Source of the DNA: Gracilibacter sp. BRH_c7a
Lineage (GTDB): Bacteria; Bacillota; Desulfitobacteriia; Desulfitobacteriales; Syntrophobotulaceae
Direction of reading: 5' to 3'
Assembly: GCA_001516055.1 (NCBI GenBank)
Contig: LOEZ01000077.1
Location: 1-64,000 of the forward strand
DNA length: 64,000 nucleotides
Part shown: piece after piece, positions 1 to 64,000 of the stretch
Position numbering within the stretch: position 1 is the stretch's first letter
Layout of the letters: every line of letters begins with the position of its first letter
Made by a program: the position numbers and the translations under genes
The notes under the pieces: generated by a model
The model's database searches: none
Told to the model about the DNA's origin: nothing
Seen by the model: the letters and a program-made list of their open reading frames with translations, nothing else

Positions 1-1592
1 CGCCATGCCGGATGCTGAAACTTAAGGGGCAGTTCCAGGGGGCAAAGTGAAAACATTCCGGGGTTATTCATAAAATAAAGGGAGAGGTATTCCGTGTGGG
101 TTAAGGGTTTGGGCTGGTGCAGCAAACGCCGGAGAGCCTTTACGGAGATAACCTCAGCACCTGTTCCCATGGCACAGTTCAGCGGATAGGTATAATCTGC
201 GCTCTGTTGCCAATGAGCCTGAATTAAGCGGCTGATAATTTCTGGGGAAACAGCCGGATTATCCCCGGTAACTCTCAAAACAATACCGGCTTTGGTAATA
301 ACAGCTGCCTGAAGCATCCGCACGGCAACATTATCGGGATCACCCCTGATGATTTTCACTCTTCCACCCAGAGTAAAGTCCTCCAGGGGATCATCCTGGG
401 GCAGGTCGGAAGTGGCTAGGACAACATAATCGGCTTCCGGTACCGCCAGGCAGTTAAGCAGGCAGCGTTCAATCGCAGGAAGGCCATGAATCGGTAATAG
501 AGCTTTTCCCGGCAGCCGCGTTGATTTCAAACGGCAGACCACAACGATAGTAATGACCGATTGCCCTGGTATTCGGATCTGTTCTGGAGACTTCAGCATA
601 TTCTTGAATAACGGTTCCCCTTTTTTCGCAGGGCAGTTCAGTACATTTCCCACAAAATTCCCGGCCTCGGCAGGTTTGGTGCCTGTTCCGGGACGCTTAT
701 AGGCCAGATCGTCCCATTGAAGCCGGTGACCTTGCGGTAAATCCCTGTCGAAATAGATGGAGCGGCGTACGGATAGATAGTCCTCATCCGGGTAGCGCCG
801 TTTGACTGGTTTACCGATCCCTTTTTCGATGGTTCTTAATTCCGAAATAAAGCGGCACAACTCCTGCGGGCCGATGGATACTTCATAATCTGGTCTTTTT
901 ACCGTAGGGTCCAGACTGAAATGTTTTTCAACCACTCTGGCCCCCAGGGCTGCAGCCGCCAGGGAAATAGCCGTCCCGGCGGTATGGTCGCAAAAACCGA
1001 CAGGATAGTTATAGCGGCGCAGAATCTCCATGGCCCTAAGGTTCACTTCGTCCGGAGGGGTCGGATATTTGCTGTTGGTATGATAAATGACGATTTTGCT
1101 GCCGCCTGCGTTTTCGATGACTTTCACAGCGGCTTTGATCTCAGGCAGCAGCGCATTTCCTGTGGAAAGAAAAATCGGTAACCCTGTACGGGCACATGCT
1201 GTCAAAAAGGGATGATTGGTAAGGTCGCCGCTGACGATTTTGAGAAAGTCGGCACCGGCCTGGACAATAAAGCACAGGGTAGTAAAATCCGCCACACAGG
1301 CGGTTACAGCCAGGCCCAAAGCGTGAGCCTGTTCAAACAGCCGGACAATTTGTTCGTCACTTAGGTGCCAACTGTCCCATTCATCATTGGTCTTGCTCTT
1401 CATAGGGGTACTGTTAATCTCATCCCAGGCGATATGCTGGAACGAGACGGCATCAGCTTGGCACGCTGCGGCGATATCAACCATCTTTTCCGCTTCCTGA
1501 AAGGAACCAGCGTGATTGAATCCGGCCTCGGCGATGACAAAAACAGGTGTATTTCGGCCGATTAGCTGTTGGCCGATAGAAAATGAAACCAT
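1..1592 (-). CDS. NeuB/SpsE-type sialic acid synthase fused to SpsF-type cytidylyltransferase (partial, open at left edge)
   Basis: I translated this frame by hand: it is open from an ATG at 1592 to the window edge (530 residues visible). Residues 1-335 are a NeuB/SpsE-type nonulosonic acid synthase, condensing phosphoenolpyruvate with a hexosamine; it opens with VFVIAEAGFNHAGSF, has YHTNSKYPTP and VGFCDHTAG near the core end, and a C-terminal SAF-like segment (YLSVRRSIYFDRDLPQGH). From about residue 346 the frame continues without a stop into an SpsF/NeuA-like nucleotidyltransferase (VVVCRLKSTRLPGKALLPI, then LRVTGDNPAVSPE), which would activate the sugar with CTP. GGAG lies before the ATG. 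It is the last visible gene of a minus-strand nucleotide-sugar operon, 53 bases after the SDR gene. The fusion would couple synthesis and activation of one sugar; the exact acid (legionaminic, pseudaminic or other) is not decided here. Confidence 0.9.
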   Translation of the reverse strand, partial: MVSFSIGQQLIGRNTPVFVIAEAGFNHAGSFQEAEKMVDIAAACQADAVSFQHIAWDEINSTPMKSKTNDEWDSWHLSDEQIVRLFEQAHALGLAVTACVADFTTLCFIVQAGADFLKIVSGDLTNHPFLTACARTGLPIFLSTGNALLPEIKAAVKVIENAGGSKIVIYHTNSKYPTPPDEVNLRAMEILRRYNYPVGFCDHTAGTAISLAAAALGARVVEKHFSLDPTVKRPDYEVSIGPQELCRFISELRTIEKGIGKPVKRRYPDEDYLSVRRSIYFDRDLPQGHRLQWDDLAYKRPGTGTKPAEAGNFVGNVLNCPAKKGEPLFKNMLKSPEQIRIPGQSVITIVVVCRLKSTRLPGKALLPIHGLPAIERCLLNCLAVPEADYVVLATSDLPQDDPLEDFTLGGRVKIIRGDPDNVAVRMLQAAVITKAGIVLRVTGDNPAVSPEIISRLIQAHWQQSADYTYPLNCAMGTGAEVISVKALRRLLHQPKPLTHTEYLSLYFMNNPGMFSLCPLELPLKFQHPAW

Positions 1593-1645
1593 AATCTCCA
1601 CTTCCTTGAATATTGATGGTATAAAATAAATTCAGCAGTCTGTCT

Positions 1646-2431
1646 TTAAAACACGGAATGCGCCGTACCGCCGTCTACGGCGATAAACGAACCGGTCAGG
1701 GCACCGGCTGCCTCACCGGCCAGGAAGGCTACGATGCTGCCGAATTCCGCAGGCTCGTTATAGTGCTTCATCGGCAGGCGGGCTGTATTCTCCCGTTCAA
1801 TTTCACCGGGACTGCGGCCCTGCTTCTCGGCTGCGTTCTGAATAAGCTGCAGGGCTCTTTCCGTGCGGAAGGCAGCCGGCCCAAGCGCGTTAACCGTAAT
1901 ATGATCGGGAGCCAGTTGCAGGGCAAGAGTTTTGGCGAAGGCTGCTAACCCGGCACGGTAGACATTGGACAGCAGCAAGGATACCGCTGGTTCTTTGGCG
2001 GTGATGGAAGTATTCATGATGATCCGTCCCCATTTCTGGGATACCATGTCCGGAATAAGCTGCTGCGCAGTATAGACGACGGGTAGCAGGAGGTCGTGAT
2101 GGGCCTGGACAAAATCGTCAAGCCTAAGGTCTTCGAAAGAGCCGGGTTTGGGGCCGGGCCCGTTGGTAAACAGGATATCGATAACTCCGAATTTCCGCCG
2201 GCCTTCACGGACCATATCGTTTAAATTATTGATACAAGTAACATCTGACGGGATGGCCAAGATTCCCACCCCACTGTAATTATTTTTCAGCGTTTTCTCC
2301 GCTTGGTAAAGTTTCGGGCTTCTGCTGCAGATAATGATGTTATGGCCATCACGGCACAAAGCCTCGGCGGCGGCAAAACCAAGGCCGGAAGAGCTTGCCA
2401 GAACCAAAGCCGTATGCTTTTTCCGTTTCAT
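1646..2431 (-). CDS. SDR family oxidoreductase lacking the catalytic Lys
   Basis: A 261-residue short-chain dehydrogenase with a Rossmann nucleotide site near residues 9-18 (VLASSSGLG) and the family C-terminus (TGSFIAVDGGTA). Ser142 and Tyr158 of the SDR triad are visible, but the residue four after Tyr, normally Lys, is Leu162. Nucleotide binding is therefore likely while ordinary hydride-transfer chemistry is uncertain. It lies between the aminotransferase (6 bases upstream) and the NeuB fusion, so it belongs to the nonulosonic-acid operon; PtmA-type oxidoreductases occupy similar places in legionaminate loci (family knowledge). The ATG at 2431 has CAGGAGATG upstream. The substrate is unknown. 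Confidence 0.85.
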   Translation of the reverse strand: MKRKKHTALVLASSSGLGFAAAEALCRDGHNIIICSRSPKLYQAEKTLKNNYSGVGILAIPSDVTCINNLNDMVREGRRKFGVIDILFTNGPGPKPGSFEDLRLDDFVQAHHDLLLPVVYTAQQLIPDMVSQKWGRIIMNTSITAKEPAVSLLLSNVYRAGLAAFAKTLALQLAPDHITVNALGPAAFRTERALQLIQNAAEKQGRSPGEIERENTARLPMKHYNEPAEFGSIVAFLAGEAAGALTGSFIAVDGGTAHSVF

Positions 2432-2437
2432 TGATTC

Positions 2438-3637
2438 TCATCTCCTGTAATAATGGATTACTTTTTTCAGTGCCCTGATTACATCCTCTAGGTCCTGCTC
2501 GGTCATAGCTGGAAAAAGGGGCAGGGTGATGATTCCTTGATATATTTTTTCCGTCTGCGGGCACAGGCCTGTTGGGTAACCCAGTTCCCGGTAATACGGG
2601 TGGTAATATACTGGAATATAATGGACATTGACACCGATATTCTCTTGAATAAGAGCCTCGAAGATTTCCTTGCGTTCCACCCCCAAATAATCAAGGTTCA
2701 GACGGATTACATACAAATGCCAGGCTGAAGAGACACTTGGGGGTTCCTGCGGGCAAGTAATTTCCGGCATCGTTTGGAAAGTTCGGGTATACGTTTCGGC
2801 ATAGCAGCGTCTTATTTGAATAAAGGAATCCAGTTTTTTCAGCTGGCTGGAGCCCAAAGCTGCCTGGATATCTGTAATCCGGTAATTATAGCCTAAGGTT
2901 TGCATTTCATAATACCAGGGTCCGTGCTGTTCACGTAATTGATCGGCCTCCCGGGTAATCCCGTGGGTTCTGAACTGTTTTAGCTTCCGGTAATATTCTT
3001 CCTGATCTGTGGTAATGATTCCGCCTTCGCCGCTGGTGATACTTTTAACAGGATGGAAACTGAACATGGTCATATCACTGATGGCACCGATTTTTCTGTT
3101 TTTATACGAGGCACCCAGAGCGTGAGCGGCATCTTCGATGACAACAAGATGATGCTTGCGGGCGATGGCCTGGATCGTATCGAGGTCTACGGGATTTCCG
3201 GCAAAGTCTACGGGAAGGATGGCTTTAGTTCGGGGTGTGATTAACTTCTCAATGGCTGCCGGATCAATGTTCAAAGTCAGGGGATCAATATCGGCAAAGA
3301 CCGGAGTGCCTCCAAGGTAAAGGATACAATTGGCACTGGCGGCAAAGGTTAAAGGAGAAGTAATGACTTCATCCCCTTGTTTAATCCCTGCCGCAAAGCA
3401 GGCCCCATGCAAAGCGGCCGTACCATTGGCAAAAGCCACGGCGTATTTTGCTCCGACATAAGCGGCGATAGATTGCTCAAACCCTTCAACCGCCGGTCCG
3501 GTCGTTAAATAATCTCCTTGTAAAACGTTGACGACTGACTGAATATCTTCCTCATCCAACCACTGGCGGCCATAAGGTAAATATTTTTCCCTGACGGGTA
3601 TTCCTCCATGAATGGCTAAATCTTTATATAGCTCCAT
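2438..3637 (-). CDS. DegT/DnrJ/EryC1 (PseC/SpsC-type) sugar aminotransferase
   Basis: A PLP enzyme of about 399 residues that puts an amino group from glutamate on a 4-keto nucleotide sugar. Family marks are LPYGRQWLDEEDIQSVV near the N-terminus, FANGTAALHGA, VIEDAAHALGA, and the Schiff-base Lys in FHPVKSITSGEGG. The open frame extends upstream to 3664, but the ATG at 3637 (MELYKDLAIHGG) begins the conserved protein and has AAGGAG upstream. Its 5' end overlaps the epimerase gene by about 22 bases, so the two are co-translated. With the 4,6-dehydratase two genes upstream it matches the PseB-PseC order of 4-amino-4,6-dideoxyhexose pathways. PseC and SpsC cannot be told apart by eye. Confidence 0.9.
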   Translation of the reverse strand: MELYKDLAIHGGIPVREKYLPYGRQWLDEEDIQSVVNVLQGDYLTTGPAVEGFEQSIAAYVGAKYAVAFANGTAALHGACFAAGIKQGDEVITSPLTFAASANCILYLGGTPVFADIDPLTLNIDPAAIEKLITPRTKAILPVDFAGNPVDLDTIQAIARKHHLVVIEDAAHALGASYKNRKIGAISDMTMFSFHPVKSITSGEGGIITTDQEEYYRKLKQFRTHGITREADQLREQHGPWYYEMQTLGYNYRITDIQAALGSSQLKKLDSFIQIRRCYAETYTRTFQTMPEITCPQEPPSVSSAWHLYVIRLNLDYLGVERKEIFEALIQENIGVNVHYIPVYYHPYYRELGYPTGLCPQTEKIYQGIITLPLFPAMTEQDLEDVIRALKKVIHYYRR

Positions 3638-4581
3638 CCTTTTGATACTCCTTTTATCATCCATTCTTCAGTCTTGTTGATTCCTTCTTCCAGACTTACT
3701 TTTGGCGTCCAATTTAAAATTGTTCTGGCCTTATCATAATTGCACAGCAATTTTCGTATTTCACTTTGGGGATGGATATGAGGCAGATGCTCAATTTTGT
3801 CGGTATTCTTTATGATCAGAGCGGCCAGCTCATTAATAGAGATATCCTGGCCTAGTCCGGCGTTCAGGATTTGCCCCTCAGCAAGCTTGGAATAACCGGC
3901 AGCTACGACAAAATCGGCACAGTCTTCGACATAGAGCAGATCGCGGGTCTGGGTTCCGTCACCATAGATGGAAAGTTTGTGATCCGCCAGTTTTTTTTGG
4001 ATAAAAATAGCGATGACACCGCCTTCGCCCCCAGTTTTTTGAAAAGGACCATAGGTGTTAAATGGGCGGACGATGACGATGGGCAGGGAGTAGGCGTAAT
4101 AATAGGACAGCACCAGATTTTCGGCGGCTATTTTCGAACCGGCGTAGGGCGAAGCCGGTTTGGTGGGATGTTTTTCCGAAATACCGCGAGCATCGTTTGC
4201 TGCGTCATAAACCATACAGGTACTCATAAAAACCATCTTCACCTGGTATTGCCTACATTTCTCCAAGACCTGAAAGGTACCTACGGTATCATTGGTAAAC
4301 GTTGTCCGGGGGTCGTCGATACTATCCTGAACATTGATACTGGCCGCTAGGTGAAAGCAGAGATCAAAGTTGTTCTGAAAAAGGGAATCCAAAAGTTTTG
4401 GATCGTTAATATCACCTTTTTGAAAACGAAAGGAGTGAGAATCGGTCATAAATTCCGTCAGATTTTCGTTTCGTCCATTCGCTAAATTATCCAATACCCA
4501 TACTTGGTGCTGATCTTTTAGCAATTTGGCGACGACCCATCTGCCGATAAATCCTGCTCCGCCTGTAACAAGAACTTTCAA
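3616..4581 (-). CDS. NAD-dependent sugar epimerase/dehydratase (extended SDR)
   Basis: A 321-residue extended SDR. The N-terminal VTGGAGFIGRWVV is the NAD-binding GxxGxxG motif; DNLANGRNENL follows the second strand, and YAGSKIAAE supplies YxxxK. The C-terminal half has the substrate region typical of GalE/RfbB relatives (RPFNTYGPFQK, YGDGTQTRDLLYVEDC). It sits between the inverting 4,6-dehydratase (12 bases upstream) and the aminotransferase (overlapping). An epimerase in this position would set the configuration of the UDP-HexNAc used by the operon; that assignment is inference. Confidence 0.88.
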   Translation of the reverse strand: MKVLVTGGAGFIGRWVVAKLLKDQHQVWVLDNLANGRNENLTEFMTDSHSFRFQKGDINDPKLLDSLFQNNFDLCFHLAASINVQDSIDDPRTTFTNDTVGTFQVLEKCRQYQVKMVFMSTCMVYDAANDARGISEKHPTKPASPYAGSKIAAENLVLSYYYAYSLPIVIVRPFNTYGPFQKTGGEGGVIAIFIQKKLADHKLSIYGDGTQTRDLLYVEDCADFVVAAGYSKLAEGQILNAGLGQDISINELAALIIKNTDKIEHLPHIHPQSEIRKLLCNYDKARTILNWTPKVSLEEGINKTEEWMIKGVSKGWSYIKI

Positions 4582-4593
4582 TTTATTTCCTCC

Positions 4594-5592
4594 TCAAATC
4601 AAGTTTTCAGCTAAAATGAGATGGCGGACTTCTTCCACGGTCAGGGGTTCTTGACCGGAGGAGCTGTAAGTCCCCGGTTGGGTATTATGCGTATTTGAAT
4701 AGACATTTCCCGTACGGGACGGAATAACAAACATATCCGGTAATTCCAAAGCATTTAAGGATTCATCATACGTCATTAATTCTTCGAACATTTTTTCGCC
4801 GGGTCTGATTCCCACATCTTGCAGCACGATCTCCCGGAGATTGATGTTGTATTTCCGGCAGGTTTCTTCAGTGACGACTTTGACCAAGTCCCGTAAGACA
4901 ATCACCGGCATTTTTAAGACAAAGATCTCTCCGCCCTGGGCTTCTTTCATGGCCTTGATGGTTAACCGGGTGGCTTGATCGATCGTGATCATAAAACGGC
5001 TCATGGCTGGATCGGTGACGGTGAGCTTTTTATCTTTTAAAATCTGGTTTACAAATATCGGGATGACGGAGCCGCGGGAACCGATGATATTGCCGAAACG
5101 GACAATGGAGAAAATCGTCGGGCTCCTGCCTTTACTGTGTTCGGAAGCAATAATCATCCGTTCGGCAGTAAGTTTCGTAGCCCCATAGGTGTTGGTGGGA
5201 GAGATGGCTTTGTCCGTACTGGTAAACGTTACTTTTTTTACTTTTTGGGTCATCGCCGCTTTTAGGACATTGTGGGAGCCTACGATATTGGTTAACACGG
5301 CTTCATAAGGATTATATTCACAGGCCGTGACATGTTTTAAGGCAGCGGAATGAAAAACATAATCTATATCTTTCATGGCACTTAAGACCCGGTCATAATC
5401 CCGGACATCTCCGATGAGGTACCGAAGTTCTTTCCTTGTTCCCAATTCATTTTGCAGCAGATATTGTTTGTGTTCATCCCGGCTGAAAATTCTCACGACC
5501 TCCGGCTTCTCCGTTAAAATATGATGGAGAAGATTTTTGCCGACTGAACCTGTGCCTCCGATTATCAGAATTTTTTTGTTCTCAAAAAACAT
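4594..5592 (-). CDS. PseB/CapD-type UDP-N-acetylglucosamine 4,6-dehydratase
   Basis: A 332-residue polysaccharide biosynthesis protein of the single-domain PseB/FlaA1 type. Marks are ILIIGGTGSVGKNLL (NAD site), the RIFSRDEHKQY segment, HSAALKHVTACEYNP, YGATKLTAE, and RFGNIIGSRGSVIPIF, all characteristic of enzymes converting UDP-GlcNAc to a 4-keto-6-deoxy product. It has no membrane segments, unlike long CapD/PglF proteins. It precedes the epimerase and aminotransferase in the operon and probably supplies their substrate. Its start (ATG 5592) has a GGGACGG ribosome site. Confidence 0.88.
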   Translation of the reverse strand: MFFENKKILIIGGTGSVGKNLLHHILTEKPEVVRIFSRDEHKQYLLQNELGTRKELRYLIGDVRDYDRVLSAMKDIDYVFHSAALKHVTACEYNPYEAVLTNIVGSHNVLKAAMTQKVKKVTFTSTDKAISPTNTYGATKLTAERMIIASEHSKGRSPTIFSIVRFGNIIGSRGSVIPIFVNQILKDKKLTVTDPAMSRFMITIDQATRLTIKAMKEAQGGEIFVLKMPVIVLRDLVKVVTEETCRKYNINLREIVLQDVGIRPGEKMFEELMTYDESLNALELPDMFVIPSRTGNVYSNTHNTQPGTYSSSGQEPLTVEEVRHLILAENLI

Positions 5593-5647
5593 TGACGACC
5601 GTCCCTTACTTTTTGAAAAATTTTACTTTCTTTTCCTAGTGTATGAA

Positions 5648-5672
5648 GCTGACAAGGTGATTGCTTGTCAGC
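5648..5672 (-). repeat. Intercistronic hairpin between spsA and the 4,6-dehydratase gene
   Basis: A perfect 9-bp inverted repeat (GCTGACAAG / CTTGTCAGC, 7-nt loop) lies in the 126-base gap between the two minus-strand genes. No T-run follows on the minus strand, so it looks more like a processing or stability element than a full terminator. Confidence 0.5.
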
Positions 5673-5718
5673 CCTGGACAAATCTTCTGATTTGCCTTTC
5701 TTTTTTATGGTTTTTGCC

Positions 5719-6492
5719 TTATTTTCCACTCCATAGGCTTCTCAAATGATCCCGCAATTCTTTGCAGGTTCTTTGTTCAGGCAGCAGCTGCAGTAACGGG
5801 TTCTCTTCCTGAGACTTTAACTGGGTATGCAGGGATTCAGTTGTCATATAGTTATCATCCAAAATTTCCGAAAGCGGATAAAACGACCAATAATGACACA
5901 GCCGCCAGAAAAACCTAGCATCACCAATGAAATAAAATTGAGGATCTTCATCCCAGTAAGAACCCCAGCGCTGATAGATGACAGGCAAAATATCTGCTCG
6001 GTGCATGACTGAACAATGATCAACCTGGCAAGAAGCTACTGTAGTGACGGATTTGGCTATGCGATGCATCGTATTTTTCAGTTTGTCTTCTTTATCAAGA
6101 AAGACCACTTTGGAGGAAGAATAAACGATGTTGATTTCAGGGTTGGTTTCCAACATGTGGATCATTCTTTCCAACCGTTCAGGGTAATAGACATTATCAT
6201 CGGTTGCGTAGGAAATATATTTTCCTTGACATGATTCCAGAGCTTTGTTAATCAGAACGGCATAACGAATGCTTTTCGCTCTTTCGGAGATCTCCGTAAT
6301 ATTACTCCGAAAATACCGTATTCTTTGGTCGTTCAAGTAGGATGCGATAACTTGCTGGGTCTCTTCATTAGAGTTATCATCCATTAACCAGAGTTCAAAG
6401 TCAGGGTAGGTTTGGTTTAAAATGCCTTCGATGGCTTTTCCCACAAACTTTGGCTTGTTATAACTTGTTAAAATGATTGAAACTGTGCTCAA
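5719..6492 (-). CDS. spsA: SpsA-type spore coat polysaccharide glycosyltransferase (GT2)
   Basis: A 257-residue GT-A fold glycosyltransferase, almost the same length as B. subtilis SpsA. Shared marks are the opening VSIILTSYNKPKFVGKAIE, the DDNSNEET segment, a long insert ending in ATDDN (nucleotide-sugar/metal-binding DXD region), DHCSVMHR, GSYWDED and GDARFFWRLCHYW. The B. subtilis protein is a nucleotide-diphospho-sugar transferase made in the mother cell. Here it is the first gene of the minus-strand operon that continues to the left edge, divergent from the SpsL-like cupin at 6678. Assignment to the SpsA family is strong; a role in the spore coat is inferred from that homology. Confidence 0.85.
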   Translation of the reverse strand: MSTVSIILTSYNKPKFVGKAIEGILNQTYPDFELWLMDDNSNEETQQVIASYLNDQRIRYFRSNITEISERAKSIRYAVLINKALESCQGKYISYATDDNVYYPERLERMIHMLETNPEINIVYSSSKVVFLDKEDKLKNTMHRIAKSVTTVASCQVDHCSVMHRADILPVIYQRWGSYWDEDPQFYFIGDARFFWRLCHYWSFYPLSEILDDNYMTTESLHTQLKSQEENPLLQLLPEQRTCKELRDHLRSLWSGK

Positions 6493-6677
6493 ATTAACCC
6501 CTCACTCATGCTGTTTTCTTTATCATATGAGACAACCTGTCATTATGTTAGGGCTAATTTTTTTCTGTTGGATTATCGGCACAATCACGACCAGTCAATA
6601 ATACAATATATATATCCAAGCTTGTATTTGAAACAATATGATTTTTGGCCTCGGGGCGGAGAAGGAGAGAATAACGG

Positions 6678-7133
6678 ATGATTGACGGAGTAAGAACCAA
6701 AAAATTAAAAATCTTACCCGACGAAAGAGGCAGATTGATGGAAATATTACGTTCTGATGATGAACTTTTTCTTGATTTCGGTCAGGTCTATATGACAACG
6801 TGTTACCCTCAAGCGGTTAAAGGATGGCATTTTCACAAGCTCCAAACAGATAATATGTGCGTCGTTAAAGGGATGGCCAAAATCGTTCTATATGACCGGA
6901 GAGAGAATTCCATAACCAAAGGTGAAATTAACGAGTTTTTTATAGGCGAGCATAACCCCATGATGTTGCATATCCCTCCCGAAATAGCCCATGGGATAAA
7001 AGCGATTGGCACTGTAGAAGCGCTTATCGTCAACATTCCTGATTACCCTTACAATTACGACAGTCCTGATGATTACCGGATTCCTCCCTATACCGAGGAT
7101 ATCTGCTATGATTGGGCACGAAAGGACGGCTAG
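6678..7133 (+). CDS. SpsL-like / RmlC-family cupin epimerase
   Basis: A 151-residue cupin related to dTDP-4-dehydrorhamnose 3,5-epimerases, of the short SpsL type rather than full-length RmlC. It begins with the family pattern DERGRLMEILRSDDELF and carries GWHFHKLQTDNMCVVKG, VLYDRREN and HIPPEIAHGIKAIG, which hold the cupin His residues. AGGAGA lies 8 bases before the ATG. It is divergent from spsA across a 185-base gap and is followed by a terminator at 7236. A close paralogue lies at 22061. Its sugar substrate is unknown. Confidence 0.82.
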   Translation: MIDGVRTKKLKILPDERGRLMEILRSDDELFLDFGQVYMTTCYPQAVKGWHFHKLQTDNMCVVKGMAKIVLYDRRENSITKGEINEFFIGEHNPMMLHIPPEIAHGIKAIGTVEALIVNIPDYPYNYDSPDDYRIPPYTEDICYDWARKDG

Positions 7134-7439
7134 CTACTGTTAAGAATCATTCATTTTGGAAGAAAATGCCTTTTAACAACAACATGTTTTGCGGCTATTG
7201 ATAAGAATGTGGAAAAACCAAATATAAGAAACGTCAAAACGCCGCGACCCTTAACGGGATCTTGGCGTTTTTCATATCGACAGGATCTCCCGCTAAAAAG
7301 TACGTCCATCCTTCGACAATTTTACATAAAATTAACTATATTATTATTTCGATTTTACGTTCGTATATTACAATAATATTGAAGAAGTGTAGCTATTAGG
7401 AATAGTATAAGGCAGAAGAATGATAGAAGGATGTAAAAT
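7134..7439. other. Intergenic region with terminator
   Basis: About 300 bases between the SpsL-like gene and the EAL/GGDEF gene. It holds the intrinsic terminator at 7236-7272 and an AT-rich stretch (7320-7440) that probably contains the promoter of the next gene; no reading frame stands out. Confidence 0.6.
7236..7272 (+). terminator. Intrinsic terminator after the SpsL-like gene
   Basis: AAAACGCC pairs with GGCGTTTT, with an inner CCC/GGG pairing, and runs into five T residues. It ends the 6678 transcription unit about 100 bases after the stop codon. Confidence 0.8.
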
Positions 7440-9245
7440 ATGGATCAAAGAAAAGAAGCATTAGACAATATCATATGTAACAAACAAATTAGGATAGTCT
7501 TTCAGCCCATCATTTCTATAAGAGACGGCAGTGTTTTAGGATTCGAGGCACTCAGCAGATTCACGTGTGAAAGTGTATTTAAGAATCCTGAAGAATTGTT
7601 TACTGCTGCAGGAGAATATAACCGTCTATGGGATTTGGAATTGCTGTGCAGAACAACCGCTCTTGAAGCAGCATATAAATTCATGATTCCCCCCTATAAT
7701 AAAAAGCTGTTTCTTAATGTGAACCCGAATACGATGCATGATGAATCTTTTAAAAAAGGATTTACAAAAGAATTTTTAAGACAATATAAAATCACTCCAG
7801 ACAATGTCATTTTTGAAATAACCGAAAGAAACGTTGTTGAAGATATAGCAGGCTTCCGATCTACTATCAGTCATTATAAAAGTCAGGACTATAATATTGC
7901 TATCGATGATGCTGGAGCAGGATATTCGGGGCTGAATCTTATCAGTGATGTTAAGCCCAATTACATAAAGCTTGATATGAAGCTGATTCGCGGTATTCAT
8001 ACCGATAAAATAAAAAACGCACTCGTAAAAGGTATGGTTGAATTCTCTAAGGCTTCCAGTATTAAACTCATTGCTGAAGGCGTAGAAACCTACGAAGAAT
8101 TAGAGACACTTGTAAACTTAGGCGTACAATATGGTCAAGGATATTTTATCCAAAAACCGGACACGGAAATTAAGGAGATAAAAACGGAAGTTTTGCAGGC
8201 GGTTAAAGAAATTAATGTCAAGAAGAACCGGTTAATGCGGGATAGTATTTTTAATATAGCTATCCGTTATTTATGCAATCCTACCGGGATTACTTCTCCC
8301 GACGAAACTGTTCGTAATGTATCCGATATTATAAAGCAAAGCCCGAATTGCTTCGGATTATGTGTAATAGATAAGGATATACCTGTAGGAATTATTACAA
8401 AAGAAAAATTGTCTTTAAACTTAAGCGGCCAATATGGTTATACCCTAAATCAAAATAAAACCGTTTCAGTAATAATGGATAAAAACTTCCTGTCAGTAGA
8501 TAGTGAAACACCGGTAAATATTGTGTCGTCAATGGCGATGTCACGACAGAATGACAGGATATATGATTTTATTGTCGTTACAGAAAACAAAAAATATCTC
8601 GGAACGGTGACAATAAAAGATTTGCTTCAAAAATCTACTGAGATTGAAGTTTCAATAGCCAAGCACCATAATCCCTTATCAGGCTTGCCTGGTAATCTGA
8701 TGATTGAACAAAAGCTTAATCAATATATAGAGAGCAACCGCAAATACAGCATTGCCTATCTCGATATCGATAATTTCAAGGCGTATAATGATATTTATGG
8801 ATTTGAAAGCGGAGATTTAGTGATAAAACTGCTGGCTGATATTTTAAGAAACAATGTGCCCTGCGGTCAGTTTATTGGACATGTAGGTGGCGATGATTAT
8901 GTAGTGATCATAGAGAACCACATAACCGAGGATTATTTTAGGAATATAGTCAAACAATTTGAGTCGGATGTTTTGGCTTTTTACAATGAAACGGATATAC
9001 AAAATGGATATATTACCGCAACGAACAGACATGGGGCGGTTGAACAATTTCCACTGATAACACTTACCGCTGTTGTTGTAAATAATAGGTCACGAGTTTA
9101 TCATAGTGCATTTGAGATATCTGCGATGCTTGCAGGCTTAAAAATAAATGCTAAAAATAATAAAGGCGGTTTGAAAACATATCAGAAAAATCATTTCTCG
9201 TCAGCTGTGGAACCGAGAATGTTAATAAAGGTTAAAAACCGGTGA
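7440..9245 (+). CDS. EAL - CBS pair - GGDEF c-di-GMP signalling protein
   Basis: A cytoplasmic protein of 601 residues with three parts in order. An EAL phosphodiesterase domain (about 10-245) has GFEALSR with Glu36, the DDAGAGYSGL loop and EGVET near 213, so its metal and catalytic residues look complete. A CBS-type pair follows (about 270-390). A GGDEF domain (about 405-575) has GGDDY at 483-487 in place of GGDEF and no RxxD inhibitory site upstream. No membrane segment is present. The layout suggests a c-di-GMP phosphodiesterase tuned by a ligand bound to the CBS pair, with the GGDEF half either weakly active or a GTP-binding regulator; this split of roles is inference. An AGAAGGATG ribosome site precedes the ATG. 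Confidence 0.9.
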   Translation: MDQRKEALDNIICNKQIRIVFQPIISIRDGSVLGFEALSRFTCESVFKNPEELFTAAGEYNRLWDLELLCRTTALEAAYKFMIPPYNKKLFLNVNPNTMHDESFKKGFTKEFLRQYKITPDNVIFEITERNVVEDIAGFRSTISHYKSQDYNIAIDDAGAGYSGLNLISDVKPNYIKLDMKLIRGIHTDKIKNALVKGMVEFSKASSIKLIAEGVETYEELETLVNLGVQYGQGYFIQKPDTEIKEIKTEVLQAVKEINVKKNRLMRDSIFNIAIRYLCNPTGITSPDETVRNVSDIIKQSPNCFGLCVIDKDIPVGIITKEKLSLNLSGQYGYTLNQNKTVSVIMDKNFLSVDSETPVNIVSSMAMSRQNDRIYDFIVVTENKKYLGTVTIKDLLQKSTEIEVSIAKHHNPLSGLPGNLMIEQKLNQYIESNRKYSIAYLDIDNFKAYNDIYGFESGDLVIKLLADILRNNVPCGQFIGHVGGDDYVVIIENHITEDYFRNIVKQFESDVLAFYNETDIQNGYITATNRHGAVEQFPLITLTAVVVNNRSRVYHSAFEISAMLAGLKINAKNNKGGLKTYQKNHFSSAVEPRMLIKVKNR

Positions 9246-9348
9246 CTATGTATAAATATATTCAATGAGATTGGTATATTCTCTATCTTGTGCTTAACGA
9301 TAGAATCGTTTATATCAGCCCGATAGGGGGGTGATTTAATGAAAATGA

Positions 9349-9376
9349 TTGTTTTTTGATTTTGATTTGATATAAT
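9349..9376 (+). promoter_or_regulatory. Putative sigma-A promoter of the MCP-like gene
   Basis: TTGTTT (9349-9354), 16 bases, then TATAAT (9371-9376). Transcription would start near 9383 and give a leader of about 105 nt that contains the terminator at 9411. Confidence 0.45.
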
Positions 9377-9410
9377 GATGATATAAGTTTACATAACTTT
9401 AGAAGCAAAG

Positions 9411-9446
9411 GCGCTTCAGGAATTTTATTTCTTGAAGTGTTTTTTT
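9411..9446 (+). terminator. Leader terminator / attenuator before the MCP-like gene
   Basis: GCGCTTCAGGAA pairs with TTCTTGAAGTGT and is followed by TTTTTT, an intrinsic terminator only 43 bases before the next start codon and downstream of a promoter-like element. GAAGC-AAAGGC-GCTTC just upstream could form a competing hairpin that uses the terminator's left arm. This fits attenuation, but a plain terminator or a short RNA is equally possible. Confidence 0.55.
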
Positions 9447-9488
9447 GTGTATTTTTTGAAGCAGAATTGCTCTTAGGGGGATAAGAAA

Positions 9489-10490
9489 ATGGCTAATAAT
9501 AAGCAGCTCGAAATTGATGCGTCTATTCTACTAATTGAACTTAAGGATGCAAATAAGAATATGAAGAAGGTTATTCAATCAATACAGCAGATTGCCCAGC
9601 AAACGAATCTTCTATCCTTAAACTCGGCGATCGAAGCTGCAAGGGCTGGTGAAGCAGGACGTGGATTCAGCGTAGTGGCAGAAGAGATCAAAAAGCTGGC
9701 AACAAGGAGTTTAGAAACCACGAAAGAAAGCACAACAATTATTGAAGATATTCAGACTAAAGCCAATGACGTGATGGCGATAAGAACTGCAGATGTAGCA
9801 TACGACACGATTGATAAGATTGATCGCAATCTATTTGAACGAAATTGCGATGCCCAAGCATGGGCTAGTTTCGATAAAGTTAAAGGTTGTTTGAATAATG
9901 CTAATCGTAATATTGAAGCATGTGCGCTATTGAAGAAATTAGTAGATATCTATGAAGTTTACAATGATCTTTTCGTGCTCGATCTTGAAGGGATAGTCGT
10001 TGCCGCAGGCGTTCATCATGAACTTATTGGGAGAAATATGGGTAATCAAGATTGGTTTACAGATGCGAAAAAAGCAAACTCTATATCGGTCAGCGATTTA
10101 TTTTTATCTCCTTTAGATAATCTGTATACAGTAGCTTATACCTGTCCTATTCTCAGCGAAGACGGCAAAATCCTCGGGTATTTCTCAACGCGATTCAACT
10201 GGAACTTTATTTATGATATTATCGATTCAGCAAGGATAGGAGAAAAGGGAGACATTTGGATTATTAATAAAGATGGATACGTTATCGCCTGCCGGAGTCG
10301 TAAAGGTATTCTAATAGATAATATAAAGGATTTAGAGGCAGCCCGACGTGCCATGAACGGCGAAGAATACGGATATTTATTAGAAAGTGATTCTTATGGG
10401 AATTCGAAAATCTACGGTTATGCACATACGCGGGGCTATAATGCATATAAGGGAAAAAAATGGTCAGCTGTTATTCGTGAAACTATTTAG
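9489..10490 (+). CDS. Soluble MCP-like protein: signalling domain followed by Cache sensor
   Basis: A 333-residue protein. Residues about 10-100 are the tip and descending part of a methyl-accepting chemotaxis signalling domain ([20 protein letters not shown] and [13 protein letters not shown]). Residues about 110-333 form a Cache-type sensor ([47 protein letters not shown]). No signal peptide, transmembrane helix or HAMP domain is visible. The order is reversed from classical receptors, in which an extracytoplasmic sensor precedes the signalling hairpin, so this should be a cytoplasmic receptor sensing an internal ligand. The adaptation regions of a full-length receptor are missing. The ATG follows AGGGGGATAAG. 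A leader terminator precedes it. Confidence 0.82.
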
Positions 10491-10666
10491 TAATAAAGAG
10501 AAGATTGGAAAGAGGATAATTGACGGGCTGAAGTAATTCTTTCAACACAATCCCGCATGACAACAGTGGAGGTGAACTCAAGGTTTTCGAGGCTGCTTTT
10601 CCGAAAGCCTCGTTACATCACTATTGGAAGGGCAATTGAATTTCTTAATATTGACGGGCACGGATT
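10491..10666. other. Intergenic stretch with a stable hairpin, probably decayed sequence
   Basis: No convincing gene. CGAGGCT (near 10589) and AGCCTCG (near 10606) form a 7-bp stem. The stretch leads straight into the ABC-transporter remnants that follow and may be part of the same decayed segment. Confidence 0.4.
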
Positions 10667-10948
10667 GTAGTTGACGAAAGTTCGCTTGCGGATAATATTC
10701 AGGATAACGGTTTCTCCGTGCAGAGCGAAAAATTCGATTATCTTCTTGACCTTGATGGAAACGTCATAAACGTATCCGACAGCGAGCTTTATGTTCCGAT
10801 ATGCTATTTGAGGGACAACACCGCAAAGGTCAGTGATAAGGCAGTAATATTCGGAAAGGAATTTACTGTTGCAGGATTCCTCCGCGATTCACAGATGAAT
10901 TCAACGCTCTCCTCATCAAAAAGTCGAAATCAGCTCAGGAGATTATGA
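10667..10948 (+). pseudogene. FtsX-type ABC permease fragment
   Basis: An open piece without a proper start, readable from about 10667, that resembles the extracytoplasmic part of FtsX-like ABC permeases: VDESSLADNIQDNGFSV, a YLLDLDGNVINVSDSELYVP segment, then the family-like FGKEFTVAGFLRDSQMN. Both ends of the permease are missing and no membrane helix is present. It runs into an ATPase fragment in another frame, so this is a deletion remnant. Confidence 0.6.
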
Positions 10949-11043
10949 ACATCTTTTCCGAAATGAACGCGGAAGGTACTGCGGTTATGCTTGTAACTCA
11001 AGATGCAAAGGTCGCGGCGAAAATGCTGAAAATTGGTATATGA
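10921..11043 (+). pseudogene. ABC transporter ATPase C-terminal fragment
   Basis: In the frame ending at TGA 11041 the text reads SKSAQEIMNIFSEMNAEGTA then VMLVTQDAKVAAKM, the piece after Walker B of a MacB/LolD-type ATPase (compare SKSS-EIM-IF-EINAEGTT and VTHD; the switch His is Gln here). Walker A, signature and Walker B are absent. It overlaps the permease fragment in a different frame, marking a fusion by deletion. Confidence 0.6.
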
Positions 11044-11318
11044 TTTCTTGTGTGATTAGGATCTTCCAATACTAAAAAACATATCGGGACAGTCGTTTGC
11101 CTTAAAGAAACCACCGTAAGAAGACTTGAGAAATCATGGCTTCTTTTAGTTGTGTTTGTATGTTACGGATATGTAATGAAAAAAAGAAGATACCTGTAGT
11201 TCCAAGTGTCTATATTATGGGGATAAAGTCAATAATGTTAGATAGGAATTCGAAAATAGGAATAATATGTTAAAGTCCTTCCACGTTTGGAAACAGGCAG
11301 TAATTGAGGGAGTTATGT

Positions 11319-12743
11319 ATGAACATCAATTTAAAACAAGGTTGTCTGCTTATAATGTCAGCTTATATCGTAATTTCATCCTCATTCTATTTTATTGCCA
11401 AGGAACAACTAGCCTACAGTCTTGTTTCAAAAGAAATGAGTACCTCTGAGCAATTACTTCCATTAGGAGAAATTGTAGAAGGCATGACAGTTGTACAGCC
11501 TTTCATACTTAATGCAGACAATTTGGAGAGTATTTCCCTCTACACTGCTACTTATGATCGAATGAACGTAGGGCAATTAACAGTACAGATCATTGATTTG
11601 TCTGCAAAATTAGTTTTAAGAGAAAAGGATTTTGATTTAACAAGTATTCCAAATAGCGGTTTGTTAAAGTTTAATTTAGAAAACCCAATACAGGATGTAA
11701 ATGGAAAAATGCTTGCAATAAAGCTTACGTCCAATGGGGAAAAGGGGAATGCTGTAACTGTTTGGCAAAAAAACAATCTTTCTCAAGGACAGGCATTATT
11801 AATTAATGGATACGAGACTGACAAGATATTATGTTTTTCACTTATAGGTAGGAGTGTAAGTTGGGTTGGCCAGTATTATTTTTATGTGGCTTTATTGGTT
11901 GGGTTTATTTTGGGAATTTATCTATGGCACTTAATTTTGGCAGAGAAGAAAGGTCGGATATGTTTAGGGTTACGTGTAATTGATGCTTTTACCAAATACA
12001 GATTTTTATTAAGCCAGCTGATAACGAGGGATTTTAAAACAAAGTACAGACGGTCAGTACTCGGTATACTTTGGAGTTTTCTTAATCCACTGTTGACCAT
12101 GACTGTTCAGTATGTCGTCTTCTCGACATTATTTAAGACAGACATTAGTAATTTTCCAGTATACCTTCTCATTGGTATTGTATTTTTTAGTTTCTTTTTA
12201 GAATCTACTTCTATGTCTTTAATGTCCATTGTAGGGAACGCCAATCTAATTACCAAAGTATATATGCCAAAGTATATTTATCCAGTATCGAGAGTGCTCT
12301 CGTCTTCTATCAACTTCCTTTTGTCTATGATTCCATTATTGATTGTTGTGATATTTACCAAAACGCCTTTTACATTGGCCTACCTGCTTTTGCCTTTTAT
12401 AATTGTATGCCTTGTAGCCTTCTGTATTGGAATGGGAATGTTATTATCATCAGCTATGGTTTATTTTCGTGACACGCAATTTATCTGGAGTGTTCTCAGT
12501 ATGTTATGGATGTATAGTACTCCTATTTTCTATCCGGTTAGTATTATACCGGAGAAATTCATACTGCTTTATAAAATAAATCCACTATACCATTTTATTG
12601 ATTTCAGTCGTGTTGTTATTATGCAAGGAGTCTCGCCTGAGCCCCAAGCTTATGTAATTTGTGCATCATATGCTTTGATTATGCTGGTAATTGGTGGGTT
12701 AATATTTAATGCGACTCAGAACGGGTTTGTTATGCATATATAA
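11319..12743 (+). CDS. Wzm/TagG-type polysaccharide ABC exporter permease with extra N-terminal domain
   Basis: About 474 residues, against 260-280 for a normal Wzm/TagG permease. The C-terminal 270 residues are the ABC-2 permease (FLLSQLITRDFKTKYRRSVL, GILWSFLNPLLTMTVQYVVF, and the tail YKINPLYHFIDFSRVVIM). In front stands an N-terminal membrane helix, a beta-rich domain of about 150 residues, and a second helix (YYFYVALLVGFILGIYLW), which should place the extra domain outside the membrane. The frame opens at a TTG (11304), but the ATG at 11319 has GAGGGAG six bases upstream and is preferred. The ATPase gene follows 12 bases later. It probably exports the glycan built by the genes to 19226. 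Function of the extra domain is unknown; cap recognition is one idea. Confidence 0.85.
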   Translation: MNINLKQGCLLIMSAYIVISSSFYFIAKEQLAYSLVSKEMSTSEQLLPLGEIVEGMTVVQPFILNADNLESISLYTATYDRMNVGQLTVQIIDLSAKLVLREKDFDLTSIPNSGLLKFNLENPIQDVNGKMLAIKLTSNGEKGNAVTVWQKNNLSQGQALLINGYETDKILCFSLIGRSVSWVGQYYFYVALLVGFILGIYLWHLILAEKKGRICLGLRVIDAFTKYRFLLSQLITRDFKTKYRRSVLGILWSFLNPLLTMTVQYVVFSTLFKTDISNFPVYLLIGIVFFSFFLESTSMSLMSIVGNANLITKVYMPKYIYPVSRVLSSSINFLLSMIPLLIVVIFTKTPFTLAYLLLPFIIVCLVAFCIGMGMLLSSAMVYFRDTQFIWSVLSMLWMYSTPIFYPVSIIPEKFILLYKINPLYHFIDFSRVVIMQGVSPEPQAYVICASYALIMLVIGGLIFNATQNGFVMHI

Positions 12744-12755
12744 GGAGCAACATCA

Positions 12756-13472
12756 ATGATAAATGTTGAGAATGTTTCAATGCGCTTTTTTATAACACAG
12801 GATAAAATACAGAGCTTAAAAGAATATGCAATAAAATTCCTGACAAGACAAATTAAATATCAGGAATTTTGGGCGCTTAAAGATATAAGCTTTGAGGTTA
12901 ATAAAGGCGAGGTAGTGGGTATTATCGGAAGAAATGGTGCTGGGAAAAGTACCTTGCTGAAAGTGATTTCGGGGATCTTACGTCCAACTATAGGTTCATC
13001 TGTTTGTAAAGGTAATATTGTGCCTATGTTGGAACTCGGTTCAGGATTTGACCACGATTTGACAGGCCGAGAGAATATATTCCTCAATGGAGCTATTTTA
13101 GGCTACACAAAAAAATTTTTGGAAGACAAGTATGAAGAAATTCTAGAGTTTTCCGAGTTGGGAAGATTTATTGAGGTGCCACTTAGAAACTATTCCTCTG
13201 GTATGCTTATGCGTTTAGCTTTTTCTATTGCTACGGTTGTAAATCCTGAAATACTTATTGTGGATGAAATATTAGCTGTTGGTGATGCCAATTTTCAGGA
13301 AAAGAGTAAGGCTAGAATGCTGGAACTTATGAGTGGCGGGACTACAGTCTTGTTTGTTTCACACAATCTGGAAGAGATTCGCAGTATGTGTAATACGGTC
13401 ATTTGGTTGGATAGTGGACTGATAAAAATGATTGGTGATGCCAAGGAAGTATGTAATGCATACTCAATCTAA
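12756..13472 (+). CDS. Wzt/TagH-type polysaccharide ABC exporter ATPase (short form)
   Basis: A 238-residue ATPase with Walker A GRNGAGKSTLLK, the polysaccharide-exporter segment GSGFDHDLTGRENIFLNG, a signature NYSSGMLMRLAFSIAT, Walker B EILIVDEILAVGD, and the switch His in LFVSHNLEE. It stops right after the nucleotide-binding domain and has no C-terminal carbohydrate-binding domain of the kind found on Wzt proteins that recognise capped O-antigens. Start ATG 12756 has AAGGAG upstream. It pairs with the permease directly before it. Confidence 0.93.
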   Translation: MINVENVSMRFFITQDKIQSLKEYAIKFLTRQIKYQEFWALKDISFEVNKGEVVGIIGRNGAGKSTLLKVISGILRPTIGSSVCKGNIVPMLELGSGFDHDLTGRENIFLNGAILGYTKKFLEDKYEEILEFSELGRFIEVPLRNYSSGMLMRLAFSIATVVNPEILIVDEILAVGDANFQEKSKARMLELMSGGTTVLFVSHNLEEIRSMCNTVIWLDSGLIKMIGDAKEVCNAYSI

Positions 13473-13493
13473 AAAGAATAATGAGGAGCAATT

Positions 13494-15812
13494 ATGGATT
13501 ACGGGAAGTTATACAATCAAAATTATTATGAAAAATCATGTGGAATCGAGTCATATTTAGATACAGATAGATGGGCTCCATTTTATGAAAGTATTGCAGA
13601 TAAAATTATTGACACGCTGAACCCAAGTAAAGTTCTCGATGTTGGTTGTGCTGTAGGTTATTTAGTTGCTGCACTTCGTGACAGAGGTGTAGAAGCTTAT
13701 GGTATCGATGTGTCTGAGTTTGCCATTAGTAAAGTTCGAGAGGATATAAGGCAATATTGCAAAGTTCATTCCGCTTTAGAGCCATTTCCAAAAGGTTTCC
13801 CTCAAATTTATGATTTGATAACAACGATTGAAGTGGCAGAACACCTCTACGAATCTGATGGAATTAGATTAATTGAAAATATCTGTAAGTATACCAAAAA
13901 CATAATTTTTTCTTCCTCTCCTGATGATATTACAGAGAAGACACATTACAATGTGCAACAGGCAGAGTATTGGGCCAAGAAATTTGCTAAAAACGGATTT
14001 ACAAAAGACTTGACCTATGATGCAGCATTTATTGCACCACAGGCAGTGATGTTTGTGAAAAGAGAATATAAGGCAGACAGATTAATAGAAGATTATGAAA
14101 GAACTATTCGTATTCTTAAACAACAAATGCATATAGAAGAATTCAAGAATAAAGCGCAGATAGTTGATTTAAATACTTTGGTGTCTAGCAGGGATAAGCA
14201 AATAGCGAATCTTGAAAGTGTCAGCCATGATAAGGATAAGAGAATAGGCGAAATTGAAAAGAACTTAAGAAATGTCCAACAGGAAAATAATGAATATGTA
14301 GACAATATTATAAAACTTCAAGCTAGTATTGACGAGTTTTCTCACTCAAGTAAATTGTTAAACGAAGATATTATCCGTTGGCAATCGGCCCATAAGGATA
14401 TATCTAATTCTATTTACTGGAGAATTACAAAACCAATCCGTTTAATAATAGATTCTTTAAAATGGTTAATATTCCGAATCAAGCATAATATTCTAACTCG
14501 ATCGATGAAAAAAATATGGCTCTCTGTTCGTACCGTTGGCTTTAGAAATACACTTCGAAAGATAATCGGGAAACTATCTGGTAAGTCTTCCGTTTTGGTC
14601 CGCAAGTCGCAATTTCCGGATAAGACGGATAATTACGATAGAAACGTTAATCTTATTTTAAATGAAAGATTTCGTAGTATTCAACCTATCCAGACTGTTA
14701 ATGGAGAGGAAGAAGTTCGAAGGCTTAATTTTGTTACGGATAGCATTGATTCACATAGTCTTTTGGGTGGTGTAGCGACAGCACTCATTATCGCGACTGA
14801 ATTTGCAAATCGAAATAATTTGACTCTGCGTATTATTACGCGTACAACTCCGGTCAATCCTGTTAACTACGGAAATATTATGAAGATAAGTGGTGTTCCT
14901 ACTGCTGAAAATGTAATCTTTTATTCTGATCACGACAGAGATGTCTTTGGGAATGTTAATTTTAAGCTTGAATTTAATGAAAATGATATTTTCTTCGCTA
15001 CATCGTGGTGGAGTGCTGCTGCTATAAAAAAGACCTCACCTTGGAAAAATTTTTATTATATCATTCAAGAAGTAGAAACTTTCTTTTATCCACATGGGGA
15101 TGAACATCACCTTTGTTCCGAAATTATGCAGGCCGATAATATCTATTACATTGTGAATTCGAAATATTTATATGATTATTTTAAAGTAAATGAACCTAAT
15201 ATCGTGGAAAGAGGCGTGTACTTTGAACCTGCTTTTCCTAAAGCACTATATCAGCCAAAAGAATTTGTGCCAAAAAAGAAATATAAACTCTTCTTTTATG
15301 CACGTCCAAGCAATCCGCGAAATATGTTTTCCTATGGTTTAGAGCTGCTAGAAATGAGCATAAAGAATGGAATCCTAGATACGAATGAGTGGGACATTTA
15401 TTGTGCAGGAGAAGAGATTCCGGGATTAAAGTTTAGTAACGGCTATGCAGCAATAAATATGGGGTTAATGAATTGGCAGGAATATGGTAAATTCCTGAGT
15501 GGAGTTGACCTCGCTCTGACGCTTATGTATACACCGCATCCGAGTTATCCGCCTTATGATGTCGCTAGTTCCGGTGGTGTAGTCGTAACGAATTGCTGGG
15601 GAAATAAGACAACTTTCGACTTCTGTAAGAATGTTATTTTAAGCAACCTAGATCAAAATGAATTCTTAGAATCTATAAACCGCGGGATTGCACTAGCAAA
15701 GGATATTAAACAGAGAAAAGAAAACTATGAAAAAGCGACTATACCGAGGACGTGGAAAGAAACTTTGGGCTCAACGCTCGAATTTATGGAGGAAAAGCTA
15801 AATCATGTATAA
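13494..15812 (+). CDS. Methyltransferase / coiled-coil / WsaF-like glycosyltransferase fusion
   Basis: A 772-residue protein in three parts. Residues about 1-190 are a class I SAM methyltransferase (VLDVGCAVGYLVAALRDRGV, then TTIEVAEHL). Residues about 195-310 are charged and heptad-like, predicted coiled coil. After a link (SIYWRITKPIRLIIDSLKW) common in surface-glycan transferases, residues about 400-770 resemble the WsaF rhamnosyltransferase of S-layer glycan synthesis (DSHSLLGGVATAL, YYIIQEVETFFYPHGDEH, FFYARPSNPRNMFSYGLELL). The combination recalls length-control proteins that methylate a glycan end and measure the chain with a coiled coil (WbdD, WsaE); that role here is inference. ATG 13494 follows GAGGAG, 21 bases after the ATPase gene. 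Confidence 0.85.
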   Translation: MDYGKLYNQNYYEKSCGIESYLDTDRWAPFYESIADKIIDTLNPSKVLDVGCAVGYLVAALRDRGVEAYGIDVSEFAISKVREDIRQYCKVHSALEPFPKGFPQIYDLITTIEVAEHLYESDGIRLIENICKYTKNIIFSSSPDDITEKTHYNVQQAEYWAKKFAKNGFTKDLTYDAAFIAPQAVMFVKREYKADRLIEDYERTIRILKQQMHIEEFKNKAQIVDLNTLVSSRDKQIANLESVSHDKDKRIGEIEKNLRNVQQENNEYVDNIIKLQASIDEFSHSSKLLNEDIIRWQSAHKDISNSIYWRITKPIRLIIDSLKWLIFRIKHNILTRSMKKIWLSVRTVGFRNTLRKIIGKLSGKSSVLVRKSQFPDKTDNYDRNVNLILNERFRSIQPIQTVNGEEEVRRLNFVTDSIDSHSLLGGVATALIIATEFANRNNLTLRIITRTTPVNPVNYGNIMKISGVPTAENVIFYSDHDRDVFGNVNFKLEFNENDIFFATSWWSAAAIKKTSPWKNFYYIIQEVETFFYPHGDEHHLCSEIMQADNIYYIVNSKYLYDYFKVNEPNIVERGVYFEPAFPKALYQPKEFVPKKKYKLFFYARPSNPRNMFSYGLELLEMSIKNGILDTNEWDIYCAGEEIPGLKFSNGYAAINMGLMNWQEYGKFLSGVDLALTLMYTPHPSYPPYDVASSGGVVVTNCWGNKTTFDFCKNVILSNLDQNEFLESINRGIALAKDIKQRKENYEKATIPRTWKETLGSTLEFMEEKLNHV

Positions 15813-16989
15813 GATTACAGTTCCCTCAAAAGGGAATATAGCACCGTGGGAGGTTGATTTTCCATCACGTTGCCGTCTGCTGCGAGAATATTTTAAGGAA
15901 GGTATTCCCATTGCTCTTCTTTTATATGAGCGTGCAGATACCTCTACCTTTCGTTACCGTGCGTATAATATGATGCAGATTACAAGATACAGTAGAAAGT
16001 GGAAAAGTATTTATTTTTTCATGAATGAAATCGAAATGCTACTGCCATATCTTTCGAAGATATCCTTAGCGATCATAATCCGGGTTAGATGGACGCATGT
16101 TATTGAAAAATTCATTAACGAGGTAAAGTCGAATCATATACCACTGCTTTTTGATGTGGATGATCTGATTTTTGATACAAAATATCTTCCCATAGTTACA
16201 AATACCCTCAATGTACCTTTCAAAGATGATAGAGATTACGAATTTTGGTTTGGATGCATCTCAAGGATTGAATATACGGCTGCCAGAGCTGACGGCTTTA
16301 TTGCAACAAATTCTTTTTTAGGAGATAGGCTGAAAGCTAAATTTAATAAACAATATGGTGTTATTCCTAATTTTTTAAACGAGGAGCAATTGAGTATTTC
16401 AGAAAAATGCTGTGAACAAAAGAAAAATCAGATTTCCAGAAATCCTTTTACTATCGGTTATTTCAGCGGGACGCCATCACATGTAAATGATTTCAGAATG
16501 ATTTCCCAAGAGATTATTTTACTTCTTGAGGAGTTTAAGAACATCCAGTTTAAAGTGGTTGGTTACATGGAGTTTCCAAGAGAGATACAGCCGATGATCA
16601 AGAATGGAAGAGTAACCTTTACTCCGCTTGTGGATTTTTTAGAACTTCAGTGCCTTATTTCTCAGGTCGATGTCAATGTTGTTCCGCTTGTCAAAAATAT
16701 ATTCACGAACTGTAAGTCGGAATTAAAATATTTTGAGGCAGCTGTTGTAAATACGATTACTTGCGCAACCCCTACTGAAGTATATAGAAAAGCTATAAAT
16801 CATGGAGAAAATGGATTTTTATGCGAGCAGGGAAAGTGGTATGACACACTTAAGTATATATACAAAGAAAACGAAGGTCGCCAAGAAATATTAAAAACTG
16901 CTTATAAACATGTATTCGACTGTTATACAGGTTCTAGAATTTTAGAAAAGATTGAAGAAACTTATGATAAGTTTTCGATAGCGGAATAA
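15805..16989 (+). CDS. Glycosyltransferase, GT4-like
   Basis: A 394-residue protein beginning inside the last eight bases of the fusion gene, with GGAGG before its ATG, so it is translationally coupled. Features are YERADTSTFRYRAYNMMQ at the N-terminus, LLFDVDDLIFD, FIATNSFLGDRL and a GT-B style C-terminal half (FTIGYFSGTPSHVNDF, SQVDVNVVPLV, ELKYFEAAVVNT). The last segment is the donor-site region in GT4-type enzymes. No membrane segment is seen. Its donor is probably a nucleotide sugar used in the same exported glycan; acceptor unknown. Confidence 0.8.
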   Translation: MYKITVPSKGNIAPWEVDFPSRCRLLREYFKEGIPIALLLYERADTSTFRYRAYNMMQITRYSRKWKSIYFFMNEIEMLLPYLSKISLAIIIRVRWTHVIEKFINEVKSNHIPLLFDVDDLIFDTKYLPIVTNTLNVPFKDDRDYEFWFGCISRIEYTAARADGFIATNSFLGDRLKAKFNKQYGVIPNFLNEEQLSISEKCCEQKKNQISRNPFTIGYFSGTPSHVNDFRMISQEIILLLEEFKNIQFKVVGYMEFPREIQPMIKNGRVTFTPLVDFLELQCLISQVDVNVVPLVKNIFTNCKSELKYFEAAVVNTITCATPTEVYRKAINHGENGFLCEQGKWYDTLKYIYKENEGRQEILKTAYKHVFDCYTGSRILEKIEETYDKFSIAE

Positions 16990-17002
16990 GGGAAATGAAA
17001 AA

Positions 17003-18169
17003 ATGACAAATGTTTTATTGCTCTATGAATACTTCATACCGTCAGTTAGATTGTGTGGATACGAACAACTAAGCTATATAGCGAAAAGCAAGCAAATAAA
17101 TTTTCAACACTGTGAAGTTAGTAGAATTACCAAGGAACAGATTAGAAACTGCGATGTCGTCATTATGGTTAGAAATAGTTCCTACCAAGCAGAAGTATTA
17201 GCAGGGGTTTTTAAGAAAGCAAATAAATATTTGGTATATGTTCTTGATGACGATTTACTCAATGTACCACTAGGCCTTTCTTCAACATGGTATTTCCAAT
17301 TAGAAGAAGTAAAAAGAAGCATAAACAAAATAATGTTCCTAAGCGATTGTCTCTTGTCTCCCTCTCAGAGAATATTGGATAAATATGGAGATAAGTTCAA
17401 TAGAATAGGGTTGATTGAGGAGCCATCTTTACCGTATGAGTGTTCAAAAAAAGAAAAGAGCCAAAAAGTTAAAATCGGGTTTGCCGGTTCAATAGATAGA
17501 TGTAAGGATATTGACATTTTATTAACGGATGTTATTGAAACAATACTAGAAAGATATAAGGAAAGGGTAAGTTTTGAGTTTTTCGGTGTAAAGCCAAAAG
17601 TAATTGAATCAATGGGGTTGACTTACTATCCTTACGAAGACAATTATGAGGAATATAAAAAGAAAATGTGGGAGCTGAATTGGCATATAGGGTTAGCTCC
17701 AATGCCTGATTCAGACTTTCACCAATATAAGCACTATAATAAATATATCGAATATAGTTCACTTGAGATAATTGGCATATACTCCAATGTTTATCCATAT
17801 ACAGAGGTAATAAAAGACGGGGTAAACGGATTTTTGTGCGATAATAACAAAGCTGCTTGGGTTAAGACGATTTCTTATTGCATTGATGAGTACGACAAAC
17901 TAGTTAGCATGTTACAAAACATTAGAAATCAAGCGGTAGATAAATTCTCAATTGAGAAAACTGCAGAGATCTATATCAGAGCAGTACCACAAATATTAGA
18001 TTATCATTCAGACAAAAATAAATTATGTATTCAATCATATTATTTGAAATATCTACAAATAAATATCTTTATTAAAAAGAGTTTCTTATTTGTTAAAAGA
18101 AATAGATCAAAGTCATTGATCAAATTATTTACTAAACTTCGGGATTATATTAATTGTGAAGATGTTTAG
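17003..18169 (+). CDS. Glycosyltransferase-like protein
   Basis: A 388-residue protein with a GT-B-like layout: an N-terminal half with VLLLYEYFIPSVRLCGYEQL and YVLDDDLLNVP, and a C-terminal half with KVKIGFAGSIDRCKDIDILL, HIGLAPMPDSDFHQYKHYNK and GVNGFLCDN. The last two match the donor-binding end of GT1/GT4-type proteins. The tail is basic and hydrophobic (NIFIKKSFLFVKRNRSKS), perhaps a membrane-surface anchor. It starts 13 bases after the previous transferase and is very AT-rich like its neighbours. The sugar is unknown. Confidence 0.75.
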   Translation: MTNVLLLYEYFIPSVRLCGYEQLSYIAKSKQINFQHCEVSRITKEQIRNCDVVIMVRNSSYQAEVLAGVFKKANKYLVYVLDDDLLNVPLGLSSTWYFQLEEVKRSINKIMFLSDCLLSPSQRILDKYGDKFNRIGLIEEPSLPYECSKKEKSQKVKIGFAGSIDRCKDIDILLTDVIETILERYKERVSFEFFGVKPKVIESMGLTYYPYEDNYEEYKKKMWELNWHIGLAPMPDSDFHQYKHYNKYIEYSSLEIIGIYSNVYPYTEVIKDGVNGFLCDNNKAAWVKTISYCIDEYDKLVSMLQNIRNQAVDKFSIEKTAEIYIRAVPQILDYHSDKNKLCIQSYYLKYLQINIFIKKSFLFVKRNRSKSLIKLFTKLRDYINCEDV

Positions 18170-18225
18170 TATTTAATTGAATTAACGTAATTCTTTACCA
18201 AGAGCTTGCTTTTCCGGGATAACAT

Positions 18226-18265
18226 GGGGAAATTTGGGAATGATATTTTAGAAAATAATTTCCCC
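18226..18265 (+). repeat. Leader hairpin before the GT2 gene
   Basis: GGGGAAATT and AATTTCCCC form a perfect 9-bp stem with a 22-nt AT-rich loop, ending 19 bases before the GTG start of the next gene. There is no T-run after it. It may affect mRNA stability or translation. Confidence 0.45.
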
Positions 18266-18284
18266 GAGGAAATGAGGCTTTTTA

Positions 18285-19226
18285 GTGGATTTAAGCGTAA
18301 TAATCGTCAATTGGAACTCAGCGGAGCTCTTAATTAAGTGCTTAGCTTCAATTGAAAAGTGGTTTAATGGTTTCACTTATGAGGTGTTTATCGTTGATAA
18401 TTACTCTGAAAAAGATGATATAGATATCTTAAAAAATCGAATAAAACCCCTGTTTCCCTGGGTTAACATTACTTATAATAAAACGAACGTAGGTTTTGGC
18501 CGAGCTAATAACCAGGTTCTCCATCTATGTTCAGGAAAATACACTTTATTTCTGAATCCTGATACCTGCTTTATTAGTAACGGGATGAATAAACTCTTGA
18601 CGATATTTGAGCAAGATAAAATAGGTTTGGTCAGTTGTAAGTTATTAAATAAAGATCAAACAGTACAATTATCATGCTTTCACTTCCCATATTTTTGGAG
18701 AATCGTGGCAAACTCGTTGTTTCTCGGTAAGATTTGGCCAGCAAACAAACTAAAGTTTTTTCGCTATAAAGTTGAAGATCAGGGAAACAAGTTGTACCCA
18801 GATTGGGTGCTAGGTGCATTTATGTTGCTCCCCACAAAGGTAATTAGGAGAGTTGGCGGGTTTGATGACGCTATATTTATGTATGGCGAAGATATGGAGC
18901 TATGTTACCAAATAAGAAAAATTGGATTGGTTGTTTGCTATGTTCCTGATTTTAAGGTTGTGCATTATGGTGGTTCTTCTTGGCGACGAGCATGGTCAGA
19001 AGCAAGAAAAGAAGCAAAGGTATATAAAGCGATTCTCTACTTTTACAATAAACATAGGAGTAGGAGGTTAGTATCAGCTGTTCGGGTAGTTTTCATATTA
19101 GGGGCAATCCTAAGGATCATCATCTATGCATTTGCTTCTCTGATTACTTGTGGTCTCAAGAAGAGCTTAAATAATTTAAAAGTCCAGTGGTTAATTTTGG
19201 TAACCCAATTGAGGAGTGAATTCTGA
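18285..19226 (+). CDS. GT2 family rhamnosyltransferase-like glycosyltransferase
   Basis: A 313-residue GT-A fold enzyme: DLSVIIVNWNSAELLIKCL at the N-terminus, FIVDNYSEKDD, NVGFGRANNQVL, LFLNPDTC (DXD-like), VLGAFMLLPTKVIRRVGGFD and MYGEDMELCYQIRK, the full set seen in WcaE/RfbF-type rhamnosyltransferases. The C-terminal 60 residues hold one or two hydrophobic helices (VVFILGAILRIIIYAFASL). The start is GTG at 18285 with GAGG 7 bases upstream. The neighbouring rml genes make rhamnose a likely donor. It ends the transferase block and is followed by a terminator. Confidence 0.88.
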   Translation: MDLSVIIVNWNSAELLIKCLASIEKWFNGFTYEVFIVDNYSEKDDIDILKNRIKPLFPWVNITYNKTNVGFGRANNQVLHLCSGKYTLFLNPDTCFISNGMNKLLTIFEQDKIGLVSCKLLNKDQTVQLSCFHFPYFWRIVANSLFLGKIWPANKLKFFRYKVEDQGNKLYPDWVLGAFMLLPTKVIRRVGGFDDAIFMYGEDMELCYQIRKIGLVVCYVPDFKVVHYGGSSWRRAWSEARKEAKVYKAILYFYNKHRSRRLVSAVRVVFILGAILRIIIYAFASLITCGLKKSLNNLKVQWLILVTQLRSEF

Positions 19227-19272
19227 AGCTTTGGTTTTCAAATTTCTGTTAATCATATACTTTTAGACTCTT

Positions 19273-19296
19273 AGCCTTAAGATAAGGCTATTTTTT
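19273..19296 (+). terminator. Intrinsic terminator after the glycosyltransferase block
   Basis: AGCCTTA and TAAGGCT form a 7-bp stem with a tiny loop, followed by ATTTTTT. It separates the transferase operon from the rml genes. Confidence 0.8.
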
Positions 19297-19401
19297 ATGT
19301 AATAGTTAAAAGGGTCAAGCGCATAGAATGTTAACAGACTTAGAGAGACAACGGGAAGCTTTTGCTATTGTCTAGCATAAATTAGCCAAGGGGGACGAGT
19401 T

Positions 19402-20262
19402 GTGCATGTTGTGGTTTGTGGATCAGGAGGTATGCTTGCTACAGATGTTAGTATGATTTTTAACCAAAGAGGACACCAAGTTTCGGACCTAAGTATCAAA
19501 GACTTAGATATAACTAAGCTCGAAGAAGTTCGGTTTAGGCTAAAAGCACTGCAACCTGACCTAGTATTCAATGCGTCAGGCTTTACTAATGTCGACCAAT
19601 GCGAAAGCGAACCAGATCTTGCTTATCAGGTCAACTGTCTGGGAACGCGTAACTTAGCTGTTGTCTCCGATGAGCTAGGAGCTGCTATGGTGCACATGAG
19701 CACGGACTATGTGTTTGAAGGGAAGAGCAACAAACCATATCGAGAATATGACTCAGTGAATCCTCTGAATATTTACGGTAAATCAAAATATGATGGCGAA
19801 TTAATGGTACGCCAGCATTGTCGGCACCATTATATCGTTAGAACATCTTGGCTGTTCGGCAATCGGAGCAACAACTTTGTACTGACGATGCTTCGTTTGG
19901 CTAAGGAAAGGAAATTATTGAGCGTCGTAAATGATCAAATGGGTAGCCCCACTTATACTAAGGATTTAGCAGATGCAATTGCAGAATTAGTTGAAAAGCC
20001 TGCTTTTGGGACATATCACCTTACCAATAGTGATTGTTGCACTTGGTTTAGATTTACCCAAGAAATTTTGGAATTAGCGGAGATTGGCAATGTAAGTGTA
20101 GAACCAATCACAACCGAGCAACTAAAGTGCCCAGCAAAGCGGCCAAAATATTCAGTTCTTGATAACTATGTGTGGCGTTTGGACGGTCACAAAGTGTTAC
20201 GCTCATATAGAGAGGCCCTAATAGCTTATCTCGTAGAAGAAGGTTTGCGTAGGGGGGGATAG
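19402..20262 (+). CDS. rfbD: dTDP-4-dehydrorhamnose reductase
   Basis: A 286-residue RmlD/SpsK that reduces dTDP-4-keto-L-rhamnose to dTDP-L-rhamnose with NADPH. Marks are VVVCGSGGMLATDV (cofactor site), MVHMSTDYVFEGKSNKPYRE, YGKSKYDGE (YxxxK) and VRTSWLFG. The start is GTG 19402 with AGGGGGA six bases upstream. Unusually this gene leads the set, in the order rmlD-rmlA-rmlB-rmlC-like, with a 3-base gap to rmlA. Confidence 0.93.
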   Translation: MHVVVCGSGGMLATDVSMIFNQRGHQVSDLSIKDLDITKLEEVRFRLKALQPDLVFNASGFTNVDQCESEPDLAYQVNCLGTRNLAVVSDELGAAMVHMSTDYVFEGKSNKPYREYDSVNPLNIYGKSKYDGELMVRQHCRHHYIVRTSWLFGNRSNNFVLTMLRLAKERKLLSVVNDQMGSPTYTKDLADAIAELVEKPAFGTYHLTNSDCCTWFRFTQEILELAEIGNVSVEPITTEQLKCPAKRPKYSVLDNYVWRLDGHKVLRSYREALIAYLVEEGLRRGG

Positions 20263-20265
20263 CCA

Positions 20266-21015
20266 ATGAAAGGTGTAGTATTAGCCGGAGGTACTGGGTC
20301 AAGGCTCCTTCCCTTAACGAAAGTAACAAATAAACACTTGTTACCGATTGGTAAATGCCCGATGATTTATTATCCTTTAGCCAGACTTAAAGAAGCTGGG
20401 ATTAGGGAAATTTTAATTGTTACTGGCAGGGAACATATGGGAGATGTGGTCAATCTATTAGGCAGTGGCAATGATCTGGGTTTAAACCTTACATTTAAAG
20501 TCCAAGACCAGGCGGGGGGGATTGCACAAGCGTTAGGTTTGGCAGAAGAATTTGCTTGTAAGGAAGCAGTGACTGTAATCCTAGGTGACAACGTGTTTGA
20601 AGGAAGCTTAAGAGAATTTGTTGAAGATTTTAAAAGACAAGGACTTGGTGCTAAAATTCTACTGCAAAAAGTGAAGGGTCCGGAAAGATATGGAGTCGCA
20701 GAGTTAGACGAGAACAATAAAGTCTTGTCAATCGAAGAAAAACCTTTAACACCTAAAAGTAACTATTGTGTAACTGGAATTTATATGTTTGATTCGGATG
20801 TCTTTAGCATTGTGAAAACTTTAAAACCTTCTAAGCGAGGAGAATTGGAGATAACGGAAGTGAATAATATTTACATCCAACAATGCACTCTTTCCGCAGA
20901 TATCTTTACCGGTTGGTGGATTGATGCAGGAACCTTCGATTCCTTAAGGGATGCACATGACTTAGTCCAAAAAAGTAATTTGGATGATCAAGTTCTCAAT
21001 TTATTAGAATCATGA
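20266..21015 (+). CDS. rfbA: Glucose-1-phosphate thymidylyltransferase (short RmlA/SpsI type)
   Basis: A 249-residue nucleotidyltransferase joining dTTP and glucose-1-phosphate. It has VLAGGTGSRLLPLTKVTNKH with the GGTGSRL signature, VILGDNVFEGSL, RYGVAELDENNKVLSIEEKP and GELEITEVNN. It is about 40 residues shorter than classical RmlA (about 290), as in B. subtilis SpsI, and so lacks the C-terminal allosteric/dimer region. It sits between rmlD and rmlB, which supports the dTDP-sugar role. Confidence 0.9.
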   Translation: MKGVVLAGGTGSRLLPLTKVTNKHLLPIGKCPMIYYPLARLKEAGIREILIVTGREHMGDVVNLLGSGNDLGLNLTFKVQDQAGGIAQALGLAEEFACKEAVTVILGDNVFEGSLREFVEDFKRQGLGAKILLQKVKGPERYGVAELDENNKVLSIEEKPLTPKSNYCVTGIYMFDSDVFSIVKTLKPSKRGELEITEVNNIYIQQCTLSADIFTGWWIDAGTFDSLRDAHDLVQKSNLDDQVLNLLES

Positions 21016-21036
21016 TCTGATAGGAGCTGAGGGAGT

Positions 21037-22074
21037 GTGTATCGTATATTAGTGACTGGTGGAGCTGGTTTCATTGGGAGTAACTTTATTTTATATATAT
21101 TGAAGTCCTATGCAGGTTGGCACATCATCAATTTAGATGCACTAACCTATGCAGGTAATCTTGAAAACCTTAAAATGATTGAACAAAATTCAAATTACCA
21201 GTTTATAAAAGGAAGTATAAGCAATTATGCCTTAGTAGAGAGATTGGCTCAACAAGGCTTGGATGGAATTATCAATTTTGCAGCAGAATCACACGTTGAT
21301 CGGAGTATTGAAGATCCCGGGGTATTTGTGGAAACCAATATTAAGGGAACACAAACTTTGCTCGAGGTAGCCCGGAAGTATAAGGTGGGAAGGTTTCTGC
21401 AAGTATCAACAGATGAAGTGTATGGCAGTTTGGGCGATTCCGGGTATTTTACAGAGACAACACCGCTAGTGCCCAATAGTCCTTATGCAGCTAGTAAGGC
21501 AGGTGCTGACCTTTTAGTCCGTGCTTATCACCAAACTTTCGGATTGGATGTGGTGATAACACGTTGTTCGAATAACTATGGACCATATCAATTCCCAGAA
21601 AAATTAATACCATTGATTATTTCAAATGCCTTAGAAGACAAGCAGCTTCCTGTATATGGGGATGGACTGAATATTAGAGATTGGCTACATGTTGCAGATC
21701 ATTGTGCGGCTATAGCCTTAGCCTTTATTAAAGGCAAGAGCGGAGAGATTTATAACGTTGGCGGGAACAGTGAAAGGACAAATCTCGAGGTCGTTAAAAT
21801 CATAATCAGCTTGCTCTCAAAACCTGAGTCCTTGATTCACTATGTCAAGGATAGACTCGGACATGACAGACGTTATGCGATTGATGCCTCTAAGATCAGC
21901 GACGAACTCGGTTGGAAACCTCAATACAGCTTTGAGACAGGCATCAGAGAAACCGTAGAATGGTACTGTACAAATAAGGCCTGGTTGGGAAAAATCAAAG
22001 CGGGTCAATATCGCGATTACTTTTCAAAAATGTATGGTAATGATTTAGGAGGACTTGAATATGCAAATAATTGA
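21037..22074 (+). CDS. rfbB: dTDP-glucose 4,6-dehydratase
   Basis: A 345-residue extended SDR: ILVTGGAGFIGSNFILYIL (NAD site), INFAAESHVDRSIEDP, FLQVSTDEVYGSLGD with the catalytic Asp-Glu pair, YAASKAGADLL (YxxxK), TRCSNNYGPYQFPEKLIPL and HVADHC. These are diagnostic for RmlB/SpsJ, which makes dTDP-4-keto-6-deoxyglucose. The start is GTG 21037. It overlaps the next gene by about 14-20 bases. Confidence 0.94.
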   Translation: MYRILVTGGAGFIGSNFILYILKSYAGWHIINLDALTYAGNLENLKMIEQNSNYQFIKGSISNYALVERLAQQGLDGIINFAAESHVDRSIEDPGVFVETNIKGTQTLLEVARKYKVGRFLQVSTDEVYGSLGDSGYFTETTPLVPNSPYAASKAGADLLVRAYHQTFGLDVVITRCSNNYGPYQFPEKLIPLIISNALEDKQLPVYGDGLNIRDWLHVADHCAAIALAFIKGKSGEIYNVGGNSERTNLEVVKIIISLLSKPESLIHYVKDRLGHDRRYAIDASKISDELGWKPQYSFETGIRETVEWYCTNKAWLGKIKAGQYRDYFSKMYGNDLGGLEYANN

Positions 22075-22522
22075 GGGGGTAGTGACCAAGCAACTCACGA
22101 AGCATTGTGATGATCGAGGTTTTTTTATGGAGATTTTGCGTGAGGATGATGATTTGCTTTCACATTTTGGACAGGCTTCGATGTCGATGTCTTATCCAGG
22201 GGTAATCAAGGCCTTTCACTACCATAAACGACAGGACGATATATGGTTTTTCCCTATCGGCAACGCCCAGGTCGTGTTGCACGACTTACGTGAGAATTCA
22301 CCAACAAAGGGAGTAACCAATGTTTTTTATTTGGGAGAAACAAATCCTTTGCTGTTGGTAATCCCTAAAGGAGTTGCCCATGGGTATCGTGTCTTGGGCT
22401 CCAGTCCGTTAATAATCACTTATTTCACCACGGAAGCTTACAATCCAGCCAACCCTGATGAACGAAGACTGCCTTGGAATGATGCAGATATTAACTTTGA
22501 CTGGACAACCGAAAACAGGTAA
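22061..22522 (+). CDS. SpsL-like dTDP-sugar 3,5-epimerase family cupin
   Basis: About 153 residues, related to RmlC but of the short SpsL type, with the opening DDRGFFMEILREDDDLLSHF, AFHYHKRQDDIWFFPIGNA, VLHDLRENSPTKG and IPKGVAHGYRVLG. The frame opens at TTG 22055, but AGGAGG lies 8 bases before the ATG at 22061. It takes the place of rmlC in the rhamnose set, so it probably does the 3,5-epimerisation of the 4-keto intermediate; no other RmlC is in the window. It is a paralogue of the cupin at 6678. Confidence 0.85.
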   Translation: MQIIEGVVTKQLTKHCDDRGFFMEILREDDDLLSHFGQASMSMSYPGVIKAFHYHKRQDDIWFFPIGNAQVVLHDLRENSPTKGVTNVFYLGETNPLLLVIPKGVAHGYRVLGSSPLIITYFTTEAYNPANPDERRLPWNDADINFDWTTENR

Positions 22523-22839
22523 AGGCTCAGTGTAAAACAGATTTAGGGAGTCAAATCGTTTCCAATATGAATTATGTATAATAAAGTAGTGTTTCCTTTG
22601 GAGATTTTTCCTATCCTTGCCTTGGGCTCTGCTTAGTCAGGCACTAAGCAGTTTGTCGCTCCTGGTAACTGCATTGGTTATTTTTGCGAGGATATTTAAC
22701 TGGACGATGATCCATGAATTTTGTAATGAATTTTAAAAAGATTGTAGGATATTGTGCTGATAAAGAAAAAGCCGGAATAGAAATAAGAAAATATATAACA
22801 AAAGTGTTGGGATTATTTTAGAGAGGGGGATTCGGGGTT
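22523..22839. other. Intergenic region
   Basis: About 317 bases between the rml set and the small secreted protein gene. It holds a TATAAT-like element near 22576 and one inverted repeat, CTGCTTAG at 22629 with CTAAGCAG ending at 22651. No gene is recognised. Confidence 0.5.
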
Positions 22840-23136
22840 ATGATTTTCACCAAATTTAAGTGCCTCAGTAAAATTTGTATTTTCATTGCCATTTTCACCA
22901 TAGTTGTAATGTTTAATCTATGCTTGCCACGAATTTTATCTGCAGCAGAAATAAGTACATCGACAGTGGCCGTAAATTTCGATTATTATTATAGTGCAGG
23001 AGTCGCAGTCCAAGGTCAGGTACAATCGACCGGAGTAGCTTCCGGAGGGGTAACATTAGAATATTATAAATCCCATGCAAACATTTTCACTCCAGAAGAA
23101 AAGATTTATTTTAATGCTGCATTTGGGTTGAAGTAA
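22840..23136 (+). CDS. Small secreted protein of unknown function
   Basis: A 98-residue protein with a basic N-terminus and a long hydrophobic helix (IFIAIFTIVVMFNLCL) ending in an Ala-Ala site (ILSAAE), read as a signal peptide near residue 36. The mature 60 residues are rich in Tyr, Val and Gly (NFDYYYSAGVAVQGQVQSTG) and end in an aromatic tail (IYFNAAFGLK). GAGAGGGGGA precedes the ATG. I do not recognise a family. It is alone between the rml set and a strong terminator. Confidence 0.65.
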   Translation: MIFTKFKCLSKICIFIAIFTIVVMFNLCLPRILSAAEISTSTVAVNFDYYYSAGVAVQGQVQSTGVASGGVTLEYYKSHANIFTPEEKIYFNAAFGLK

Positions 23137-23243
23137 ATAAGGAAGGAATCTGAAGTTGAGGAATTTGTTTGTCGCAAGGGACAAATTACTGTATCTCTTC
23201 ATGGTTACCTAATTATGCAAAAGGTTGAGGAACGAAATTAATC

Positions 23244-23280
23244 AACCCTCGGCACGACGTTTATAGTACCGAGGGTTTTT
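23244..23280 (+). terminator. Intrinsic terminator after the small secreted protein
   Basis: AACCCTCGG and CCGAGGGTT pair over a 16-nt loop and lead into TTTTT. It lies between two convergent genes and may serve both. Confidence 0.85.
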
Positions 23281-23300
23281 CTTGTTACTTGAAGATGTCA

Positions 23301-23702
23301 CTATTTTAAACTTTGATGCCAATCACGAAGACCTCGTTTCATATGATAAAGGTTACTAAAACTATTCTTTAGTAGTATTCTGACTGCGGACGGGCTTCTA
23401 CTTCCTGATGCACAGTATACTAAAATAGGTTTATCCTTATATTTTGTTAATTCATTAATCCTTGAAGCAATTTCGCCTACAGGGAAAGATTTTGAGCCTG
23501 GTATATGACCGGATGCAAACTCTTGCTTAGTCCTGACATCTAGAATAGTGAGATCCTTGTTCTTTTGGATAAATTTAAACACCTCTTCTGATGATAGATG
23601 TTTTATGTTCTTGTTTAAAGAAAAAGAGATTTTGCGATAACCTATAAAAATTAAAAAAATAGCAAACACGATATAGAGAACATAGTCTTGCAAATGAATC
23701 AC
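23301..23702 (-). CDS. Membrane-anchored rhodanese-domain sulfurtransferase
   Basis: A 133-residue protein with one N-terminal membrane helix (VLYIVFAIFLIFIGY) followed by a single rhodanese domain: LTILDVRTKQEFASGHIPGS, then the active-site loop VYCASGSRSP with its Cys, and a final MKRGLRDWHQSL. Such proteins move sulfane sulfur and are often induced by polysulfide or persulfide. A CsoR/CstR-like palindrome lies just upstream of its promoter (23774-23790), which supports persulfide-responsive control. Confidence 0.9.
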   Translation of the reverse strand: MIHLQDYVLYIVFAIFLIFIGYRKISFSLNKNIKHLSSEEVFKFIQKNKDLTILDVRTKQEFASGHIPGSKSFPVGEIASRINELTKYKDKPILVYCASGSRSPSAVRILLKNSFSNLYHMKRGLRDWHQSLK

Positions 23703-23731
23703 CTCATAATCATTTTTTGTAGGAAGGGAAT

Positions 23732-23771
23732 ATCCATACGTATATCATACGATAAAAGAGTACAAATTACA
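23732..23771 (-). promoter_or_regulatory. Promoter of the rhodanese gene
   Basis: Read on the minus strand: TTGTAA, 17 bases, TATGAT. The -35 end abuts the palindrome at 23774-23790. Hexamers were placed by eye. Confidence 0.6.
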
Positions 23772-23773
23772 AT

Positions 23774-23790
23774 ATACCCCTACAGGGTAT
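23774..23790 (-). promoter_or_regulatory. CsoR/CstR-like operator upstream of the rhodanese gene
   Basis: A 17-bp palindrome, ATACCC-CTACA-GGGTAT. The same arms with the same 5-base spacing occur at 53488-53504 in the promoter of the methyltransferase/radical SAM operon. CsoR-family repressors, including the persulfide sensor CstR, bind C-rich/G-rich palindromes of this type (family knowledge). The regulator gene is not in the window. Confidence 0.6.
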
Positions 23791-23948
23791 TTTTAAACTT
23801 GGGATTATACCGGGAAGAAAAAAAGGATAGGGGATAATTAATTTGCAAAAGTAGACACTAAAAATATCATAGATGCGAGAATTTTGTTCTTATAAAACTA
23901 AACACTATTATGAATAAAGATAAAAGAAGAAAAGGGAAAGGAGATACG

Positions 23949-25424
23949 ATGACACAGGAAAAAGTAATAATAGAAACAGGATGGAACTTAGATAATAGTT
24001 ATGCTCGACTTCCTAAATCATTTTTTACCAGCCTCAAGCCAATCCCTGTACGTTCACCGAAGTTAATCATTCTCAATTATCCGTTAGCGGCATCCTTGGG
24101 GTTGAACGTCCAGGCACTACAAAGCAATGAGGGTGTAGCAGTCCTTGCTGGCAACCTGATTCCACAAGATGCTTTCCCTCTTGCTCAAGCTTACGCTGGG
24201 CATCAATTCGGGCATTTTACGATACTAGGAGATGGCCGAGCTATATTGCTTGGCGAACAGATCACACCTTTAGGTGAAAGGTGTGATATTCAGCTAAAGG
24301 GTTCAGGTAAAACACCATATTCCCGTGGGGGTGATGGTCGAGCTTCGCTTGGACCGATGCTGCGTGAATACATCATCAGTCAAGCAATGCATGCGCTCAG
24401 AATTCCAACTACTCGCAGCTTAGCAGTGGTAACAACCGGTGAAGATGTATTTCGTGAAACTACCCTTCCTGGTGCAATTTTAACCCGTGTGGCTGCCAGC
24501 CATCTGCGCGTCGGCACCTTTGAATACGTTTCCCAATGGGGCACTGTCGAAGATCTCCGATCCCTGGCTGACTATACACTGCAACGGCACTTTTCAGAAG
24601 TCAGAGATGATGAGAACTCCTATCTTTTCCTGCTTCAGAAAGTGATCGAGCGTCAGGCTGTACTAATTGCTAAATGGCAATTGGTTGGCTTTATCCATGG
24701 AGTGATGAATACCGACAATATGGCTCTTAGTGGAGAAACCATTGATTATGGCCCTTGTGCTTTTATGGATGCTTATGACCCAGCAACGGTATTCAGTTCC
24801 ATAGACATTAAAGGCCGTTATGCTTACGGTAACCAGCCTCATATTGCCGCGTGGAATCTCGCAAGATTTGCAGAAACCTTATTGCCGCTGTTACACGTCA
24901 ACCAAGAGCAAGCTGTTAAACTAGCCCAAGATGAGATTTTAAATTTTATGGAGTTGTATCACAGTAATTGGCTAGTGGGAATGAGAAACAAACTGGGGAT
25001 ATTTAGCGAAGAGCTAGAAGATGAATCCTTTATTGACGAATTACTTAGTATGATGCAGGAATATGGTGCAGACTATACCAATACCTTTCGCGCATTAACT
25101 TTTAATAAGCCTGAGGATACGGTCTTATTTGGGACTCCGGAATTTACTCAATGGCATGCGCTGTGGCAGGCGAGACTCAGCAGGCAGGAGGAATCGAACG
25201 AATCTTCGCAGCAGTTGATGCGAAACACAAATCCAGCGTTAATCCCCCGGAATCATAGAGTAGAAGAGGCACTAGATGGCGCAGTGAAACAAGGGGACTA
25301 CAGTGTGATGGAACAGCTTCTTGATGTCCTTTCAAGCCCCTTCGCTCACTCCCCTGAACAGGCTGATTATTCTATTCTGCCCGCTCAATCAACCTGTCCT
25401 TACCGAACCTTCTGCGGTACTTGA
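23949..25424 (+). CDS. selO: SelO/YdiU family protein adenylyltransferase
   Basis: About 491 residues, full length for the bacterial family (about 480). SelO is a pseudokinase-fold enzyme that transfers AMP to Ser, Thr or Tyr of target proteins under oxidative stress. Marks are [77 protein letters not shown] and the C-terminal CPYRTFCGT. The frame is open from 23910, but AAAGGAG sits before the ATG at 23949 (MTQEK). The stop TGA is followed at once by TAA, and the Cys of FCGT lies before it, so this is a Cys-type protein, not a selenoprotein. Confidence 0.93.
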
Positions 25425-25483
25425 TAAAGGTCTAATTCAAAACGGTGATGATGAACTATAAAACAAAATACCACAGTTCTAAG

Positions 25484-25506
25484 CCTTGAGAAATCAAGGT
25501 TTTATA
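25484..25506 (+). terminator. Intrinsic terminator after selO
   Basis: CCTTGA and TCAAGG pair over a GAAA tetraloop, followed by TTTTATATAT. A short but tight hairpin. Confidence 0.65.
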
Positions 25507-25687
25507 TATTAATAAGAACTTCTAAGTTATAATAATTAGTGAATATACAAACATTTTTCTTGTAAAATGATATAATTGATTTTAGTGCGTCAATACAAAA
25601 TAAATTTTTGAAAACATAGGAATTCAAATATTTATCCTAAAGTAAATATTAAATAATTGTGATGATAAACTGGGAGTTAAAGTTGAG

Positions 25688-27226
25688 ATGAGAAAAAAAA
25701 TTCTTTTGGCTCTTGTATTACTCTTTGTATTATTTACCTTGTTAAGTTTTCTTGCTAAACCGTCAGGATTAATACTAGACAAGCATTGGTTCTTAACAAT
25801 TAATGATAATACTGAGGAGATTGAACTTCCATACTATCAGTATCCTGATAAGTCAGGATTAGTTAACTTTAAAACTACTTTTGGCATGCCGGAAGGGGAT
25901 TCTCTTATTATCCCTGGTATTAGCTGTTACGCTTTTGAAGTAAGGGTAAATAATATCTTAGTTGCTGAAGTTGGGGATATGGATAATCCAACAGCAAATA
26001 TATGGAATTATGCTCATATTTTCAGTTTAGATAAAGAGATATTAAAGGATAAAAATGAACTCAGTATTAACGCTTATCTTTTGGATGATGTTGGGATGCA
26101 TAGCCCTCCATATATTGAAGATAAGGGAAAAGTCTTGGGAAGAATCAGTTTATTCAATTTTATTAATACCGATATGCATTATATTATGTTGGGCATCAGT
26201 TTAACTATTTCTTTAATTATGATTGCGATCTCTTTATACACCAGAACAGATAAAAGAATGTATCTCTATTTAGGACTAAGTACAATTTTGGGTTCTTTAT
26301 ATTCATTTGACTGCCAATATCGACTTTATTCAGGAGATATTATTAGCTTTCTGGTCACTCGGAAATTATTGTTTGCTTTGTGTTATTTAGGTGGAGTATT
26401 TTTAATTTTAGGAATAGAAAAATATACTCATAAAGCTTTAAAAATAAGGAAGTTTATATTTTTAGCCATTGGAATTGCAATTATTTTGGTTTTATTCAGT
26501 GAAGATTTCGTATCCTTGAGGAGCAGGATTAATGTCTTAAACGTCTTAATGATTATTAGTCCAGTTAGTGTCCTAGTATTATTAGTTAAACATAAAAAAA
26601 GCCGTCTTTTCTTTTCTGCAACTTTTTTAACCCTAATATTAATTTATACTGTAATATCTGTATTATTTAAAGCAAATACACCTTACCTATTTCAATATGG
26701 GATTATGGTATTTTCTATTGGGCTAGGTGTATCGCTAATATTTGAATTTACAAAAATGCATCATGAAAAAAGAAAACTATATGATAAATCTTTATCGGAT
26801 CAGCTTACCAATGCGTATAATCGAAATATCCTAGAAGAAATAAAAATTGAAAACGGAGATATGCTGATATTAATGGACCTGGATAATTTTAAATATTATA
26901 ATGATACTTTTGGACATAGTACAGGGGATTTTCTGTTAAAAGAAGTTGTTAACATTATTAAAGAACATTTAAGAAAAAGTGATATTATCATACGTTTAGG
27001 CGGCGATGAATTTCTAGTTATTTTAAAAGATGCTAATTATAATATTGCCGAAAATATTATTAACCGTATTCGGAAAGAGCTTCTAAAAGGGATAGAAGAT
27101 AAGAAAATTGATTTATCTTTTGGGATTATTGAATATCAGTCAGATTTTCTTACCTCATATAATCAAGCCGATAAATTGATGTACCAAATGAAGGTTGAAA
27201 AAAATGGAGTACTTAAAAATGATTAA
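25688..27226 (+). CDS. Membrane diguanylate cyclase with extracytoplasmic domain
   Basis: A 512-residue protein. An N-terminal helix is followed by an extracytoplasmic beta-rich domain (about 25-155, like 7TMR-DISM extracellular modules), then seven or so membrane helices (about 160-350), then a GGDEF domain (about 370-512). The active site reads RLGGDEF at about 436-442, and RKSD at 429-432 stands exactly five residues before GGDEF, which is the RxxD inhibitory site. So this enzyme should make c-di-GMP and be product-inhibited, responding to an external signal. The ligand is unknown. Confidence 0.9.
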   Translation: MRKKILLALVLLFVLFTLLSFLAKPSGLILDKHWFLTINDNTEEIELPYYQYPDKSGLVNFKTTFGMPEGDSLIIPGISCYAFEVRVNNILVAEVGDMDNPTANIWNYAHIFSLDKEILKDKNELSINAYLLDDVGMHSPPYIEDKGKVLGRISLFNFINTDMHYIMLGISLTISLIMIAISLYTRTDKRMYLYLGLSTILGSLYSFDCQYRLYSGDIISFLVTRKLLFALCYLGGVFLILGIEKYTHKALKIRKFIFLAIGIAIILVLFSEDFVSLRSRINVLNVLMIISPVSVLVLLVKHKKSRLFFSATFLTLILIYTVISVLFKANTPYLFQYGIMVFSIGLGVSLIFEFTKMHHEKRKLYDKSLSDQLTNAYNRNILEEIKIENGDMLILMDLDNFKYYNDTFGHSTGDFLLKEVVNIIKEHLRKSDIIIRLGGDEFLVILKDANYNIAENIINRIRKELLKGIEDKKIDLSFGIIEYQSDFLTSYNQADKLMYQMKVEKNGVLKND

Positions 27227-27290
27227 ATAACTGCTCGCCATTTTTGCCATATGGTTTATTCTGATATAACAACGATGTTGCTTTGGCGGT

Positions 27291-27348
27291 ATGTCTTTGA
27301 TGAACCTGTTTACTACAGGCTTACACTAAATGGGGACATTTTTTTTTG
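27291..27348 (+). terminator. Weak terminator-like structure before menF
   Basis: ATGTC and GACAT pair, with an inner CCTG/CAGG hairpin, and nine T residues follow. It ends the GGDEF transcript or attenuates the men operon about 100 bases downstream. Confidence 0.5.
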
Positions 27349-27444
27349 TTTGCTTTGATATATGACTGTTTATATTCGCAGAGTATGTAGGATAATAACA
27401 TTAAAGATTGAAAGTTATTTAAAAATATTTTGGAGATGTGAAAT

Positions 27445-28587
27445 TTGAATTATCAGAAAAAAGAAATCAAGTTGGATAACTCGCTTTCCTTCTGGAAGTA
27501 TTTTGACAATGAAGAACGTGTTTTATTTTATAATCCATTAAATATGGAGCTTATCATTGGGGCTAAACGCCTAAAAACCTTTGCTGAAGGAGAAAGCTTT
27601 AAGAACTATTCATATGTATTTTCTTCAAGGACTTTCTTTAAATCAATTAAAGATCAAAAGTGGGCAGGGTTTGGGAATGAAACGATTGCTTTTGAATATT
27701 ATCTTGTAGAAAAAAATGGCAAACAGACTTTTTATTACTATCGAGATTCAGTAGAGATAGAGAAACTGGAAATCGTATCTCACGAACATTCTTACAAACT
27801 TTTGACGGATGATTATGAAGAATGGACAGAATTATTTACTAAGGTAGTTCATGAAATTTCATTGGGAAAGGTAAATAAAGTTGTTATCTCCAGAGAAGTT
27901 AAAATTGAATGTGAAACTTTAGTGAATATAGAAAGCGTATTAAAGAATCTTATAGATAAAAATCAAAACAGTTTTATCTTTGCCTATTTTAACAAAGGAA
28001 AGACTTTTTTAGGTGCAACTCCGGAGGTTTTGGTTCAAAAAGAAAAAAATAATATTATCAGTTATGCTTTGGCAGGAACAATACCCCGAAACGATAAAGA
28101 TGATGAAAATCAAAAGATGAGACTGCTGAATGATAGTAAGAACCGTTATGAACATCAAATTGTACTTGATAAAATAGCGAATGTGATGAAAAAGTTTAGC
28201 TGCGAAGTCACAGTTGATGAGACCAAAATTCTGACCCTTAAAAATTTGCACCATCTGAAAACGCGCATCAGATCAAGGGATAATGCTGAATTATCGGAAT
28301 GGGTAACGCGCTTGCATCCAACTCCTGCATTAGGAGGAGATCCCGTCCATAAAGCTTTGGAATTAATCGCAAAGTATGAAAAGCACGAGCGAGGATTGTA
28401 TGCCGCCCCAATTGGGATGATGAATGAGAATGGGGATGGAATTTTTGTCGCGGGAATTCGATCAGCACTTATTCGGGAAAATGTAGTATTTGCTTACACA
28501 GGCGGTGGTATTGTAGATAAATCAGAGTGTGAGGATGAATATTTGGAGACCAATAATAAACTAAGAACAATCATTGAAAGTTTATAA
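27445..28587 (+). CDS. menF: Isochorismate synthase
   Basis: A 380-residue chorismate-utilising enzyme turning chorismate into isochorismate, the first step of menaquinone synthesis. Seen are KVVISREVKIECE, the substrate-binding GATPEVLVQKE, ISYALAGTIPRN, HPTPALGGDPVHKALELI and YAAPIGMMNENGDGIFVAGI. The start is a TTG at 27445 with GGAG upstream. It is the first gene of menF-D-H-B-E-C-thioesterase and 14 bases from menD. Confidence 0.92.
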   Translation: MNYQKKEIKLDNSLSFWKYFDNEERVLFYNPLNMELIIGAKRLKTFAEGESFKNYSYVFSSRTFFKSIKDQKWAGFGNETIAFEYYLVEKNGKQTFYYYRDSVEIEKLEIVSHEHSYKLLTDDYEEWTELFTKVVHEISLGKVNKVVISREVKIECETLVNIESVLKNLIDKNQNSFIFAYFNKGKTFLGATPEVLVQKEKNNIISYALAGTIPRNDKDDENQKMRLLNDSKNRYEHQIVLDKIANVMKKFSCEVTVDETKILTLKNLHHLKTRIRSRDNAELSEWVTRLHPTPALGGDPVHKALELIAKYEKHERGLYAAPIGMMNENGDGIFVAGIRSALIRENVVFAYTGGGIVDKSECEDEYLETNNKLRTIIESL

Positions 28588-28601
28588 TAATGGTGATATG
28601 A

Positions 28602-30266
28602 ATGACAAATTATATTGCGGCTTTAGTCGATGAATTGTATCAATTGGGCGTACGTGAAGTTGTAATTAGCCCAGGTTCACGTTCAACTCCCTTATCTATC
28701 TTATTTTGCGAACACCATTTTAAAGTATTCGTAAATATAGATGAACGTTCAGCAGGTTTTTTTGCTCTGGGTATTGCTAAAGAAAATGAAAGGCCTGTTG
28801 TCTTGGTTTGTACTTCAGGTTCTGCTGTAGCTCATTATTACCCTGCTATTATTGAAGCTAAGTATTCAAGAGTCCCATTAATTGTCTTGACTGCTGATCG
28901 CCCCCATGAATTGCGCCATGTCGGGGCACCTCAGGCCATAGACCAAGATAAAATATATAACGCTTATACCAACTACTATGAAGAATTGGCTTTGCCTGAA
29001 GAAAGAGAAAGCATGTATCGTTATGTCCGAGTGGTAATGCAAAAGGCATATGCCAATGTTATGTCCAAGGAATATGGAGTAGCTCATATCAATATACCCC
29101 TGCGTGAACCTTTAATTCCTGATTTAAACAAGTTGGATTTTACCGTGGGACGCTCAAAGAATCGGTTTGAAATAATTAAATCAGAAGGGTATGCCTCTTT
29201 TGATGCTTCTGTTTTCCAGAAAAAGAATGGAATCATCATTTGCGGCGGAGATGCTTACGCGAATTATCACCAGGAGGTGTTGGAGCTTGGAGAACGCTTG
29301 AAATCACCGATATTAGCCGATCCTCTCTCAAATTTTCGAAATTTCTCTAAGGATATTATCATTAGTAGTTATGACGCTTTTCTAAAAAGTGATTCAATCA
29401 AAAAGGAACTAAATCCTGAATTTATCATTCATTTTGGTCAAGTCCCTGTATCAAAGCGTCTACAGCAATTTTTGTCCATGCACCAAGATGTTTTATATAT
29501 CCAAGTGGATGAAACCTTTAAATACTGCAATCCATCGCTGTCTACTGCTAAATTTATTGTTTCATCTCCAAGATTATTTGCCGAGTCTATCGGTGTTCAG
29601 AATAACAACCAGGAATATTTAGGCAAGTGGCAAAACTATCAAAAACAAATGAGGAAACGGCTGGAAAGCGTTAGAGATGAAGAAGGCTTGTTCGAAGGCA
29701 AATTGATTCAAAAGCTGCAAGAGATGCTCCCGGACAGCCGGTTGGTTGTTGCCAATAGCATGCCAATACGGGACATAGATTACTTCTTTGAAGCACGCAA
29801 TCAGAATATTAAAATCTTAGGCAATAGAGGAGCAAATGGAATTGATGGCATTGTTTCAACAGCCTTAGGGATATCTACATCAAATAAACCAACAGTTCTT
29901 TTAACGGGTGATTTAGCGTTTTACCATGATTTAAATGGCTTGCTAGTAGGCAAAACACATAATCTGAACTTAGTTATCATCTTACTTAATAATGATGGGG
30001 GAGGGATTTTTAAGTATTTACCACAAAGTGACGATAAGCATTTTGATTACTTATTCCTAACTCCGCATGGGATGAATTTTGCAGGACTAGAAACTATATA
30101 TGGCGTGACCTATTTTAATCCACAGAACTATGATGCATTTGAACATGATTTTAAGGAAGCACTGACTTTTGAAGGAATTAAATTAATTGAAGTAACAATT
30201 GATTTGAAATTAAGTAAAGCGTTACATGATAAATATACAATACTACCAGAGGGTGAACAGATTTAA
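28602..30266 (+). CDS. menD: SEPHCHC synthase
   Basis: A 554-residue thiamine-diphosphate enzyme that joins 2-oxoglutarate and isochorismate. Typical elements: [32 protein letters not shown] with the ThDP-activating Glu, [51 protein letters not shown] and the ThDP/metal motif [13 protein letters not shown] with NNDGGGIF. It lies between menF and menH. Confidence 0.96.
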
Positions 30267-30278
30267 GGAGTATTGGAT

Positions 30279-31136
30279 ATGTTAATGGTAATTGATAAAA
30301 TAAAATATCATATTAAAATCAAAGGTGAAGGAAAACCCATTATCTGTTTACATGGTTTTTCTGAAAATCTAAGTACTTGGGAATCAATAATGTTAGCGGA
30401 CTATCAAATGATATTAATCGATTTAATCGGACATGGGGAAAGTGAAAAACCTTATTCCAGGCAGTCTTACCACTGGAAAGTAATCATCAGGCATTTACAT
30501 AAGCTCATCCATCAATTAGGCTTTAAAAGATATTCGCTTTTAGGTTATTCGCTGGGTGGACGAATTGCCTTAGCTTATTCCTTAGCTTATCCCAGGGAAA
30601 TAGAGATGTTAATCTTGGAAAGTGCTTCTTATGGAGAATGCGGATTAATTAAGCGCTTTAAAAGACGCAAAGATGATTCGAAGCTGGCGAAAAATATCAG
30701 GCAAAACGGTATCGAATGGTTTAACCTCTACTGGTCGGGACTCCGCATATTTGCTACGCAAACTCAATTACCTAGAGGTGTTACCGGTCAGATAAGAAAA
30801 AGACGGTTAGCCAACGATCCGCAGGCTCTGGCTAATACTTTGTGCGGCAGTGGACAAGGGAAATTTCCTTGTTTGAAAAATCAAATCTCCAAACTAACCA
30901 TGCCCGTTCTATATATTAATGGGGAATATGATACAAAATATGAGCAAGTAGGTCTGGAGTTTAAAAAACTGAATTCAAACATTAAGCATGAAATAATTAA
31001 AGGCGTTGGGCATAATACCCATATCGAAGATTCTCAGGCTTTTAATGAAGTTTTAAAAAAATTCTTAGTAACAAATTTTGAAAGGGGTTGCACTCATGAC
31101 GAAGTTTCCTTGGGAAATACTAAACCGAAAGTATGA
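30279..31136 (+). CDS. menH: MenH-type alpha/beta hydrolase (SHCHC synthase)
   Basis: About 285 residues, alpha/beta hydrolase fold: [15 protein letters not shown] (oxyanion), [11 protein letters not shown], the nucleophile Ser in [26 protein letters not shown] and the final His in [10 protein letters not shown]. It should eliminate pyruvate from SEPHCHC. The reading frame opens at TTG 30273; AAGGAG is 8 bases before the ATG at 30279. It overlaps menB by 41 bases. Confidence 0.9.
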
Positions 31137-31938
31137 AGATATTATTTATGAAACCTACAGCGGAATTGCCAAGATTACCATTAATCGTCCAGAAGTCCGC
31201 AATGCATTCCGTCCAAAAACCATTATGGAGCTAATTGATGCTTTTACCATCGCCCGTGAAGATGGGGGAGTAGGGGTCATCATTCTTACAGGTGCCAATC
31301 ATGGACAAGATCAGGATAAAGAAGCATTTTGCTCTGGTGGGGACCAAAGGGTACGCGGACATGGGGGCTATGTGGGAGATGACCAGATTCCCCGCTTAAA
31401 TGTTTTAGACCTGCAGCATTTAATACGCATTATTCCCAAACCTGTTATTGCCATGGTCAATGGATTTGCCATTGGCGGCGGACATGTGCTGCATATAGTG
31501 TGTGATTTAACCATAGCGTCTGAGAATGCCAAATTCGGACAGACAGGACCAAAGGTAGGCTCTTTTGACGCAGGATATGGTGCCGGATATTTAGCACGGA
31601 TCATCGGTCATAAAAAAGCACGTGAGATTTGGTATCTATGCCGTCAATATTCTGCCAATGAAGCTCTTGAGATGGGATTGGTCAACACGGTTGTTCCCTT
31701 CAACCAATTGGAAGAAGAGACAGTAAAATGGGCCAGAGAAATTTTACAACATTCACCTACTGCCCTGCGTTTTCTCAAAGCATCTTTTAATGCCGATACA
31801 GACGGATTAGCCGGCTTGCAGCAACTTGCAGGAGATGCTACCTTGTTATATTACACAACAGATGAAGCCAAAGAAGGACGAGATGCTTTTAAAGAAAAGC
31901 GCAGTCCTGATTTTCAACAGTTTCCTAAATTTCCGTGA
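31096..31938 (+). CDS. menB: 1,4-dihydroxy-2-naphthoyl-CoA synthase
   Basis: A crotonase-fold enzyme of about 280 residues that closes the naphthoquinone ring. It shows [74 protein letters not shown] and [20 protein letters not shown], near-invariant in MenB. The start ATG 31096 is within menH and has GAAAGGGG upstream; the open frame begins at 31078. Confidence 0.96.
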
Positions 31939-31953
31939 TATCCTGGTGATAAA

Positions 31954-33309
31954 ATGAACTGGCTTAAAAAGCAATCTATAGAAAAACCAAATAATAAGTT
32001 CATTAATAATCTTACATTCGAAGAAGTTTATGAACGTGTAACAGATTTGGCCAAAAGGCTATATCTTTATGTAAAAAATCAGAGCAGAGTTGCTCTATAC
32101 TCTAATAACTCTGAGGATATGGCATTGTTCTTCCTGGCATTTCAAGCTTTGAAAATTGAAGTATTGATGCTGAATACGCATTTATCAGAGGAGGAGATGA
32201 CCAAGCAATTAAATGCTTTACATATCCAAATCGTCTTTTCCCAGGATAACAAATTTATATCTTTTCAGGAAGTATATCAAAGTGATGAATATGAAGAAGT
32301 ACAATTAGCAGAGGAATATAATCCGCAACAAATTGTTGTCATAATGAATACAAGCGCAACAACCGGTGAATTTAAATCAGTACCTTTGCGCTGGAAGCAG
32401 TTCGATTCTCATGTCAAAGCGTCAGGCAAGAGTCTGGGAATTACTGAAACAGATAATTGGCTTATAGTCTTACCCATGTATCATATTGGCGGGCTGGCCA
32501 TCTTAATGCGAAGCTTGTACAATGGAACAAGGGTTACGATTGCAGGAAAATTTGATGAAGAACAAGTCCTGCAATTAATTGAAGATGCTGCCATTAATAT
32601 GCTATCGCTTGTCCCTACCATGTTAAATAGAATCATTGATCGTATAGAGGAACATAATTTGCGTGTAGTTCTGGTAGGCGGTGAATTTATCCCTGAATCA
32701 CTGGTGGAAAAGTGTCTGTGTAAGAATATTCCAATCTATAAAACCTATGGGATGACGGAGACAACAAGCCAGTCTGTGACATTCCCCGTCTCAGATTATC
32801 CTCAAAAAATTGATTCAGTCGGAGTGCCGCTTGAGGAAGTAATGATTCATATTAAAGATCCTGATGAAAATGGAGTCGGTGAAGTCCAAATTAAAAGCCC
32901 GATGTTAATGGATGGATATCTGGGTCAAGAAACTATTTCAGATTTCTTCAATACTGAAGATGTTGGGTATTTAGATCAGGATGGTTTCTTATATATCATG
33001 GATCGTCGCCAAAATATTATTATTTCCGGGGGAGAAAACATCTATCCTCAAGAAATCGAAAATGTTCTGTATGCCCACCCAGAAATATCCGAATGTGCGG
33101 TTGTCGGTGTGAAAGATGCAAAATGGGGACAGGTGCCTATATTATTTGTTATATCCTCATTAGATGAAGATGAAGTATTTGACTACCTTGCCAAAAGAAT
33201 AGCTAGATATAAACTGCCGCAGAGAATTCTATTTTTGAATGAGCTTCCTAAAAATCCATCAGGCAAAATATTAAAAAAAGATTTGATAGAGAGATACTAT
33301 GTGGATTAA
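31954..33309 (+). CDS. menE: o-succinylbenzoate-CoA ligase
   Basis: A 451-residue acyl-adenylate-forming enzyme that activates o-succinylbenzoate with ATP and CoA. Marks: MNTSATTGEFKSVPLRW (P-loop), YKTYGMTETTSQSV, GYLDQDGFLYIMDRRQNIII, SGGENIYPQEIENVL and PKNPSGKILKKDL with the C-terminal catalytic Lys. It overlaps menC by 11 bases. Confidence 0.95.
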   Translation: MNWLKKQSIEKPNNKFINNLTFEEVYERVTDLAKRLYLYVKNQSRVALYSNNSEDMALFFLAFQALKIEVLMLNTHLSEEEMTKQLNALHIQIVFSQDNKFISFQEVYQSDEYEEVQLAEEYNPQQIVVIMNTSATTGEFKSVPLRWKQFDSHVKASGKSLGITETDNWLIVLPMYHIGGLAILMRSLYNGTRVTIAGKFDEEQVLQLIEDAAINMLSLVPTMLNRIIDRIEEHNLRVVLVGGEFIPESLVEKCLCKNIPIYKTYGMTETTSQSVTFPVSDYPQKIDSVGVPLEEVMIHIKDPDENGVGEVQIKSPMLMDGYLGQETISDFFNTEDVGYLDQDGFLYIMDRRQNIIISGGENIYPQEIENVLYAHPEISECAVVGVKDAKWGQVPILFVISSLDEDEVFDYLAKRIARYKLPQRILFLNELPKNPSGKILKKDLIERYYVD

Positions 33310-34408
33310 AAAAGCAGAACTTTTCCATGTCAAAATGCCGTTGAATTTCACATTCAAGACATCTAAAACCAGCTTGAATCACAGGGAGACAATTGTCATC
33401 AAAATTCTAGATGAGCTGGGTAATACGGGGTATGGTGAAGTAGTTGCCTTTAATGAACCATTTTATAGCACTGAAACGTTAATGGATTCCAAAGGGGTAT
33501 TACTCAATCGTTATATACCCGAATTAATACATAGAGAAATCAGCCATCCATTTATCCTCCATGAATGGATTGACTTAACCTATCCTATGGCAGTTGCCGG
33601 TTTGGAAAATGCATTATTAGACCTGTATGCCAAGCGCATGCAGCAGCCTATTATGGATGTTGTCTTTTCTGAAGCAACCCATGACAGGATTGCCGCAGGT
33701 ATTGTCTTAGGAGATTCGGATATATCAAGCATTCTAAAACAAATTGATCTCTATCAAAAAAAAGGGTATGTCCGCTTCAAAATTAAAGTTAAACCGGAAG
33801 ATGGCTATGCAAAATTAAAAAGTATTCGAGAAAAATACCCAGACTTAAAGCTATTGGCAGATGCTAACAAAAGCTATGAACCGCATCAGATCAATGAATT
33901 GAAAAAACTAGATGAGCTCGATTTGCTATGTATCGAAGAACCACTGGCCGCAATGGATTTTACAGCCTATCAAAAACTCCAGGAAGAAATGAAAGTCTCT
34001 ATATGCTTAGATGAAAGCGTTCAAACAATAGAAGACTTGAAGACAGCCATTCGCTTAAAAGCTTGCCAAGTCGTAAATATAAAAGTAGGCCGTATTGGCG
34101 GAATGTATTATGCAAAGCAAATGATAGAATTATGCAGAGAGAATGATATCCACTATTGGATCGGGAGTATGTTAGAAAGCGGTATTTCCAAAATATTGCA
34201 CGTTCATTTAGCAAGCCTAAGAGATACCTATATTCCAGGAGACTTATCACCATCTAGACGTTACTTTGTAAAAGATATCATAAATCCTGAAATCACAGTT
34301 GAAAACGGCACGATCCAAGTACCTAAGGGTAGTGGTTTAGGGGTGGAAATCAATGAAAAATCTTTGAATGATTATACAATCGATCACATTAGCATAGGCG
34401 GTGAATAG
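33299..34408 (+). CDS. menC: o-succinylbenzoate synthase
   Basis: A 369-residue enolase-superfamily dehydratase. Visible: FKIKVKPEDGYAKL with the KxK pair, LLADANKSY, LLCIEEPLAAMDF, ICLDESVQTIEDL (three acidic metal ligands) and VNIKVGRIGGMYYAKQM with the second catalytic Lys. It makes o-succinylbenzoate for menE, which it overlaps; in this operon menE comes first. Confidence 0.94.
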   Translation: MWIKKAELFHVKMPLNFTFKTSKTSLNHRETIVIKILDELGNTGYGEVVAFNEPFYSTETLMDSKGVLLNRYIPELIHREISHPFILHEWIDLTYPMAVAGLENALLDLYAKRMQQPIMDVVFSEATHDRIAAGIVLGDSDISSILKQIDLYQKKGYVRFKIKVKPEDGYAKLKSIREKYPDLKLLADANKSYEPHQINELKKLDELDLLCIEEPLAAMDFTAYQKLQEEMKVSICLDESVQTIEDLKTAIRLKACQVVNIKVGRIGGMYYAKQMIELCRENDIHYWIGSMLESGISKILHVHLASLRDTYIPGDLSPSRRYFVKDIINPEITVENGTIQVPKGSGLGVEINEKSLNDYTIDHISIGGE

Positions 34409-34409
34409 G

Positions 34410-34811
34410 ATGAACTTAATAGAGAGTTTGAATATTGAATATATCCGCGTGGAGACTGACAAACTTGAGGCTAAAATGAACTTAACTCAGTTTCATAGTC
34501 AAGTCTTCGGTTTTTTACATGGGGGAGCGATCATAGCCTTTGGAGAAACTGTTGCAGGCTACGCGTCCAATCAAAAAATAGGTAAAGATCAAGTAGCAAT
34601 GGGACAGACCATCGTTGCCAATCATATGAAATCGAAAAAGATAGAAGGCTATATCATGGCTCAAGGGAAACTAATGCATAAGGGAAAGACATCCCATGTT
34701 TGGAGCATTGAGATGCAAGATGAAAATAATGTATTAATATCATATATGACAGTTACAAATGCTATCGTTGAGTTAAAAGCAAAATGCTCAATTCATCCAG
34801 GGAAATGTTGA
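34410..34811 (+). CDS. menI: Hotdog-fold thioesterase, probable DHNA-CoA thioesterase
   Basis: About 133 residues of the PaaI/hotdog family: the QVFGFLHGGAIIAFGETVAG stretch holds the active-site acid and the HGG turn. Placed last in the men operon, one base after menC, it most likely hydrolyses dihydroxynaphthoyl-CoA. The open frame starts at GTG 34401, but ATG 34410 with GGCGG upstream fits better. The reaction is assigned from operon position and fold. Confidence 0.85.
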   Translation: MNLIESLNIEYIRVETDKLEAKMNLTQFHSQVFGFLHGGAIIAFGETVAGYASNQKIGKDQVAMGQTIVANHMKSKKIEGYIMAQGKLMHKGKTSHVWSIEMQDENNVLISYMTVTNAIVELKAKCSIHPGKC

Positions 34812-35046
34812 AGATAAGCTTAAAGCATTAATTTTGATAATTTGCAGTAACGGAAAAATATAGTGATGCTACAATATGAATGAATATCTAAATGTTCATT
34901 CATAAATTTGTTTTTCATAAAAGCATAGGCAACAACTATAGCTCCACTTGATAATGTATTATTCCTAAGGTTAATCTTCCAAAATAATTTTTCATAACTT
35001 GGGAAAAATAATCACATTGTACAGTATAAAGGAGTGATGTGAAATT

Positions 35047-35490
35047 ATGAAAGACAATGTATTACGTGCCGCATCAGTGGGAATAATTGCCACTATAATA
35101 AAAGATATATCTGATATTTTATACAAAAGCATTGGCTATCAGGGCTTCTCTATCATAGAGATGAGTGCCGGAGTATTTCTTGAACCTGAGTACTTTTCAT
35201 CAATCTATTTATATATAATCGGATATACTGCCCACTATATGGTGGGTATTATTTTAGGTATTATTTTTTATAGGTTTTTATTTAATTATGGTTATGAAAA
35301 CTCAATCTTGAAGGGAATATTTTTTGGTCTTGTGTCATGGCTGTTATTATGCGGAGCATTTAACCATTTTGGATTATCATATGTTAAGCCCCAAAACGAG
35401 CAAGGAGTTATGATGGTACTAGTTGATCATATAGTTTTTGGCATAGTGCTAGGATTATTTATGCCTCGATTTACTTTACATAAAAAATGA
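35047..35490 (+). CDS. Conserved-looking small membrane protein
   Basis: 147 residues with about four hydrophobic segments (AASVGIIATIIKDISDIL, YLYIIGYTAHYMVGIILGII, GIFFGLVSWLLLCGAF, VLVDHIVFGIVLGLFM). Single His and Lys residues sit inside or at the ends of helices 2-4. AAGGAG stands before the ATG region. I do not recognise a family. It stands alone after the men operon, separated by 235 bases. Confidence 0.7.
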   Translation: MKDNVLRAASVGIIATIIKDISDILYKSIGYQGFSIIEMSAGVFLEPEYFSSIYLYIIGYTAHYMVGIILGIIFYRFLFNYGYENSILKGIFFGLVSWLLLCGAFNHFGLSYVKPQNEQGVMMVLVDHIVFGIVLGLFMPRFTLHKK

Positions 35491-35665
35491 TGCTTTTCTA
35501 TGAGATCATTTGCAAATTCTTTGAAGCATATTGTAAACATGATTTGGAAATAAAAGAAGTACTAAAATGAGTAAATCCAATAAATAGACAGGCTTCGAAT
35601 ACCAAATTGACTAGAGTAAGTCAGCTTCTAGTTTCAAACAATACAGTGTAAATATTTTCTGTTTA

Positions 35666-35695
35666 TTTACCTTTTAAAACTCTATCTAGTATAAT
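35666..35695 (+). promoter_or_regulatory. Promoter of the decayed sdpR-like gene
   Basis: TTTACC (35666-35671), 18 bases, TATAAT (35690-35695). The -10 box is inside the left arm of the palindrome at 35688-35727. Confidence 0.55.
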
Positions 35696-35727
35696 ATATT
35701 TAACTAAGTAGTTAAATATATTATACT
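35688..35727. promoter_or_regulatory. Perfect 18-bp inverted repeat, ArsR-type operator
   Basis: AGTATAATATATTTAACT and its exact reverse complement are separated by four bases; the core TTTAACTAAGTAGTTAAA has the form of ArsR/SmtB/SdpR operators. A T-run follows, so on RNA it could also act as a terminator. It lies just before the broken ArsR-type gene, as expected for an autorepressor. Confidence 0.65.
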
Positions 35728-35758
35728 TTTTTTACTAGAGTTAAAAGGAGAGGTGCCA

Positions 35759-35878
35759 ATGACAGGAGTGTTAAGGCATTAGGTGACCCCAACTCGTAGA
35801 GAAATAATTTATTCGATTAATGTTAATGTATTACAAGAAGCTCTGAGCAATTTTATCTCGTTATTTGGAAAGGACTAA
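35759..35878 (+). pseudogene. Truncated, frameshifted SdpR/ArsR-type repressor
   Basis: From ATG 35759 (AAGGAGAGG upstream) the first frame stops after seven codons. The shifted frames read KALGDP then TRREIIYSI, the classic ArsR/SdpR N-terminus, and continue directly into NVNVLQEALSNFISLFGKD ending at TAA 35876, the C-terminal helix. The DNA-binding helix-turn-helix between them is deleted. The gene is dead though its operator is intact. Confidence 0.7.
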
Positions 35879-35884
35879 AGAATT

Positions 35885-35998
35885 ATGGGAAATAAATATG
35901 GTATGGTTCAATTAAGTTTCGGTATTATTTCACTCATATATAATGTCCATAATCGGTAATCTAGTGCCAAAAATACCATTTAATGAAATATGGGATTA
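35885..35998 (+). pseudogene. SdpI-like membrane protein remnant
   Basis: After the sdpR remnant, frames read GNKYGMVQLSFGIISLI and, shifted, MSIIGNLVPKIPFNEIW. The latter matches the GNxxPKxxxNxxxGI end of SdpI immunity proteins. Only this core is left. Its last bases overlap the start of the MFS reading frame. Confidence 0.5.
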
Positions 35999-37248
35999 AG
36001 CTAAAAAAGGGGCTGGATACACTGATTTCAGAAAATCAAGAGCTCTCTTCAGTTGAAAATCAACCAAAACTAACAAGAGGGTTATTATTTCTTTTAGCAA
36101 TTACCAGCGGTATCAGCGTTGCTAACTTATATTACATACAACCTCTGTTAGCAGATATCGCCCAGGACTTTCATGTCACTGCCGGAGAAATTGGTAGAAT
36201 TGCGACAGTAAGCCAATTGGGATACGCTTTGGGACTTTTATTATTTATACCTTTAGGAGACATAAGAGAAAGAAAAAGCTTAATTTTCTCCTTAATTGGA
36301 GTAGTGATTATTGCTCTTGTAGGAGTAGCCCTCTCTAGAAATATCATCATGTTAGGAATTGCTTGTTTTATTTTTAGTTTAACTACTGTTATTCCACAGT
36401 TGATTCTTCCCCTTACTGCTCAGTTAGCTGAACCTAAGGAAAGAGGGCAGGCATTAGGGATTGTTATGAGCGGTCTTTCTACCGGAATTCTTCTGGCGAG
36501 GACGGTTAGCGGGGTAATTGGAGACATCTTTGGATGGCGAATTATGTACTGGATTGCTGCTGGATTGATGCTGATATTAGCCGTTATCTTGAAATTTTTT
36601 CTCCCGGAATGCAAACCTGCTTCTTCAATAAGAGTAACTTATGGGCAATTACTCAAATCTCTGTGGACACTATTTGTTGAACTGCCGGAATTAAGAAAAG
36701 CTGCTTTATTTGGGGCAATGATTTTTGGCTCTTTCGGTGCTTTTTGGTCCACACTTGCCTTTTTTCTGCAAGAACCTCCGTATTACTTTACAGCTCAGAT
36801 AGTAGGCCTTTTCGGTTTAGTCGGCATCGTAGGAATCTTATATACTCCATTAGCGGGAAGAATTGTAGACAAAAAAACTCCAGAATTCGTTGGTCTTGTC
36901 TCGGGAATTATAACCCTGATAGCTTTCATCATATTATGGCAGTTAGGATCCAACCTTTGGGGGCTCATTCTTGGTGTAATTATATTTGATATAGGTACAC
37001 GTGGGGGACAGATTTCAAATCAAGCTCGTGTTTACAGTTTGATACCGGAAGCGAGGAACAGGTTAAACACAGTATATATGGTCTCTTACTTTTTGGGGGG
37101 CTCACTCGGTACCTATCTGGGATCTACTGCCTGGAGCATTCTTAAATGGGATGGGGTATTCCTGGTGGGAAGTATTATGATTTCCATAGGAGTATTATCA
37201 TTTTTGCCTGCCTTGAATAAAAAGGGATATGAAGTTACATCCAAATAA
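35983..37248 (+). CDS. MFS transporter (DHA1-type)
   Basis: A 421-residue major facilitator with about twelve helices. The N-terminal half has GISVANLYYIQPLLADIAQD and the loop 2-3 motif GDIRERKSL; QLAEPKERGQALGIVMSGLS follows. Such proteins are proton-driven drug or solute exporters. The ORF opens at 35983, but no good ribosome site is seen and the first 12 residues may be left over from the sdpI-like remnant (KYGIK equals its shifted end), so the real start may be a nearby non-ATG codon. Substrate unknown. Confidence 0.82.
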   Translation: MKYGIKLKKGLDTLISENQELSSVENQPKLTRGLLFLLAITSGISVANLYYIQPLLADIAQDFHVTAGEIGRIATVSQLGYALGLLLFIPLGDIRERKSLIFSLIGVVIIALVGVALSRNIIMLGIACFIFSLTTVIPQLILPLTAQLAEPKERGQALGIVMSGLSTGILLARTVSGVIGDIFGWRIMYWIAAGLMLILAVILKFFLPECKPASSIRVTYGQLLKSLWTLFVELPELRKAALFGAMIFGSFGAFWSTLAFFLQEPPYYFTAQIVGLFGLVGIVGILYTPLAGRIVDKKTPEFVGLVSGIITLIAFIILWQLGSNLWGLILGVIIFDIGTRGGQISNQARVYSLIPEARNRLNTVYMVSYFLGGSLGTYLGSTAWSILKWDGVFLVGSIMISIGVLSFLPALNKKGYEVTSK

Positions 37249-37276
37249 TAATTTAGTTTTATTAATGTATATAACT

Positions 37277-37927
37277 TTATAATCCTAAATCTTCATTAAC
37301 AACCAAGATATGAATGTCAGCAAGTTTTGGCTTTCGTTCTAAAATTGTTGTGATTCTACAACTTCTATCAGGAGAATTACAATCTGCACAGATACCTGTA
37401 ATAACACACGGAGTATTATAATTCAAACGCTTACAGTTAGCAGGAGATACCATTTTCTTAATTCTTCTCATTGCATCTTCAGTATCTTGAGTTATTTTGT
37501 TTCTCCCTGCTACCAATATTACCTTTTTTGGCCCGAATAAAATTGAACTAATTCTATTACCAGTTGACTCCATTAATACAATTATGCCTGTCTCTGTTAC
37601 TGAATTAGCAGATGATAGAAATAAATCACAGGTATGATGACGATGCATTATGGTTAGTTTTTCGTCATTACTTAGACCTTGTTTGTTGGGTATTAATAAT
37701 TCCTTTTTCATACTTTCAAGGAGTTGTGGCAGCTTTAGATCAGCTAAACTAAGCGAACCGCCTAATCCGATCGTATTTGCTGTTGCTGCTTCATTAAGGA
37801 CATAATCAATTGCATCCTGTTTTGTTTCACACAAGTTTGCAGTAAAGCCGTTTTTGCTTAATGCGTCAATAGCCTTTAAACATCTTTTCTCATAGTGCCA
37901 ATCTTTAAGTTCATCAGTTCTTGACAT
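37277..37927 (-). CDS. LUD-domain (LutC/YkgG-like) protein
   Basis: About 216 residues of the lactate-utilisation LUD superfamily: IGLGGSLSLADLKL, DLFLSSANSVTETGIIVLME, NRISSILFGPKKVILVAGRN and DAMRRIKKMVSPANCKRLN, with a Cys cluster near the C-terminus (CVITGICADCNSPDRSC). Stand-alone LUD proteins of this kind are common in clostridia and have no assigned reaction. ATG 37927 has GGAAGAGGA upstream; the open frame reaches 37948. It is convergent with the MFS gene. Confidence 0.85.
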   Translation of the reverse strand: MSRTDELKDWHYEKRCLKAIDALSKNGFTANLCETKQDAIDYVLNEAATANTIGLGGSLSLADLKLPQLLESMKKELLIPNKQGLSNDEKLTIMHRHHTCDLFLSSANSVTETGIIVLMESTGNRISSILFGPKKVILVAGRNKITQDTEDAMRRIKKMVSPANCKRLNYNTPCVITGICADCNSPDRSCRITTILERKPKLADIHILVVNEDLGL

Positions 37928-38115
37928 AAAAATCCTCTTCCTTCCCAAGATATTTATTTATTTTCTCCATGCTTTGATTAATTACTGAGTAAAAAATCTC
38001 CCTTTTTGGGATTTTTATCAAACTAATATATCTATAATTAGAATATAGATTAAAAGGGTATTCTGCAAGAAAATCTTTTGGTCCTATTTACCTTGAGAAA
38101 AATAAGGATCTTAGC

Positions 38116-40182
38116 TTAGTTTTCACCTATTAAAATATCAAAATCTTCTAATATTTGAGACTGATCCAAATTACCTAATACCAAATACCGAGGTATAACA
38201 TATTCATGATATTCAGATTCAACATCCTCAAGAATTTCAGTAGCGTTACCCCAAATTACCATTCCTGATGTAATTCCCACTTGTTCTAAAATACTTTTTA
38301 ATTCTGGACTGATGCCTTCTTCATTCTCTTTCTGTGTGGGGTAATAGGCACCAAAAGGATAACATATTTGTGTAGGTGTAACACCTATACCAGGAGTGCA
38401 TGACAAAATTTCTAAAAACGCTTTTCCCGGACCTGTGTATGGTGATGAATATTCCCAAGCATAATCGACATTATCTATAATCATTCCACTTGGATATACA
38501 TCTGTACCTTCTCGTGAATTTACTTCATATTGAGGTGCATATTGGAAGCTTGAATCATCTAGTTGAGTCCAAGTATTATTTAAAGAATCCCAAGCTGGCC
38601 GTGGTAGATCTTGTTGATCAGTATATATTCTTATCAACCCAGTTCCGTTCGGGCTTCTGTTAATAGTTTTAAAAGTAATATCATACTCTTGACCTTTTTT
38701 AAACTGATAGGGGCTAATGTTAACTGTCTGCCAGGTCCAGTCCTGCCAATTAGAAGAGAACCTTGAAATTTTCTGTCCATTTATATATACATCAATAATC
38801 AATGGGTACCAATTTCCTATGTGAGATACAGTTTTAAATCTCAAAACTTCACCAATAAATGATTTAGCTGGTGCAAATTTAATATTTGTATTTGCTAAAC
38901 TTCCGTCAGTATATGTTCCGCCTAGAACTAAGCACTCTAAGGAATCATTTTCTTCGAATCCGGTTGTATTAGCATCCCAACTTGCCGCTAGATATTTATT
39001 TATAACTTTAGTGTTCCTACTTAGGTCTTCTAAAACATACTGTTGAAACTCTTCTAGTGTTGCCACCCTACCATTATCCCCGGCAAGTATTAAACCTGCT
39101 TGGGCAGGCCATTTTTCTTGTGCTCCATAAGACATTCCAGTACATGTAGTAGTTAACTCATAATCTCCAGAAAAATTTGGGATAGCATAAATATTGAAAG
39201 AAGCATTTCCAACATTTTGAGTTGTAAATGTTATCGTATACGTCTTATTAGCTTCAATTGTAAATGATCTATCGAAATCTATAGTTGCGAATTCTCTTTC
39301 CGGCCACTGACTGCGCGTTTCATATTGCGTTGTACTTATTGTCTTTTTTGCAACTTCTGTGCCATTAATGTCTATTTTTATATCAGCATTATAGCCGCTG
39401 CTAAAGGGAGAATGTAAAGAAGTCCAGACTCTCATTTTATTTACTGTCACGTTTTCTTTGGCTTTAAATTCAATAGTACTTGATATTGGTTGATTAGTTT
39501 TTAGGTCGGTACCAAACAAAGGGAATCCCCAAGTTGCACCATCTACATGAGTTAAATCCCAGTACCATCTTGTATCGTCTCTGTTGATATAAATAAAATC
39601 ACCATTATCAATATAACTCGGTCCTTCTAATATTGGTGCTGGTACAACTGTCCCATTTTCCATAAATAAATTATAATGATGCATATTATAGGTGTGACTA
39701 AGTAGTTCACAATACCCAGAATCATATATATCTTTTATACCAGCCCAAGTCATGTATCCATCTTCGGGATATATTGTGCCAAGTTTTCTTCCGATTATAG
39801 CTATACCAAAGGGTATTTCACTTTCGACTAACCATTGTGCTGCAATATCTATTGAGTCTCTTGCATCATCAAATATTATTGTAGCGATAGGAGTATCAGT
39901 ATCTATAGATATCTTGTTTAAATACCACTCATTATATTGAGAAGGTGGAACAAAGGTATACCCTTTGTTCTCAAGATAATTGATTTGCTCTTTAAAGTCT
40001 TCTAAATAGCTTACATATTCTGATTTGTCTGCTTCAATAGTCGTAAATCCATGATAGCATAATGCAATATTATTTGAATTTTGTGAGTGAATTTTTTCGT
40101 TTTCTTGCTTACCAAAAGCTGCATTGGTAAAAAATAAACTTATAATAATAATCAATATGCAATATGATGCCTTATGTTTCAT
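38116..40182 (-). CDS. Secreted polysaccharide deacetylase interrupted by beta-sandwich inserts
   Basis: 688 residues with a signal peptide (ILIIIISLFFTNAAFG). Residues about 38-175 are the first part of a PgaB/NodB-type deacetylase: IALCYHGF, YLENKGYTFVPPSQY, ATIIFDDARDS (catalytic/metal Asp pair) and LLSHTYNMHHYN (metal His). The expected next helix (ATLEEFQQYVLEDLSRNTKV) appears only near residue 350, and the last core motif (CYPFGAYYPTQ) near 605. The two gaps, each about 170-230 residues, are filled with beta-rich segments (such as TNQPISSTIEFKAKENVTV and SFIGEVLRFKTVSHIGNWYP) that look like carbohydrate-binding jelly rolls. The catalytic domain would still fold around them. It probably N-deacetylates an extracellular glycan; substrate unknown. 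Confidence 0.82.
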   Translation of the reverse strand: MKHKASYCILIIIISLFFTNAAFGKQENEKIHSQNSNNIALCYHGFTTIEADKSEYVSYLEDFKEQINYLENKGYTFVPPSQYNEWYLNKISIDTDTPIATIIFDDARDSIDIAAQWLVESEIPFGIAIIGRKLGTIYPEDGYMTWAGIKDIYDSGYCELLSHTYNMHHYNLFMENGTVVPAPILEGPSYIDNGDFIYINRDDTRWYWDLTHVDGATWGFPLFGTDLKTNQPISSTIEFKAKENVTVNKMRVWTSLHSPFSSGYNADIKIDINGTEVAKKTISTTQYETRSQWPEREFATIDFDRSFTIEANKTYTITFTTQNVGNASFNIYAIPNFSGDYELTTTCTGMSYGAQEKWPAQAGLILAGDNGRVATLEEFQQYVLEDLSRNTKVINKYLAASWDANTTGFEENDSLECLVLGGTYTDGSLANTNIKFAPAKSFIGEVLRFKTVSHIGNWYPLIIDVYINGQKISRFSSNWQDWTWQTVNISPYQFKKGQEYDITFKTINRSPNGTGLIRIYTDQQDLPRPAWDSLNNTWTQLDDSSFQYAPQYEVNSREGTDVYPSGMIIDNVDYAWEYSSPYTGPGKAFLEILSCTPGIGVTPTQICYPFGAYYPTQKENEEGISPELKSILEQVGITSGMVIWGNATEILEDVESEYHEYVIPRYLVLGNLDQSQILEDFDILIGEN

Positions 40183-40428
40183 TTATTTATATATACCTCC
40201 TCTAAGTAGATTCAATTGGTTCAAGGATATCTACTAGAGTTACCCCTTTACATAATGTATGTCCCACTCTGGTTTGATAGACATTATGATTCTGCAACTT
40301 TTATCATTAGGACAGCACCAGCAGCTGAGATCACTATTAGCAGAGATACTGAATAAAGATATGTGTCCGGAAAACAGAGTAAGATGTTATAATTATGGTT
40401 ACTACTGCTTTTTTCATTACATGGTAAG

Positions 40429-41577
40429 GTGAGGAAGGACAAGCTTTTGGACCAGATATTACAACTTTTGATTGTACTTGAAATTCTTTTTGTGAATCTA
40501 TTAACGACCCATTTATGTTCCAAGAATAAATTTTCAAATATCAAGGTTCTAGCAACTTTATTGGTTTTTACAGTTGTGTTCCTTTATGGAATACTTTTAT
40601 TCCCATTAGACAAATATCCTAAAGTTATATTTGTCTTAATTGGGTTTATCTATTTTTTCCCTATCAAATACCTTTATGAGGAAAAATCTAATACTATTTT
40701 TACTATAATGTTTTTCTCATGGACCCATACAATTACGGTGAATGCGATTTCCGCAGAAATCTCCAAGCTTGTATCTTTCCCAAATAGTTTGGGGGGAATC
40801 CTCACAATACAGAGCATAATTTATATAGTAACAACTAATATAGTCATAAAGTTCATAAAAAATAAATTCAGCACTGTTCTAGAAAATATTAATAAGGAGA
40901 CGAATAAATCCCTTATTTTATTTGGGACAGTTTTATTTGTTACTGTTATTTTGATTCGATTTTACTTTTCTGTATACTCAACTCCATATTGGACACTAAC
41001 CATTATCGTTCTTATATCCATGATAGCAATAACAGGTTATAGTTTAATATATACTGTCGTAGATAACTCTAAAAGAATAGAATCCTTAAGGCAAATAGCG
41101 TATTACGATGATTTAACAGGGATTAATAATAGATTAGCGCTTTTTCTTGATTCTGAAGAACTAATTGCCAATAAAGAACCTTTTTACCTTCTGTATATGG
41201 ATTTGGATAACTTTAAAAACGTAAATGATACATACGGACATGACATTGGAGATATATATCTAAGGAGTTTTACTAACACCACAATAGAAGTAATACAAGA
41301 TAAAGGCCGTTTCTACAGGATGTCTGGCGATGAATTTATTTGTATATATTATGGTAGTAATATTGATTTCTTTATAGCTGAGTTAGATGAGAGAATCTTA
41401 AATGCTTTTGACATTAACATTCCTTTCTTAGGAGTTAGTATTGGATATGCAAAATATCCTGATGATTGCGAATCCATAGATCAATTAATAAAAAAAGCGG
41501 ATATAATTATGTATCATGTCAAAAACAGCAGAGTTAAAACGTCAAATAATGCAGACATAAAAATACTTAAAACGTAA
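40429..41577 (+). CDS. Membrane GGDEF protein, putative diguanylate cyclase
   Basis: 382 residues with about six membrane helices in the first 215 and a GGDEF domain after (DDLTGINNRLALF, YMDLDNFKNVNDTYGHDIGD). The active-site motif is SGDEF at about 299-303, a variant still found in active cyclases. No RxxD inhibitory site lies before it. The start is a GTG at 40429. It is followed 15 bases later by the hydrolase gene, so both are probably one transcript. Confidence 0.85.
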   Translation: MRKDKLLDQILQLLIVLEILFVNLLTTHLCSKNKFSNIKVLATLLVFTVVFLYGILLFPLDKYPKVIFVLIGFIYFFPIKYLYEEKSNTIFTIMFFSWTHTITVNAISAEISKLVSFPNSLGGILTIQSIIYIVTTNIVIKFIKNKFSTVLENINKETNKSLILFGTVLFVTVILIRFYFSVYSTPYWTLTIIVLISMIAITGYSLIYTVVDNSKRIESLRQIAYYDDLTGINNRLALFLDSEELIANKEPFYLLYMDLDNFKNVNDTYGHDIGDIYLRSFTNTTIEVIQDKGRFYRMSGDEFICIYYGSNIDFFIAELDERILNAFDINIPFLGVSIGYAKYPDDCESIDQLIKKADIIMYHVKNSRVKTSNNADIKILKT

Positions 41578-41592
41578 TGTGAGGGGATTTAG

Positions 41593-42522
41593 GTGAAGTC
41601 AAAGGAGTTTTCATTTCTTAATAGTATAGGTATGAGTATTTTTACTCGTAAATGGGAGCCTGACTTATCTCCATTCAAGGGTATAGTTTTGATTATTCAT
41701 GGAATATCAGAACATTCAGGCCGATATGCAGCTTTTGCTGAGGCTTTAACCAATACAGGTTACATTGTTTATGCCCACGATCAGAGGGGACACGGTAAAA
41801 CCACTGAGAATCAGGAAACCCAAGGCTATGCTGGTGGAGATGGGTGGAATCTCTTAGTGAGAGATGTGCAGGAATTAATCGAACTGGCAAAGAAAGAAAA
41901 CCCTGGTTTACCTTTATTTATTCTGGGACACAGTATGGGAAGCTTTATTCTAAGGCATTATATGCATCAATATAAAGATTCACAGGGGGTAAAAGGGTTT
42001 ATACTATCTGGGACTGGTGGAAGTTCTAAGATTATGTTAGCCATGGCTCGCTTTTTATGTGCGATAGTTATTAAGAAGAATGGCAAAATGGATAAAAGTA
42101 AATTAATTCAAGAACTTACCTTCAAGGACTTTAACGCTAGATGTGTCGAGAATCGGAATGGGTTCGATTGGTTAAGTAGAGATATTAAAGAAGTAGATAA
42201 ATACGTGGAAGATGACTTATGTGGTCAGGTTTGTACTGTGAGTTTCTATAATGATTTTTTCGGTGGTATTATGGAGGTGCAAAAAAAATCTAATATTAAT
42301 AATATATCAAAAGATATCCCTATTCTTATTTTTTCAGGACAAATGGATCCAGTAGGCCATTATGGTAAAATGACCACATCATTGGTCCAAAGTTATAAAG
42401 CTGTAGGTATTCAGGATATCACCTATAAACTTTATGAAAATGCCAGACATGAAATGCTTAATGAAATTAATCGAGATGAAGTAATACAAGATATCATAAG
42501 ATGGATGAATTTAAAAGTCTGA
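41593..42522 (+). CDS. Monoglyceride lipase-like alpha/beta hydrolase
   Basis: 309 residues of the serine aminopeptidase S33 / lysophospholipase group. IVLIIHGISEHSGRYAAFAE has the oxyanion HG, YAHDQRGHGKT follows, the nucleophile is in ILGHSMGSFILRHYM, the acid probably in IFSGQMDPVGHYG, and the His in NARHEMLNE. No signal peptide. Start GTG 41593 with GAGGGG upstream. A role on monoacylglycerol or lysolipids is likely from the family. Confidence 0.87.
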   Translation: MKSKEFSFLNSIGMSIFTRKWEPDLSPFKGIVLIIHGISEHSGRYAAFAEALTNTGYIVYAHDQRGHGKTTENQETQGYAGGDGWNLLVRDVQELIELAKKENPGLPLFILGHSMGSFILRHYMHQYKDSQGVKGFILSGTGGSSKIMLAMARFLCAIVIKKNGKMDKSKLIQELTFKDFNARCVENRNGFDWLSRDIKEVDKYVEDDLCGQVCTVSFYNDFFGGIMEVQKKSNINNISKDIPILIFSGQMDPVGHYGKMTTSLVQSYKAVGIQDITYKLYENARHEMLNEINRDEVIQDIIRWMNLKV

Positions 42523-42889
42523 TTTATTCTAATTATCCAGATAACGGTTTCAAACTGAAAGCCAGATTGACATTATTATTATGTAGATCGAAAAAATTTT
42601 TATCTAGACAGAATTGGATTACCAAATATAAGCAATAACTATATGATTAAGGTAAAGCCAGCAGAACCTAAGAGTTCGCTGGCTTCATTTTTATGTTCAG
42701 GTAAAAAAATATTTTGAGTCATATTTCCTTGTTTTCTTACGTCTTATTATTAAGAAGCGGTTTATTCTAATATAATTTAGATGGATGAAATAAAGTTCTA
42801 CCAATATATACATATTGCTAATTTTTCACTAAATTAATAGTATCTATCGTATAATTGAGAAGAATGAGTAGATAAAAGGGGTGGAATAT
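42523..42889. other. Intergenic region with terminator and promoter area
   Basis: About 365 bases holding the terminator at 42655-42692 and then AT-rich sequence that must include the promoter of the amidase gene. No gene recognised. Confidence 0.55.
42655..42692 (+). terminator. Intrinsic terminator after the hydrolase gene
   Basis: AAGCCAGC and GCTGGCTT pair, continued by AGAAC/GTTC inside, and CATTTTTA follows. Confidence 0.8.
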
Positions 42890-45028
42890 TTGAAAAAAAT
42901 TCTTATAGTAGCTATTGTTTGTTTTGCTTTAGTATTAAACATACCTTTTGTAGCCAAAGCCAGCCCGTTAGCTTTTACAACTGAGAGGATATCTGGTAAG
43001 GATAGGATTGAAACAGCTCTTAACATAGCGCAAAAAGGATGGACCTCAGCCCAAACAGTTATTCTAAGTGAATATAATGATTATCCCGATTCCATTGCAG
43101 CAGCGCCTTTTGCTGCCAGTCTTGATGCACCTATTCTCCTGACAGGGGGGAAAACACTTGATTCCCGCGTTGTTAGTGAGCTACAACGTTTAAACCCTCA
43201 AAAAGTAATCCTTTTAGGCGGACAAGCTTGTTTAACATCTTCAATTGAAATAGAATTGGATAGTCTATCCCTGAGTTGGGAACGAATCGGGGGCAAGAAT
43301 CGTAATGAAACGTCTGTCCTGCTAGCCGAGCAATTAAACAGCGATTCACTTATCATTGCTAATGGTGATGATTTTCCAGATGCTTTATCTGCTGCAAGTT
43401 TTGCTGGGATTCAGCAGATTCCAATCGTGCTTACCTCAAAAATAATACCACCTTCTGTGGTTGAATACTTACAAAGAACCCAACCTAAGCACATTATCGT
43501 TATCGGTGGGGAAGGAGTTGTTCCTACCGAAGCTTTTACTAAATACAACTTGACCATTGAAACTCGCTTAGGTGGTAAGAACAGATATGAAACTAACGCC
43601 CAAGTAGTTGAGTACATGGAAGACACAGTTGAGTCAGATGATTTGTTTTTAGCATCAGGCAGGAATTTTCCGGATGCTGTAGCCGGGACGGTTCTGGCAT
43701 CCAAACTAAAAGTTCCTCTTTTGCTTACTGAGGTTGAAGATGTTCCAGCTGCAGTTTACAGCATAATGAGAAAACACATGAAAGTTGAACCTTCAACCGC
43801 TACTACGGAAAGCGGACGAGGTAAAGTTACGGCCTCAGGAGGATTGAATCTTCGGGATACACCATCAGCGGCAGGAAAATTGTTATTAACCATACCCGAA
43901 GGGTCAGTGCTGGACATCACTGATGCACAAGGTCAATGGTATAAAACAACATATCAAAACCAGACCGGATGGGTATCAGCCAACTATGTAACAATCGTAG
44001 AGGAATTTAAACAAGGGAAGATTACTGCTTCGGGGGGATTAAACCTCAGACAAAATCCATCTACGACGGCAGATATTTTAGAGACAATCCCTCGAGGGGC
44101 CAAGGTAGCAATCACTGGTGACCAGACGGATTGGTACAAAGCAGCCTATCGAGGAATGAACGGATGGGTTTATGCAGAGTTCGTCGATATTCTTTCGGGG
44201 GGAAGTGACGGTTCCGACTCAGAAGGTTCAATTGATTTAAGCCCTAATGGTAATGTATATATTTTAGGAGGAACTGGTGTAATTAGTGTGAATACCCAAA
44301 ATATCATCGAAGGACAAGCTGCTTCCAAATATACTGATAATCTTAAAGATTTTCCATCTTTACCATCTTCTCTTACTGATTCTGATAATTCTTCATCTTA
44401 TGATCCTGCCCAAGAAATCCTTATTGACCCATTCCAAGGAATTACGGCAGATGTCTTAAAAGGGAAGAAGATCTTAATTGATCCGGGACATGGAGGCCCT
44501 GATTCAGGAGCTATTGGCTTAAGCTATATGTATGAAAAGTATAATAATTTAGCAATCGCTTCATACCTAAATGATATACTGGAGCAAGCAGGAGCATCAG
44601 TTAGTATGACAAGAACAACGGATGTTTCGGTTGCTTCTAATTACACGGAAAGGGCTGATTTGCAGGCTAGAGTCGCTATAGCTAATAATACTAAGCCAGA
44701 CTTATTCATCTCTATTCATAATAATGCGAATTATAATCCTGACACTAACGGTACTGCGACGTATTATTCGCGGAACAACCCTCGAGCAACAGAAAGTGCC
44801 AAGCTGGCTAACGCTATCCAAAATTTGATTACAAGAACTGTGAACACGGATAATGAAGGTGTTAAACAAGCAGACTTCTATGTACTGCGGAATACAAATG
44901 TACCCTCAGTATTAATTGAAGTAGCTTATCTTTCTAATCCCTATGAGGATGAGCGACTGAAAAATCCGATATTCCAAAAAAATGTTGCAACAGCTGTATT
45001 CCATGGTATTATTGAGTATTTCCGGTAG
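42890..45028 (+). CDS. CWB2 - SH3 - N-acetylmuramoyl-L-alanine amidase
   Basis: About 712 residues, secreted (ILIVAIVCFALVLNIPF then AKA). Three cell-wall-binding type 2 repeats come first, each starting near ERISGKDRIETAL, WERIGGKNRNETSV, TRLGGKNRYETN. Two SH3b domains follow (KVTASGGLNLRDTP and KITASGGLNLRQNP). The zinc amidase Amidase_3 ends the protein (KILIDPGHGGPDSGA, LFISIHNNAN, PSVLIEVAYLSNPYE). The closing strand of the third CWB2 repeat (VYILGGTGVIS) appears only after the SH3 pair, so the pair seems inserted inside that repeat. CWB2 binds secondary wall polymers non-covalently, so this should be a surface autolysin. A TTG at 42890 with AAAGGGGTGG upstream is preferred to GTG 42881. 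Confidence 0.93.
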   Translation: MKKILIVAIVCFALVLNIPFVAKASPLAFTTERISGKDRIETALNIAQKGWTSAQTVILSEYNDYPDSIAAAPFAASLDAPILLTGGKTLDSRVVSELQRLNPQKVILLGGQACLTSSIEIELDSLSLSWERIGGKNRNETSVLLAEQLNSDSLIIANGDDFPDALSAASFAGIQQIPIVLTSKIIPPSVVEYLQRTQPKHIIVIGGEGVVPTEAFTKYNLTIETRLGGKNRYETNAQVVEYMEDTVESDDLFLASGRNFPDAVAGTVLASKLKVPLLLTEVEDVPAAVYSIMRKHMKVEPSTATTESGRGKVTASGGLNLRDTPSAAGKLLLTIPEGSVLDITDAQGQWYKTTYQNQTGWVSANYVTIVEEFKQGKITASGGLNLRQNPSTTADILETIPRGAKVAITGDQTDWYKAAYRGMNGWVYAEFVDILSGGSDGSDSEGSIDLSPNGNVYILGGTGVISVNTQNIIEGQAASKYTDNLKDFPSLPSSLTDSDNSSSYDPAQEILIDPFQGITADVLKGKKILIDPGHGGPDSGAIGLSYMYEKYNNLAIASYLNDILEQAGASVSMTRTTDVSVASNYTERADLQARVAIANNTKPDLFISIHNNANYNPDTNGTATYYSRNNPRATESAKLANAIQNLITRTVNTDNEGVKQADFYVLRNTNVPSVLIEVAYLSNPYEDERLKNPIFQKNVATAVFHGIIEYFR

Positions 45029-45073
45029 GAAGGCTAAAAAGAAGCAAATATAAGAAAATATAAGAAAATACTA

Positions 45074-45104
45074 AGAAGCAAAGGAATAGTTCTTTTGCTT
45101 CTTT
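45074..45104 (+). terminator. Terminator-like hairpin after the amidase gene
   Basis: AAGAAGCAAAGGAA and TCTTTTGCTTCTTT pair across a 3-4 nt loop, with the T-rich right arm acting as tail. Confidence 0.6.
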
Positions 45105-45154
45105 CAATAAGTTAAATTAGTGCAACTCAAAAGGCTGAGCAATCGACTTTTAGT

Positions 45155-45189
45155 ACCCTTTTCTAAAGGAAAATTGGAAGAGGGTTTTT
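45155..45189 (+). terminator. Second terminator before the tetR promoter
   Basis: ACCCTTTTC pairs with GGAAGAGGGT (one G-U) and TTTTT follows. It lies just upstream of the tetR -35 box and would insulate that promoter. Confidence 0.6.
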
Positions 45190-45191
45190 GC

Positions 45192-45240
45192 TTGACCATA
45201 GTGGTCATTTGGTGTATATTTTAAATGACCACTATGGTCA
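45192..45240 (+). promoter_or_regulatory. tetR promoter flanked by two copies of a 15-bp palindromic operator
   Basis: -35 TTGACC at 45192-45197 and -10 TATATT at 45215-45220, 17 bases apart. TGACCA-TAG-TGGTCA (45193-45207) covers the -35 box; TGACCA-CTA-TGGTCA (45226-45240) covers the start site. Each is a palindrome, and the two are exact reverse complements over 18 bases, so the whole control region is itself an inverted repeat. Confidence 0.8.
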
Positions 45241-45267
45241 GTATTTGTGGATTGATAAGGAAATGAG

Positions 45268-45942
45268 GTGATTATCGTTTATTCCAAATTTTATTCCTTA
45301 GAACCGGATAAACGAGAACGTATCATTAATGCATCCTTGAAAGAATTTGCAAGAAATGGTTATGAGAAGGCTTCTACCAACGAGATTATAAAAGAAGCTG
45401 AAATATCCAAAGGATCATTATTCAACTATTTCAACAGTAAAAGGGAATTGTATTTATTCTTACTTGACTATGTAGTTAAGGTTATTGACAAAATCTATAT
45501 TGAAATAGATTGGAATCAAACAGATATTTTTCAAAGAATGAGAGAAATAGGGTTAATTAAATTAAAAATTTATAAAAAGTATCCGCATGCATTTAATTTT
45601 CTAAAGGCTGCTGCCCATGAAGATGCTACTGAAGTAAAATCCGAGATTAATAAAATAGGTAAGTATCTTATTGAAAGTGGTTTAGAAAGAGGTTATAAAA
45701 ATATAGATTGGACAAAATTTCGTGATGATATTGATATACAAAAAATGATGAAGATTATTAATTGGACGATCCTAAGTTTTGCCGAAGAGCAAAGAGATAA
45801 AGTGAGGTCTTTTGAAGATATCAGTATGGATACACTTAAAGAATGGGATGATTATTTTGACATTTTGAAACGTTGTTTTTATAAACAGGAACCTGGAGAC
45901 ATAGAGGCAGTTAGTTATGGAACAAAAAGGGAGGATCAATAA
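45268..45942 (+). CDS. TetR family transcriptional regulator
   Basis: 224 residues. The N-terminal HTH reads IINASLKEFARNGYEKAST, NEIIKEAEISKGSLFNYF, NSKRELYLFLLDYV, typical TetR. The ligand domain is not recognised. The start is GTG 45268, 28 bases after the second operator copy. It overlaps the open frame of the ABC ATPase and leads the operon, so it should repress itself and the exporter, releasing on binding a drug-like ligand. Confidence 0.92.
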   Translation: MIIVYSKFYSLEPDKRERIINASLKEFARNGYEKASTNEIIKEAEISKGSLFNYFNSKRELYLFLLDYVVKVIDKIYIEIDWNQTDIFQRMREIGLIKLKIYKKYPHAFNFLKAAAHEDATEVKSEINKIGKYLIESGLERGYKNIDWTKFRDDIDIQKMMKIINWTILSFAEEQRDKVRSFEDISMDTLKEWDDYFDILKRCFYKQEPGDIEAVSYGTKREDQ

Positions 45943-45943
45943 T

Positions 45944-46642
45944 ATGTTTATTGATATTTCGAACTTGAAGAAAAGCTACACATCGGGCGTGGTTATTAAT
46001 GAAGTTTTAAAAGGAATAAGAATGGAGCTGGAAAAGGGAGAAATCGGTGTCATACTCGGACCATCTGGTTCAGGAAAATCAACCTTGATGAATATCCTTG
46101 GTGGCATTGACCGTGGTGACAGTGGTAAGGTAATCGTTGATGGGATTGAGGTAAATAATCTAAACGATGACAATCTAACCGAATATAGACGTGAGGATAT
46201 CGGTTTCGTTTTCCAGTTCTATAACCTCGTTCCGAACCTTACGGTTGGAGAGAACATTGAAGTTGTTTCCAACATAAGCAAATCACCTCTAAACATTGAA
46301 GAAGTATTAGCGGCGGTCGAAATGCAGGATAAAAAACATCGCTTCCCAAGGGAGTTGAGCGGTGGTGAACAACAACGGGTATCCCTTGCCAGAGCGATTG
46401 TCAAGAATCCGAAGCTGTTGCTTTGCGATGAGCCAACCGGAGCACTTGATTATAATACTTCTCGCAGCATCTTGCAGCTATTGGAGCAGGTGAATAAACA
46501 ATTTGGTACAACTATTTTGATGATAACTCACAATACTGCGATTGCTGCTATGGCCAACAGGGTATTTAAGCTGCGAAGCGGAGAAATCGTTGAAGAAGTG
46601 ATTAATCAGGCGATTGTTCCGGCGGAAAGGGTTGAATGGTAA
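45944..46642 (+). CDS. MacB/LolD-type ABC transporter ATPase
   Basis: About 232 residues: Walker A LGPSGSGKSTLMNILGG, Q-loop VFQFYNLVPNLTVGENIEV, signature LSGGEQQRVSLARA, Walker B LLLCDEPTGALD and the switch His in MITHNTAI. ATG 45944 has GGGAGG upstream, one base after the tetR stop. It pairs with the permease it overlaps. Such pairs often export or expel peptides and antibiotics. Confidence 0.94.
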   Translation: MFIDISNLKKSYTSGVVINEVLKGIRMELEKGEIGVILGPSGSGKSTLMNILGGIDRGDSGKVIVDGIEVNNLNDDNLTEYRREDIGFVFQFYNLVPNLTVGENIEVVSNISKSPLNIEEVLAAVEMQDKKHRFPRELSGGEQQRVSLARAIVKNPKLLLCDEPTGALDYNTSRSILQLLEQVNKQFGTTILMITHNTAIAAMANRVFKLRSGEIVEEVINQAIVPAERVEW

Positions 46643-48885
46643 TGGCTATTAATAAGAGAATCAAGCGTGTTCTCCTTGAAAACAAAGCACAGTATATCGG
46701 ACTGATTTTGCTGATCACTTTTAGCTGCTTTACATTTACATTGATGAGTCAGTTTGCCGAAAATTTTGAGCGGTTGGCTAATGAATTTCAAGTCGGATAT
46801 GTGCAAGAAGATGCTGCATTCACAACCAACCAAAGAATAAGCAACCTGCAGGAACTTGAGTTGGCAGGTAACGCAATGATTGAAGAAGGATTCACCTTCG
46901 ACTATACGCTTGCCGAAGGGAAAACCTTACGCATCTTCAGCTACAATGACAGGGTTAACATCCCGGCAATTCTCGACGGTAAAGAATTAAGTGGAAGCGG
47001 CGATATCCTCATCAACCCGGTTTTTGCTGAGGCACACAACTATAAAATCGGCGATGAGATCAGGATATTGGATAAATCCTTTAACATTGCCGGTATTATG
47101 GCCTTGCCCAATTATATTTATCCACTGCAATCAGAAGAAATGATGATGCCGTTGCCCGGCTTCGGTATCGCAGTAATTAGTAAGGAAGATTTCGCCGGCT
47201 TTGATCAAGGAAGTAACTTCTACGCGGTAAAGTTTAACCAGGTTAATCAAAACCCCCAAATCCAGTCAGCTGATTTTAGAGAGCTTCTCAAGAGTAATGG
47301 CATTGATATTGTAAAATGGACAGACATCGAAGATAACAAGCGGGTCAATATCGTTGATGCAGAAGCGGAAATCCTCAATCTGGTGAGTAAGGCTGTGCCT
47401 ACAGCTATCTTATTGTTGGCCAGCATTATGGTAGGGAACGTCATTTGGCGACTGATAAATCTCGAATCAGCGATCATTGGCGGCTTGTATGCGTTCGGGT
47501 ATAGAAGAAAGGAAATCCAACGTCATTATTTGATATTTCCGCTCATCATAGCCGTTATTGGAGGGATATTCGGGACCATTCTTGGTACTCTCCCGGTACT
47601 CTCGATGACATCTTTTATGTTCACTGCTTTTAATATACCGCTGACCGGAATCGAGTATAATCCGAGCATGATGGTCTTAAGCGTTTTCTTACCTATTCTC
47701 TTCCTCGGCAGCAGTAGTTACTTTGTCATCCGCAAAGAGCTGAAGCATTCGCCCGTGGAGCTTATGAAAGGCAAGAAAGAGAAGAACAAGGTCAATTTTT
47801 TGGAGAGTGTGCTCAAACTTGAAAAACTTCAATTTCCTACAAAGTTCAAAATCAGAGGACAACTTAGAAGTCTGTCCCGTCTAGCTTTCCTGTTCTTTGG
47901 TGTTGCCGTAGCGACAATGCTTTTGCTCTGGGGTTTCACCCTGAAAAGTGGTTTTGATAATATGCTTACCGGAGGCACCGTGTACACTTTCGAGTATGAA
48001 TATAAGTTCGAAAAGTTACGCTATGATCCGCTGCCGAAGGGTGCGGAGCCCATTTCGGCAGCGTTATTTCTGACGGAGACCGATAATAAGAAAGATTTTT
48101 ATGTCAGTGGCGTTATGTCGGACTCTGTTATGGTTAACCTTATAGATGAATCTGGTACTAGATTGAGTAACAACCAGGTTATTGTAACGAAGCCTCTTGC
48201 CAATCAATTAGAATTAAAGCAGGGCGATACCATCAGTATCGTCAGGAAGCTGGATGGTCGCTTATTTTCACTGAAGATTGAAGCGATAGCAGATACCTAT
48301 GAGGGTAAATTTATATTCATGCCGCTGGCGGACTATAATGAGAAATTCGAGATGCCAGAAGGAAGTTATACGGGGGCTTTTAGTAATGATCTGTTAGATA
48401 TTCCTGAAAATCAGTCATTCAGCGTAGTGTCATTGGACGATAAATTAGCTGCAGTTCGAGAAGCACTTGCACCCACGCAGGCAATGATTGGTGGTCTGGC
48501 GGCGATAGCATTTATCATCGGAATGATTGTCATCTATGTTGTAACTTCATTAATGGTTGAGGAGAATAAGCACAATATTTCGCTAATGAAGATTTTCGGA
48601 TATCGCAAGAAAGAGATTAACTCCTTGATTCTAAATAGCTCAACTATGGTTGTTGTGTTTGGATATATTATTGGCGTACCGTTAACTCTTTCAGCAATAG
48701 GAGTACTGATTCAATCACTGGAAGATAGCGTCGGTCTGACGTTGCCGCCTTCGACGATTAGTTTGCCATACATTTTAATTGGGTTTGTTGTTGTGATGTT
48801 CTCTTATGAGTTGTCAAAGCTGCTGTGCAGGAAAAAAGTTAATACCGTTTCTATGAGTGAAGCCTTAAAATCGGGAACGGAATAG
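46636..48885 (+). CDS. FtsX-family ABC transporter permease
   Basis: 749 residues with two FtsX units. Helix 1 is near residue 17-35 (YIGLILLITFSCFTFTL), followed by a large extracytoplasmic domain, three helices near 250-370, a middle helix near 415, a second external domain, and three final helices (about 610-740, IAFIIGMIVIYVVTSLMV, VVVFGYIIGVPLTLSAIGV). The overall layout is that of BceB/YtrF-like permeases rather than MacB. It overlaps the ATPase gene by seven bases. Substrate unknown. Confidence 0.9.
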   Translation: MVMAINKRIKRVLLENKAQYIGLILLITFSCFTFTLMSQFAENFERLANEFQVGYVQEDAAFTTNQRISNLQELELAGNAMIEEGFTFDYTLAEGKTLRIFSYNDRVNIPAILDGKELSGSGDILINPVFAEAHNYKIGDEIRILDKSFNIAGIMALPNYIYPLQSEEMMMPLPGFGIAVISKEDFAGFDQGSNFYAVKFNQVNQNPQIQSADFRELLKSNGIDIVKWTDIEDNKRVNIVDAEAEILNLVSKAVPTAILLLASIMVGNVIWRLINLESAIIGGLYAFGYRRKEIQRHYLIFPLIIAVIGGIFGTILGTLPVLSMTSFMFTAFNIPLTGIEYNPSMMVLSVFLPILFLGSSSYFVIRKELKHSPVELMKGKKEKNKVNFLESVLKLEKLQFPTKFKIRGQLRSLSRLAFLFFGVAVATMLLLWGFTLKSGFDNMLTGGTVYTFEYEYKFEKLRYDPLPKGAEPISAALFLTETDNKKDFYVSGVMSDSVMVNLIDESGTRLSNNQVIVTKPLANQLELKQGDTISIVRKLDGRLFSLKIEAIADTYEGKFIFMPLADYNEKFEMPEGSYTGAFSNDLLDIPENQSFSVVSLDDKLAAVREALAPTQAMIGGLAAIAFIIGMIVIYVVTSLMVEENKHNISLMKIFGYRKKEINSLILNSSTMVVVFGYIIGVPLTLSAIGVLIQSLEDSVGLTLPPSTISLPYILIGFVVVMFSYELSKLLCRKKVNTVSMSEALKSGTE

Positions 48886-48935
48886 GGGGCAAAGGAAGTT
48901 GATTGTAACAGGCGATACCTGATTACGAGTCTATT

Positions 48936-49085
48936 CTATTTTGACAATTTTTCCAATATGTTGTTCAGCGATTCACAGTCAGGACATCCGCTTTCCGAGC
49001 CGCCATCTGCACAAGTTTCCAAACAGTGGTTTATTGATTTTTTCAATATTTCTATTTCCTTGTCTGACAAAGATATATTAACCAT
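48936..49085 (-). CDS. 49-residue Cys-rich small protein
   Basis: An unlisted small frame with AGGAGG six bases before its ATG (49085) and a TAG stop at 48936. It begins MVNISLSDKEIEILKKSI, continues with four Cys at 21, 25, 34 and 37 (CLETC, then GCPDC) around GGSES, and ends in a short helix (LNNILEKLSK). Two spaced Cys pairs on helix ends suggest a metal or disulfide site. It lies beyond the terminator of the Trx-TrxR operon on the same strand. I do not recognise the family. Confidence 0.65.
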   Translation of the reverse strand: MVNISLSDKEIEILKKSINHCLETCADGGSESGCPDCESLNNILEKLSK

Positions 49086-49176
49086 AATTAACCTCCTATA
49101 GTAATAAATTCACTTCATATATTATTTGCATCGAGTTATGAAAATTATTCTTAAACCATATGATTTATAACTATAT

Positions 49177-49217
49177 AAGCCCAAGGTATAGCATATTTAT
49201 TGCATTCCTTGGGCTTT
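49177..49217. terminator. Bidirectional terminator-like hairpin
   Basis: AAGCCCAAGG and CCTTGGGCTT form a 10-bp stem across a 20-nt AT-rich loop, between the Trx-TrxR gene and the small Cys protein. Confidence 0.65.
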
Positions 49218-49292
49218 ACTATGAATATCAATTTTTAATTATGGTTACTCTCTTTTAGCGTATAGATAACACTGTTGTGATATCGTTAATGA

Positions 49293-50576
49293 TTACTTTT
49301 TCGATGATATATATCTTTCTGCCATGATTCCAGCAACAGCACCATCAGAGGAGGCGGTTACAACTTGACGTATTTGTTTAGTCCTTATGTCACCTGCTAC
49401 GAAGACTCCTTCAATATTAGTTTGTGTATCTTCAGAAGCTATAACATAACCCCATTGATCAATGTTAACTTGCCCTTTGTATAGGTCGGATTTAGGTTGG
49501 ATTCCTATATATACAAATGCTCCATCTGTAACTACGTCTTGAAGTTCTTTTGTCTTTAAGTTTTCAATAACTACACTTGTCAATGAATGTCCCTGACCAT
49601 TTACTTTTCTGACCTCTGAATCCCAGATCACATCAATTTTTTCATTTTGAAAAGCCTCTTCTTGGGCAGTCTTTGAAGCTTGGAAGTGATCAAACTGGTG
49701 GATTACTGTGACATGAGAAGCCCATCTGGTTAAAAATACTGCTTCTTCTACAGCTGAGTTTCCTCCTCCAACTACTACAACCTTTCTACCCTCATACATT
49801 GAGCCATCACAGGTTGCACAATAGTGGATTCCACGCCCTTTGAACTCGTCAGCTCCTTCAGCTGGGAGGGCCCTGGGTTGAGCACCAGATGCAATTATTA
49901 CTGCCTTTGCATAGTATTCTGTATCTTCAGTTCTAACATATTTTAAGTCACCTTGAAGCTTTACTTCGGATATCTCCTTTAAGTCATCTATTGTTGCTCC
50001 AAAGGATAAAGCTTGTTCCCTCATGTTGTTAATGAGCTCTTTGCCTCTTACAACTCCTGGAGTCCCGGGATAATTTGCCACATGGTATGTGGAAGCAGCC
50101 TGGCCTCCAGGAACGCTTTCATCCAAAATTACTGTATTTAGCTTAGCCCTTGATGCATAAATTCCTGCAGAAAGTCCCGAAGCCCCTGCACCCATGATAA
50201 TTACGTCGCAATCAACTCTTTTCAAGGGTTCTGAGGGTATTACATCTCCTAATATTTCTTCGATAGCTTTTCTAACCTGCGGCTTATTCATAAATCCATT
50301 TAGCCTTGAACCTACCTCTTGACCGTCTTTAAAGAACAATACTGTTGGACTGCTACTAACATTAAGGCTTTTGGCAAATTCTCGATTATCTTGCCTTAGT
50401 ATTTTTATAAACTTTATATAATCTCCGTATTTTTCTGCCATCTTTTCGAAGATAGGGGCAAGAACCTCGCATGGTGCACAATCTTCCGAATAAAAATCAA
50501 CGATTACAGGTGTTTTACTATTTAGTGCTTCTTGTTCAAATTTATCAGCATTTATTGTTATAATTCTTTCGCTCAT
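49293..50576 (-). CDS. Thioredoxin - thioredoxin reductase fusion
   Basis: 427 residues. Residues 1-110 are a thioredoxin (TPVIVDFYSEDCAPCEV, redox Cys33 and Cys36, with CAPC in place of CGPC). Residues 120-427 are a flavin thioredoxin reductase (VIIMGAGASGLSAGIYASRA for FAD, HYCATCDGSM with Cys253/Cys256, VVVGGGNSAVEEAVFL for NADPH, IEGVFVAGDIRTKQIRQVV). The order Trx then TrxR is opposite to the Mycobacterium leprae fusion (TrxR then Trx). It lies 23 bases after the radical SAM gene, so it probably feeds electrons to a thiol in that pathway. No separate trx or trxB is in the window. Confidence 0.94.
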   Translation of the reverse strand: MSERIITINADKFEQEALNSKTPVIVDFYSEDCAPCEVLAPIFEKMAEKYGDYIKFIKILRQDNREFAKSLNVSSSPTVLFFKDGQEVGSRLNGFMNKPQVRKAIEEILGDVIPSEPLKRVDCDVIIMGAGASGLSAGIYASRAKLNTVILDESVPGGQAASTYHVANYPGTPGVVRGKELINNMREQALSFGATIDDLKEISEVKLQGDLKYVRTEDTEYYAKAVIIASGAQPRALPAEGADEFKGRGIHYCATCDGSMYEGRKVVVVGGGNSAVEEAVFLTRWASHVTVIHQFDHFQASKTAQEEAFQNEKIDVIWDSEVRKVNGQGHSLTSVVIENLKTKELQDVVTDGAFVYIGIQPKSDLYKGQVNIDQWGYVIASEDTQTNIEGVFVAGDIRTKQIRQVVTASSDGAVAGIMAERYISSKK

Positions 50577-50599
50577 TTTCTTTCATCCTTTCTGTATTA

Positions 50600-52669
50600 T
50601 CACTTATTATAAGGAAAATATGGGCATTCGCTTCTTAAACAGTCTTTATTATCTTTAAACTGTTTGCATACATATTTTGACCCACTCAAATCTTTAAACA
50701 CATCTATATTCTTTTTTGTGCTCTCAAGGGACAATATTGTTTCCCTCTTACAGCACCTTGGACCCCCGTATTGGCTTATATTAAGAAGTGCTTGGGCTGT
50801 GATTTGGTTGGCATTTCCTCTGATTTCTTTGGATAGCGGACTTACTTGATTAATTATTGAGTAGGCAGCACCCGCACCAATTGCGGCACCGCAAGCCCCA
50901 TGGGTACCACAATAACCACCCTTTGTATCCTGGCCTCTTTTTATTGCTTCTCGTATATTTGGTGGGTTTTTATTTCCGATAACGTTTTGATATGCTGTTA
51001 CTAGTATTGCAGGAACAATACTGTGGTATTCTGGCCCATGCATATTAAGATCCGGTATCTCAAAAATCCTATTTGCAAGTTCAATCGGGTCCTTAATATC
51101 TGTAGCAACGCATATCTCTTCAACCAGTCCCAGGATATTATTTCCGTGGCAACTATCGCATACATAATGACCACTTTCGCAGGTCACATAGGTTTCTTCT
51201 TCCCGATTGCAATAGAAACATTTGGCCTTTACTGCTTGTTGAGTATTGTAGACAAGCTCCTTGCCGCATACAATACATCCAGAAATAAACTGTTCTTCTT
51301 CTCCAGTCATACTTTTAATTTCTTTAATATAGTGATTTACACCAACCTCAATTAGCTCTTGAATGGGTCTGCAGTCAGGGGACAGGATACTTCCATTCTT
51401 ATTTAACGCCACAACTCCGCAGCCTCCGCCGCAGATTACGTTATACTGACAATCTTTGCAGTCGTCTATATTCAAGACATTTCTCTGCTGCCATTCACTG
51501 ACGGATTTTTTATTTAGACTGACTTCGGGATAGAAAGTTCCAAGCTTAAGTTCTTCTCTGCCGCAGCTTGCAGTACAGCCGTAAACATCGCCTTTGTAGT
51601 CAAATACCCATTCAGTCTTAGCCGCAGGGCAGGTATCAAAGCTTGCCATATACAATTCCCCAGTGTCTACTAGATGCCTTATGCCTTTGAAGTCTGGTCT
51701 ATGGAACTTTTGCAGGATGGGATATTTTTTACTGAGGATTGAATAATCTGCCCAGAGTTCTACCTGAGTCATAAGATGCTGGGGTTTAGCGTAGCACGCG
51801 AATAGTTCATAATTTCTTCCTATATGGGTCTTGAATAAGCCTGGTTCTAAATCCAGCCAACCCTTTTCATCAAGAAACTCAGCCAGATTTATAAGACTCA
51901 GCATATTTTCTCTGTCTACAACTGTTCTTAAGTTAATTGGTATTTTGTTCTCAACTAACTTTTCTATACCGGAAACTATCCTGTCAAACGTACCTTTTTG
52001 ATTTGCAGTACCTCTTCGCTGGTCGTGTACTTCCCTGACACCATCGAGAGTTACCTGTATTTCTTTAACCTTTGCTTCTTTTAATATATCAACATAATCT
52101 ATCAAATCAAATCCGTTGGTTACAGCGGAAATCTCATAATCATATTCAACGCATTTATCTATAATGTATTGAATAATCTTCCTTTGGGCTGGAGAATTAA
52201 CAAGCGGTTCTCCTCCAAATAAGGTTATAAAAGGTTTTAGTTTTCTTTCGGTAAAATTAGTGTTTGCGTAATCAAAGAACGCATCAACAATTTCTTTAGT
52301 TATTATTCCAGCTTTTCCTGAGATGCCATGTTCATAGCAGTAGGTACACGCAAGGTTACACCCATAGGTTGGAATTAATAAAAGCTGTACGAGGGAATTC
52401 TCTTTTTCTTCCCTAAAAGTAGCAAGTTCCCGCTTGATTGATTCATCTTCATCTACTTTGTCTGCAAACAAATAGCCTCTTTCAAGAAGATAATTGATAA
52501 ATTGTTTGTTATATTTATCAATTATTCCAGTCTTTTTAATATTGTTTAATTGCTCGTATTCCTTTTTTTCTACAATGTCAAAGTTCCCAGATAAAGGGTT
52601 TAGTATCGCATATTGAACAGGAATCGTATTATCTATTTTAACAATAATATTATTTTTACTATAATACAT
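50600..52669 (-). CDS. Radical SAM/SPASM maturase-like protein with C-terminal DUF5714
   Basis: 689 residues. Residues 1-90 are a small N-terminal domain of the type in SPASM peptide maturases (AILNPLSGNFDIVEKKEYE, INYLLERGYLF). The radical SAM core has its cluster Cys at 104, 108 and 111 (CNLACTYCYEH), with TLFGGEPLVN and TNGFDLIDY. A Cys-rich SPASM part follows (about 365-455: SFDTCPAAKTEW, YGCTASCG, DDCKDCQYNVICGGGC). The last 225 residues resemble DUF5714, with Cys pairs (CIVCGKEL, CFYCNREE, CDSCHGNN) and GYCGTHGACGAAIGAGAAYS, GPRCCKRETI. Just upstream lies a 35-residue Cys-rich peptide gene, a plausible substrate. Start ATG 52669 with GGGGGAAAG. A related but different job (metalloid or thiol chemistry) is possible. 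Confidence 0.9.
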   Translation of the reverse strand: MYYSKNNIIVKIDNTIPVQYAILNPLSGNFDIVEKKEYEQLNNIKKTGIIDKYNKQFINYLLERGYLFADKVDEDESIKRELATFREEKENSLVQLLLIPTYGCNLACTYCYEHGISGKAGIITKEIVDAFFDYANTNFTERKLKPFITLFGGEPLVNSPAQRKIIQYIIDKCVEYDYEISAVTNGFDLIDYVDILKEAKVKEIQVTLDGVREVHDQRRGTANQKGTFDRIVSGIEKLVENKIPINLRTVVDRENMLSLINLAEFLDEKGWLDLEPGLFKTHIGRNYELFACYAKPQHLMTQVELWADYSILSKKYPILQKFHRPDFKGIRHLVDTGELYMASFDTCPAAKTEWVFDYKGDVYGCTASCGREELKLGTFYPEVSLNKKSVSEWQQRNVLNIDDCKDCQYNVICGGGCGVVALNKNGSILSPDCRPIQELIEVGVNHYIKEIKSMTGEEEQFISGCIVCGKELVYNTQQAVKAKCFYCNREEETYVTCESGHYVCDSCHGNNILGLVEEICVATDIKDPIELANRIFEIPDLNMHGPEYHSIVPAILVTAYQNVIGNKNPPNIREAIKRGQDTKGGYCGTHGACGAAIGAGAAYSIINQVSPLSKEIRGNANQITAQALLNISQYGGPRCCKRETILSLESTKKNIDVFKDLSGSKYVCKQFKDNKDCLRSECPYFPYNK

Positions 52670-52688
52670 GTCTTTCCCCCAGATTTGG

Positions 52689-52713
52689 ATAGGCGGCTAA
52701 TATAGCCGCCTAT
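52689..52713 (-). repeat. Strong intercistronic hairpin between the Cys peptide and radical SAM genes
   Basis: An exact 11-bp inverted repeat, ATAGGCGGCTA / TAGCCGCCTAT, with a 3-nt loop, starting a few bases after the peptide stop codon and ending 20 bases before the radical SAM start. No T-run follows, so it would partly block transcription or protect the upstream message rather than end it. Confidence 0.75.
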
Positions 52714-52716
52714 GTA

Positions 52717-52824
52717 TTAGTCATGACATCCTTCAACTACCTTTGATGATTTTGCACAACACTGAGCAGTTTTGATATCGGAACAACAAGAACTTTTATT
52801 ATTCTTATTTGTTACCTTTCTCAT
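52717..52824 (-). CDS. 35-residue Cys-rich peptide, candidate RiPP precursor
   Basis: A small frame found by reading the gap between two operon genes; it is too short for usual gene calls. ATG 52824 has GGAGGTG about seven bases upstream (in GGAGGTGATTAGAATG) and TAA ends it at 52717. The leader-like first half is basic and Asn/Lys-rich (MRKVTNKNNKSS). The second half has Cys at 13, 14, 22, 23 and 33 (CC, CC, then C-H-D at the end). It lies between the methyltransferase gene and the radical SAM/SPASM gene, all on one strand with 13- and 47-base gaps. Position and composition suit a substrate of the radical SAM protein; alternatively it is a metal- or metalloid-binding peptide. Confidence 0.72.
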   Translation of the reverse strand: MRKVTNKNNKSSCCSDIKTAQCCAKSSKVVEGCHD

Positions 52825-52837
52825 TCTAATCACCTCC

Positions 52838-53485
52838 TTAACGTGCTTTATATGCTCTTATCGTTAAACTTATAAAGGCATATCCATTTTTTAAGTATTC
52901 TCTTCTTTTGAGAATCTCAATCTCTTTGAAGCCAGCTTTTTTTATGCTGCTTAAATATTCTTTTTCAGTTATAGCACCACCAAAGCAGGAAGCCCACTGC
53001 AAAGGGTCATTTTTAATTGATTCCGGTAAAGGAGACTTAGTCACAGCATCGGAGACAACAAATTTTCCTCCATCTTTTAAAACCCTGTGAATTTCCTGAT
53101 AAACCCTTGATTTATCCCTAGCATGATTTATTACACAGTTGCTCATGGCAGCATTGAAACTTTCGTTTTCAAATGGTAGATTCTCAATATCACCGACTAC
53201 GAATTCTATATTTGCAATATTTTGTTTCTTGGCATTTTCTTCTGCCACATTCAGCATGTTTGATGTTAAATCTAAACCTACAGCCTTACCAGATTCTCCC
53301 ACTAATTTCGCTGCATCTATAGTCTCTATCCCTCTTCCACAACCTAGATCCAGTACTCTGTCCCCAGACTCCAATTCCAGGAAACTAAGATTGTTTCCGC
53401 AGCTTAGATTACTTTCGTTCTCGCTTTCCTTTGCATATCTTAATTCAACTTTATTTTTTATTTCATTCACATTGTTAACTCCCAT
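52838..53485 (-). CDS. ArsM-like SAM methyltransferase
   Basis: 215 residues, class I SAM fold: DRVLDLGCGRGIETIDAA, VGLDLTSNMLNVAEENA, GDIENLPFENESFNAAMSNC, VINHARDKSRVYQEIHRVLK. The text tracks arsenite methyltransferase ArsM closely, including SNCVIN, SDAVTKSPLPE and the Cys-G-G-A-I pattern (ASCFGGAIT). Cys29, 117 and 167 match positions used for As(III) thiolate binding in ArsM. The C-terminal extension of ArsM is missing. Arsenite, another metalloid, or a peptide could be the substrate. The frame opens at ATG 53485 in the operator; a GTG at 53470 with GGGAG upstream is an alternative start. It leads the Cys-peptide/radical SAM operon. Confidence 0.85.
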   Translation of the reverse strand: MGVNNVNEIKNKVELRYAKESENESNLSCGNNLSFLELESGDRVLDLGCGRGIETIDAAKLVGESGKAVGLDLTSNMLNVAEENAKKQNIANIEFVVGDIENLPFENESFNAAMSNCVINHARDKSRVYQEIHRVLKDGGKFVVSDAVTKSPLPESIKNDPLQWASCFGGAITEKEYLSSIKKAGFKEIEILKRREYLKNGYAFISLTIRAYKAR

Positions 53486-53487
53486 AT

Positions 53488-53504
53488 ATACCCCCTACGG
53501 GTAT
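53488..53504 (-). promoter_or_regulatory. CsoR/CstR-like operator of the methyltransferase/radical SAM operon
   Basis: A 17-bp palindrome, ATACCC-CCTAC-GGGTAT, directly downstream of the -10 box, covering the presumed start site. Arms and spacing equal the site upstream of the rhodanese gene (23774-23790), 30 kb away. Confidence 0.65.
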
Positions 53505-53533
53505 ATAATACTAATTTCTTAAACCATAGTCAA
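53505..53533 (-). promoter_or_regulatory. Promoter of the methyltransferase/radical SAM operon
   Basis: On the minus strand TTGACT (53533-53528), 17 bases, TATTAT (53510-53505): a near-consensus sigma-A promoter with the operator immediately after it. Confidence 0.8.
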
Positions 53534-53546
53534 CTTATTTATTTCG

Positions 53547-53590
53547 AAAAGTGGAATTAATGGGACGGTTTCACCGCCCTTTAATTCCAC
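53547..53590 (-). terminator. Terminator of the hydrogenase operon
   Basis: GTGGAATTAA and TTAATTCCAC pair over 10 bp, with an inner GGGCGGT/ACCGTCCC-type pairing, then TTTT on the minus strand. It begins at the stop codon of the protease gene. Confidence 0.85.
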
Positions 53591-54075
53591 TATAGCTTCC
53601 AGTTCTCTATGTAATTAAGAACTATTTCTATTGCTTTTGGCACACTCTTCTGAATGGTTTCTGTCAATTCTATACCCCAATCCAAACTTTGTGGTTGGAT
53701 ACCGACAACTATAATCTCGTCAGGGCTGATGCCCATAAACTCACCCCAAAATAGAACCTCAGCAAAACCCATTTGATGAAGAGACAATTTTTTAGTTGTA
53801 AATCTAGGTACTTGATCATTTGTCCATTGAATGATTTGGCCAGGGGCTTGGCCGGCATCAACTGCGTCAAGGACTATCAAATAATTATGGCGTTCAATGA
53901 AATCCAGTAATTCCAAGCCTGAAGTAGCTCCATCAAGGGTTTCAACATCCAAAGGCAAATGCTCACGAAGTCCTTCAAGTAAATGAATGCCTACCCCCTC
54001 ATCTGTACGTAATAAGTTTCCTAGTGCCAGGACCCCGATATTTGGATTAAGTTCTGAGGCAATTCTCTTGGTCAT
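53590..54075 (-). CDS. NiFe hydrogenase maturation protease (HyaD/HupD type)
   Basis: 161 residues. It shows VLALGNLLRTDEGVGIHLLE, VLDAVDAG and LSLHQMGFAE, holding the Glu/Asp and His that read out nickel in the HybD family. It trims the C-terminal tail of the large subunit once nickel is in place. It overlaps the cytochrome gene by four bases and closes the operon. Confidence 0.93.
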   Translation of the reverse strand: MTKRIASELNPNIGVLALGNLLRTDEGVGIHLLEGLREHLPLDVETLDGATSGLELLDFIERHNYLIVLDAVDAGQAPGQIIQWTNDQVPRFTTKKLSLHQMGFAEVLFWGEFMGISPDEIIVVGIQPQSLDWGIELTETIQKSVPKAIEIVLNYIENWKL

Positions 54076-54833
54076 GGTTTATTGGCCTTAGGCACGAACT
54101 CGTTTGCTAAACGTTTATTGGAATGAACATTGGAGGACAAGTCAAATTTATACCCATTAATTATAGAGGAAATTGTACCATCATCATCCAAGATATCTTG
54201 TCTTATAACCATATAGAGATGCCCTAGCAGGAATATGACATAACCCCAGGCAAAGAGATGATGGAACATTCTTACTTGGCTTTCACTGTTAAAAGCCGGA
54301 ATAACCCAAGAGAAGAGGCTTCCTAATATCCCACTTTGATCAGTACCCACCCGCATAGCAAAACCGGTCAGAATCATAATTCCACTCGCCAGCCAGACAA
54401 AAAAGAAATACATTAACTGGGCCAAAGAATTGTGTCCTAAACTATTTTGATGCTCAGATTTCATGAAGAGATAATATTTAATGGTTGATACCATATTTCC
54501 CCAAAAGTTCTTTTGCCAAAAACGCATTTTTGAATATTCGTTGCCAACTATAAACCAATAAAGACGAAATATTAGATTAGCTGTAAATATGTAAGCAGTA
54601 ACTCCATGCCAATAACGAATCGTTCCCATGACAAAATTCTGTGTAGCTTCTCCGGGGGCAACGAGTAGGGGTTTTGCTATATACATTCCTGTAAGGAATA
54701 ATATCACAATAGCAAAGACATTAATCCAATGAAAAATACGAACCGGAAACTGCCATACATAGACAGGACGACGGTCCGAATCGTGTGGTATATGTTCTAT
54801 AGACGAGGTGCTTTTGCTTGTAGTTCCTGCCAT
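54072..54833 (-). CDS. NiFe hydrogenase b-type cytochrome subunit
   Basis: 253 residues, four membrane helices, a HyaC/HupC relative: VRIFHWINVFAIVILFLTGM, IRYWHGVTAYIFTANLIFRLYWF, HHLFAWGYVIFLLGHLYMVI. The membrane His residues are haem b ligands. It links the periplasmic-face hydrogenase to menaquinone. It follows the large-subunit gene by 18 bases. Confidence 0.93.
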   Translation of the reverse strand: MAGTTSKSTSSIEHIPHDSDRRPVYVWQFPVRIFHWINVFAIVILFLTGMYIAKPLLVAPGEATQNFVMGTIRYWHGVTAYIFTANLIFRLYWFIVGNEYSKMRFWQKNFWGNMVSTIKYYLFMKSEHQNSLGHNSLAQLMYFFFVWLASGIMILTGFAMRVGTDQSGILGSLFSWVIPAFNSESQVRMFHHLFAWGYVIFLLGHLYMVIRQDILDDDGTISSIINGYKFDLSSNVHSNKRLANEFVPKANKP

Positions 54834-54851
54834 GGTGATTCCTCCTTTTGG

Positions 54852-56567
54852 TCATAAACTGGTGATTCGTAGCGTTTCTTTTCCCTCTGGTGTTAACAAA
54901 TGCGTTGAACACGCAATACAAGGATCAAAGGAATGGATAGTACGTAACAATTCTAGCGGTTGATCAGCAACTGCCATAGGGGTATCTAATAAGGAAGCTT
55001 CGTAAGGGCCCTTTTGTCCATTCATATCACGGGGAGAAGCATTCCAAGTTGTTGGGACAACGGCTTGATAGCTTGCTATTTTACCACCGTTAATTTTTAC
55101 CCAGTGTGCCAATGCTCCCCGAGGTGCTTCTGCTAAACCAATCCCTTGGGACTGAGCAGGCCAACGGCTTGGATCCCATTTTTCTTGATTAAAGGTCTGA
55201 GAGTCACCTGCTTTAATATTGGCGATTAGATCAGAGTAAAAACCTGCTAAATGATCGACACAATATTTTGCTTCCAAGGCCCTGGCAAGTGTACGCCCTA
55301 AGGTTGAGAACAGGGCATTTACCGGAAGGTCCAGTCTGGTAAGAGCATCGTCAACCAAGCTGCGAATTTCTTGATTCCCTCTGGCATAAGCTACAACGAA
55401 GCGGGCTAGAGGGCCAACTTCCATAGCATGACCTTGCCAACGCGGAGTTTTAAGCCAACTGTATTTTTTGTTCTCATCTAAATTCTGGTAAGGCGGTTTC
55501 GGTCCGTCATAAGCCGGTTCTGTTTTTCCTTGCCAAGGATGTAATCCAGCGTTGTTATCATCATATTTATACCAGGAATGCGTCACAAATTCCTGAATTT
55601 GATTGGGATCTTTCAGATCAACATCGTACACTTTGGTTAAATCCCGATCTAAAACTGCTCCGCCAGGGAACAGATAGCTGCTTGGGTCGCTGATGTCGGT
55701 AAGCGGTACACCACCATAAGCAAGAAAGTTACCCACACCGCCACCCCAAAGGTCACCTTTATAAAAACCGCCAATAGCAAAGATATCGGGTATCAGCACT
55801 TTGTCGATAAATTCCTGGGCTTCATCAATTTTAGTTTTAACTAAGTTTAAGCGTTCCATGTTAATAACATGGACATCATTCAGGTTAATAGTAGAAGAAT
55901 GACCACCTACCAGATAGTTGGGATGGGGATTTTTCCCCCCGAATACAGTATGAATTTTGGCGATTTCTTTCTGCCAGTTTAAGGCTTCCAAGTAGTGAGC
56001 GACTGCCATCAGATCTCCTTCGGGGGGTAATCTATAGGCAGGATGACCCCAGTAAGCATTTGCAAAAATGCCGAGCTGACCACTTTCTACGAAGTTTTTG
56101 ACTTTATTTTGGACATCTCGGAAATAACCTTCTGACGAATTGGGCCAGTTAGAAATAGACATCGCCAAGGAACTCGTTGCTTTGGGATCTGCCTTAAGAG
56201 CATTGACTACATCAACCCAATCAAACCCATGGAGATGATAGAGATGAATCACATGGTCCTGAACAAATTGAGTTAAGGTCATGATATTGCGGATATAGTT
56301 AGCATTTTTAGGAATAGGGTAATCTAAGGCATCTTCGACCGCCCGGATAGAGGCAATCGCATGAATGTGGGTACAGACCCCACAGATTCGCTGGACAAAA
56401 GCCCAAGCATCTCGCGGATCTCTGTTCTCAACAATTTTTTCAATTCCTCTAAACATGGTGCCGGAACATAAAGCGTCAGTGATTCTTGTACCGTCAACAA
56501 CGGCTTCAATTCGTAAATGACCTTCGATTCGAGTAATAGGATCTACTACGATTCTTTTTGTTGCCAT
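54852..56567 (-). CDS. NiFe hydrogenase large subunit
   Basis: About 571 residues, uptake group 1 type. The nickel ligands are in RICGVCTHIHA near residue 60 and DPCIACSTHLL at the C-terminus; the last His is followed by a 15-residue tail (from LL to ITSL) to be cut by the maturation protease encoded two genes on. Also present: RIEGHLRIEAVVDG, YWGHPAYRLPPEGD. The frame opens upstream at 56639, but ATG 56567 with GAAAGG begins the conserved MATKRIVVDPITRIEGH. Second gene of the operon. Confidence 0.96.
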   Translation of the reverse strand: MATKRIVVDPITRIEGHLRIEAVVDGTRITDALCSGTMFRGIEKIVENRDPRDAWAFVQRICGVCTHIHAIASIRAVEDALDYPIPKNANYIRNIMTLTQFVQDHVIHLYHLHGFDWVDVVNALKADPKATSSLAMSISNWPNSSEGYFRDVQNKVKNFVESGQLGIFANAYWGHPAYRLPPEGDLMAVAHYLEALNWQKEIAKIHTVFGGKNPHPNYLVGGHSSTINLNDVHVINMERLNLVKTKIDEAQEFIDKVLIPDIFAIGGFYKGDLWGGGVGNFLAYGGVPLTDISDPSSYLFPGGAVLDRDLTKVYDVDLKDPNQIQEFVTHSWYKYDDNNAGLHPWQGKTEPAYDGPKPPYQNLDENKKYSWLKTPRWQGHAMEVGPLARFVVAYARGNQEIRSLVDDALTRLDLPVNALFSTLGRTLARALEAKYCVDHLAGFYSDLIANIKAGDSQTFNQEKWDPSRWPAQSQGIGLAEAPRGALAHWVKINGGKIASYQAVVPTTWNASPRDMNGQKGPYEASLLDTPMAVADQPLELLRTIHSFDPCIACSTHLLTPEGKETLRITSL

Positions 56568-56674
56568 AGATTCAAAACCTTTCTTTCTCATTAAAACGGA
56601 GTATAGATAAATCCTTTGGAATAACGAATAAGTAAACAAGCTAGGAATTAGTATACAAACTAGTCTTAGAGAAA

Positions 56675-57772
56675 CTAATCTGCTTTTTTGCTCTCCTTAC
56701 TTTTATCAGATTTCTCCCGTCCTTTAATAACTGCAGTAGCCGTTCCATGGGCAATAACCCCGACTCCGGCAGCACCTAAGGCCGCCAGACCAATCTGGTC
56801 GGGATTCTTACCTATGACATTATTAGGGATTTCAGCAAGGTGAGTGTAAAACGGAGTGCTGGTATCATACCAATTATTCTCGGAACAAGCCATACAGGGA
56901 TGACCTGATTTTACCGGAAAACTCACGCCGTTATTCCATTCTGTAACAGCACAGGCATTATAAGCTACAGGTCCCTTACAACCAAGCTTATATAGACACC
57001 ATCCTTTCTTAGCTCCTTCATCATCAAACTCTTCTACAAATTGCCCAGCATCGAAAAAGGCACGCCGAACACAGCCATCATGCACCCGTTTGGAATAAAA
57101 GGCTTTTGGTCGTCCTAAACTGGTGAGTTCTGGAATTTCCCCGAAGGTTACATAATGAACAATGGTACCTGTGATAACTTCTGCTATTGGAGGACACCCT
57201 GGAACATCTATTACCGGTTTGTTTTTAACAATTCTGCGAATAGGCACAGCCTCCGTTGGATTAGGATAAGCACCTTGTACACAGGCATTAGTAGCACAGG
57301 ATCCATAAGCGATGACTGCTGCTGCACCATCAGCACATTCTTTTAGCAAGTCGTTAGCAGTCCTGCCGCCAATGGTGCAATAGATTCCGCCTTCAGCCAG
57401 CGTTGCACTGCCCTCAACCACTAAAACGTACTTACCATAATTATCCTGCATGGATTTGAGTCGTGCTGCCTCAGCTTGAAATCCAGCTGCAGCTTGAAGG
57501 GGCTCCATATAATCGAGCGAGATCATATTAAATATCAAATCAGCAAACAAAGGGTGAGCAGAACGAATGAAGGATTCGGCACAACAGGTGCATTCCTGTA
57601 GATTGAGATAGATAACGGGCATACGCGACTTGTTTTCTAAAGCCTTAACTATTTTGGGGACGGCACTTAAATCAAGTCCTAGCATTGCAGCTGTAATCGT
57701 ACAAAACTTTAGAAAGTCACGACGGGATACTCCTTTGCGGCGGGCCCAATCATAATAACTACCCTCTTTCAA
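56675..57772 (-). CDS. NiFe hydrogenase small subunit, TAT-exported
   Basis: 365 residues. The twin-arginine signal is SRRDFLKFCTITAAML near residue 16. Fe-S cluster Cys appear in NLQECTCCAESF, YGSCATNACVQGAYPNPT, DVPGCPPIAEVITG, and the distal set HDGCVRRAFFD / GPVAYNACAVTEWN / HPCMACSENNWYD. A C-terminal helix (AALGAAGVGVIAHGTATAV) anchors the complex in the membrane. First gene of the operon. Confidence 0.96.
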   Translation of the reverse strand: MKEGSYYDWARRKGVSRRDFLKFCTITAAMLGLDLSAVPKIVKALENKSRMPVIYLNLQECTCCAESFIRSAHPLFADLIFNMISLDYMEPLQAAAGFQAEAARLKSMQDNYGKYVLVVEGSATLAEGGIYCTIGGRTANDLLKECADGAAAVIAYGSCATNACVQGAYPNPTEAVPIRRIVKNKPVIDVPGCPPIAEVITGTIVHYVTFGEIPELTSLGRPKAFYSKRVHDGCVRRAFFDAGQFVEEFDDEGAKKGWCLYKLGCKGPVAYNACAVTEWNNGVSFPVKSGHPCMACSENNWYDTSTPFYTHLAEIPNNVIGKNPDQIGLAALGAAGVGVIAHGTATAVIKGREKSDKSKESKKAD

Positions 57773-58011
57773 ATTTATTCCCCCTTATGAGGCTAGCTAG
57801 ATATTATTGTGTGGCAAAAATTATATTTTATTCAGTAACCCATTTTCAAATTCACGCTTTAAGAAATTGATCAGTAGCATTTCAGAAGATGGTATTTCTG
57901 TAGCAAGTAATAATATCAATATAGAGATCAATTAAAAGAAATATAATAATGGAATTGATGGTAAAATGGAAGCAATGAAATATTTGTAAAATTTCTGCTG
58001 GAGGTGCTGTT

Positions 58012-59172
58012 GTGAAGATATTGTCTCAAATATTTAAACGTAAGAAAGAGAACCAACTGTTCGAGGCCATGCAGATTGAAGTTTGTGCTTCTTGTAATAT
58101 CCGTTGTACCTTTTGCCCAACTACCCACCAGCATCACCACTACGGTATTGACACCATGGATTTGGAACTTTTTCAAAAGCTAGCACTTTATTTTCCCTGG
58201 TTTAAGTGGGTTTATTTACAAGGGTGGGGTGAGCCATTATTACATAAAGATATTTGGCAGATGGTTCAACTGGCTAAAGGGGCTGGGGTTAAAGTTGGTT
58301 TTACTACCAACGGCACTCTCCTGAACCAGGACGCCCTTGACAATATTTTTAGAATGGGAGTGGATCAGATTTCCACATCCATCGCTGGAGCTACTTCGGA
58401 GAGCCATGGAAGATTACGAGTAGGGTCACAGCTGGAGCAAATCGGAATAAATGTTGTGAACCTTCTTCAACAGCGACGGGCCAAAGGGATAAATCGACCC
58501 AGGGTGAGTATTTCCTATATGTTGACCAAAGATAGCATACATGAGCTACCTGAAGCACTGAAGCTGGCTTTGAGTTGGGGAGTAGATGATTTCTATACAA
58601 CCAACCTCGATTATGTTTTTAACCAGCTGGCTGATGAGCAAAAGGTTTTTTGTTGGGATGAAGAGGAACAAAAATCTTCATCGGGGAGTATGGAAGCAAA
58701 TTTAAGGCAGTATCAGGAGTATCTTGATGTAGCTGCCAGTCTGGCAAGTAAGAAGAAAATTTCTTTTCGTTCTTGCAAGCTCGCTGCCAAGGAGCAGGAG
58801 GCATCTTGCGAACTAAACCCTAACAAGTATGTCTTCATTACTGTCCGTGGTGATGTAACCCCTTGCACTTATCTAGCTAGAATGGAAAATCCTAAGATAT
58901 TTCGCGGCCAGTCTTATAAGTTTCCTTGTCAATCCTTTGGTAACATCCAACAATCAGGTTTAAGTCAAATCTTAGAAGGTGAGGAGTACAGAGAGTTTTG
59001 TCTGCCCTTCAAAAAGAGGGAGCAAGCCTTAACTCGGTTAATGTCTGCGTTTATTGATTATGAACCTAGCCTGTTACGCATTCATCAAGCAGAAGAAGAG
59101 TATAGCCAGCATTTAGAAGAAAATTCTCTGCCCAAGCCCTGTCAAGTATGTCCTAAGCCCTTTGGGGTTTGA
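58012..59172 (+). CDS. Radical SAM protein with SPASM-like C-terminus
   Basis: 386 residues. The cluster motif is in CASCNIRCTFCPTTHQHHH (CxxxCxxC), with LQGWGEPLLHKDIWQMV and FTTNGTLLN, and a C-terminal Cys set (FRSCKLAAKEQEASCELN, VTPCTYLARME, CQVCPKPF). SPASM-type radical SAM proteins modify peptides or cofactors. It is divergent from the hydrogenase operon, with a 239-base gap, and a role in its assembly is possible but not shown. Start GTG 58012 with GGAGGTG upstream. Confidence 0.87.
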   Translation: MKILSQIFKRKKENQLFEAMQIEVCASCNIRCTFCPTTHQHHHYGIDTMDLELFQKLALYFPWFKWVYLQGWGEPLLHKDIWQMVQLAKGAGVKVGFTTNGTLLNQDALDNIFRMGVDQISTSIAGATSESHGRLRVGSQLEQIGINVVNLLQQRRAKGINRPRVSISYMLTKDSIHELPEALKLALSWGVDDFYTTNLDYVFNQLADEQKVFCWDEEEQKSSSGSMEANLRQYQEYLDVAASLASKKKISFRSCKLAAKEQEASCELNPNKYVFITVRGDVTPCTYLARMENPKIFRGQSYKFPCQSFGNIQQSGLSQILEGEEYREFCLPFKKREQALTRLMSAFIDYEPSLLRIHQAEEEYSQHLEENSLPKPCQVCPKPFGV

Positions 59173-59178
59173 ACCGTT

Positions 59179-59286
59179 CTAAGTTGAGTGGAATCCCCAG
59201 ATGAGGATTACTACAAGTATTACCGCATAAAATATCATCTGAAATATGGTCAAGGGTAGACTTTTTCTATATTTGTAATCATCCAA
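59179..59286 (-). CDS. 35-residue single-helix membrane protein
   Basis: A small frame after the cytochrome b gene, with a TTG start at 59286, AGGAGG about nine bases upstream, and TAG at 59179. It begins with charged MDDYKYRKSLPL and continues into a hydrophobic helix (IFQMIFYAVILVVILIWGF) ending HST. It looks like a small membrane subunit of the cytochrome complex, in the way CydX-like proteins belong to theirs. Function inferred from position. Confidence 0.6.
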   Translation of the reverse strand: MDDYKYRKSLPLTIFQMIFYAVILVVILIWGFHST

Positions 59287-59305
59287 AATATTCTTCCTCC
59301 TTCTG

Positions 59306-60004
59306 TTATTTCCTAGCCAGCTTTCCGTTTTCAGCATCGAGTCTTTCCAATTCCAATGGATGGTCTTCTTCCATTTCTTTTCTAGTAATTATCCCTCTGT
59401 ACCACACATGATTCATCGGGAAGAACTTAGGACCGAAGTGGACGTTGAAGAAGTGCCAAATAAAAATAGCACTGATAGCTAAGATGGCTTCGTCAGTATG
59501 AGCGTATCTCGCTGAATCAACTACCCAACGTGGCATATACTGGGTGAAAAACTGCGGAAACCACAACATTAAGCCTGACCCGCCCATAATGGCCATACCC
59601 CAGAATACAGCCCAGTAATCGAATTTTTCTTTATAGGTGAAACGGTCAAATTTAGGTGGGAATTTTTTAAATCCCAACAAAAACTGGACGTCATGGATAA
59701 CATCGGAAAAGTCTTTGGCCCTTGGCACCGTTGCCCAGGACATTTTTTTTGTGATTAGAGGATTAACCACCAGGTAAATTAAGTGATAAACGGAGACCGC
59801 CAACATAACAACTGCTGCTACCAGATGGACGGCAAACATATTATCGAAACCACCGTGCATTGAAACAATCCATTGGGAAATCCTACTTTGCTCAAACTTA
59901 ATGGGCAATCCAGTAATTGTTAAAACGAAAAAACTGGTGAACATCCCGATATGCTGGATGCGCTGATGGATATCTAAACGTTGAAAAACCTGTTCTTTGG
60001 CCAC
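59306..60004 (-). CDS. Cytochrome b561-type membrane subunit (formate-dehydrogenase gamma-like)
   Basis: 232 residues with four helices and His ligands: RIQHIGMFTSFFVLTITGLP, VHLVAAVVMLAVSVYHLIY, DYWAVFWGMAIMGGSGLMLWFP, YAHTDEAILAISAIFIWHFF, then FNVHFGPKFFPMNHVWYRG. It closely follows the pentaheme gene (6-base gap) and should pass electrons between quinone and that cytochrome. Start GTG 60004 with GGAGG upstream. Confidence 0.88.
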   Translation of the reverse strand: MAKEQVFQRLDIHQRIQHIGMFTSFFVLTITGLPIKFEQSRISQWIVSMHGGFDNMFAVHLVAAVVMLAVSVYHLIYLVVNPLITKKMSWATVPRAKDFSDVIHDVQFLLGFKKFPPKFDRFTYKEKFDYWAVFWGMAIMGGSGLMLWFPQFFTQYMPRWVVDSARYAHTDEAILAISAIFIWHFFNVHFGPKFFPMNHVWYRGIITRKEMEEDHPLELERLDAENGKLARK

Positions 60005-60010
60005 GGTCTG

Positions 60011-60649
60011 TTACCTCCTTTTTCTTTCCCGTAGAATTGCACGCAGGTTTTGGTACAGTTGTAGTTCCATATGGAGAACTAGGGCGGTAATTGTTATCAA
60101 GGTCAGCCAGATAAAAAACTTGGCTGTATAGTACATAGGTGCTCCTGCACCGAAAGCTGCAAACTTATAATGCTCTTCACCTTCGGCAAAGCCTGGTGAT
60201 GCTTGATTATGGCAACTAGCACATGTCTCCGGTATGTTTTCTTTAGCAACTTGGGAATCGGGATTTTCTGAATTTAAAACGTTGTGGGCACCGTGGCAAT
60301 CTACGCAGGTTGCCGACTTTTCGCTGCCAAGATGAACTGCTTTACCATGAAAACTGTCGCCATAACTATCAGTTATTCGACCTTCATGGCAGAGAGCACA
60401 GGTCGCAACGCTCTCTTTTTTATCTAAGGAAGCGTCTTCGGGGTGTGGAAACTTTTCGATGTCTCTGTGGCAACTTACACAACTTAAAAAGTCGTGTTCC
60501 GAACGTTTAACGATAGAACCTTCATCACTATGGCACTGGAGACAATCATCCTGGGCGAGTGTGGTTGTTGGAGTGCCAGCCAAAGCTAGAAACAATAGCA
60601 TTATTATGCTTAATAAGCGACGGAACTGTGATTTTTTTTGTATGTACAT
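60011..60649 (-). CDS. Membrane-anchored pentaheme c-type cytochrome
   Basis: About 212 residues. A signal peptide (LLSIIMLLFLALAGTP, then LAQ) is followed by five CxxCH haem sites: CLQCH, CVSCH, CALCH, CVDCH and CASCH. A C-terminal helix (FFIWLTLITITALVLHMEL) anchors it. ATG 60649 with GAGGTG is preferred to GTG 60658. It is the first gene of the cytochrome operon. Confidence 0.9.
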   Translation of the reverse strand: MYIQKKSQFRRLLSIIMLLFLALAGTPTTTLAQDDCLQCHSDEGSIVKRSEHDFLSCVSCHRDIEKFPHPEDASLDKKESVATCALCHEGRITDSYGDSFHGKAVHLGSEKSATCVDCHGAHNVLNSENPDSQVAKENIPETCASCHNQASPGFAEGEEHYKFAAFGAGAPMYYTAKFFIWLTLITITALVLHMELQLYQNLRAILRERKRR

Positions 60650-60745
60650 AGGCCACACCTCTTTAAAATTAATCGAGTATTAACCTCTTCTCACCTCATT
60701 TTAACGATAAGAGTTCTATACTCGATTGCCAAATTATTATGCCGC

Positions 60746-60775
60746 AAAAAAGCCTGCAGTATTCTCTACAGGCTT
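60746..60775 (-). terminator. Minus-strand terminator without an obvious gene
   Basis: On the minus strand AAGCCTG pairs with CAGGCTT and six T follow. No minus-strand gene lies to its right; it may stop antisense transcription into the cytochrome operon. Confidence 0.6.
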
Positions 60776-60914
60776 ATCAATTAAGCAGCAAAGCAGCAGA
60801 ACGCTCAATAGGAGGAGATATTGGGTGTGTTCACCCAAACTTATTAGAATTTGACTTTTAGGTAATCTATAAAAGGCGATAGTTGGTATGATATAATTAC
60901 GATAACACCTCAAT

Positions 60915-60946
60915 GCCCGTTCTATCTGATATTTGATGGAGCGGGC
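60915..60946 (+). repeat. Leader hairpin of moxR
   Basis: GCCCGTTCTATC pairs with GATGGAGCGGGC over 12 bp (two G-U pairs), 31 bases before the moxR start. No T-run. Confidence 0.5.
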
Positions 60947-60977
60947 TATTACAGTAGAAATAATCAGGGGGAAGCAA

Positions 60978-61952
60978 ATGAATACGAATGATGAAATGTT
61001 TGAAATATTAAGCCAAAAACTAGATAAATTATGGAACGAACTGGACAAAGTCATTGTTGGGAGAAGAAAAGAATTAAAACTCATATTAACTGCTGTCTTA
61101 AGCCAAGGACATGTTTTGTTGGAAGATCTTCCAGGAACAGGGAAGACTACCATGGTTAAAGCATTTTCTAAAGGACTGGATTGTATGTTTTCCAGAGTAC
61201 AGTGTACGCCTGATTTGCTCCCATCAGATATCCTGGGTGTCTCGATCTTCAATCCTCAGACGAATGAATTCTATTTAAGAAAAGGTCCTGTCTTCACTAA
61301 TATACTATTAGTTGACGAAATCAATCGAACCCTACCCCGCACGCAATCAAGCTTGTTGGAATGTATGGAAGAAAGACAAGTTTCCATTGAAGGAAAAACT
61401 TATCTTTTATCCAGCCCTTTCATTGTTATAGCCACCCAAAACCCGATAGAGATGGAAGGAACATTTCCGCTTCCTGAAGCTCAAGTGGATAGATTCTCCA
61501 TGAAATTGAAGCTAGGCTATCCCACTCAGAAAGAAGAAGAGCAGATGCTTGAAAAAGTGGGAGATGAGATTCCCTATGAAAAGATAAGCAGTAAATTCAA
61601 TCCAGAGGAGATTCAAGAGCTGCAAAAGCAATGCCAAGATATTCATATTCACCCCTCAATACGGGAATATATTACTGTCTTAGCCAATGCAACCCGTAAG
61701 CATCCCCTTATTTCTATTGGTGTAAGCCCGAGAGCAAGCAAAGCTCTTTATAAAACTATTAAAGCTTGGGCATTAGTAAACGGTCGTAATTATGTAATTC
61801 CAGACGATGTAAAAGATATGCTCAAACCTGTATGGAATCATCGCTTAATTATGAGAACCGAAGCACATATCAATAGTGTAAAAGCAGAAGATATTCTAGA
61901 TGAAATAATGGGAAAAGTCAGCTTGCCTGATGAAAAGGTAGTTCGTCTATGA
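60978..61952 (+). CDS. MoxR-type AAA+ ATPase
   Basis: About 324 residues: Walker A VLLEDLPGTGKTTMVKAF, Walker B ILLVDEINRTLPRTQSSLLE, sensor ATQNPIEMEGTFPLPEAQVD and an arginine-rich end (GVSPRASKALYKTIKAWALV). MoxR proteins act as chaperones of surface or metalloenzyme assembly. The frame opens at 60933, but ATG 60978 has AGGGGG six bases upstream. It overlaps the DUF58 gene by four bases, the usual pairing. Confidence 0.93.
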   Translation: MNTNDEMFEILSQKLDKLWNELDKVIVGRRKELKLILTAVLSQGHVLLEDLPGTGKTTMVKAFSKGLDCMFSRVQCTPDLLPSDILGVSIFNPQTNEFYLRKGPVFTNILLVDEINRTLPRTQSSLLECMEERQVSIEGKTYLLSSPFIVIATQNPIEMEGTFPLPEAQVDRFSMKLKLGYPTQKEEEQMLEKVGDEIPYEKISSKFNPEEIQELQKQCQDIHIHPSIREYITVLANATRKHPLISIGVSPRASKALYKTIKAWALVNGRNYVIPDDVKDMLKPVWNHRLIMRTEAHINSVKAEDILDEIMGKVSLPDEKVVRL

Positions 61953-63217
61953 GTGGAGAGGACAAAGAGCAAGTACAAGTCGTAGAATCGAGTTTATTAT
62001 TCGAAACGCATACAATTTGGGTGCTGTTATTATTGCTAGCAGTAGCTATTTGGAATAGGTTTATACCACTAATTATTATAAGTGTGTTTTTATTGGTGTT
62101 ATTTATACTTATCTTAACCTGGAAAAGACTATCTCTAAATAATATTGAGCCGACTCTACAGCTTTCCAAATCGAGATTATTTGTAGATGAGAAATTTCTT
62201 ATATATGCGTCAGTTCATAATGATAAATTTCTTCCATTAGTATGGCTGGAATGGAGTTTCCCCAGTAGTCAAGAAGTTAGGATAGAAGACAGCACAGGCG
62301 ACAGGTTTACTATTCGATTATTATGGTTACTTTCGTTTCAAAAAGTTAAATGGACATCAGAGGGGACAGCTCTCCGACGAGGTGTTTATGATATAGGGCA
62401 AGTAACATTACGTTCCGGAGATGGATTCCGTTTTGCCGAGACAGAACAGACATATACTCTAGAGGGAAAACTATATGTATATCCTAAATTAGTAGATGTC
62501 GATGTTTCGGGTTTTCGTCCTTCAAAGCAGTGGGGAGTAAGAGGGAAGCAAGGCGGATTCATAGAAGACCCTCTGTTAGTAATTGGGATTAGAGAATATC
62601 AATCTGGGGATGAATTAAGGAGATTAAATTGGAGGGCCAGTGTGCGAACTGGAAAATTGCAAACCAATGTTTCACAGCCGGTTGTCATGGAACAACTGCT
62701 TATCTATATAGATGTTCAGGGCTTTATAATTAATGAGAAAAAATATGATAATATAATTAAACAACAAGAATATGTAGCTGTACAAAATGAAAGCTATGAA
62801 TTGTTTCTTTCGCTTATCGCCTCTGTAGCTGTTAAACATAAGGAACAGGGAATCAGCATCGGTTTTGCCAGCAACGGGCTGAACTATATCAATGAAAAGA
62901 TGGTTAATATTCTTCCCAGTAAAAATTTAACTCCCTTTCTAGATCAGCTAGCTCAGATTACTCAACGTCTGGGTGTGCGTGGAATGGGTCCCTTAGATGA
63001 AATGCTGCACAAGGGACAACTAAACATTCCGTTATTTGTTTTCTGTCATCATATTACGGAAGAGCATTATCTGTGGTATCACCAGCATAAACAAAAGCTT
63101 TCAGAGGTATGTTTCTATTATAAGGAAGAAACGGATTACGCTGGACATTTAGCTGCTGTAGCTAAACCTATAGATATGCCGCTAACGTCGATGGCCTCAT
63201 CTGGAAGGGGGTCCTGA
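61949..63217 (+). CDS. DUF58 protein
   Basis: 422 residues. Two N-terminal helices (IWVLLLLLAVAIWNRFIP, LIIISVFLLVLFILILTW), a beta-rich part, and the DUF58 signature YQSGDELRRLNWRASVRTGKL. DUF58 proteins work with a MoxR ATPase in a membrane complex of unknown substrate. The next gene starts two bases after its stop. Confidence 0.92.
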   Translation: MSGEDKEQVQVVESSLLFETHTIWVLLLLLAVAIWNRFIPLIIISVFLLVLFILILTWKRLSLNNIEPTLQLSKSRLFVDEKFLIYASVHNDKFLPLVWLEWSFPSSQEVRIEDSTGDRFTIRLLWLLSFQKVKWTSEGTALRRGVYDIGQVTLRSGDGFRFAETEQTYTLEGKLYVYPKLVDVDVSGFRPSKQWGVRGKQGGFIEDPLLVIGIREYQSGDELRRLNWRASVRTGKLQTNVSQPVVMEQLLIYIDVQGFIINEKKYDNIIKQQEYVAVQNESYELFLSLIASVAVKHKEQGISIGFASNGLNYINEKMVNILPSKNLTPFLDQLAQITQRLGVRGMGPLDEMLHKGQLNIPLFVFCHHITEEHYLWYHQHKQKLSEVCFYYKEETDYAGHLAAVAKPIDMPLTSMASSGRGS

Positions 63218-63219
63218 TT

Positions 63220-64000
63220 ATGGCACAAGTAAAAAGTATATATAAATTATTCATCACCATATTCAGCGAAATTATCTGGGTTTATTATGGGATTGTAATG
63301 TTCACGAGTGTTAAGTGGAATCAGCCGGCATTTTTTGATTTAACGTGGATAATGGTAGCTGGAGTAATAGGATATACTTTGAATAATTTGTTGGTGCAGA
63401 AAAGTAATCAGCTACTCTTTTTTCTAGGAAACATACTAGTCATAGGATTTATAGTTTTACAAAATTGGATAAGTGTAGTTCCAGAAGGAGGCTGGGGTTT
63501 CGGATTAGCGGTAAGTATAGGGCTTAGCTTTATTTTTATCCGTAGTGCTAGATTAGTCTACCGCCAACCTAATCGTCGTGCAATATTACAACATTTTGAA
63601 GGAAATGTGATGTTGTATATTGTGTTTGCTTTTGTATTCACTCTCAATCAATGGACTAACCAAACGTTTCACCTTCTTTTTATAGTTGCTATTGTTAGTA
63701 CTCTCTTGGGGATGATTCTAACATTACAGAACCATGAAGATTCCGAAGATAATCAAATGATTAGAATAATGAAAGTAGGGCAGTCTAAGTGGTTTGCAGG
63801 AATGGTAATTGTTTTATTCATATGTATACCAATCTTTTCATTAGCTTTACTCTTACCTTCAGTAAATCATGTAATATATTCCTTGGGGATGGGTATCTGG
63901 GAAGGTTTTAAATGGCTAGCTCTAAGAATTGATAGTTTTCTAGGTTGGTTATCAAGTTTTATTGACCAACCGGAAATGATAGAAATCCCTGGCACACCGG
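63220..64000 (+). CDS. Polytopic membrane protein, probable transglutaminase-family (partial, cut by right edge)
   Basis: Starts at ATG 63220 (GGAAGGGGG upstream) and stays open to the window end, 260 residues visible. It has several hydrophobic helices (IFSEIIWVYYGIVMF, DLTWIMVAGVIGY, LLFFLGNILVIGFIVL, FHLLFIVAIVSTLLGMIL, WFAGMVIVLFICIPIFSLAL). MoxR-DUF58 operons usually continue with a TgpA-like membrane protein carrying a transglutaminase domain; that domain would lie beyond the edge and is not seen. Confidence 0.75.
   Translation, partial: MAQVKSIYKLFITIFSEIIWVYYGIVMFTSVKWNQPAFFDLTWIMVAGVIGYTLNNLLVQKSNQLLFFLGNILVIGFIVLQNWISVVPEGGWGFGLAVSIGLSFIFIRSARLVYRQPNRRAILQHFEGNVMLYIVFAFVFTLNQWTNQTFHLLFIVAIVSTLLGMILTLQNHEDSEDNQMIRIMKVGQSKWFAGMVIVLFICIPIFSLALLLPSVNHVIYSLGMGIWEGFKWLALRIDSFLGWLSSFIDQPEMIEIPGTP

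Follow-up and report, generated by a model that had tools for sequence, protein, structure and literature searches.

A permease gene of Gracilibacter sp. BRH_c7a encodes an outer beta domain between two extra transmembrane (TM) helices, followed by the usual core of a Wzm-type glycan exporter, and this layout is real. The gene lies in a stretch of 64,000 nucleotides (contig LOEZ01000077.1, positions 1 to 64,000), which we call the window. Most likely the module is an exit-side handling or docking device of an exporter clade which does not rely on the carbohydrate-binding domain (CBD) of Wzt, and the outer module points to possible handling of the chain during its exit from the cell. The missing inner sugar-binding domain, already absent in the relatives of this pump, is probably a separate matter. 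New here is that the permease module belongs, by sequence profile, to the same family as modules fused to DUF2142 proteins or standing alone beside them. To our knowledge, studies of glycan ABC exporters have mostly dealt with the cytoplasmic choice of substrate and the exit step is little known; a permease-fused outer module from a family of glycan-assembly membrane proteins would offer a direct handle on that step.

Exporter genes and their neighbourhood

The features of the exporter locus, all on the + strand, are as follows.

11319-12743, +: wzm-type ABC-2 glycan permease, N-terminally extended, 474 aa (a TTG start at 11304 is possible)
11343-11399, +: extra TM helix 1, residues 9-27 (hydropathy; helix 5-34 in a low-confidence model)
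11451-11837, +: predicted outer beta-sandwich module, residues about 45-173 (charge counts, hydropathy, models, relatives)
11886-11942, +: extra TM helix 2, residues 190-208 (hydropathy; helix 183-210 in a low-confidence model)
12012-12620, +: ABC2_membrane core, residues 232-434 (Pfam)
12756-13472, +: wzt-type ATPase, 238 aa, without C-terminal CBD (Pfam, alignments to solved chains)
13494-15812, +: 772-aa protein with methyltransferase (41-142), coiled-coil-like (about 222-281) and WsaF-like glycosyltransferase (410-728) parts
15805-16989, +: glycosyltransferase, group 1 (Pfam)
17003-18169, +: glycosyltransferase, group 1 (Pfam)
18285-19226, +: glycosyltransferase, family 2 (Pfam)
19402-20262, +: rmlD-like gene (dTDP-rhamnose synthesis)
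20266-21015, +: rmlA-like nucleotidyltransferase (gene name read from sequence)
21037-22074, +: rmlB-like dehydratase (gene name read from sequence)
22055-22522, +: rmlC-like epimerase (Pfam)

The permease frame contains no stop from either the TTG at 11304 or the ATG at 11319 through 12743, and since the same layout is found stop-free in three other genomes, it is no chance open frame. From the N-terminus, a TM helix is followed by the all-beta outer domain, another TM helix and a core typical of these permeases. This core is of the Wzm/TarG ABC-2 type and matches Pfam ABC2_membrane at residues 232-434 (E 6.9e-22); upstream of residue 232 there is no significant Pfam match. Among solved structures, Wzm and TarG chains are closest, with alignments beginning at residue 224 or later. 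The adjacent ATPase has a Wzt/TarH-type nucleotide-binding domain (NBD) and stops right after it; above the Pfam cut-off it shows one ABC transporter domain and otherwise only generic P-loop matches. It therefore lacks the C-terminal CBD of the CBD-type Wzm/Wzt subclass, as the sequence-only reading had it. Wzt_C (PF14524) has no match in the window genome (95.84% complete), so no recognisable copy of the CBD is supplied in trans.

Concerning the genes downstream, the 772-aa protein is a probable chain terminator judging from its domains, of which the coiled-coil-like stretch was called by a home-made coil score. The gene order wzm-wzt-WsaF-like-rml agrees with the S-layer glycan (slg) order in the available text of PMC2943079, where wzm, wzt and WsaE/WsaF-type genes are followed by rml genes downstream. 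The surrounding glycosyltransferase and rml genes point to a lipid-linked glycan as the exported substrate. With regard to the oligosaccharyl transferase WsaB, another component of slg systems, the window genome has three Wzy_C-type and two LytR-CpsA-Psr matches, all on other contigs. LpxC was not found in this genome, and an outer-membrane or periplasmic reading of the outer face was set aside for that reason; the outer face is thus probably the wall side and not the periplasm. Together with the kinship of the genome to Desulfosporosinus, which belongs to the same order, this makes a Gram-positive-type envelope likely.

Other genes of the window have unusual arrangements of their own. A chemoreceptor-like frame at 9489-10490 has its parts in reversed order (MCP signalling part, then Cache sensor), with no obvious TM helix by eye. 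The frames at 49293-50576 and 50600-52669 comprise thioredoxin and thioredoxin-reductase-like parts in one ORF and an adjoining radical SAM protein with a C-terminal DUF5714.

The outer module and its sequence family

Between the two extra helices of the window permease there are 13 K+R and 17 D+E, and the 45 residues after the second helix hold 11 K+R and 3 D+E; a strongly positive inner flank is also seen in two relatives. Based on these charge counts and on hydropathy, in the window permease and the two relatives, the stretch between the helices is placed outside, and we infer that the module is on the outer face of the membrane. The AlphaFold2 model of residues 29-191 plus one relative is all-beta (mean pLDDT 60.6, pTM 0.63, core blocks 67-86), with eleven strands and no helix of note, from an alignment of two sequences only. 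The full-length AlphaFold model of the permease was too poor to serve as a structural basis and was dropped, yet the same all-beta fold recurs in it. Hydropathy, charge counts and the all-beta model thus bear out a beta-rich domain between two extra helices, proposed from the letters alone, and the charge counts agree with its proposed outer rather than cytoplasmic position.

The modelled fold is probably a beta sandwich, with moderate confidence. Foldseek returned no match at E 0.001 or better for this model. In VIA-align the Z-scores reach 8.2 against GOLD, CBM, PHR, BcsB and capsid beta sandwiches; the neighbours include CBM15, CBM36, CBM6, a Bacteroides CBM and BcsB as well as non-sugar folds, and the CBM neighbours (Z 6.7-7.6) are level with unrelated folds, viral capsid, GOLD and PHR among them. 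Z-scores so low (about 7-8) give the fold class and no more. The structure prediction advised in the sequence-only reading yielded a probable beta sandwich with CBM and BcsB carbohydrate-binding domains among its neighbours, but non-sugar folds are equally close and a carbohydrate-binding fold as such did not emerge. The module alone gave nothing significant against Pfam, NCBIfam and PDB sequences, and a search of IMG/VR found no relatives. A Cas2-family match (E 0.03-0.17, below the cut-off) was discarded as chance.

The search for the same permease layout, also advised there, succeeded: besides the window it is found in Desulfosporosinus acididurans (L040), G368 (L051) and G593 (L052). The D. 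acididurans permease is 51% identical to that of the window over the full length (E 1.9e-154). The samples searched were 61 relatives, 398 genomes of the phylum and 391 genomes of the class of G368. The first module profile matches at least seven of the 398 phylum genomes, one match being a Lectin_like protease at 1.8e-4; an eleven-sequence profile matches at least six of the 398, and a six-sequence profile at least ten of the 391 genomes of the class. Judged by these profiles, the module family is rare in the searched genomes.

Outside permeases, the module is the N-terminal part of DUF2142 membrane proteins in five genomes (G446, G277, G524, G759 and G804). Stand-alone TM-module proteins directly adjoin a DUF2142 gene in three of three cases (G164, G059 and G780); the stand-alone proteins L060, L061 and L053 are 179-222 aa long, each next to a DUF2142 gene. 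Profiles seeded mainly with permeases recover non-seed stand-alone forms and DUF2142 fusions (e.g. 5.1e-28, 1.9e-18 and 1.9e-14; weakest fusion 5.6e-6), and by profile match the window module falls in this DUF2142-associated TM-module-TM family. Weaker matches lie at the C-terminus of a G614 glycosyltransferase and in a G762 sulfatase-type protein.

Some further likenesses were observed. L060, L061 and L053 look like lactococcal WpsH as described, a likeness by description. At 15155-17410 of L051, after the methyltransferase of G368, a 751-aa membrane protein has an N-terminus which is marginally module-like (hhalign probability 20%). In the window, a polysaccharide-deacetylase-like protein (38116-40182, - strand) has beta stretches weakly matching PHR, DUF4082 and the outer-module profile (E about 1e-3). 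Among plasmids, 156 records match the permease, nearly all matches listed covering the core only, and no plasmid record matches a stand-alone module. Five Bradyrhizobium plasmid matches (H4-H8) have alignments which start at query residue 85 (23% identity) and run across an annotated permease and ATP-binding protein; by their alignment these are possibly another extended permease.

Because the relatives of the module sit on or beside DUF2142 membrane proteins, it would, by analogy, handle the glycan after translocation. We put at about 0.45 the probability that this Wzm/Wzt system exports a lipid-linked glycan containing rhamnose and that its outer module acts on the chain once it has crossed the membrane. 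The substrate would be an S-layer glycan or secondary wall polymer, the exporter clade would normally work without a CBD on its ATPase, and the permease would have acquired an outer-face beta-sandwich module anchored by two TM helices. Two copies of the module would flank the channel exit, where they may keep hold of the chain as it emerges, or of its lipid-linked end, and may pass the chain to an outer ligase or a later enzyme. Sugar binding by the module, and the part of the chain that it would bind, are suggested by analogy.

It is possible, if somewhat doubtful, that the module binds a partner protein (a ligase, a GT-C enzyme, or an S-layer or wall component) rather than sugar, and so couples export to the next step. 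Relatives fused to DUF2142 proteins or encoded as their next-door partners would be expected of a subunit-like module, and the available text of PMC12599335 and PMC10821137 treats a WpsH-type outer-loop protein as the partner of the DUF2142 protein WpsI; the likeness to WpsH is, however, one of description. No DUF2142 protein was found in the window genome, so the partner suggested by the relatives of the module is absent here. This counts against docking, for which no candidate partner came up, and also against handling of the glycan.

Exporters with and without outer domain, ATPase extension and putative terminator

We compared 55 permeases and their neighbouring ATPases. From 24 relative matches, L029 (no core visible, the module lying at the end of a contig), L030 and L082 (distant) and L031 lie outside the 55. 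From 58 matches in the class of G368, G368, G593 and 32 others were used, some picked for long open frames; the 24 left out have no frame over 338 aa. An outer domain of the window type is found in four of the 55. The ATPase has a C-terminal extension of 158-213 aa in 14 exporters (five scanned, PF14524 in all five) and of 13 aa or less in 38, among them all four with the outer domain; 34 exporters have neither the outer domain nor a long ATPase extension. Two Wzt-type ATPases (L133 and L139) carry a mid-sized extension of 76-80 aa and are neither CBD-less nor furnished with a full CBD, and L140, with no ATPase match, belongs to neither class.

In the permease tree, the four outer-domain permeases and L113 form one 100/100 clade. 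L113 (G451:C119, 352-3794) pairs a permease of 266 aa that has no extension with an ATPase lacking the CBD, and rmlD lies upstream; its genome has no module-profile match among the matches listed. In the tree of ATPases reduced to the NBD, no sequence is more identical to that of the window than L113 (74%), and the 14 CBD exporters all fall to one side of a 100/99 branch. With 34 CBD-less exporters that have no outer domain, L113 of the same clade included, the absence of the ATPase domain is a clade trait and not a consequence of the outer domain; on the tree, its loss and the gain of the outer domain are probably separate events. L113 presumably exports without the module, which counts against a glycan-handling role.

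The permease tree requires at least four gains or losses of an N-terminal TM hairpin: in the window group; in L063 and L114 (two helices, short loop); in L129, called from hydropathy only and with an unsure start codon; and in L123. The last (G685:C3, 4498-5841, - strand, TTG start likely) is a CBD-less permease whose extra TM helices enclose another kind of outer domain (about 140 residues), for which hhalign found no detectable relation to the window module (probability 0.2%). Hairpins occur in eight of 41 CBD-less exporters (counting the two with mid-sized extensions and L140) vs none of 14 CBD exporters, a difference which is not significant (p 0.098). The module could also be a lineage-specific decoration, inessential for export and kept for permease stability or exit shielding. 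Hairpins that arose about four times, with short loops (L063, L114, L129) or an unrelated domain (L123), speak for this, and the fast divergence of the module (30% identity between the window and D. acididurans, vs 68% in the core) would also fit a loosely constrained decoration. The module is, however, preserved in permeases of four genomes belonging to several families, and its family turns up again in proteins encoded in clusters for glycan assembly; we regard decoration as quite unlikely.

Concerning the putative terminator, a methyltransferase-coil-glycosyltransferase protein adjoins the exporter in the window, G368 and G685. The neighbour in G685 is a methyltransferase-coil-GT2-GT2 protein, its methyltransferase 63% identical to that of the window, with the two permeases in different clades. 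A profile of the window-type methyltransferase matches two of 341 genomes, G368 and G685, both of which are also seeds of the profile. Beside L113 is a methyltransferase protein whose long central part leads to a terminal coiled coil. The contig breaks off within its gene; we take the protein to be WbdD-like in domain order. Within two genes after wzt, a Pfam methyltransferase is found at four of five outer-domain loci, the exception being L052 (G593). Over the same two genes there are at least two such proteins (one that of L113) at 35 CBD-less loci without outer domain, and at least seven at 14 CBD loci. Fisher's test gives p 0.0008 for these neighbours and is unfair as the loci share descent; outer domain and terminator offer two independent contrasts, too few to test.

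The sequence-only reading had proposed that the outer face may have taken over recognition or release of a capped glycan from the ATPase, and had pointed to co-occurring cap enzymes. A candidate cap enzyme is indeed encoded next door in the window (13494-15812), but not near L052. A shift of cap recognition or release would suit the combination of outer domain, terminator-like methyltransferase-coiled-coil protein and genome without Wzt_C, the same specific methyltransferase beside two unrelated outer-domain permeases (G368 and G685), and the methyltransferase frequencies at outer-domain loci vs the 35 loci without. In its fullest form, a coiled-coil terminator would make a methyl-terminated glycan that leaves the cell through a CBD-less pump, and a reader on the outer side of the permease, replacing the cap-binding domain of the ATPase, would check or capture its finished end. 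Two or more times, unrelated domains (window type and G685 type) would then have arrived at this solution in company with one and the same terminator; we see a small chance of this. Against any such move stand the 34 exporters without either domain, L113 with its methyltransferase-coil protein and neither domain, the outer domain of L052 with no methyltransferase in the next two genes, the two contrasts, and the fact that an outside check alone cannot keep uncapped chains out of the channel. The claim of a move does not hold up well, and we consider it unlikely. The main point of interest is instead how terminated chains are handled without a CBD, a real puzzle common to L113. Natural variants are at hand for comparison: outer domain plus terminator (window, G368, G685), terminator alone (G451) and outer domain alone (G593).

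Comparison with known systems

Wzm/Wzt (type V ABC) exporters of O antigen and S-layer glycan with known structure (6m96/8dku, 9qfx) resemble the window exporter in ABC-2 core, NBD and adjacent genes: permease residues 230-435 match 6m96 chain B (E 1.5e-14) and the NBD matches chain A (E 6e-60). No match to a solved permease begins before residue 224, so nothing in the solved chains corresponds to the extension. According to the available text of PMC9445017, a CBD is part of the Aquifex ATPase, unlike that of the window. Klebsiella O1/O2a-type exporters have an ATPase without CBM, as in the window; in the available text of PMC11231755 their export is coupled to synthesis, with no terminator-controlled chain length and no outer domain described, whereas the window exporter has an outer domain.

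WbdD, WsaE and Klebsiella O7 ORF6 combine methyltransferase, coiled coil and glycosyltransferase in one protein, as is probably the case at 13494-15812, where the module order is that of Klebsiella O7 ORF6 as given in PMC11231755. In the parts of that paper available, every terminated O-polysaccharide named has a CBM on Wzt, and a coiled-coil protein is named as the hallmark by which the terminated-chain strategy is recognised. The terminated systems described there thus carry the CBM on the ATPase, whereas no Wzt_C was found in the window genome; in the window, G368, G685 and L113, coiled-coil methyltransferase proteins lie beside CBD-less exporters. The window neighbourhood appears to break the pattern in which a terminator implies a Wzt CBM, in an exporter clade of Gram-positive type. 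One other CBM-less exporter has a terminal methyl group, dispensable for export, in the available text of PMC10629545, so there is precedent for a methyl end in the absence of a CBD. The window layout is not described in the literature searched, mostly without subscription papers, in the text available of PMC9746298, PMC9445017, PMC2943079, PMC11231755, PMC10629545, PMC12599335 and PMC10821137, among others.

Outer domains of other systems resemble the module to different degrees. PF18560 (Lectin_like) shows weak profile similarity through one such domain (L039, 1.8e-4); none of the module family members scanned reaches PF18560, and hhalign against the L039 domain gives a probability of 6%. 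BcsB is the outer partner of cellulose synthase, with a beta-sandwich carbohydrate-binding domain at the polysaccharide channel exit. It is a separate subunit of the synthase; its Z of 7.2 against the module is too low for kinship, and no sequence similarity between the two was found. Lactococcal WpsH, the partner of the DUF2142 protein WpsI, has a single large loop on the outside, flanked by two membrane segments, in the available text of PMC12599335 and PMC10821137, the latter using the labels WpsH and WpsI both ways round; such partners share the TM-outer part-TM plan of the window module, a likeness by description only. Closest are the DUF2142 proteins with an N-terminal outer domain, which have the same TM-beta module-TM plan and, by profile, the same sequence family, whereas in the window the module is carried by an ABC permease instead.

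Follow-up and report, generated by a model that had tools for sequence, protein, structure and literature searches.

A conserved cassette pairing a short Cys-rich peptide with a radical SAM/SPASM enzyme in Gracilibacter sp. BRH_c7a and its relatives: a candidate RiPP system

Genes and features of the cassette

The window analysed here, a stretch of 64,000 nucleotides from Gracilibacter sp. BRH_c7a, carries an operon-like cassette on its minus strand in which a short gene for a Cys-rich peptide is flanked by genes for an ArsM-like methyltransferase and a radical SAM/SPASM-DUF5714 protein; both neighbours had been claimed in a preliminary description of this DNA, and they were found on the two sides of the peptide gene. 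Listed from the promoter side, the features are as follows:

53505..53533, minus strand: predicted cassette promoter TTGACT-N17-TATTAT, from a consensus scan; weak alone, the count of such sites in the region being not above that of shuffled sequences
53489..53503, no strand assigned: CsoR/CstR-type palindrome TACCC-N5-GGGTA, predicted repressor operator, from its recurrence across loci
52838..53485, minus strand: ArsM-like SAM methyltransferase, 215 aa, whose Cys29, Cys117 and Cys167 align with Cys72, Cys174 and Cys224 of CmArsM
52829..52839, minus strand: ribosome-binding site of the peptide gene, AAGGAGGTGAT, read directly, with similar sites before the genes of relatives
52717..52824 (stop included), minus strand: Cys-rich precursor-like peptide, 35 aa, from its homologue family and codon changes
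52689..52713, minus strand: GC-rich RNA hairpin right after the peptide stop and before the radical SAM gene (ATAGGCGGCT...AGCCGCCTAT), z -4.4
51305..52669, minus strand: radical SAM/SPASM maturase part of the fused gene, residues 1-455, from sequence and predicted structure
50600..51304, minus strand: DUF5714 part, residues 456-689, with zinc-ribbon-like Cys pairs at its N-terminus, from a domain match and relatives
49293..50576, minus strand: thioredoxin (CAPC) fused to thioredoxin reductase (CATC), 427 aa, from sequence
48936..49085, minus strand: p49, a 49-aa protein with CxxxC...CxxC, the last cassette gene, its four Cys being present in 20/20 relatives

The peptide, MRKVTNKNNKSSCCSDIKTAQCCAKSSKVVEGCHD, has Cys at positions 13, 14, 22, 23 and 33 and ends in CHD, and AAGGAGGTGAT stands immediately 5' of its ATG. 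The 35-codon gene with a ribosome site that had been proposed at 52717-52824 was therefore borne out, on the minus strand and with its Cys positions and C-terminal end as claimed. Judged by comparison with its relatives, the reading frame is real and not a product of chance, because seven of the eight codons changed with respect to the nearest relative are synonymous, because identity to that relative is 97% for the peptide as against 78% for the methyltransferase (88% for the radical SAM protein and 85% for p49), and because the core AQCC[SA]K...GCH[DN]-stop was found in 41 distinct DNA versions. The peptide matched no known RiPP or metal family of NCBIfam and Pfam, p49 had no match in either collection, and no solved relatives were found for the two proteins. 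Hairpins similar to the one behind the peptide stop occur at that point in most relatives, plausibly as a device giving more peptide than enzyme.

The methyltransferase gene ends 13 bases upstream of the peptide gene. Its product shares the fold family of ArsM, and Cys29, Cys117 and Cys167 are kept in 42/42 sequences; the CmArsM residues aligned with them, those of solved arsenic methyltransferase structures, bind As(III). However, the cassette methyltransferases are shorter than ArsM (mostly 204-218 aa versus about 265-290 aa) and missed the cut-off of the NCBIfam arsenite-methyltransferase model NF008823 (218.5 and 203.4 versus 263 bits). Scores of at least 202 bits for cassette methyltransferases, compared with at most 160 bits for stand-alone ArsM of the same genomes, set the two groups apart, and in a tree the cassette copies cluster away from stand-alone ArsM, a grouping that is not resolved as a single clade. 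Further along the cassette, both CxxC sites of the thioredoxin-thioredoxin reductase (Trx-TrxR) fusion are kept in relatives, and p49, absent from the preliminary description and a frequent though not constant cassette member, lies on the same strand as the peptide, radical SAM, methyltransferase and Trx-TrxR genes.

The radical SAM/SPASM enzyme and its pairing with the peptide

The radical SAM/SPASM-DUF5714 protein (50600-52669, minus strand, 689 aa) is encoded by a gene starting 47 bases downstream of the peptide gene. Its maturase part combines a CX3CX2C motif at 104-111 (C104, C108, C111) with a SPASM-like CX2CX5CX3C motif at 404-417, and in an AlphaFold model (pLDDT 90) residues 8-90 form a beta3-alpha3 domain of three strands and three helices. 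This is the topology of RiPP recognition elements (RRE), and the modelled N-terminal domain appears RRE-like, with leader binding predicted; the Pfam SPASM and PqqD models gave no report on the maturase. The best PDB fold match over the full length was CteB (5why, E 2.3e-18), which was also the only PDB sequence match at 1e-10 (5wgg, E 2.7e-18) and is hence the closest solved maturase relative, at about 20% identity in the structural alignment.

CteB and its precursor CteA, the six-Cys ranthipeptide (SCIFF) system of Clostridium thermocellum, resemble the present pair in that a short Cys-rich precursor immediately precedes the enzyme, and in being conserved and widespread in Clostridia. However, the maturase scored 107.5 bits against a cut-off of 425 for SCIFF (TIGR03974), the peptide lacks the six-Cys pattern, and we know of no SCIFF system with an ArsM-like methyltransferase, a Trx-TrxR fusion or a DUF5714 partner. 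The best-scoring curated family was that of CefB, the Cys-every-fifth radical SAM/SPASM maturase (NF038107), at 187.8 bits, but its cut-off is 600 bits and the peptide does not have Cys at every fifth position. PapB is another radical SAM/SPASM thioether maturase, which makes Cys to Asp/Glu links (PMC9413430). The peptide described here ends in C-H-D, but spacing and context differ from those of PapB and the maturase reached 125.7 bits against a cut-off of 340 (NF047865). Assignment to a known maturase family was rejected, since every NCBIfam maturase cut-off was missed.

DUF5714, a Cys-rich domain of unknown function, shows a resemblance to the selenoprotein MbdU; its model is fair (pLDDT 84), it had no fold or sequence match in the PDB, and no paper naming it was found in the literature searched. 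The fusion named in the preliminary description is present in the window, as it is in some other loci, but in many relatives DUF5714 is a separate neighbouring gene.

A first search, of 60 relatives, placed the peptide in 12/61 genomes from 8 genera, and a profile search found it in 17/83 genomes of the class and 20/399 of the phylum, for which 399 genomes were sampled. When the maturase was searched in the same 399 genomes, 20 of them gave matches at E<1e-200, followed by a gap to 3e-88, and these were exactly the 20 genomes with the peptide. The 36 peptide loci in named genomes belong mostly to anaerobic Clostridia sensu lato (Desulfosporosinus, Paradesulfitobacterium, Acididesulfobacillus, Carboxydothermus, Thermoanaerobacterium, Mahella and many MAGs) and in one case to a cyanobacterial MAG. 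The radical SAM gene lies directly 3' of the peptide gene in 35 of them, all with the methyltransferase in the cassette; 32 also have the Trx-TrxR fusion, and of the three without it two are truncated by contig ends. The preliminary description would have been refuted had no homologues kept a Cys pattern beside radical SAM genes of this kind; such homologues exist, and the one-to-one co-occurrence, the adjacency in 35 of 36 loci and the CteB-like maturase argue strongly for a dedicated, RiPP-type peptide and radical SAM cassette. On these genomic grounds, there is good support for the peptide as a dedicated maturase substrate. Of the new RiPP cassette originally suggested, it is this pairing that stands; RiPP status and thioether formation are inferred, and p49 and a CsoR-type operator are further parts of the system.

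The family alignment reads M[R/K]xxT-variable-CC-variable-AQCC[SA]KxS-xxx-GCH[D/N]-stop, with one N-terminal Cys and A, Q, C, C, K, G, C and H as invariant columns, and the core residues are unchanged across families and in one other phylum. The CC-x7-CC-x9-C pattern first described is thus a special case: its Cys are kept in the invariant AQCC...GC part, but the spacing ahead of AQCC differs among relatives, three of which, close ones (L068-L070), have only one Cys in place of the N-terminal CC.

Several individual loci deserve mention. The locus from outside Bacillota (L093) is a complete cassette in the cyanobacterial MAG UBA8530, which may represent horizontal transfer or a binning error. 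The sole exception to the adjacency of peptide and radical SAM genes among the named loci is a second, orphan copy of the peptide gene in Desulfosporosinus metallidurans (L089:8001-8105; also L072), which has no maturase nearby and its own CsoR-type palindrome at 7866, the full cassette of that genome lying elsewhere (L084). In the same order, one genome has a 159-aa fragment of the cassette radical SAM enzyme with no peptide (L133:1435-1914), which looks, from its sequence, like a decayed cassette.

The palindrome and a predicted regulon

The palindrome TACCC-N5-GGGTA lies directly after the -10 box and before the methyltransferase start codon. Over 505 kb of cassette loci, 24 sites were counted compared with one for the reversed control; they fall in 18/38 loci, each of which has at least one copy upstream of a cassette gene, and the targets in these loci include DUF5714 genes where these stand alone, as well as the orphan peptide. 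The palindrome is missing from the other 20, for example those of Thermoanaerobacterium and Carboxydothermus. Pseudo-palindromes that contain G/C tracts are the binding sites of CsoR-RcnR proteins, and repression of rhodaneses is common among CstR homologues (PMC10318464). The sites described here resemble those of CstR/CsoR regulons in their TAC...GTA arms and G/C tract, in their position at a promoter and in being carried by rhodaneses, thioredoxins and a CsoR-family gene, but the literature searched describes no regulon of this kind that includes a RiPP cassette. No relevant riboswitch or RNA leader was found in Rfam.

Within the window, a single further copy was detected, close to a predicted partner gene:

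23775..23789, no strand assigned: the only other palindrome copy in the window, with a rhodanese gene 73 bases downstream of it; predicted to belong to the same regulon
23301..23702, minus strand: membrane-anchored rhodanese-domain protein, predicted regulon partner from the palindrome upstream

Genome-wide counts barely exceed the control (8 versus 6 in the genome of the window; 10 versus 4, 7 versus 11, 6 versus 4 and 2 versus 1 elsewhere), so that an individual site away from the cassette could be due to chance and serves as a lead only. Of the eight sites in the genome of the window, one is that of the cassette, and others lie at a CsoR-family gene with thioredoxin behind it, at an SBF/Acr3-like permease, at an Fe-S oxidoreductase subunit and in two rhodanese regions, one being the region at 23775 and the other having its site in common with a DUF1847-rhodanese gene (L138:1011-2543). 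In other genomes, the palindrome precedes TrxB, a thioredoxin, a C_GCAxxG_C_C protein, the Fe-S subunit and, next to aspS and downstream of it, an orthologous CsoR-family gene. In L109 it separates the cassette from a DUF1847-rhodanese gene that runs divergently (1267-2169), and an Fe-S oxidoreductase subunit of a single type carries it just upstream in two families (L142:459-1484, L148:497-1480).

The candidate regulator (L135, ortholog L157) has kept the Cys and His-x3-Cys ligands of a metal sensor; the persulfide sensor CstR is characterised by a dithiol Cys pair with no CsoR-type His ligand. Because this CsoR-family protein retains such ligands, copper or another metal would be as possible a signal as persulfide. 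A separate CsoR gene adjoins a copper ATPase (L145), and its product is likelier than that of L135 to be the copper sensor.

Proposed role of the cassette and alternatives

Radical SAM/SPASM enzymes associated with small Cys-rich peptides are an already known combination. However, the precursor family, the maturase subfamily and the set of partners were absent from NCBIfam release 20, Pfam and the literature searched, and the cassette apparently represents a RiPP family not described before, whose product is invariant and whose function has a real chance of being new as well. The invariant core suggests, by analogy, a cofactor-like RiPP unlike an antibiotic or bacteriocin; the precursors of PQQ and mycofactocin have an invariant core. 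Together with the lack of an exporter and the methyltransferase, thioredoxin and CsoR-type partners, it suggests a housekeeping peptide cofactor, a member of a very small group, in a family that spans Desulfosporosinus to Thermoanaerobacterium and Carboxydothermus. A functional analogue is mycofactocin, whose small, ribosomally made precursor has a C-terminal core that does not vary, and which has its own SPASM enzyme and an intracellular redox context (PMC3023750), the precursor, core and enzyme arrangement being common to both systems. However, no homology of the precursor or partners to those of mycofactocin was found.

We infer the chemistry and the biological role of the cassette. In an evenly balanced judgement, it would be a dedicated RiPP system whose one conserved, intracellular product serves thiol/sulfane-sulfur or soft-metal(loid) homeostasis. 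The radical SAM enzyme would bind the N-terminal part of the peptide through its RRE-like domain, although no leader/core boundary is evident in the peptide, and introduce at least one cross-link, most likely Cys thioethers, in the AQCCSKxS...GCHD core. The mature product would stay in the cell, since no recurrent exporter, immunity gene or peptidase/leader protease was found among the cassette neighbours and the core is invariant. It could carry sulfane sulfur or a metalloid such as As(III), acting as a rigid soft ligand with several thiols that Trx-TrxR would keep reduced, and hand its cargo to the methyltransferase with its three invariant ArsM-site Cys, while a CsoR-family repressor would turn the cassette on under thiol, sulfane-sulfur or soft-metal stress. 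The company of the operator (rhodaneses, thioredoxins) favours sulfur as the cargo, whereas the ArsM Cys and the permeases favour a metalloid. The fully specified scheme, in which a cross-linked peptide cofactor is charged with sulfane sulfur or metalloid, passed to the ArsM-type methyltransferase, recycled by Trx and governed by a CsoR/CstR-type switch, is tentative and on the whole rather doubtful. If it were true, the cofactor would be a sulfur/metalloid counterpart of the electron role of mycofactocin, linking radical SAM peptide chemistry to sulfur/metalloid stress; the cassette also offers a handle on DUF5714.

A possible though unlikely alternative is a metalloid system in which the peptide, modified or not, serves as a small chaperone of the As(III)/Sb(III) type. 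Together with Trx-TrxR it would supply the methyltransferase, which would be a genuine arsenite-methylating enzyme, and a permease would let the methylated metalloid out. Such a system would account for the arsenic-site Cys shared by every cassette methyltransferase, and is consistent with ArsP_1-like half-permeases upstream of the methyltransferase in five loci (L088, L096-L099; the one scanned gave 27.3 bits, below the 32.3 cut-off), with an SBF/Acr3-like permease near the cassette in L064/L108, which in the genome of the window has its own palindrome, and with weak matches of three peptides to the ArsD-related VcpD (E 0.13). However, the surroundings of the cassette show no recurrent classical ars operon, many of these genomes have a separate, longer ArsM, the cassette enzyme falls below the arsenite-methyltransferase cut-off, and the rhodaneses of the predicted regulon would be left unexplained.

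It is improbable that the peptide is instead an unmodified metal binder, a metallothionein-like or zinc-ribbon-like mini-protein sharing only its operon with a radical SAM enzyme that acts on another target. The CC...CC...GCH arrangement could bind metal as it is, and 12/19 members gave faint matches to the BTK zinc motif (best E 0.013), but the strict one-to-one presence of peptide and enzyme over 399 genomes, their constant adjacency and the resemblance of the enzyme to peptide maturases, CteB being the closest, speak against this reading. A secreted antimicrobial RiPP of the sactipeptide/ranthipeptide kind, which a small Cys-rich precursor adjoining a SPASM maturase would recall from known thioether bacteriocins, is very improbable given a core almost invariant across families, unlike those of bacteriocins, the lack of a recurrent exporter, peptidase or immunity gene, and a CsoR-type operator and Trx-TrxR that point to stress physiology.

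Some genes in the surroundings were considered separately from the cassette reading. The ABC transporter at 45917-48885 was rejected as an exporter, being on the other strand and not recurrent, and a defence system was likewise discarded, the PADLOC matches being to generic radical SAM and methyltransferase models only. A second, unrelated radical SAM-like protein of 386 aa, read by eye, lies near hydrogenase genes at 58012-59172 of the window. In other loci, genes for HdrA/B/C-like heterodisulfide reductase are located directly upstream of the cassette (L074, L077, L082, L083 and L023; same order).
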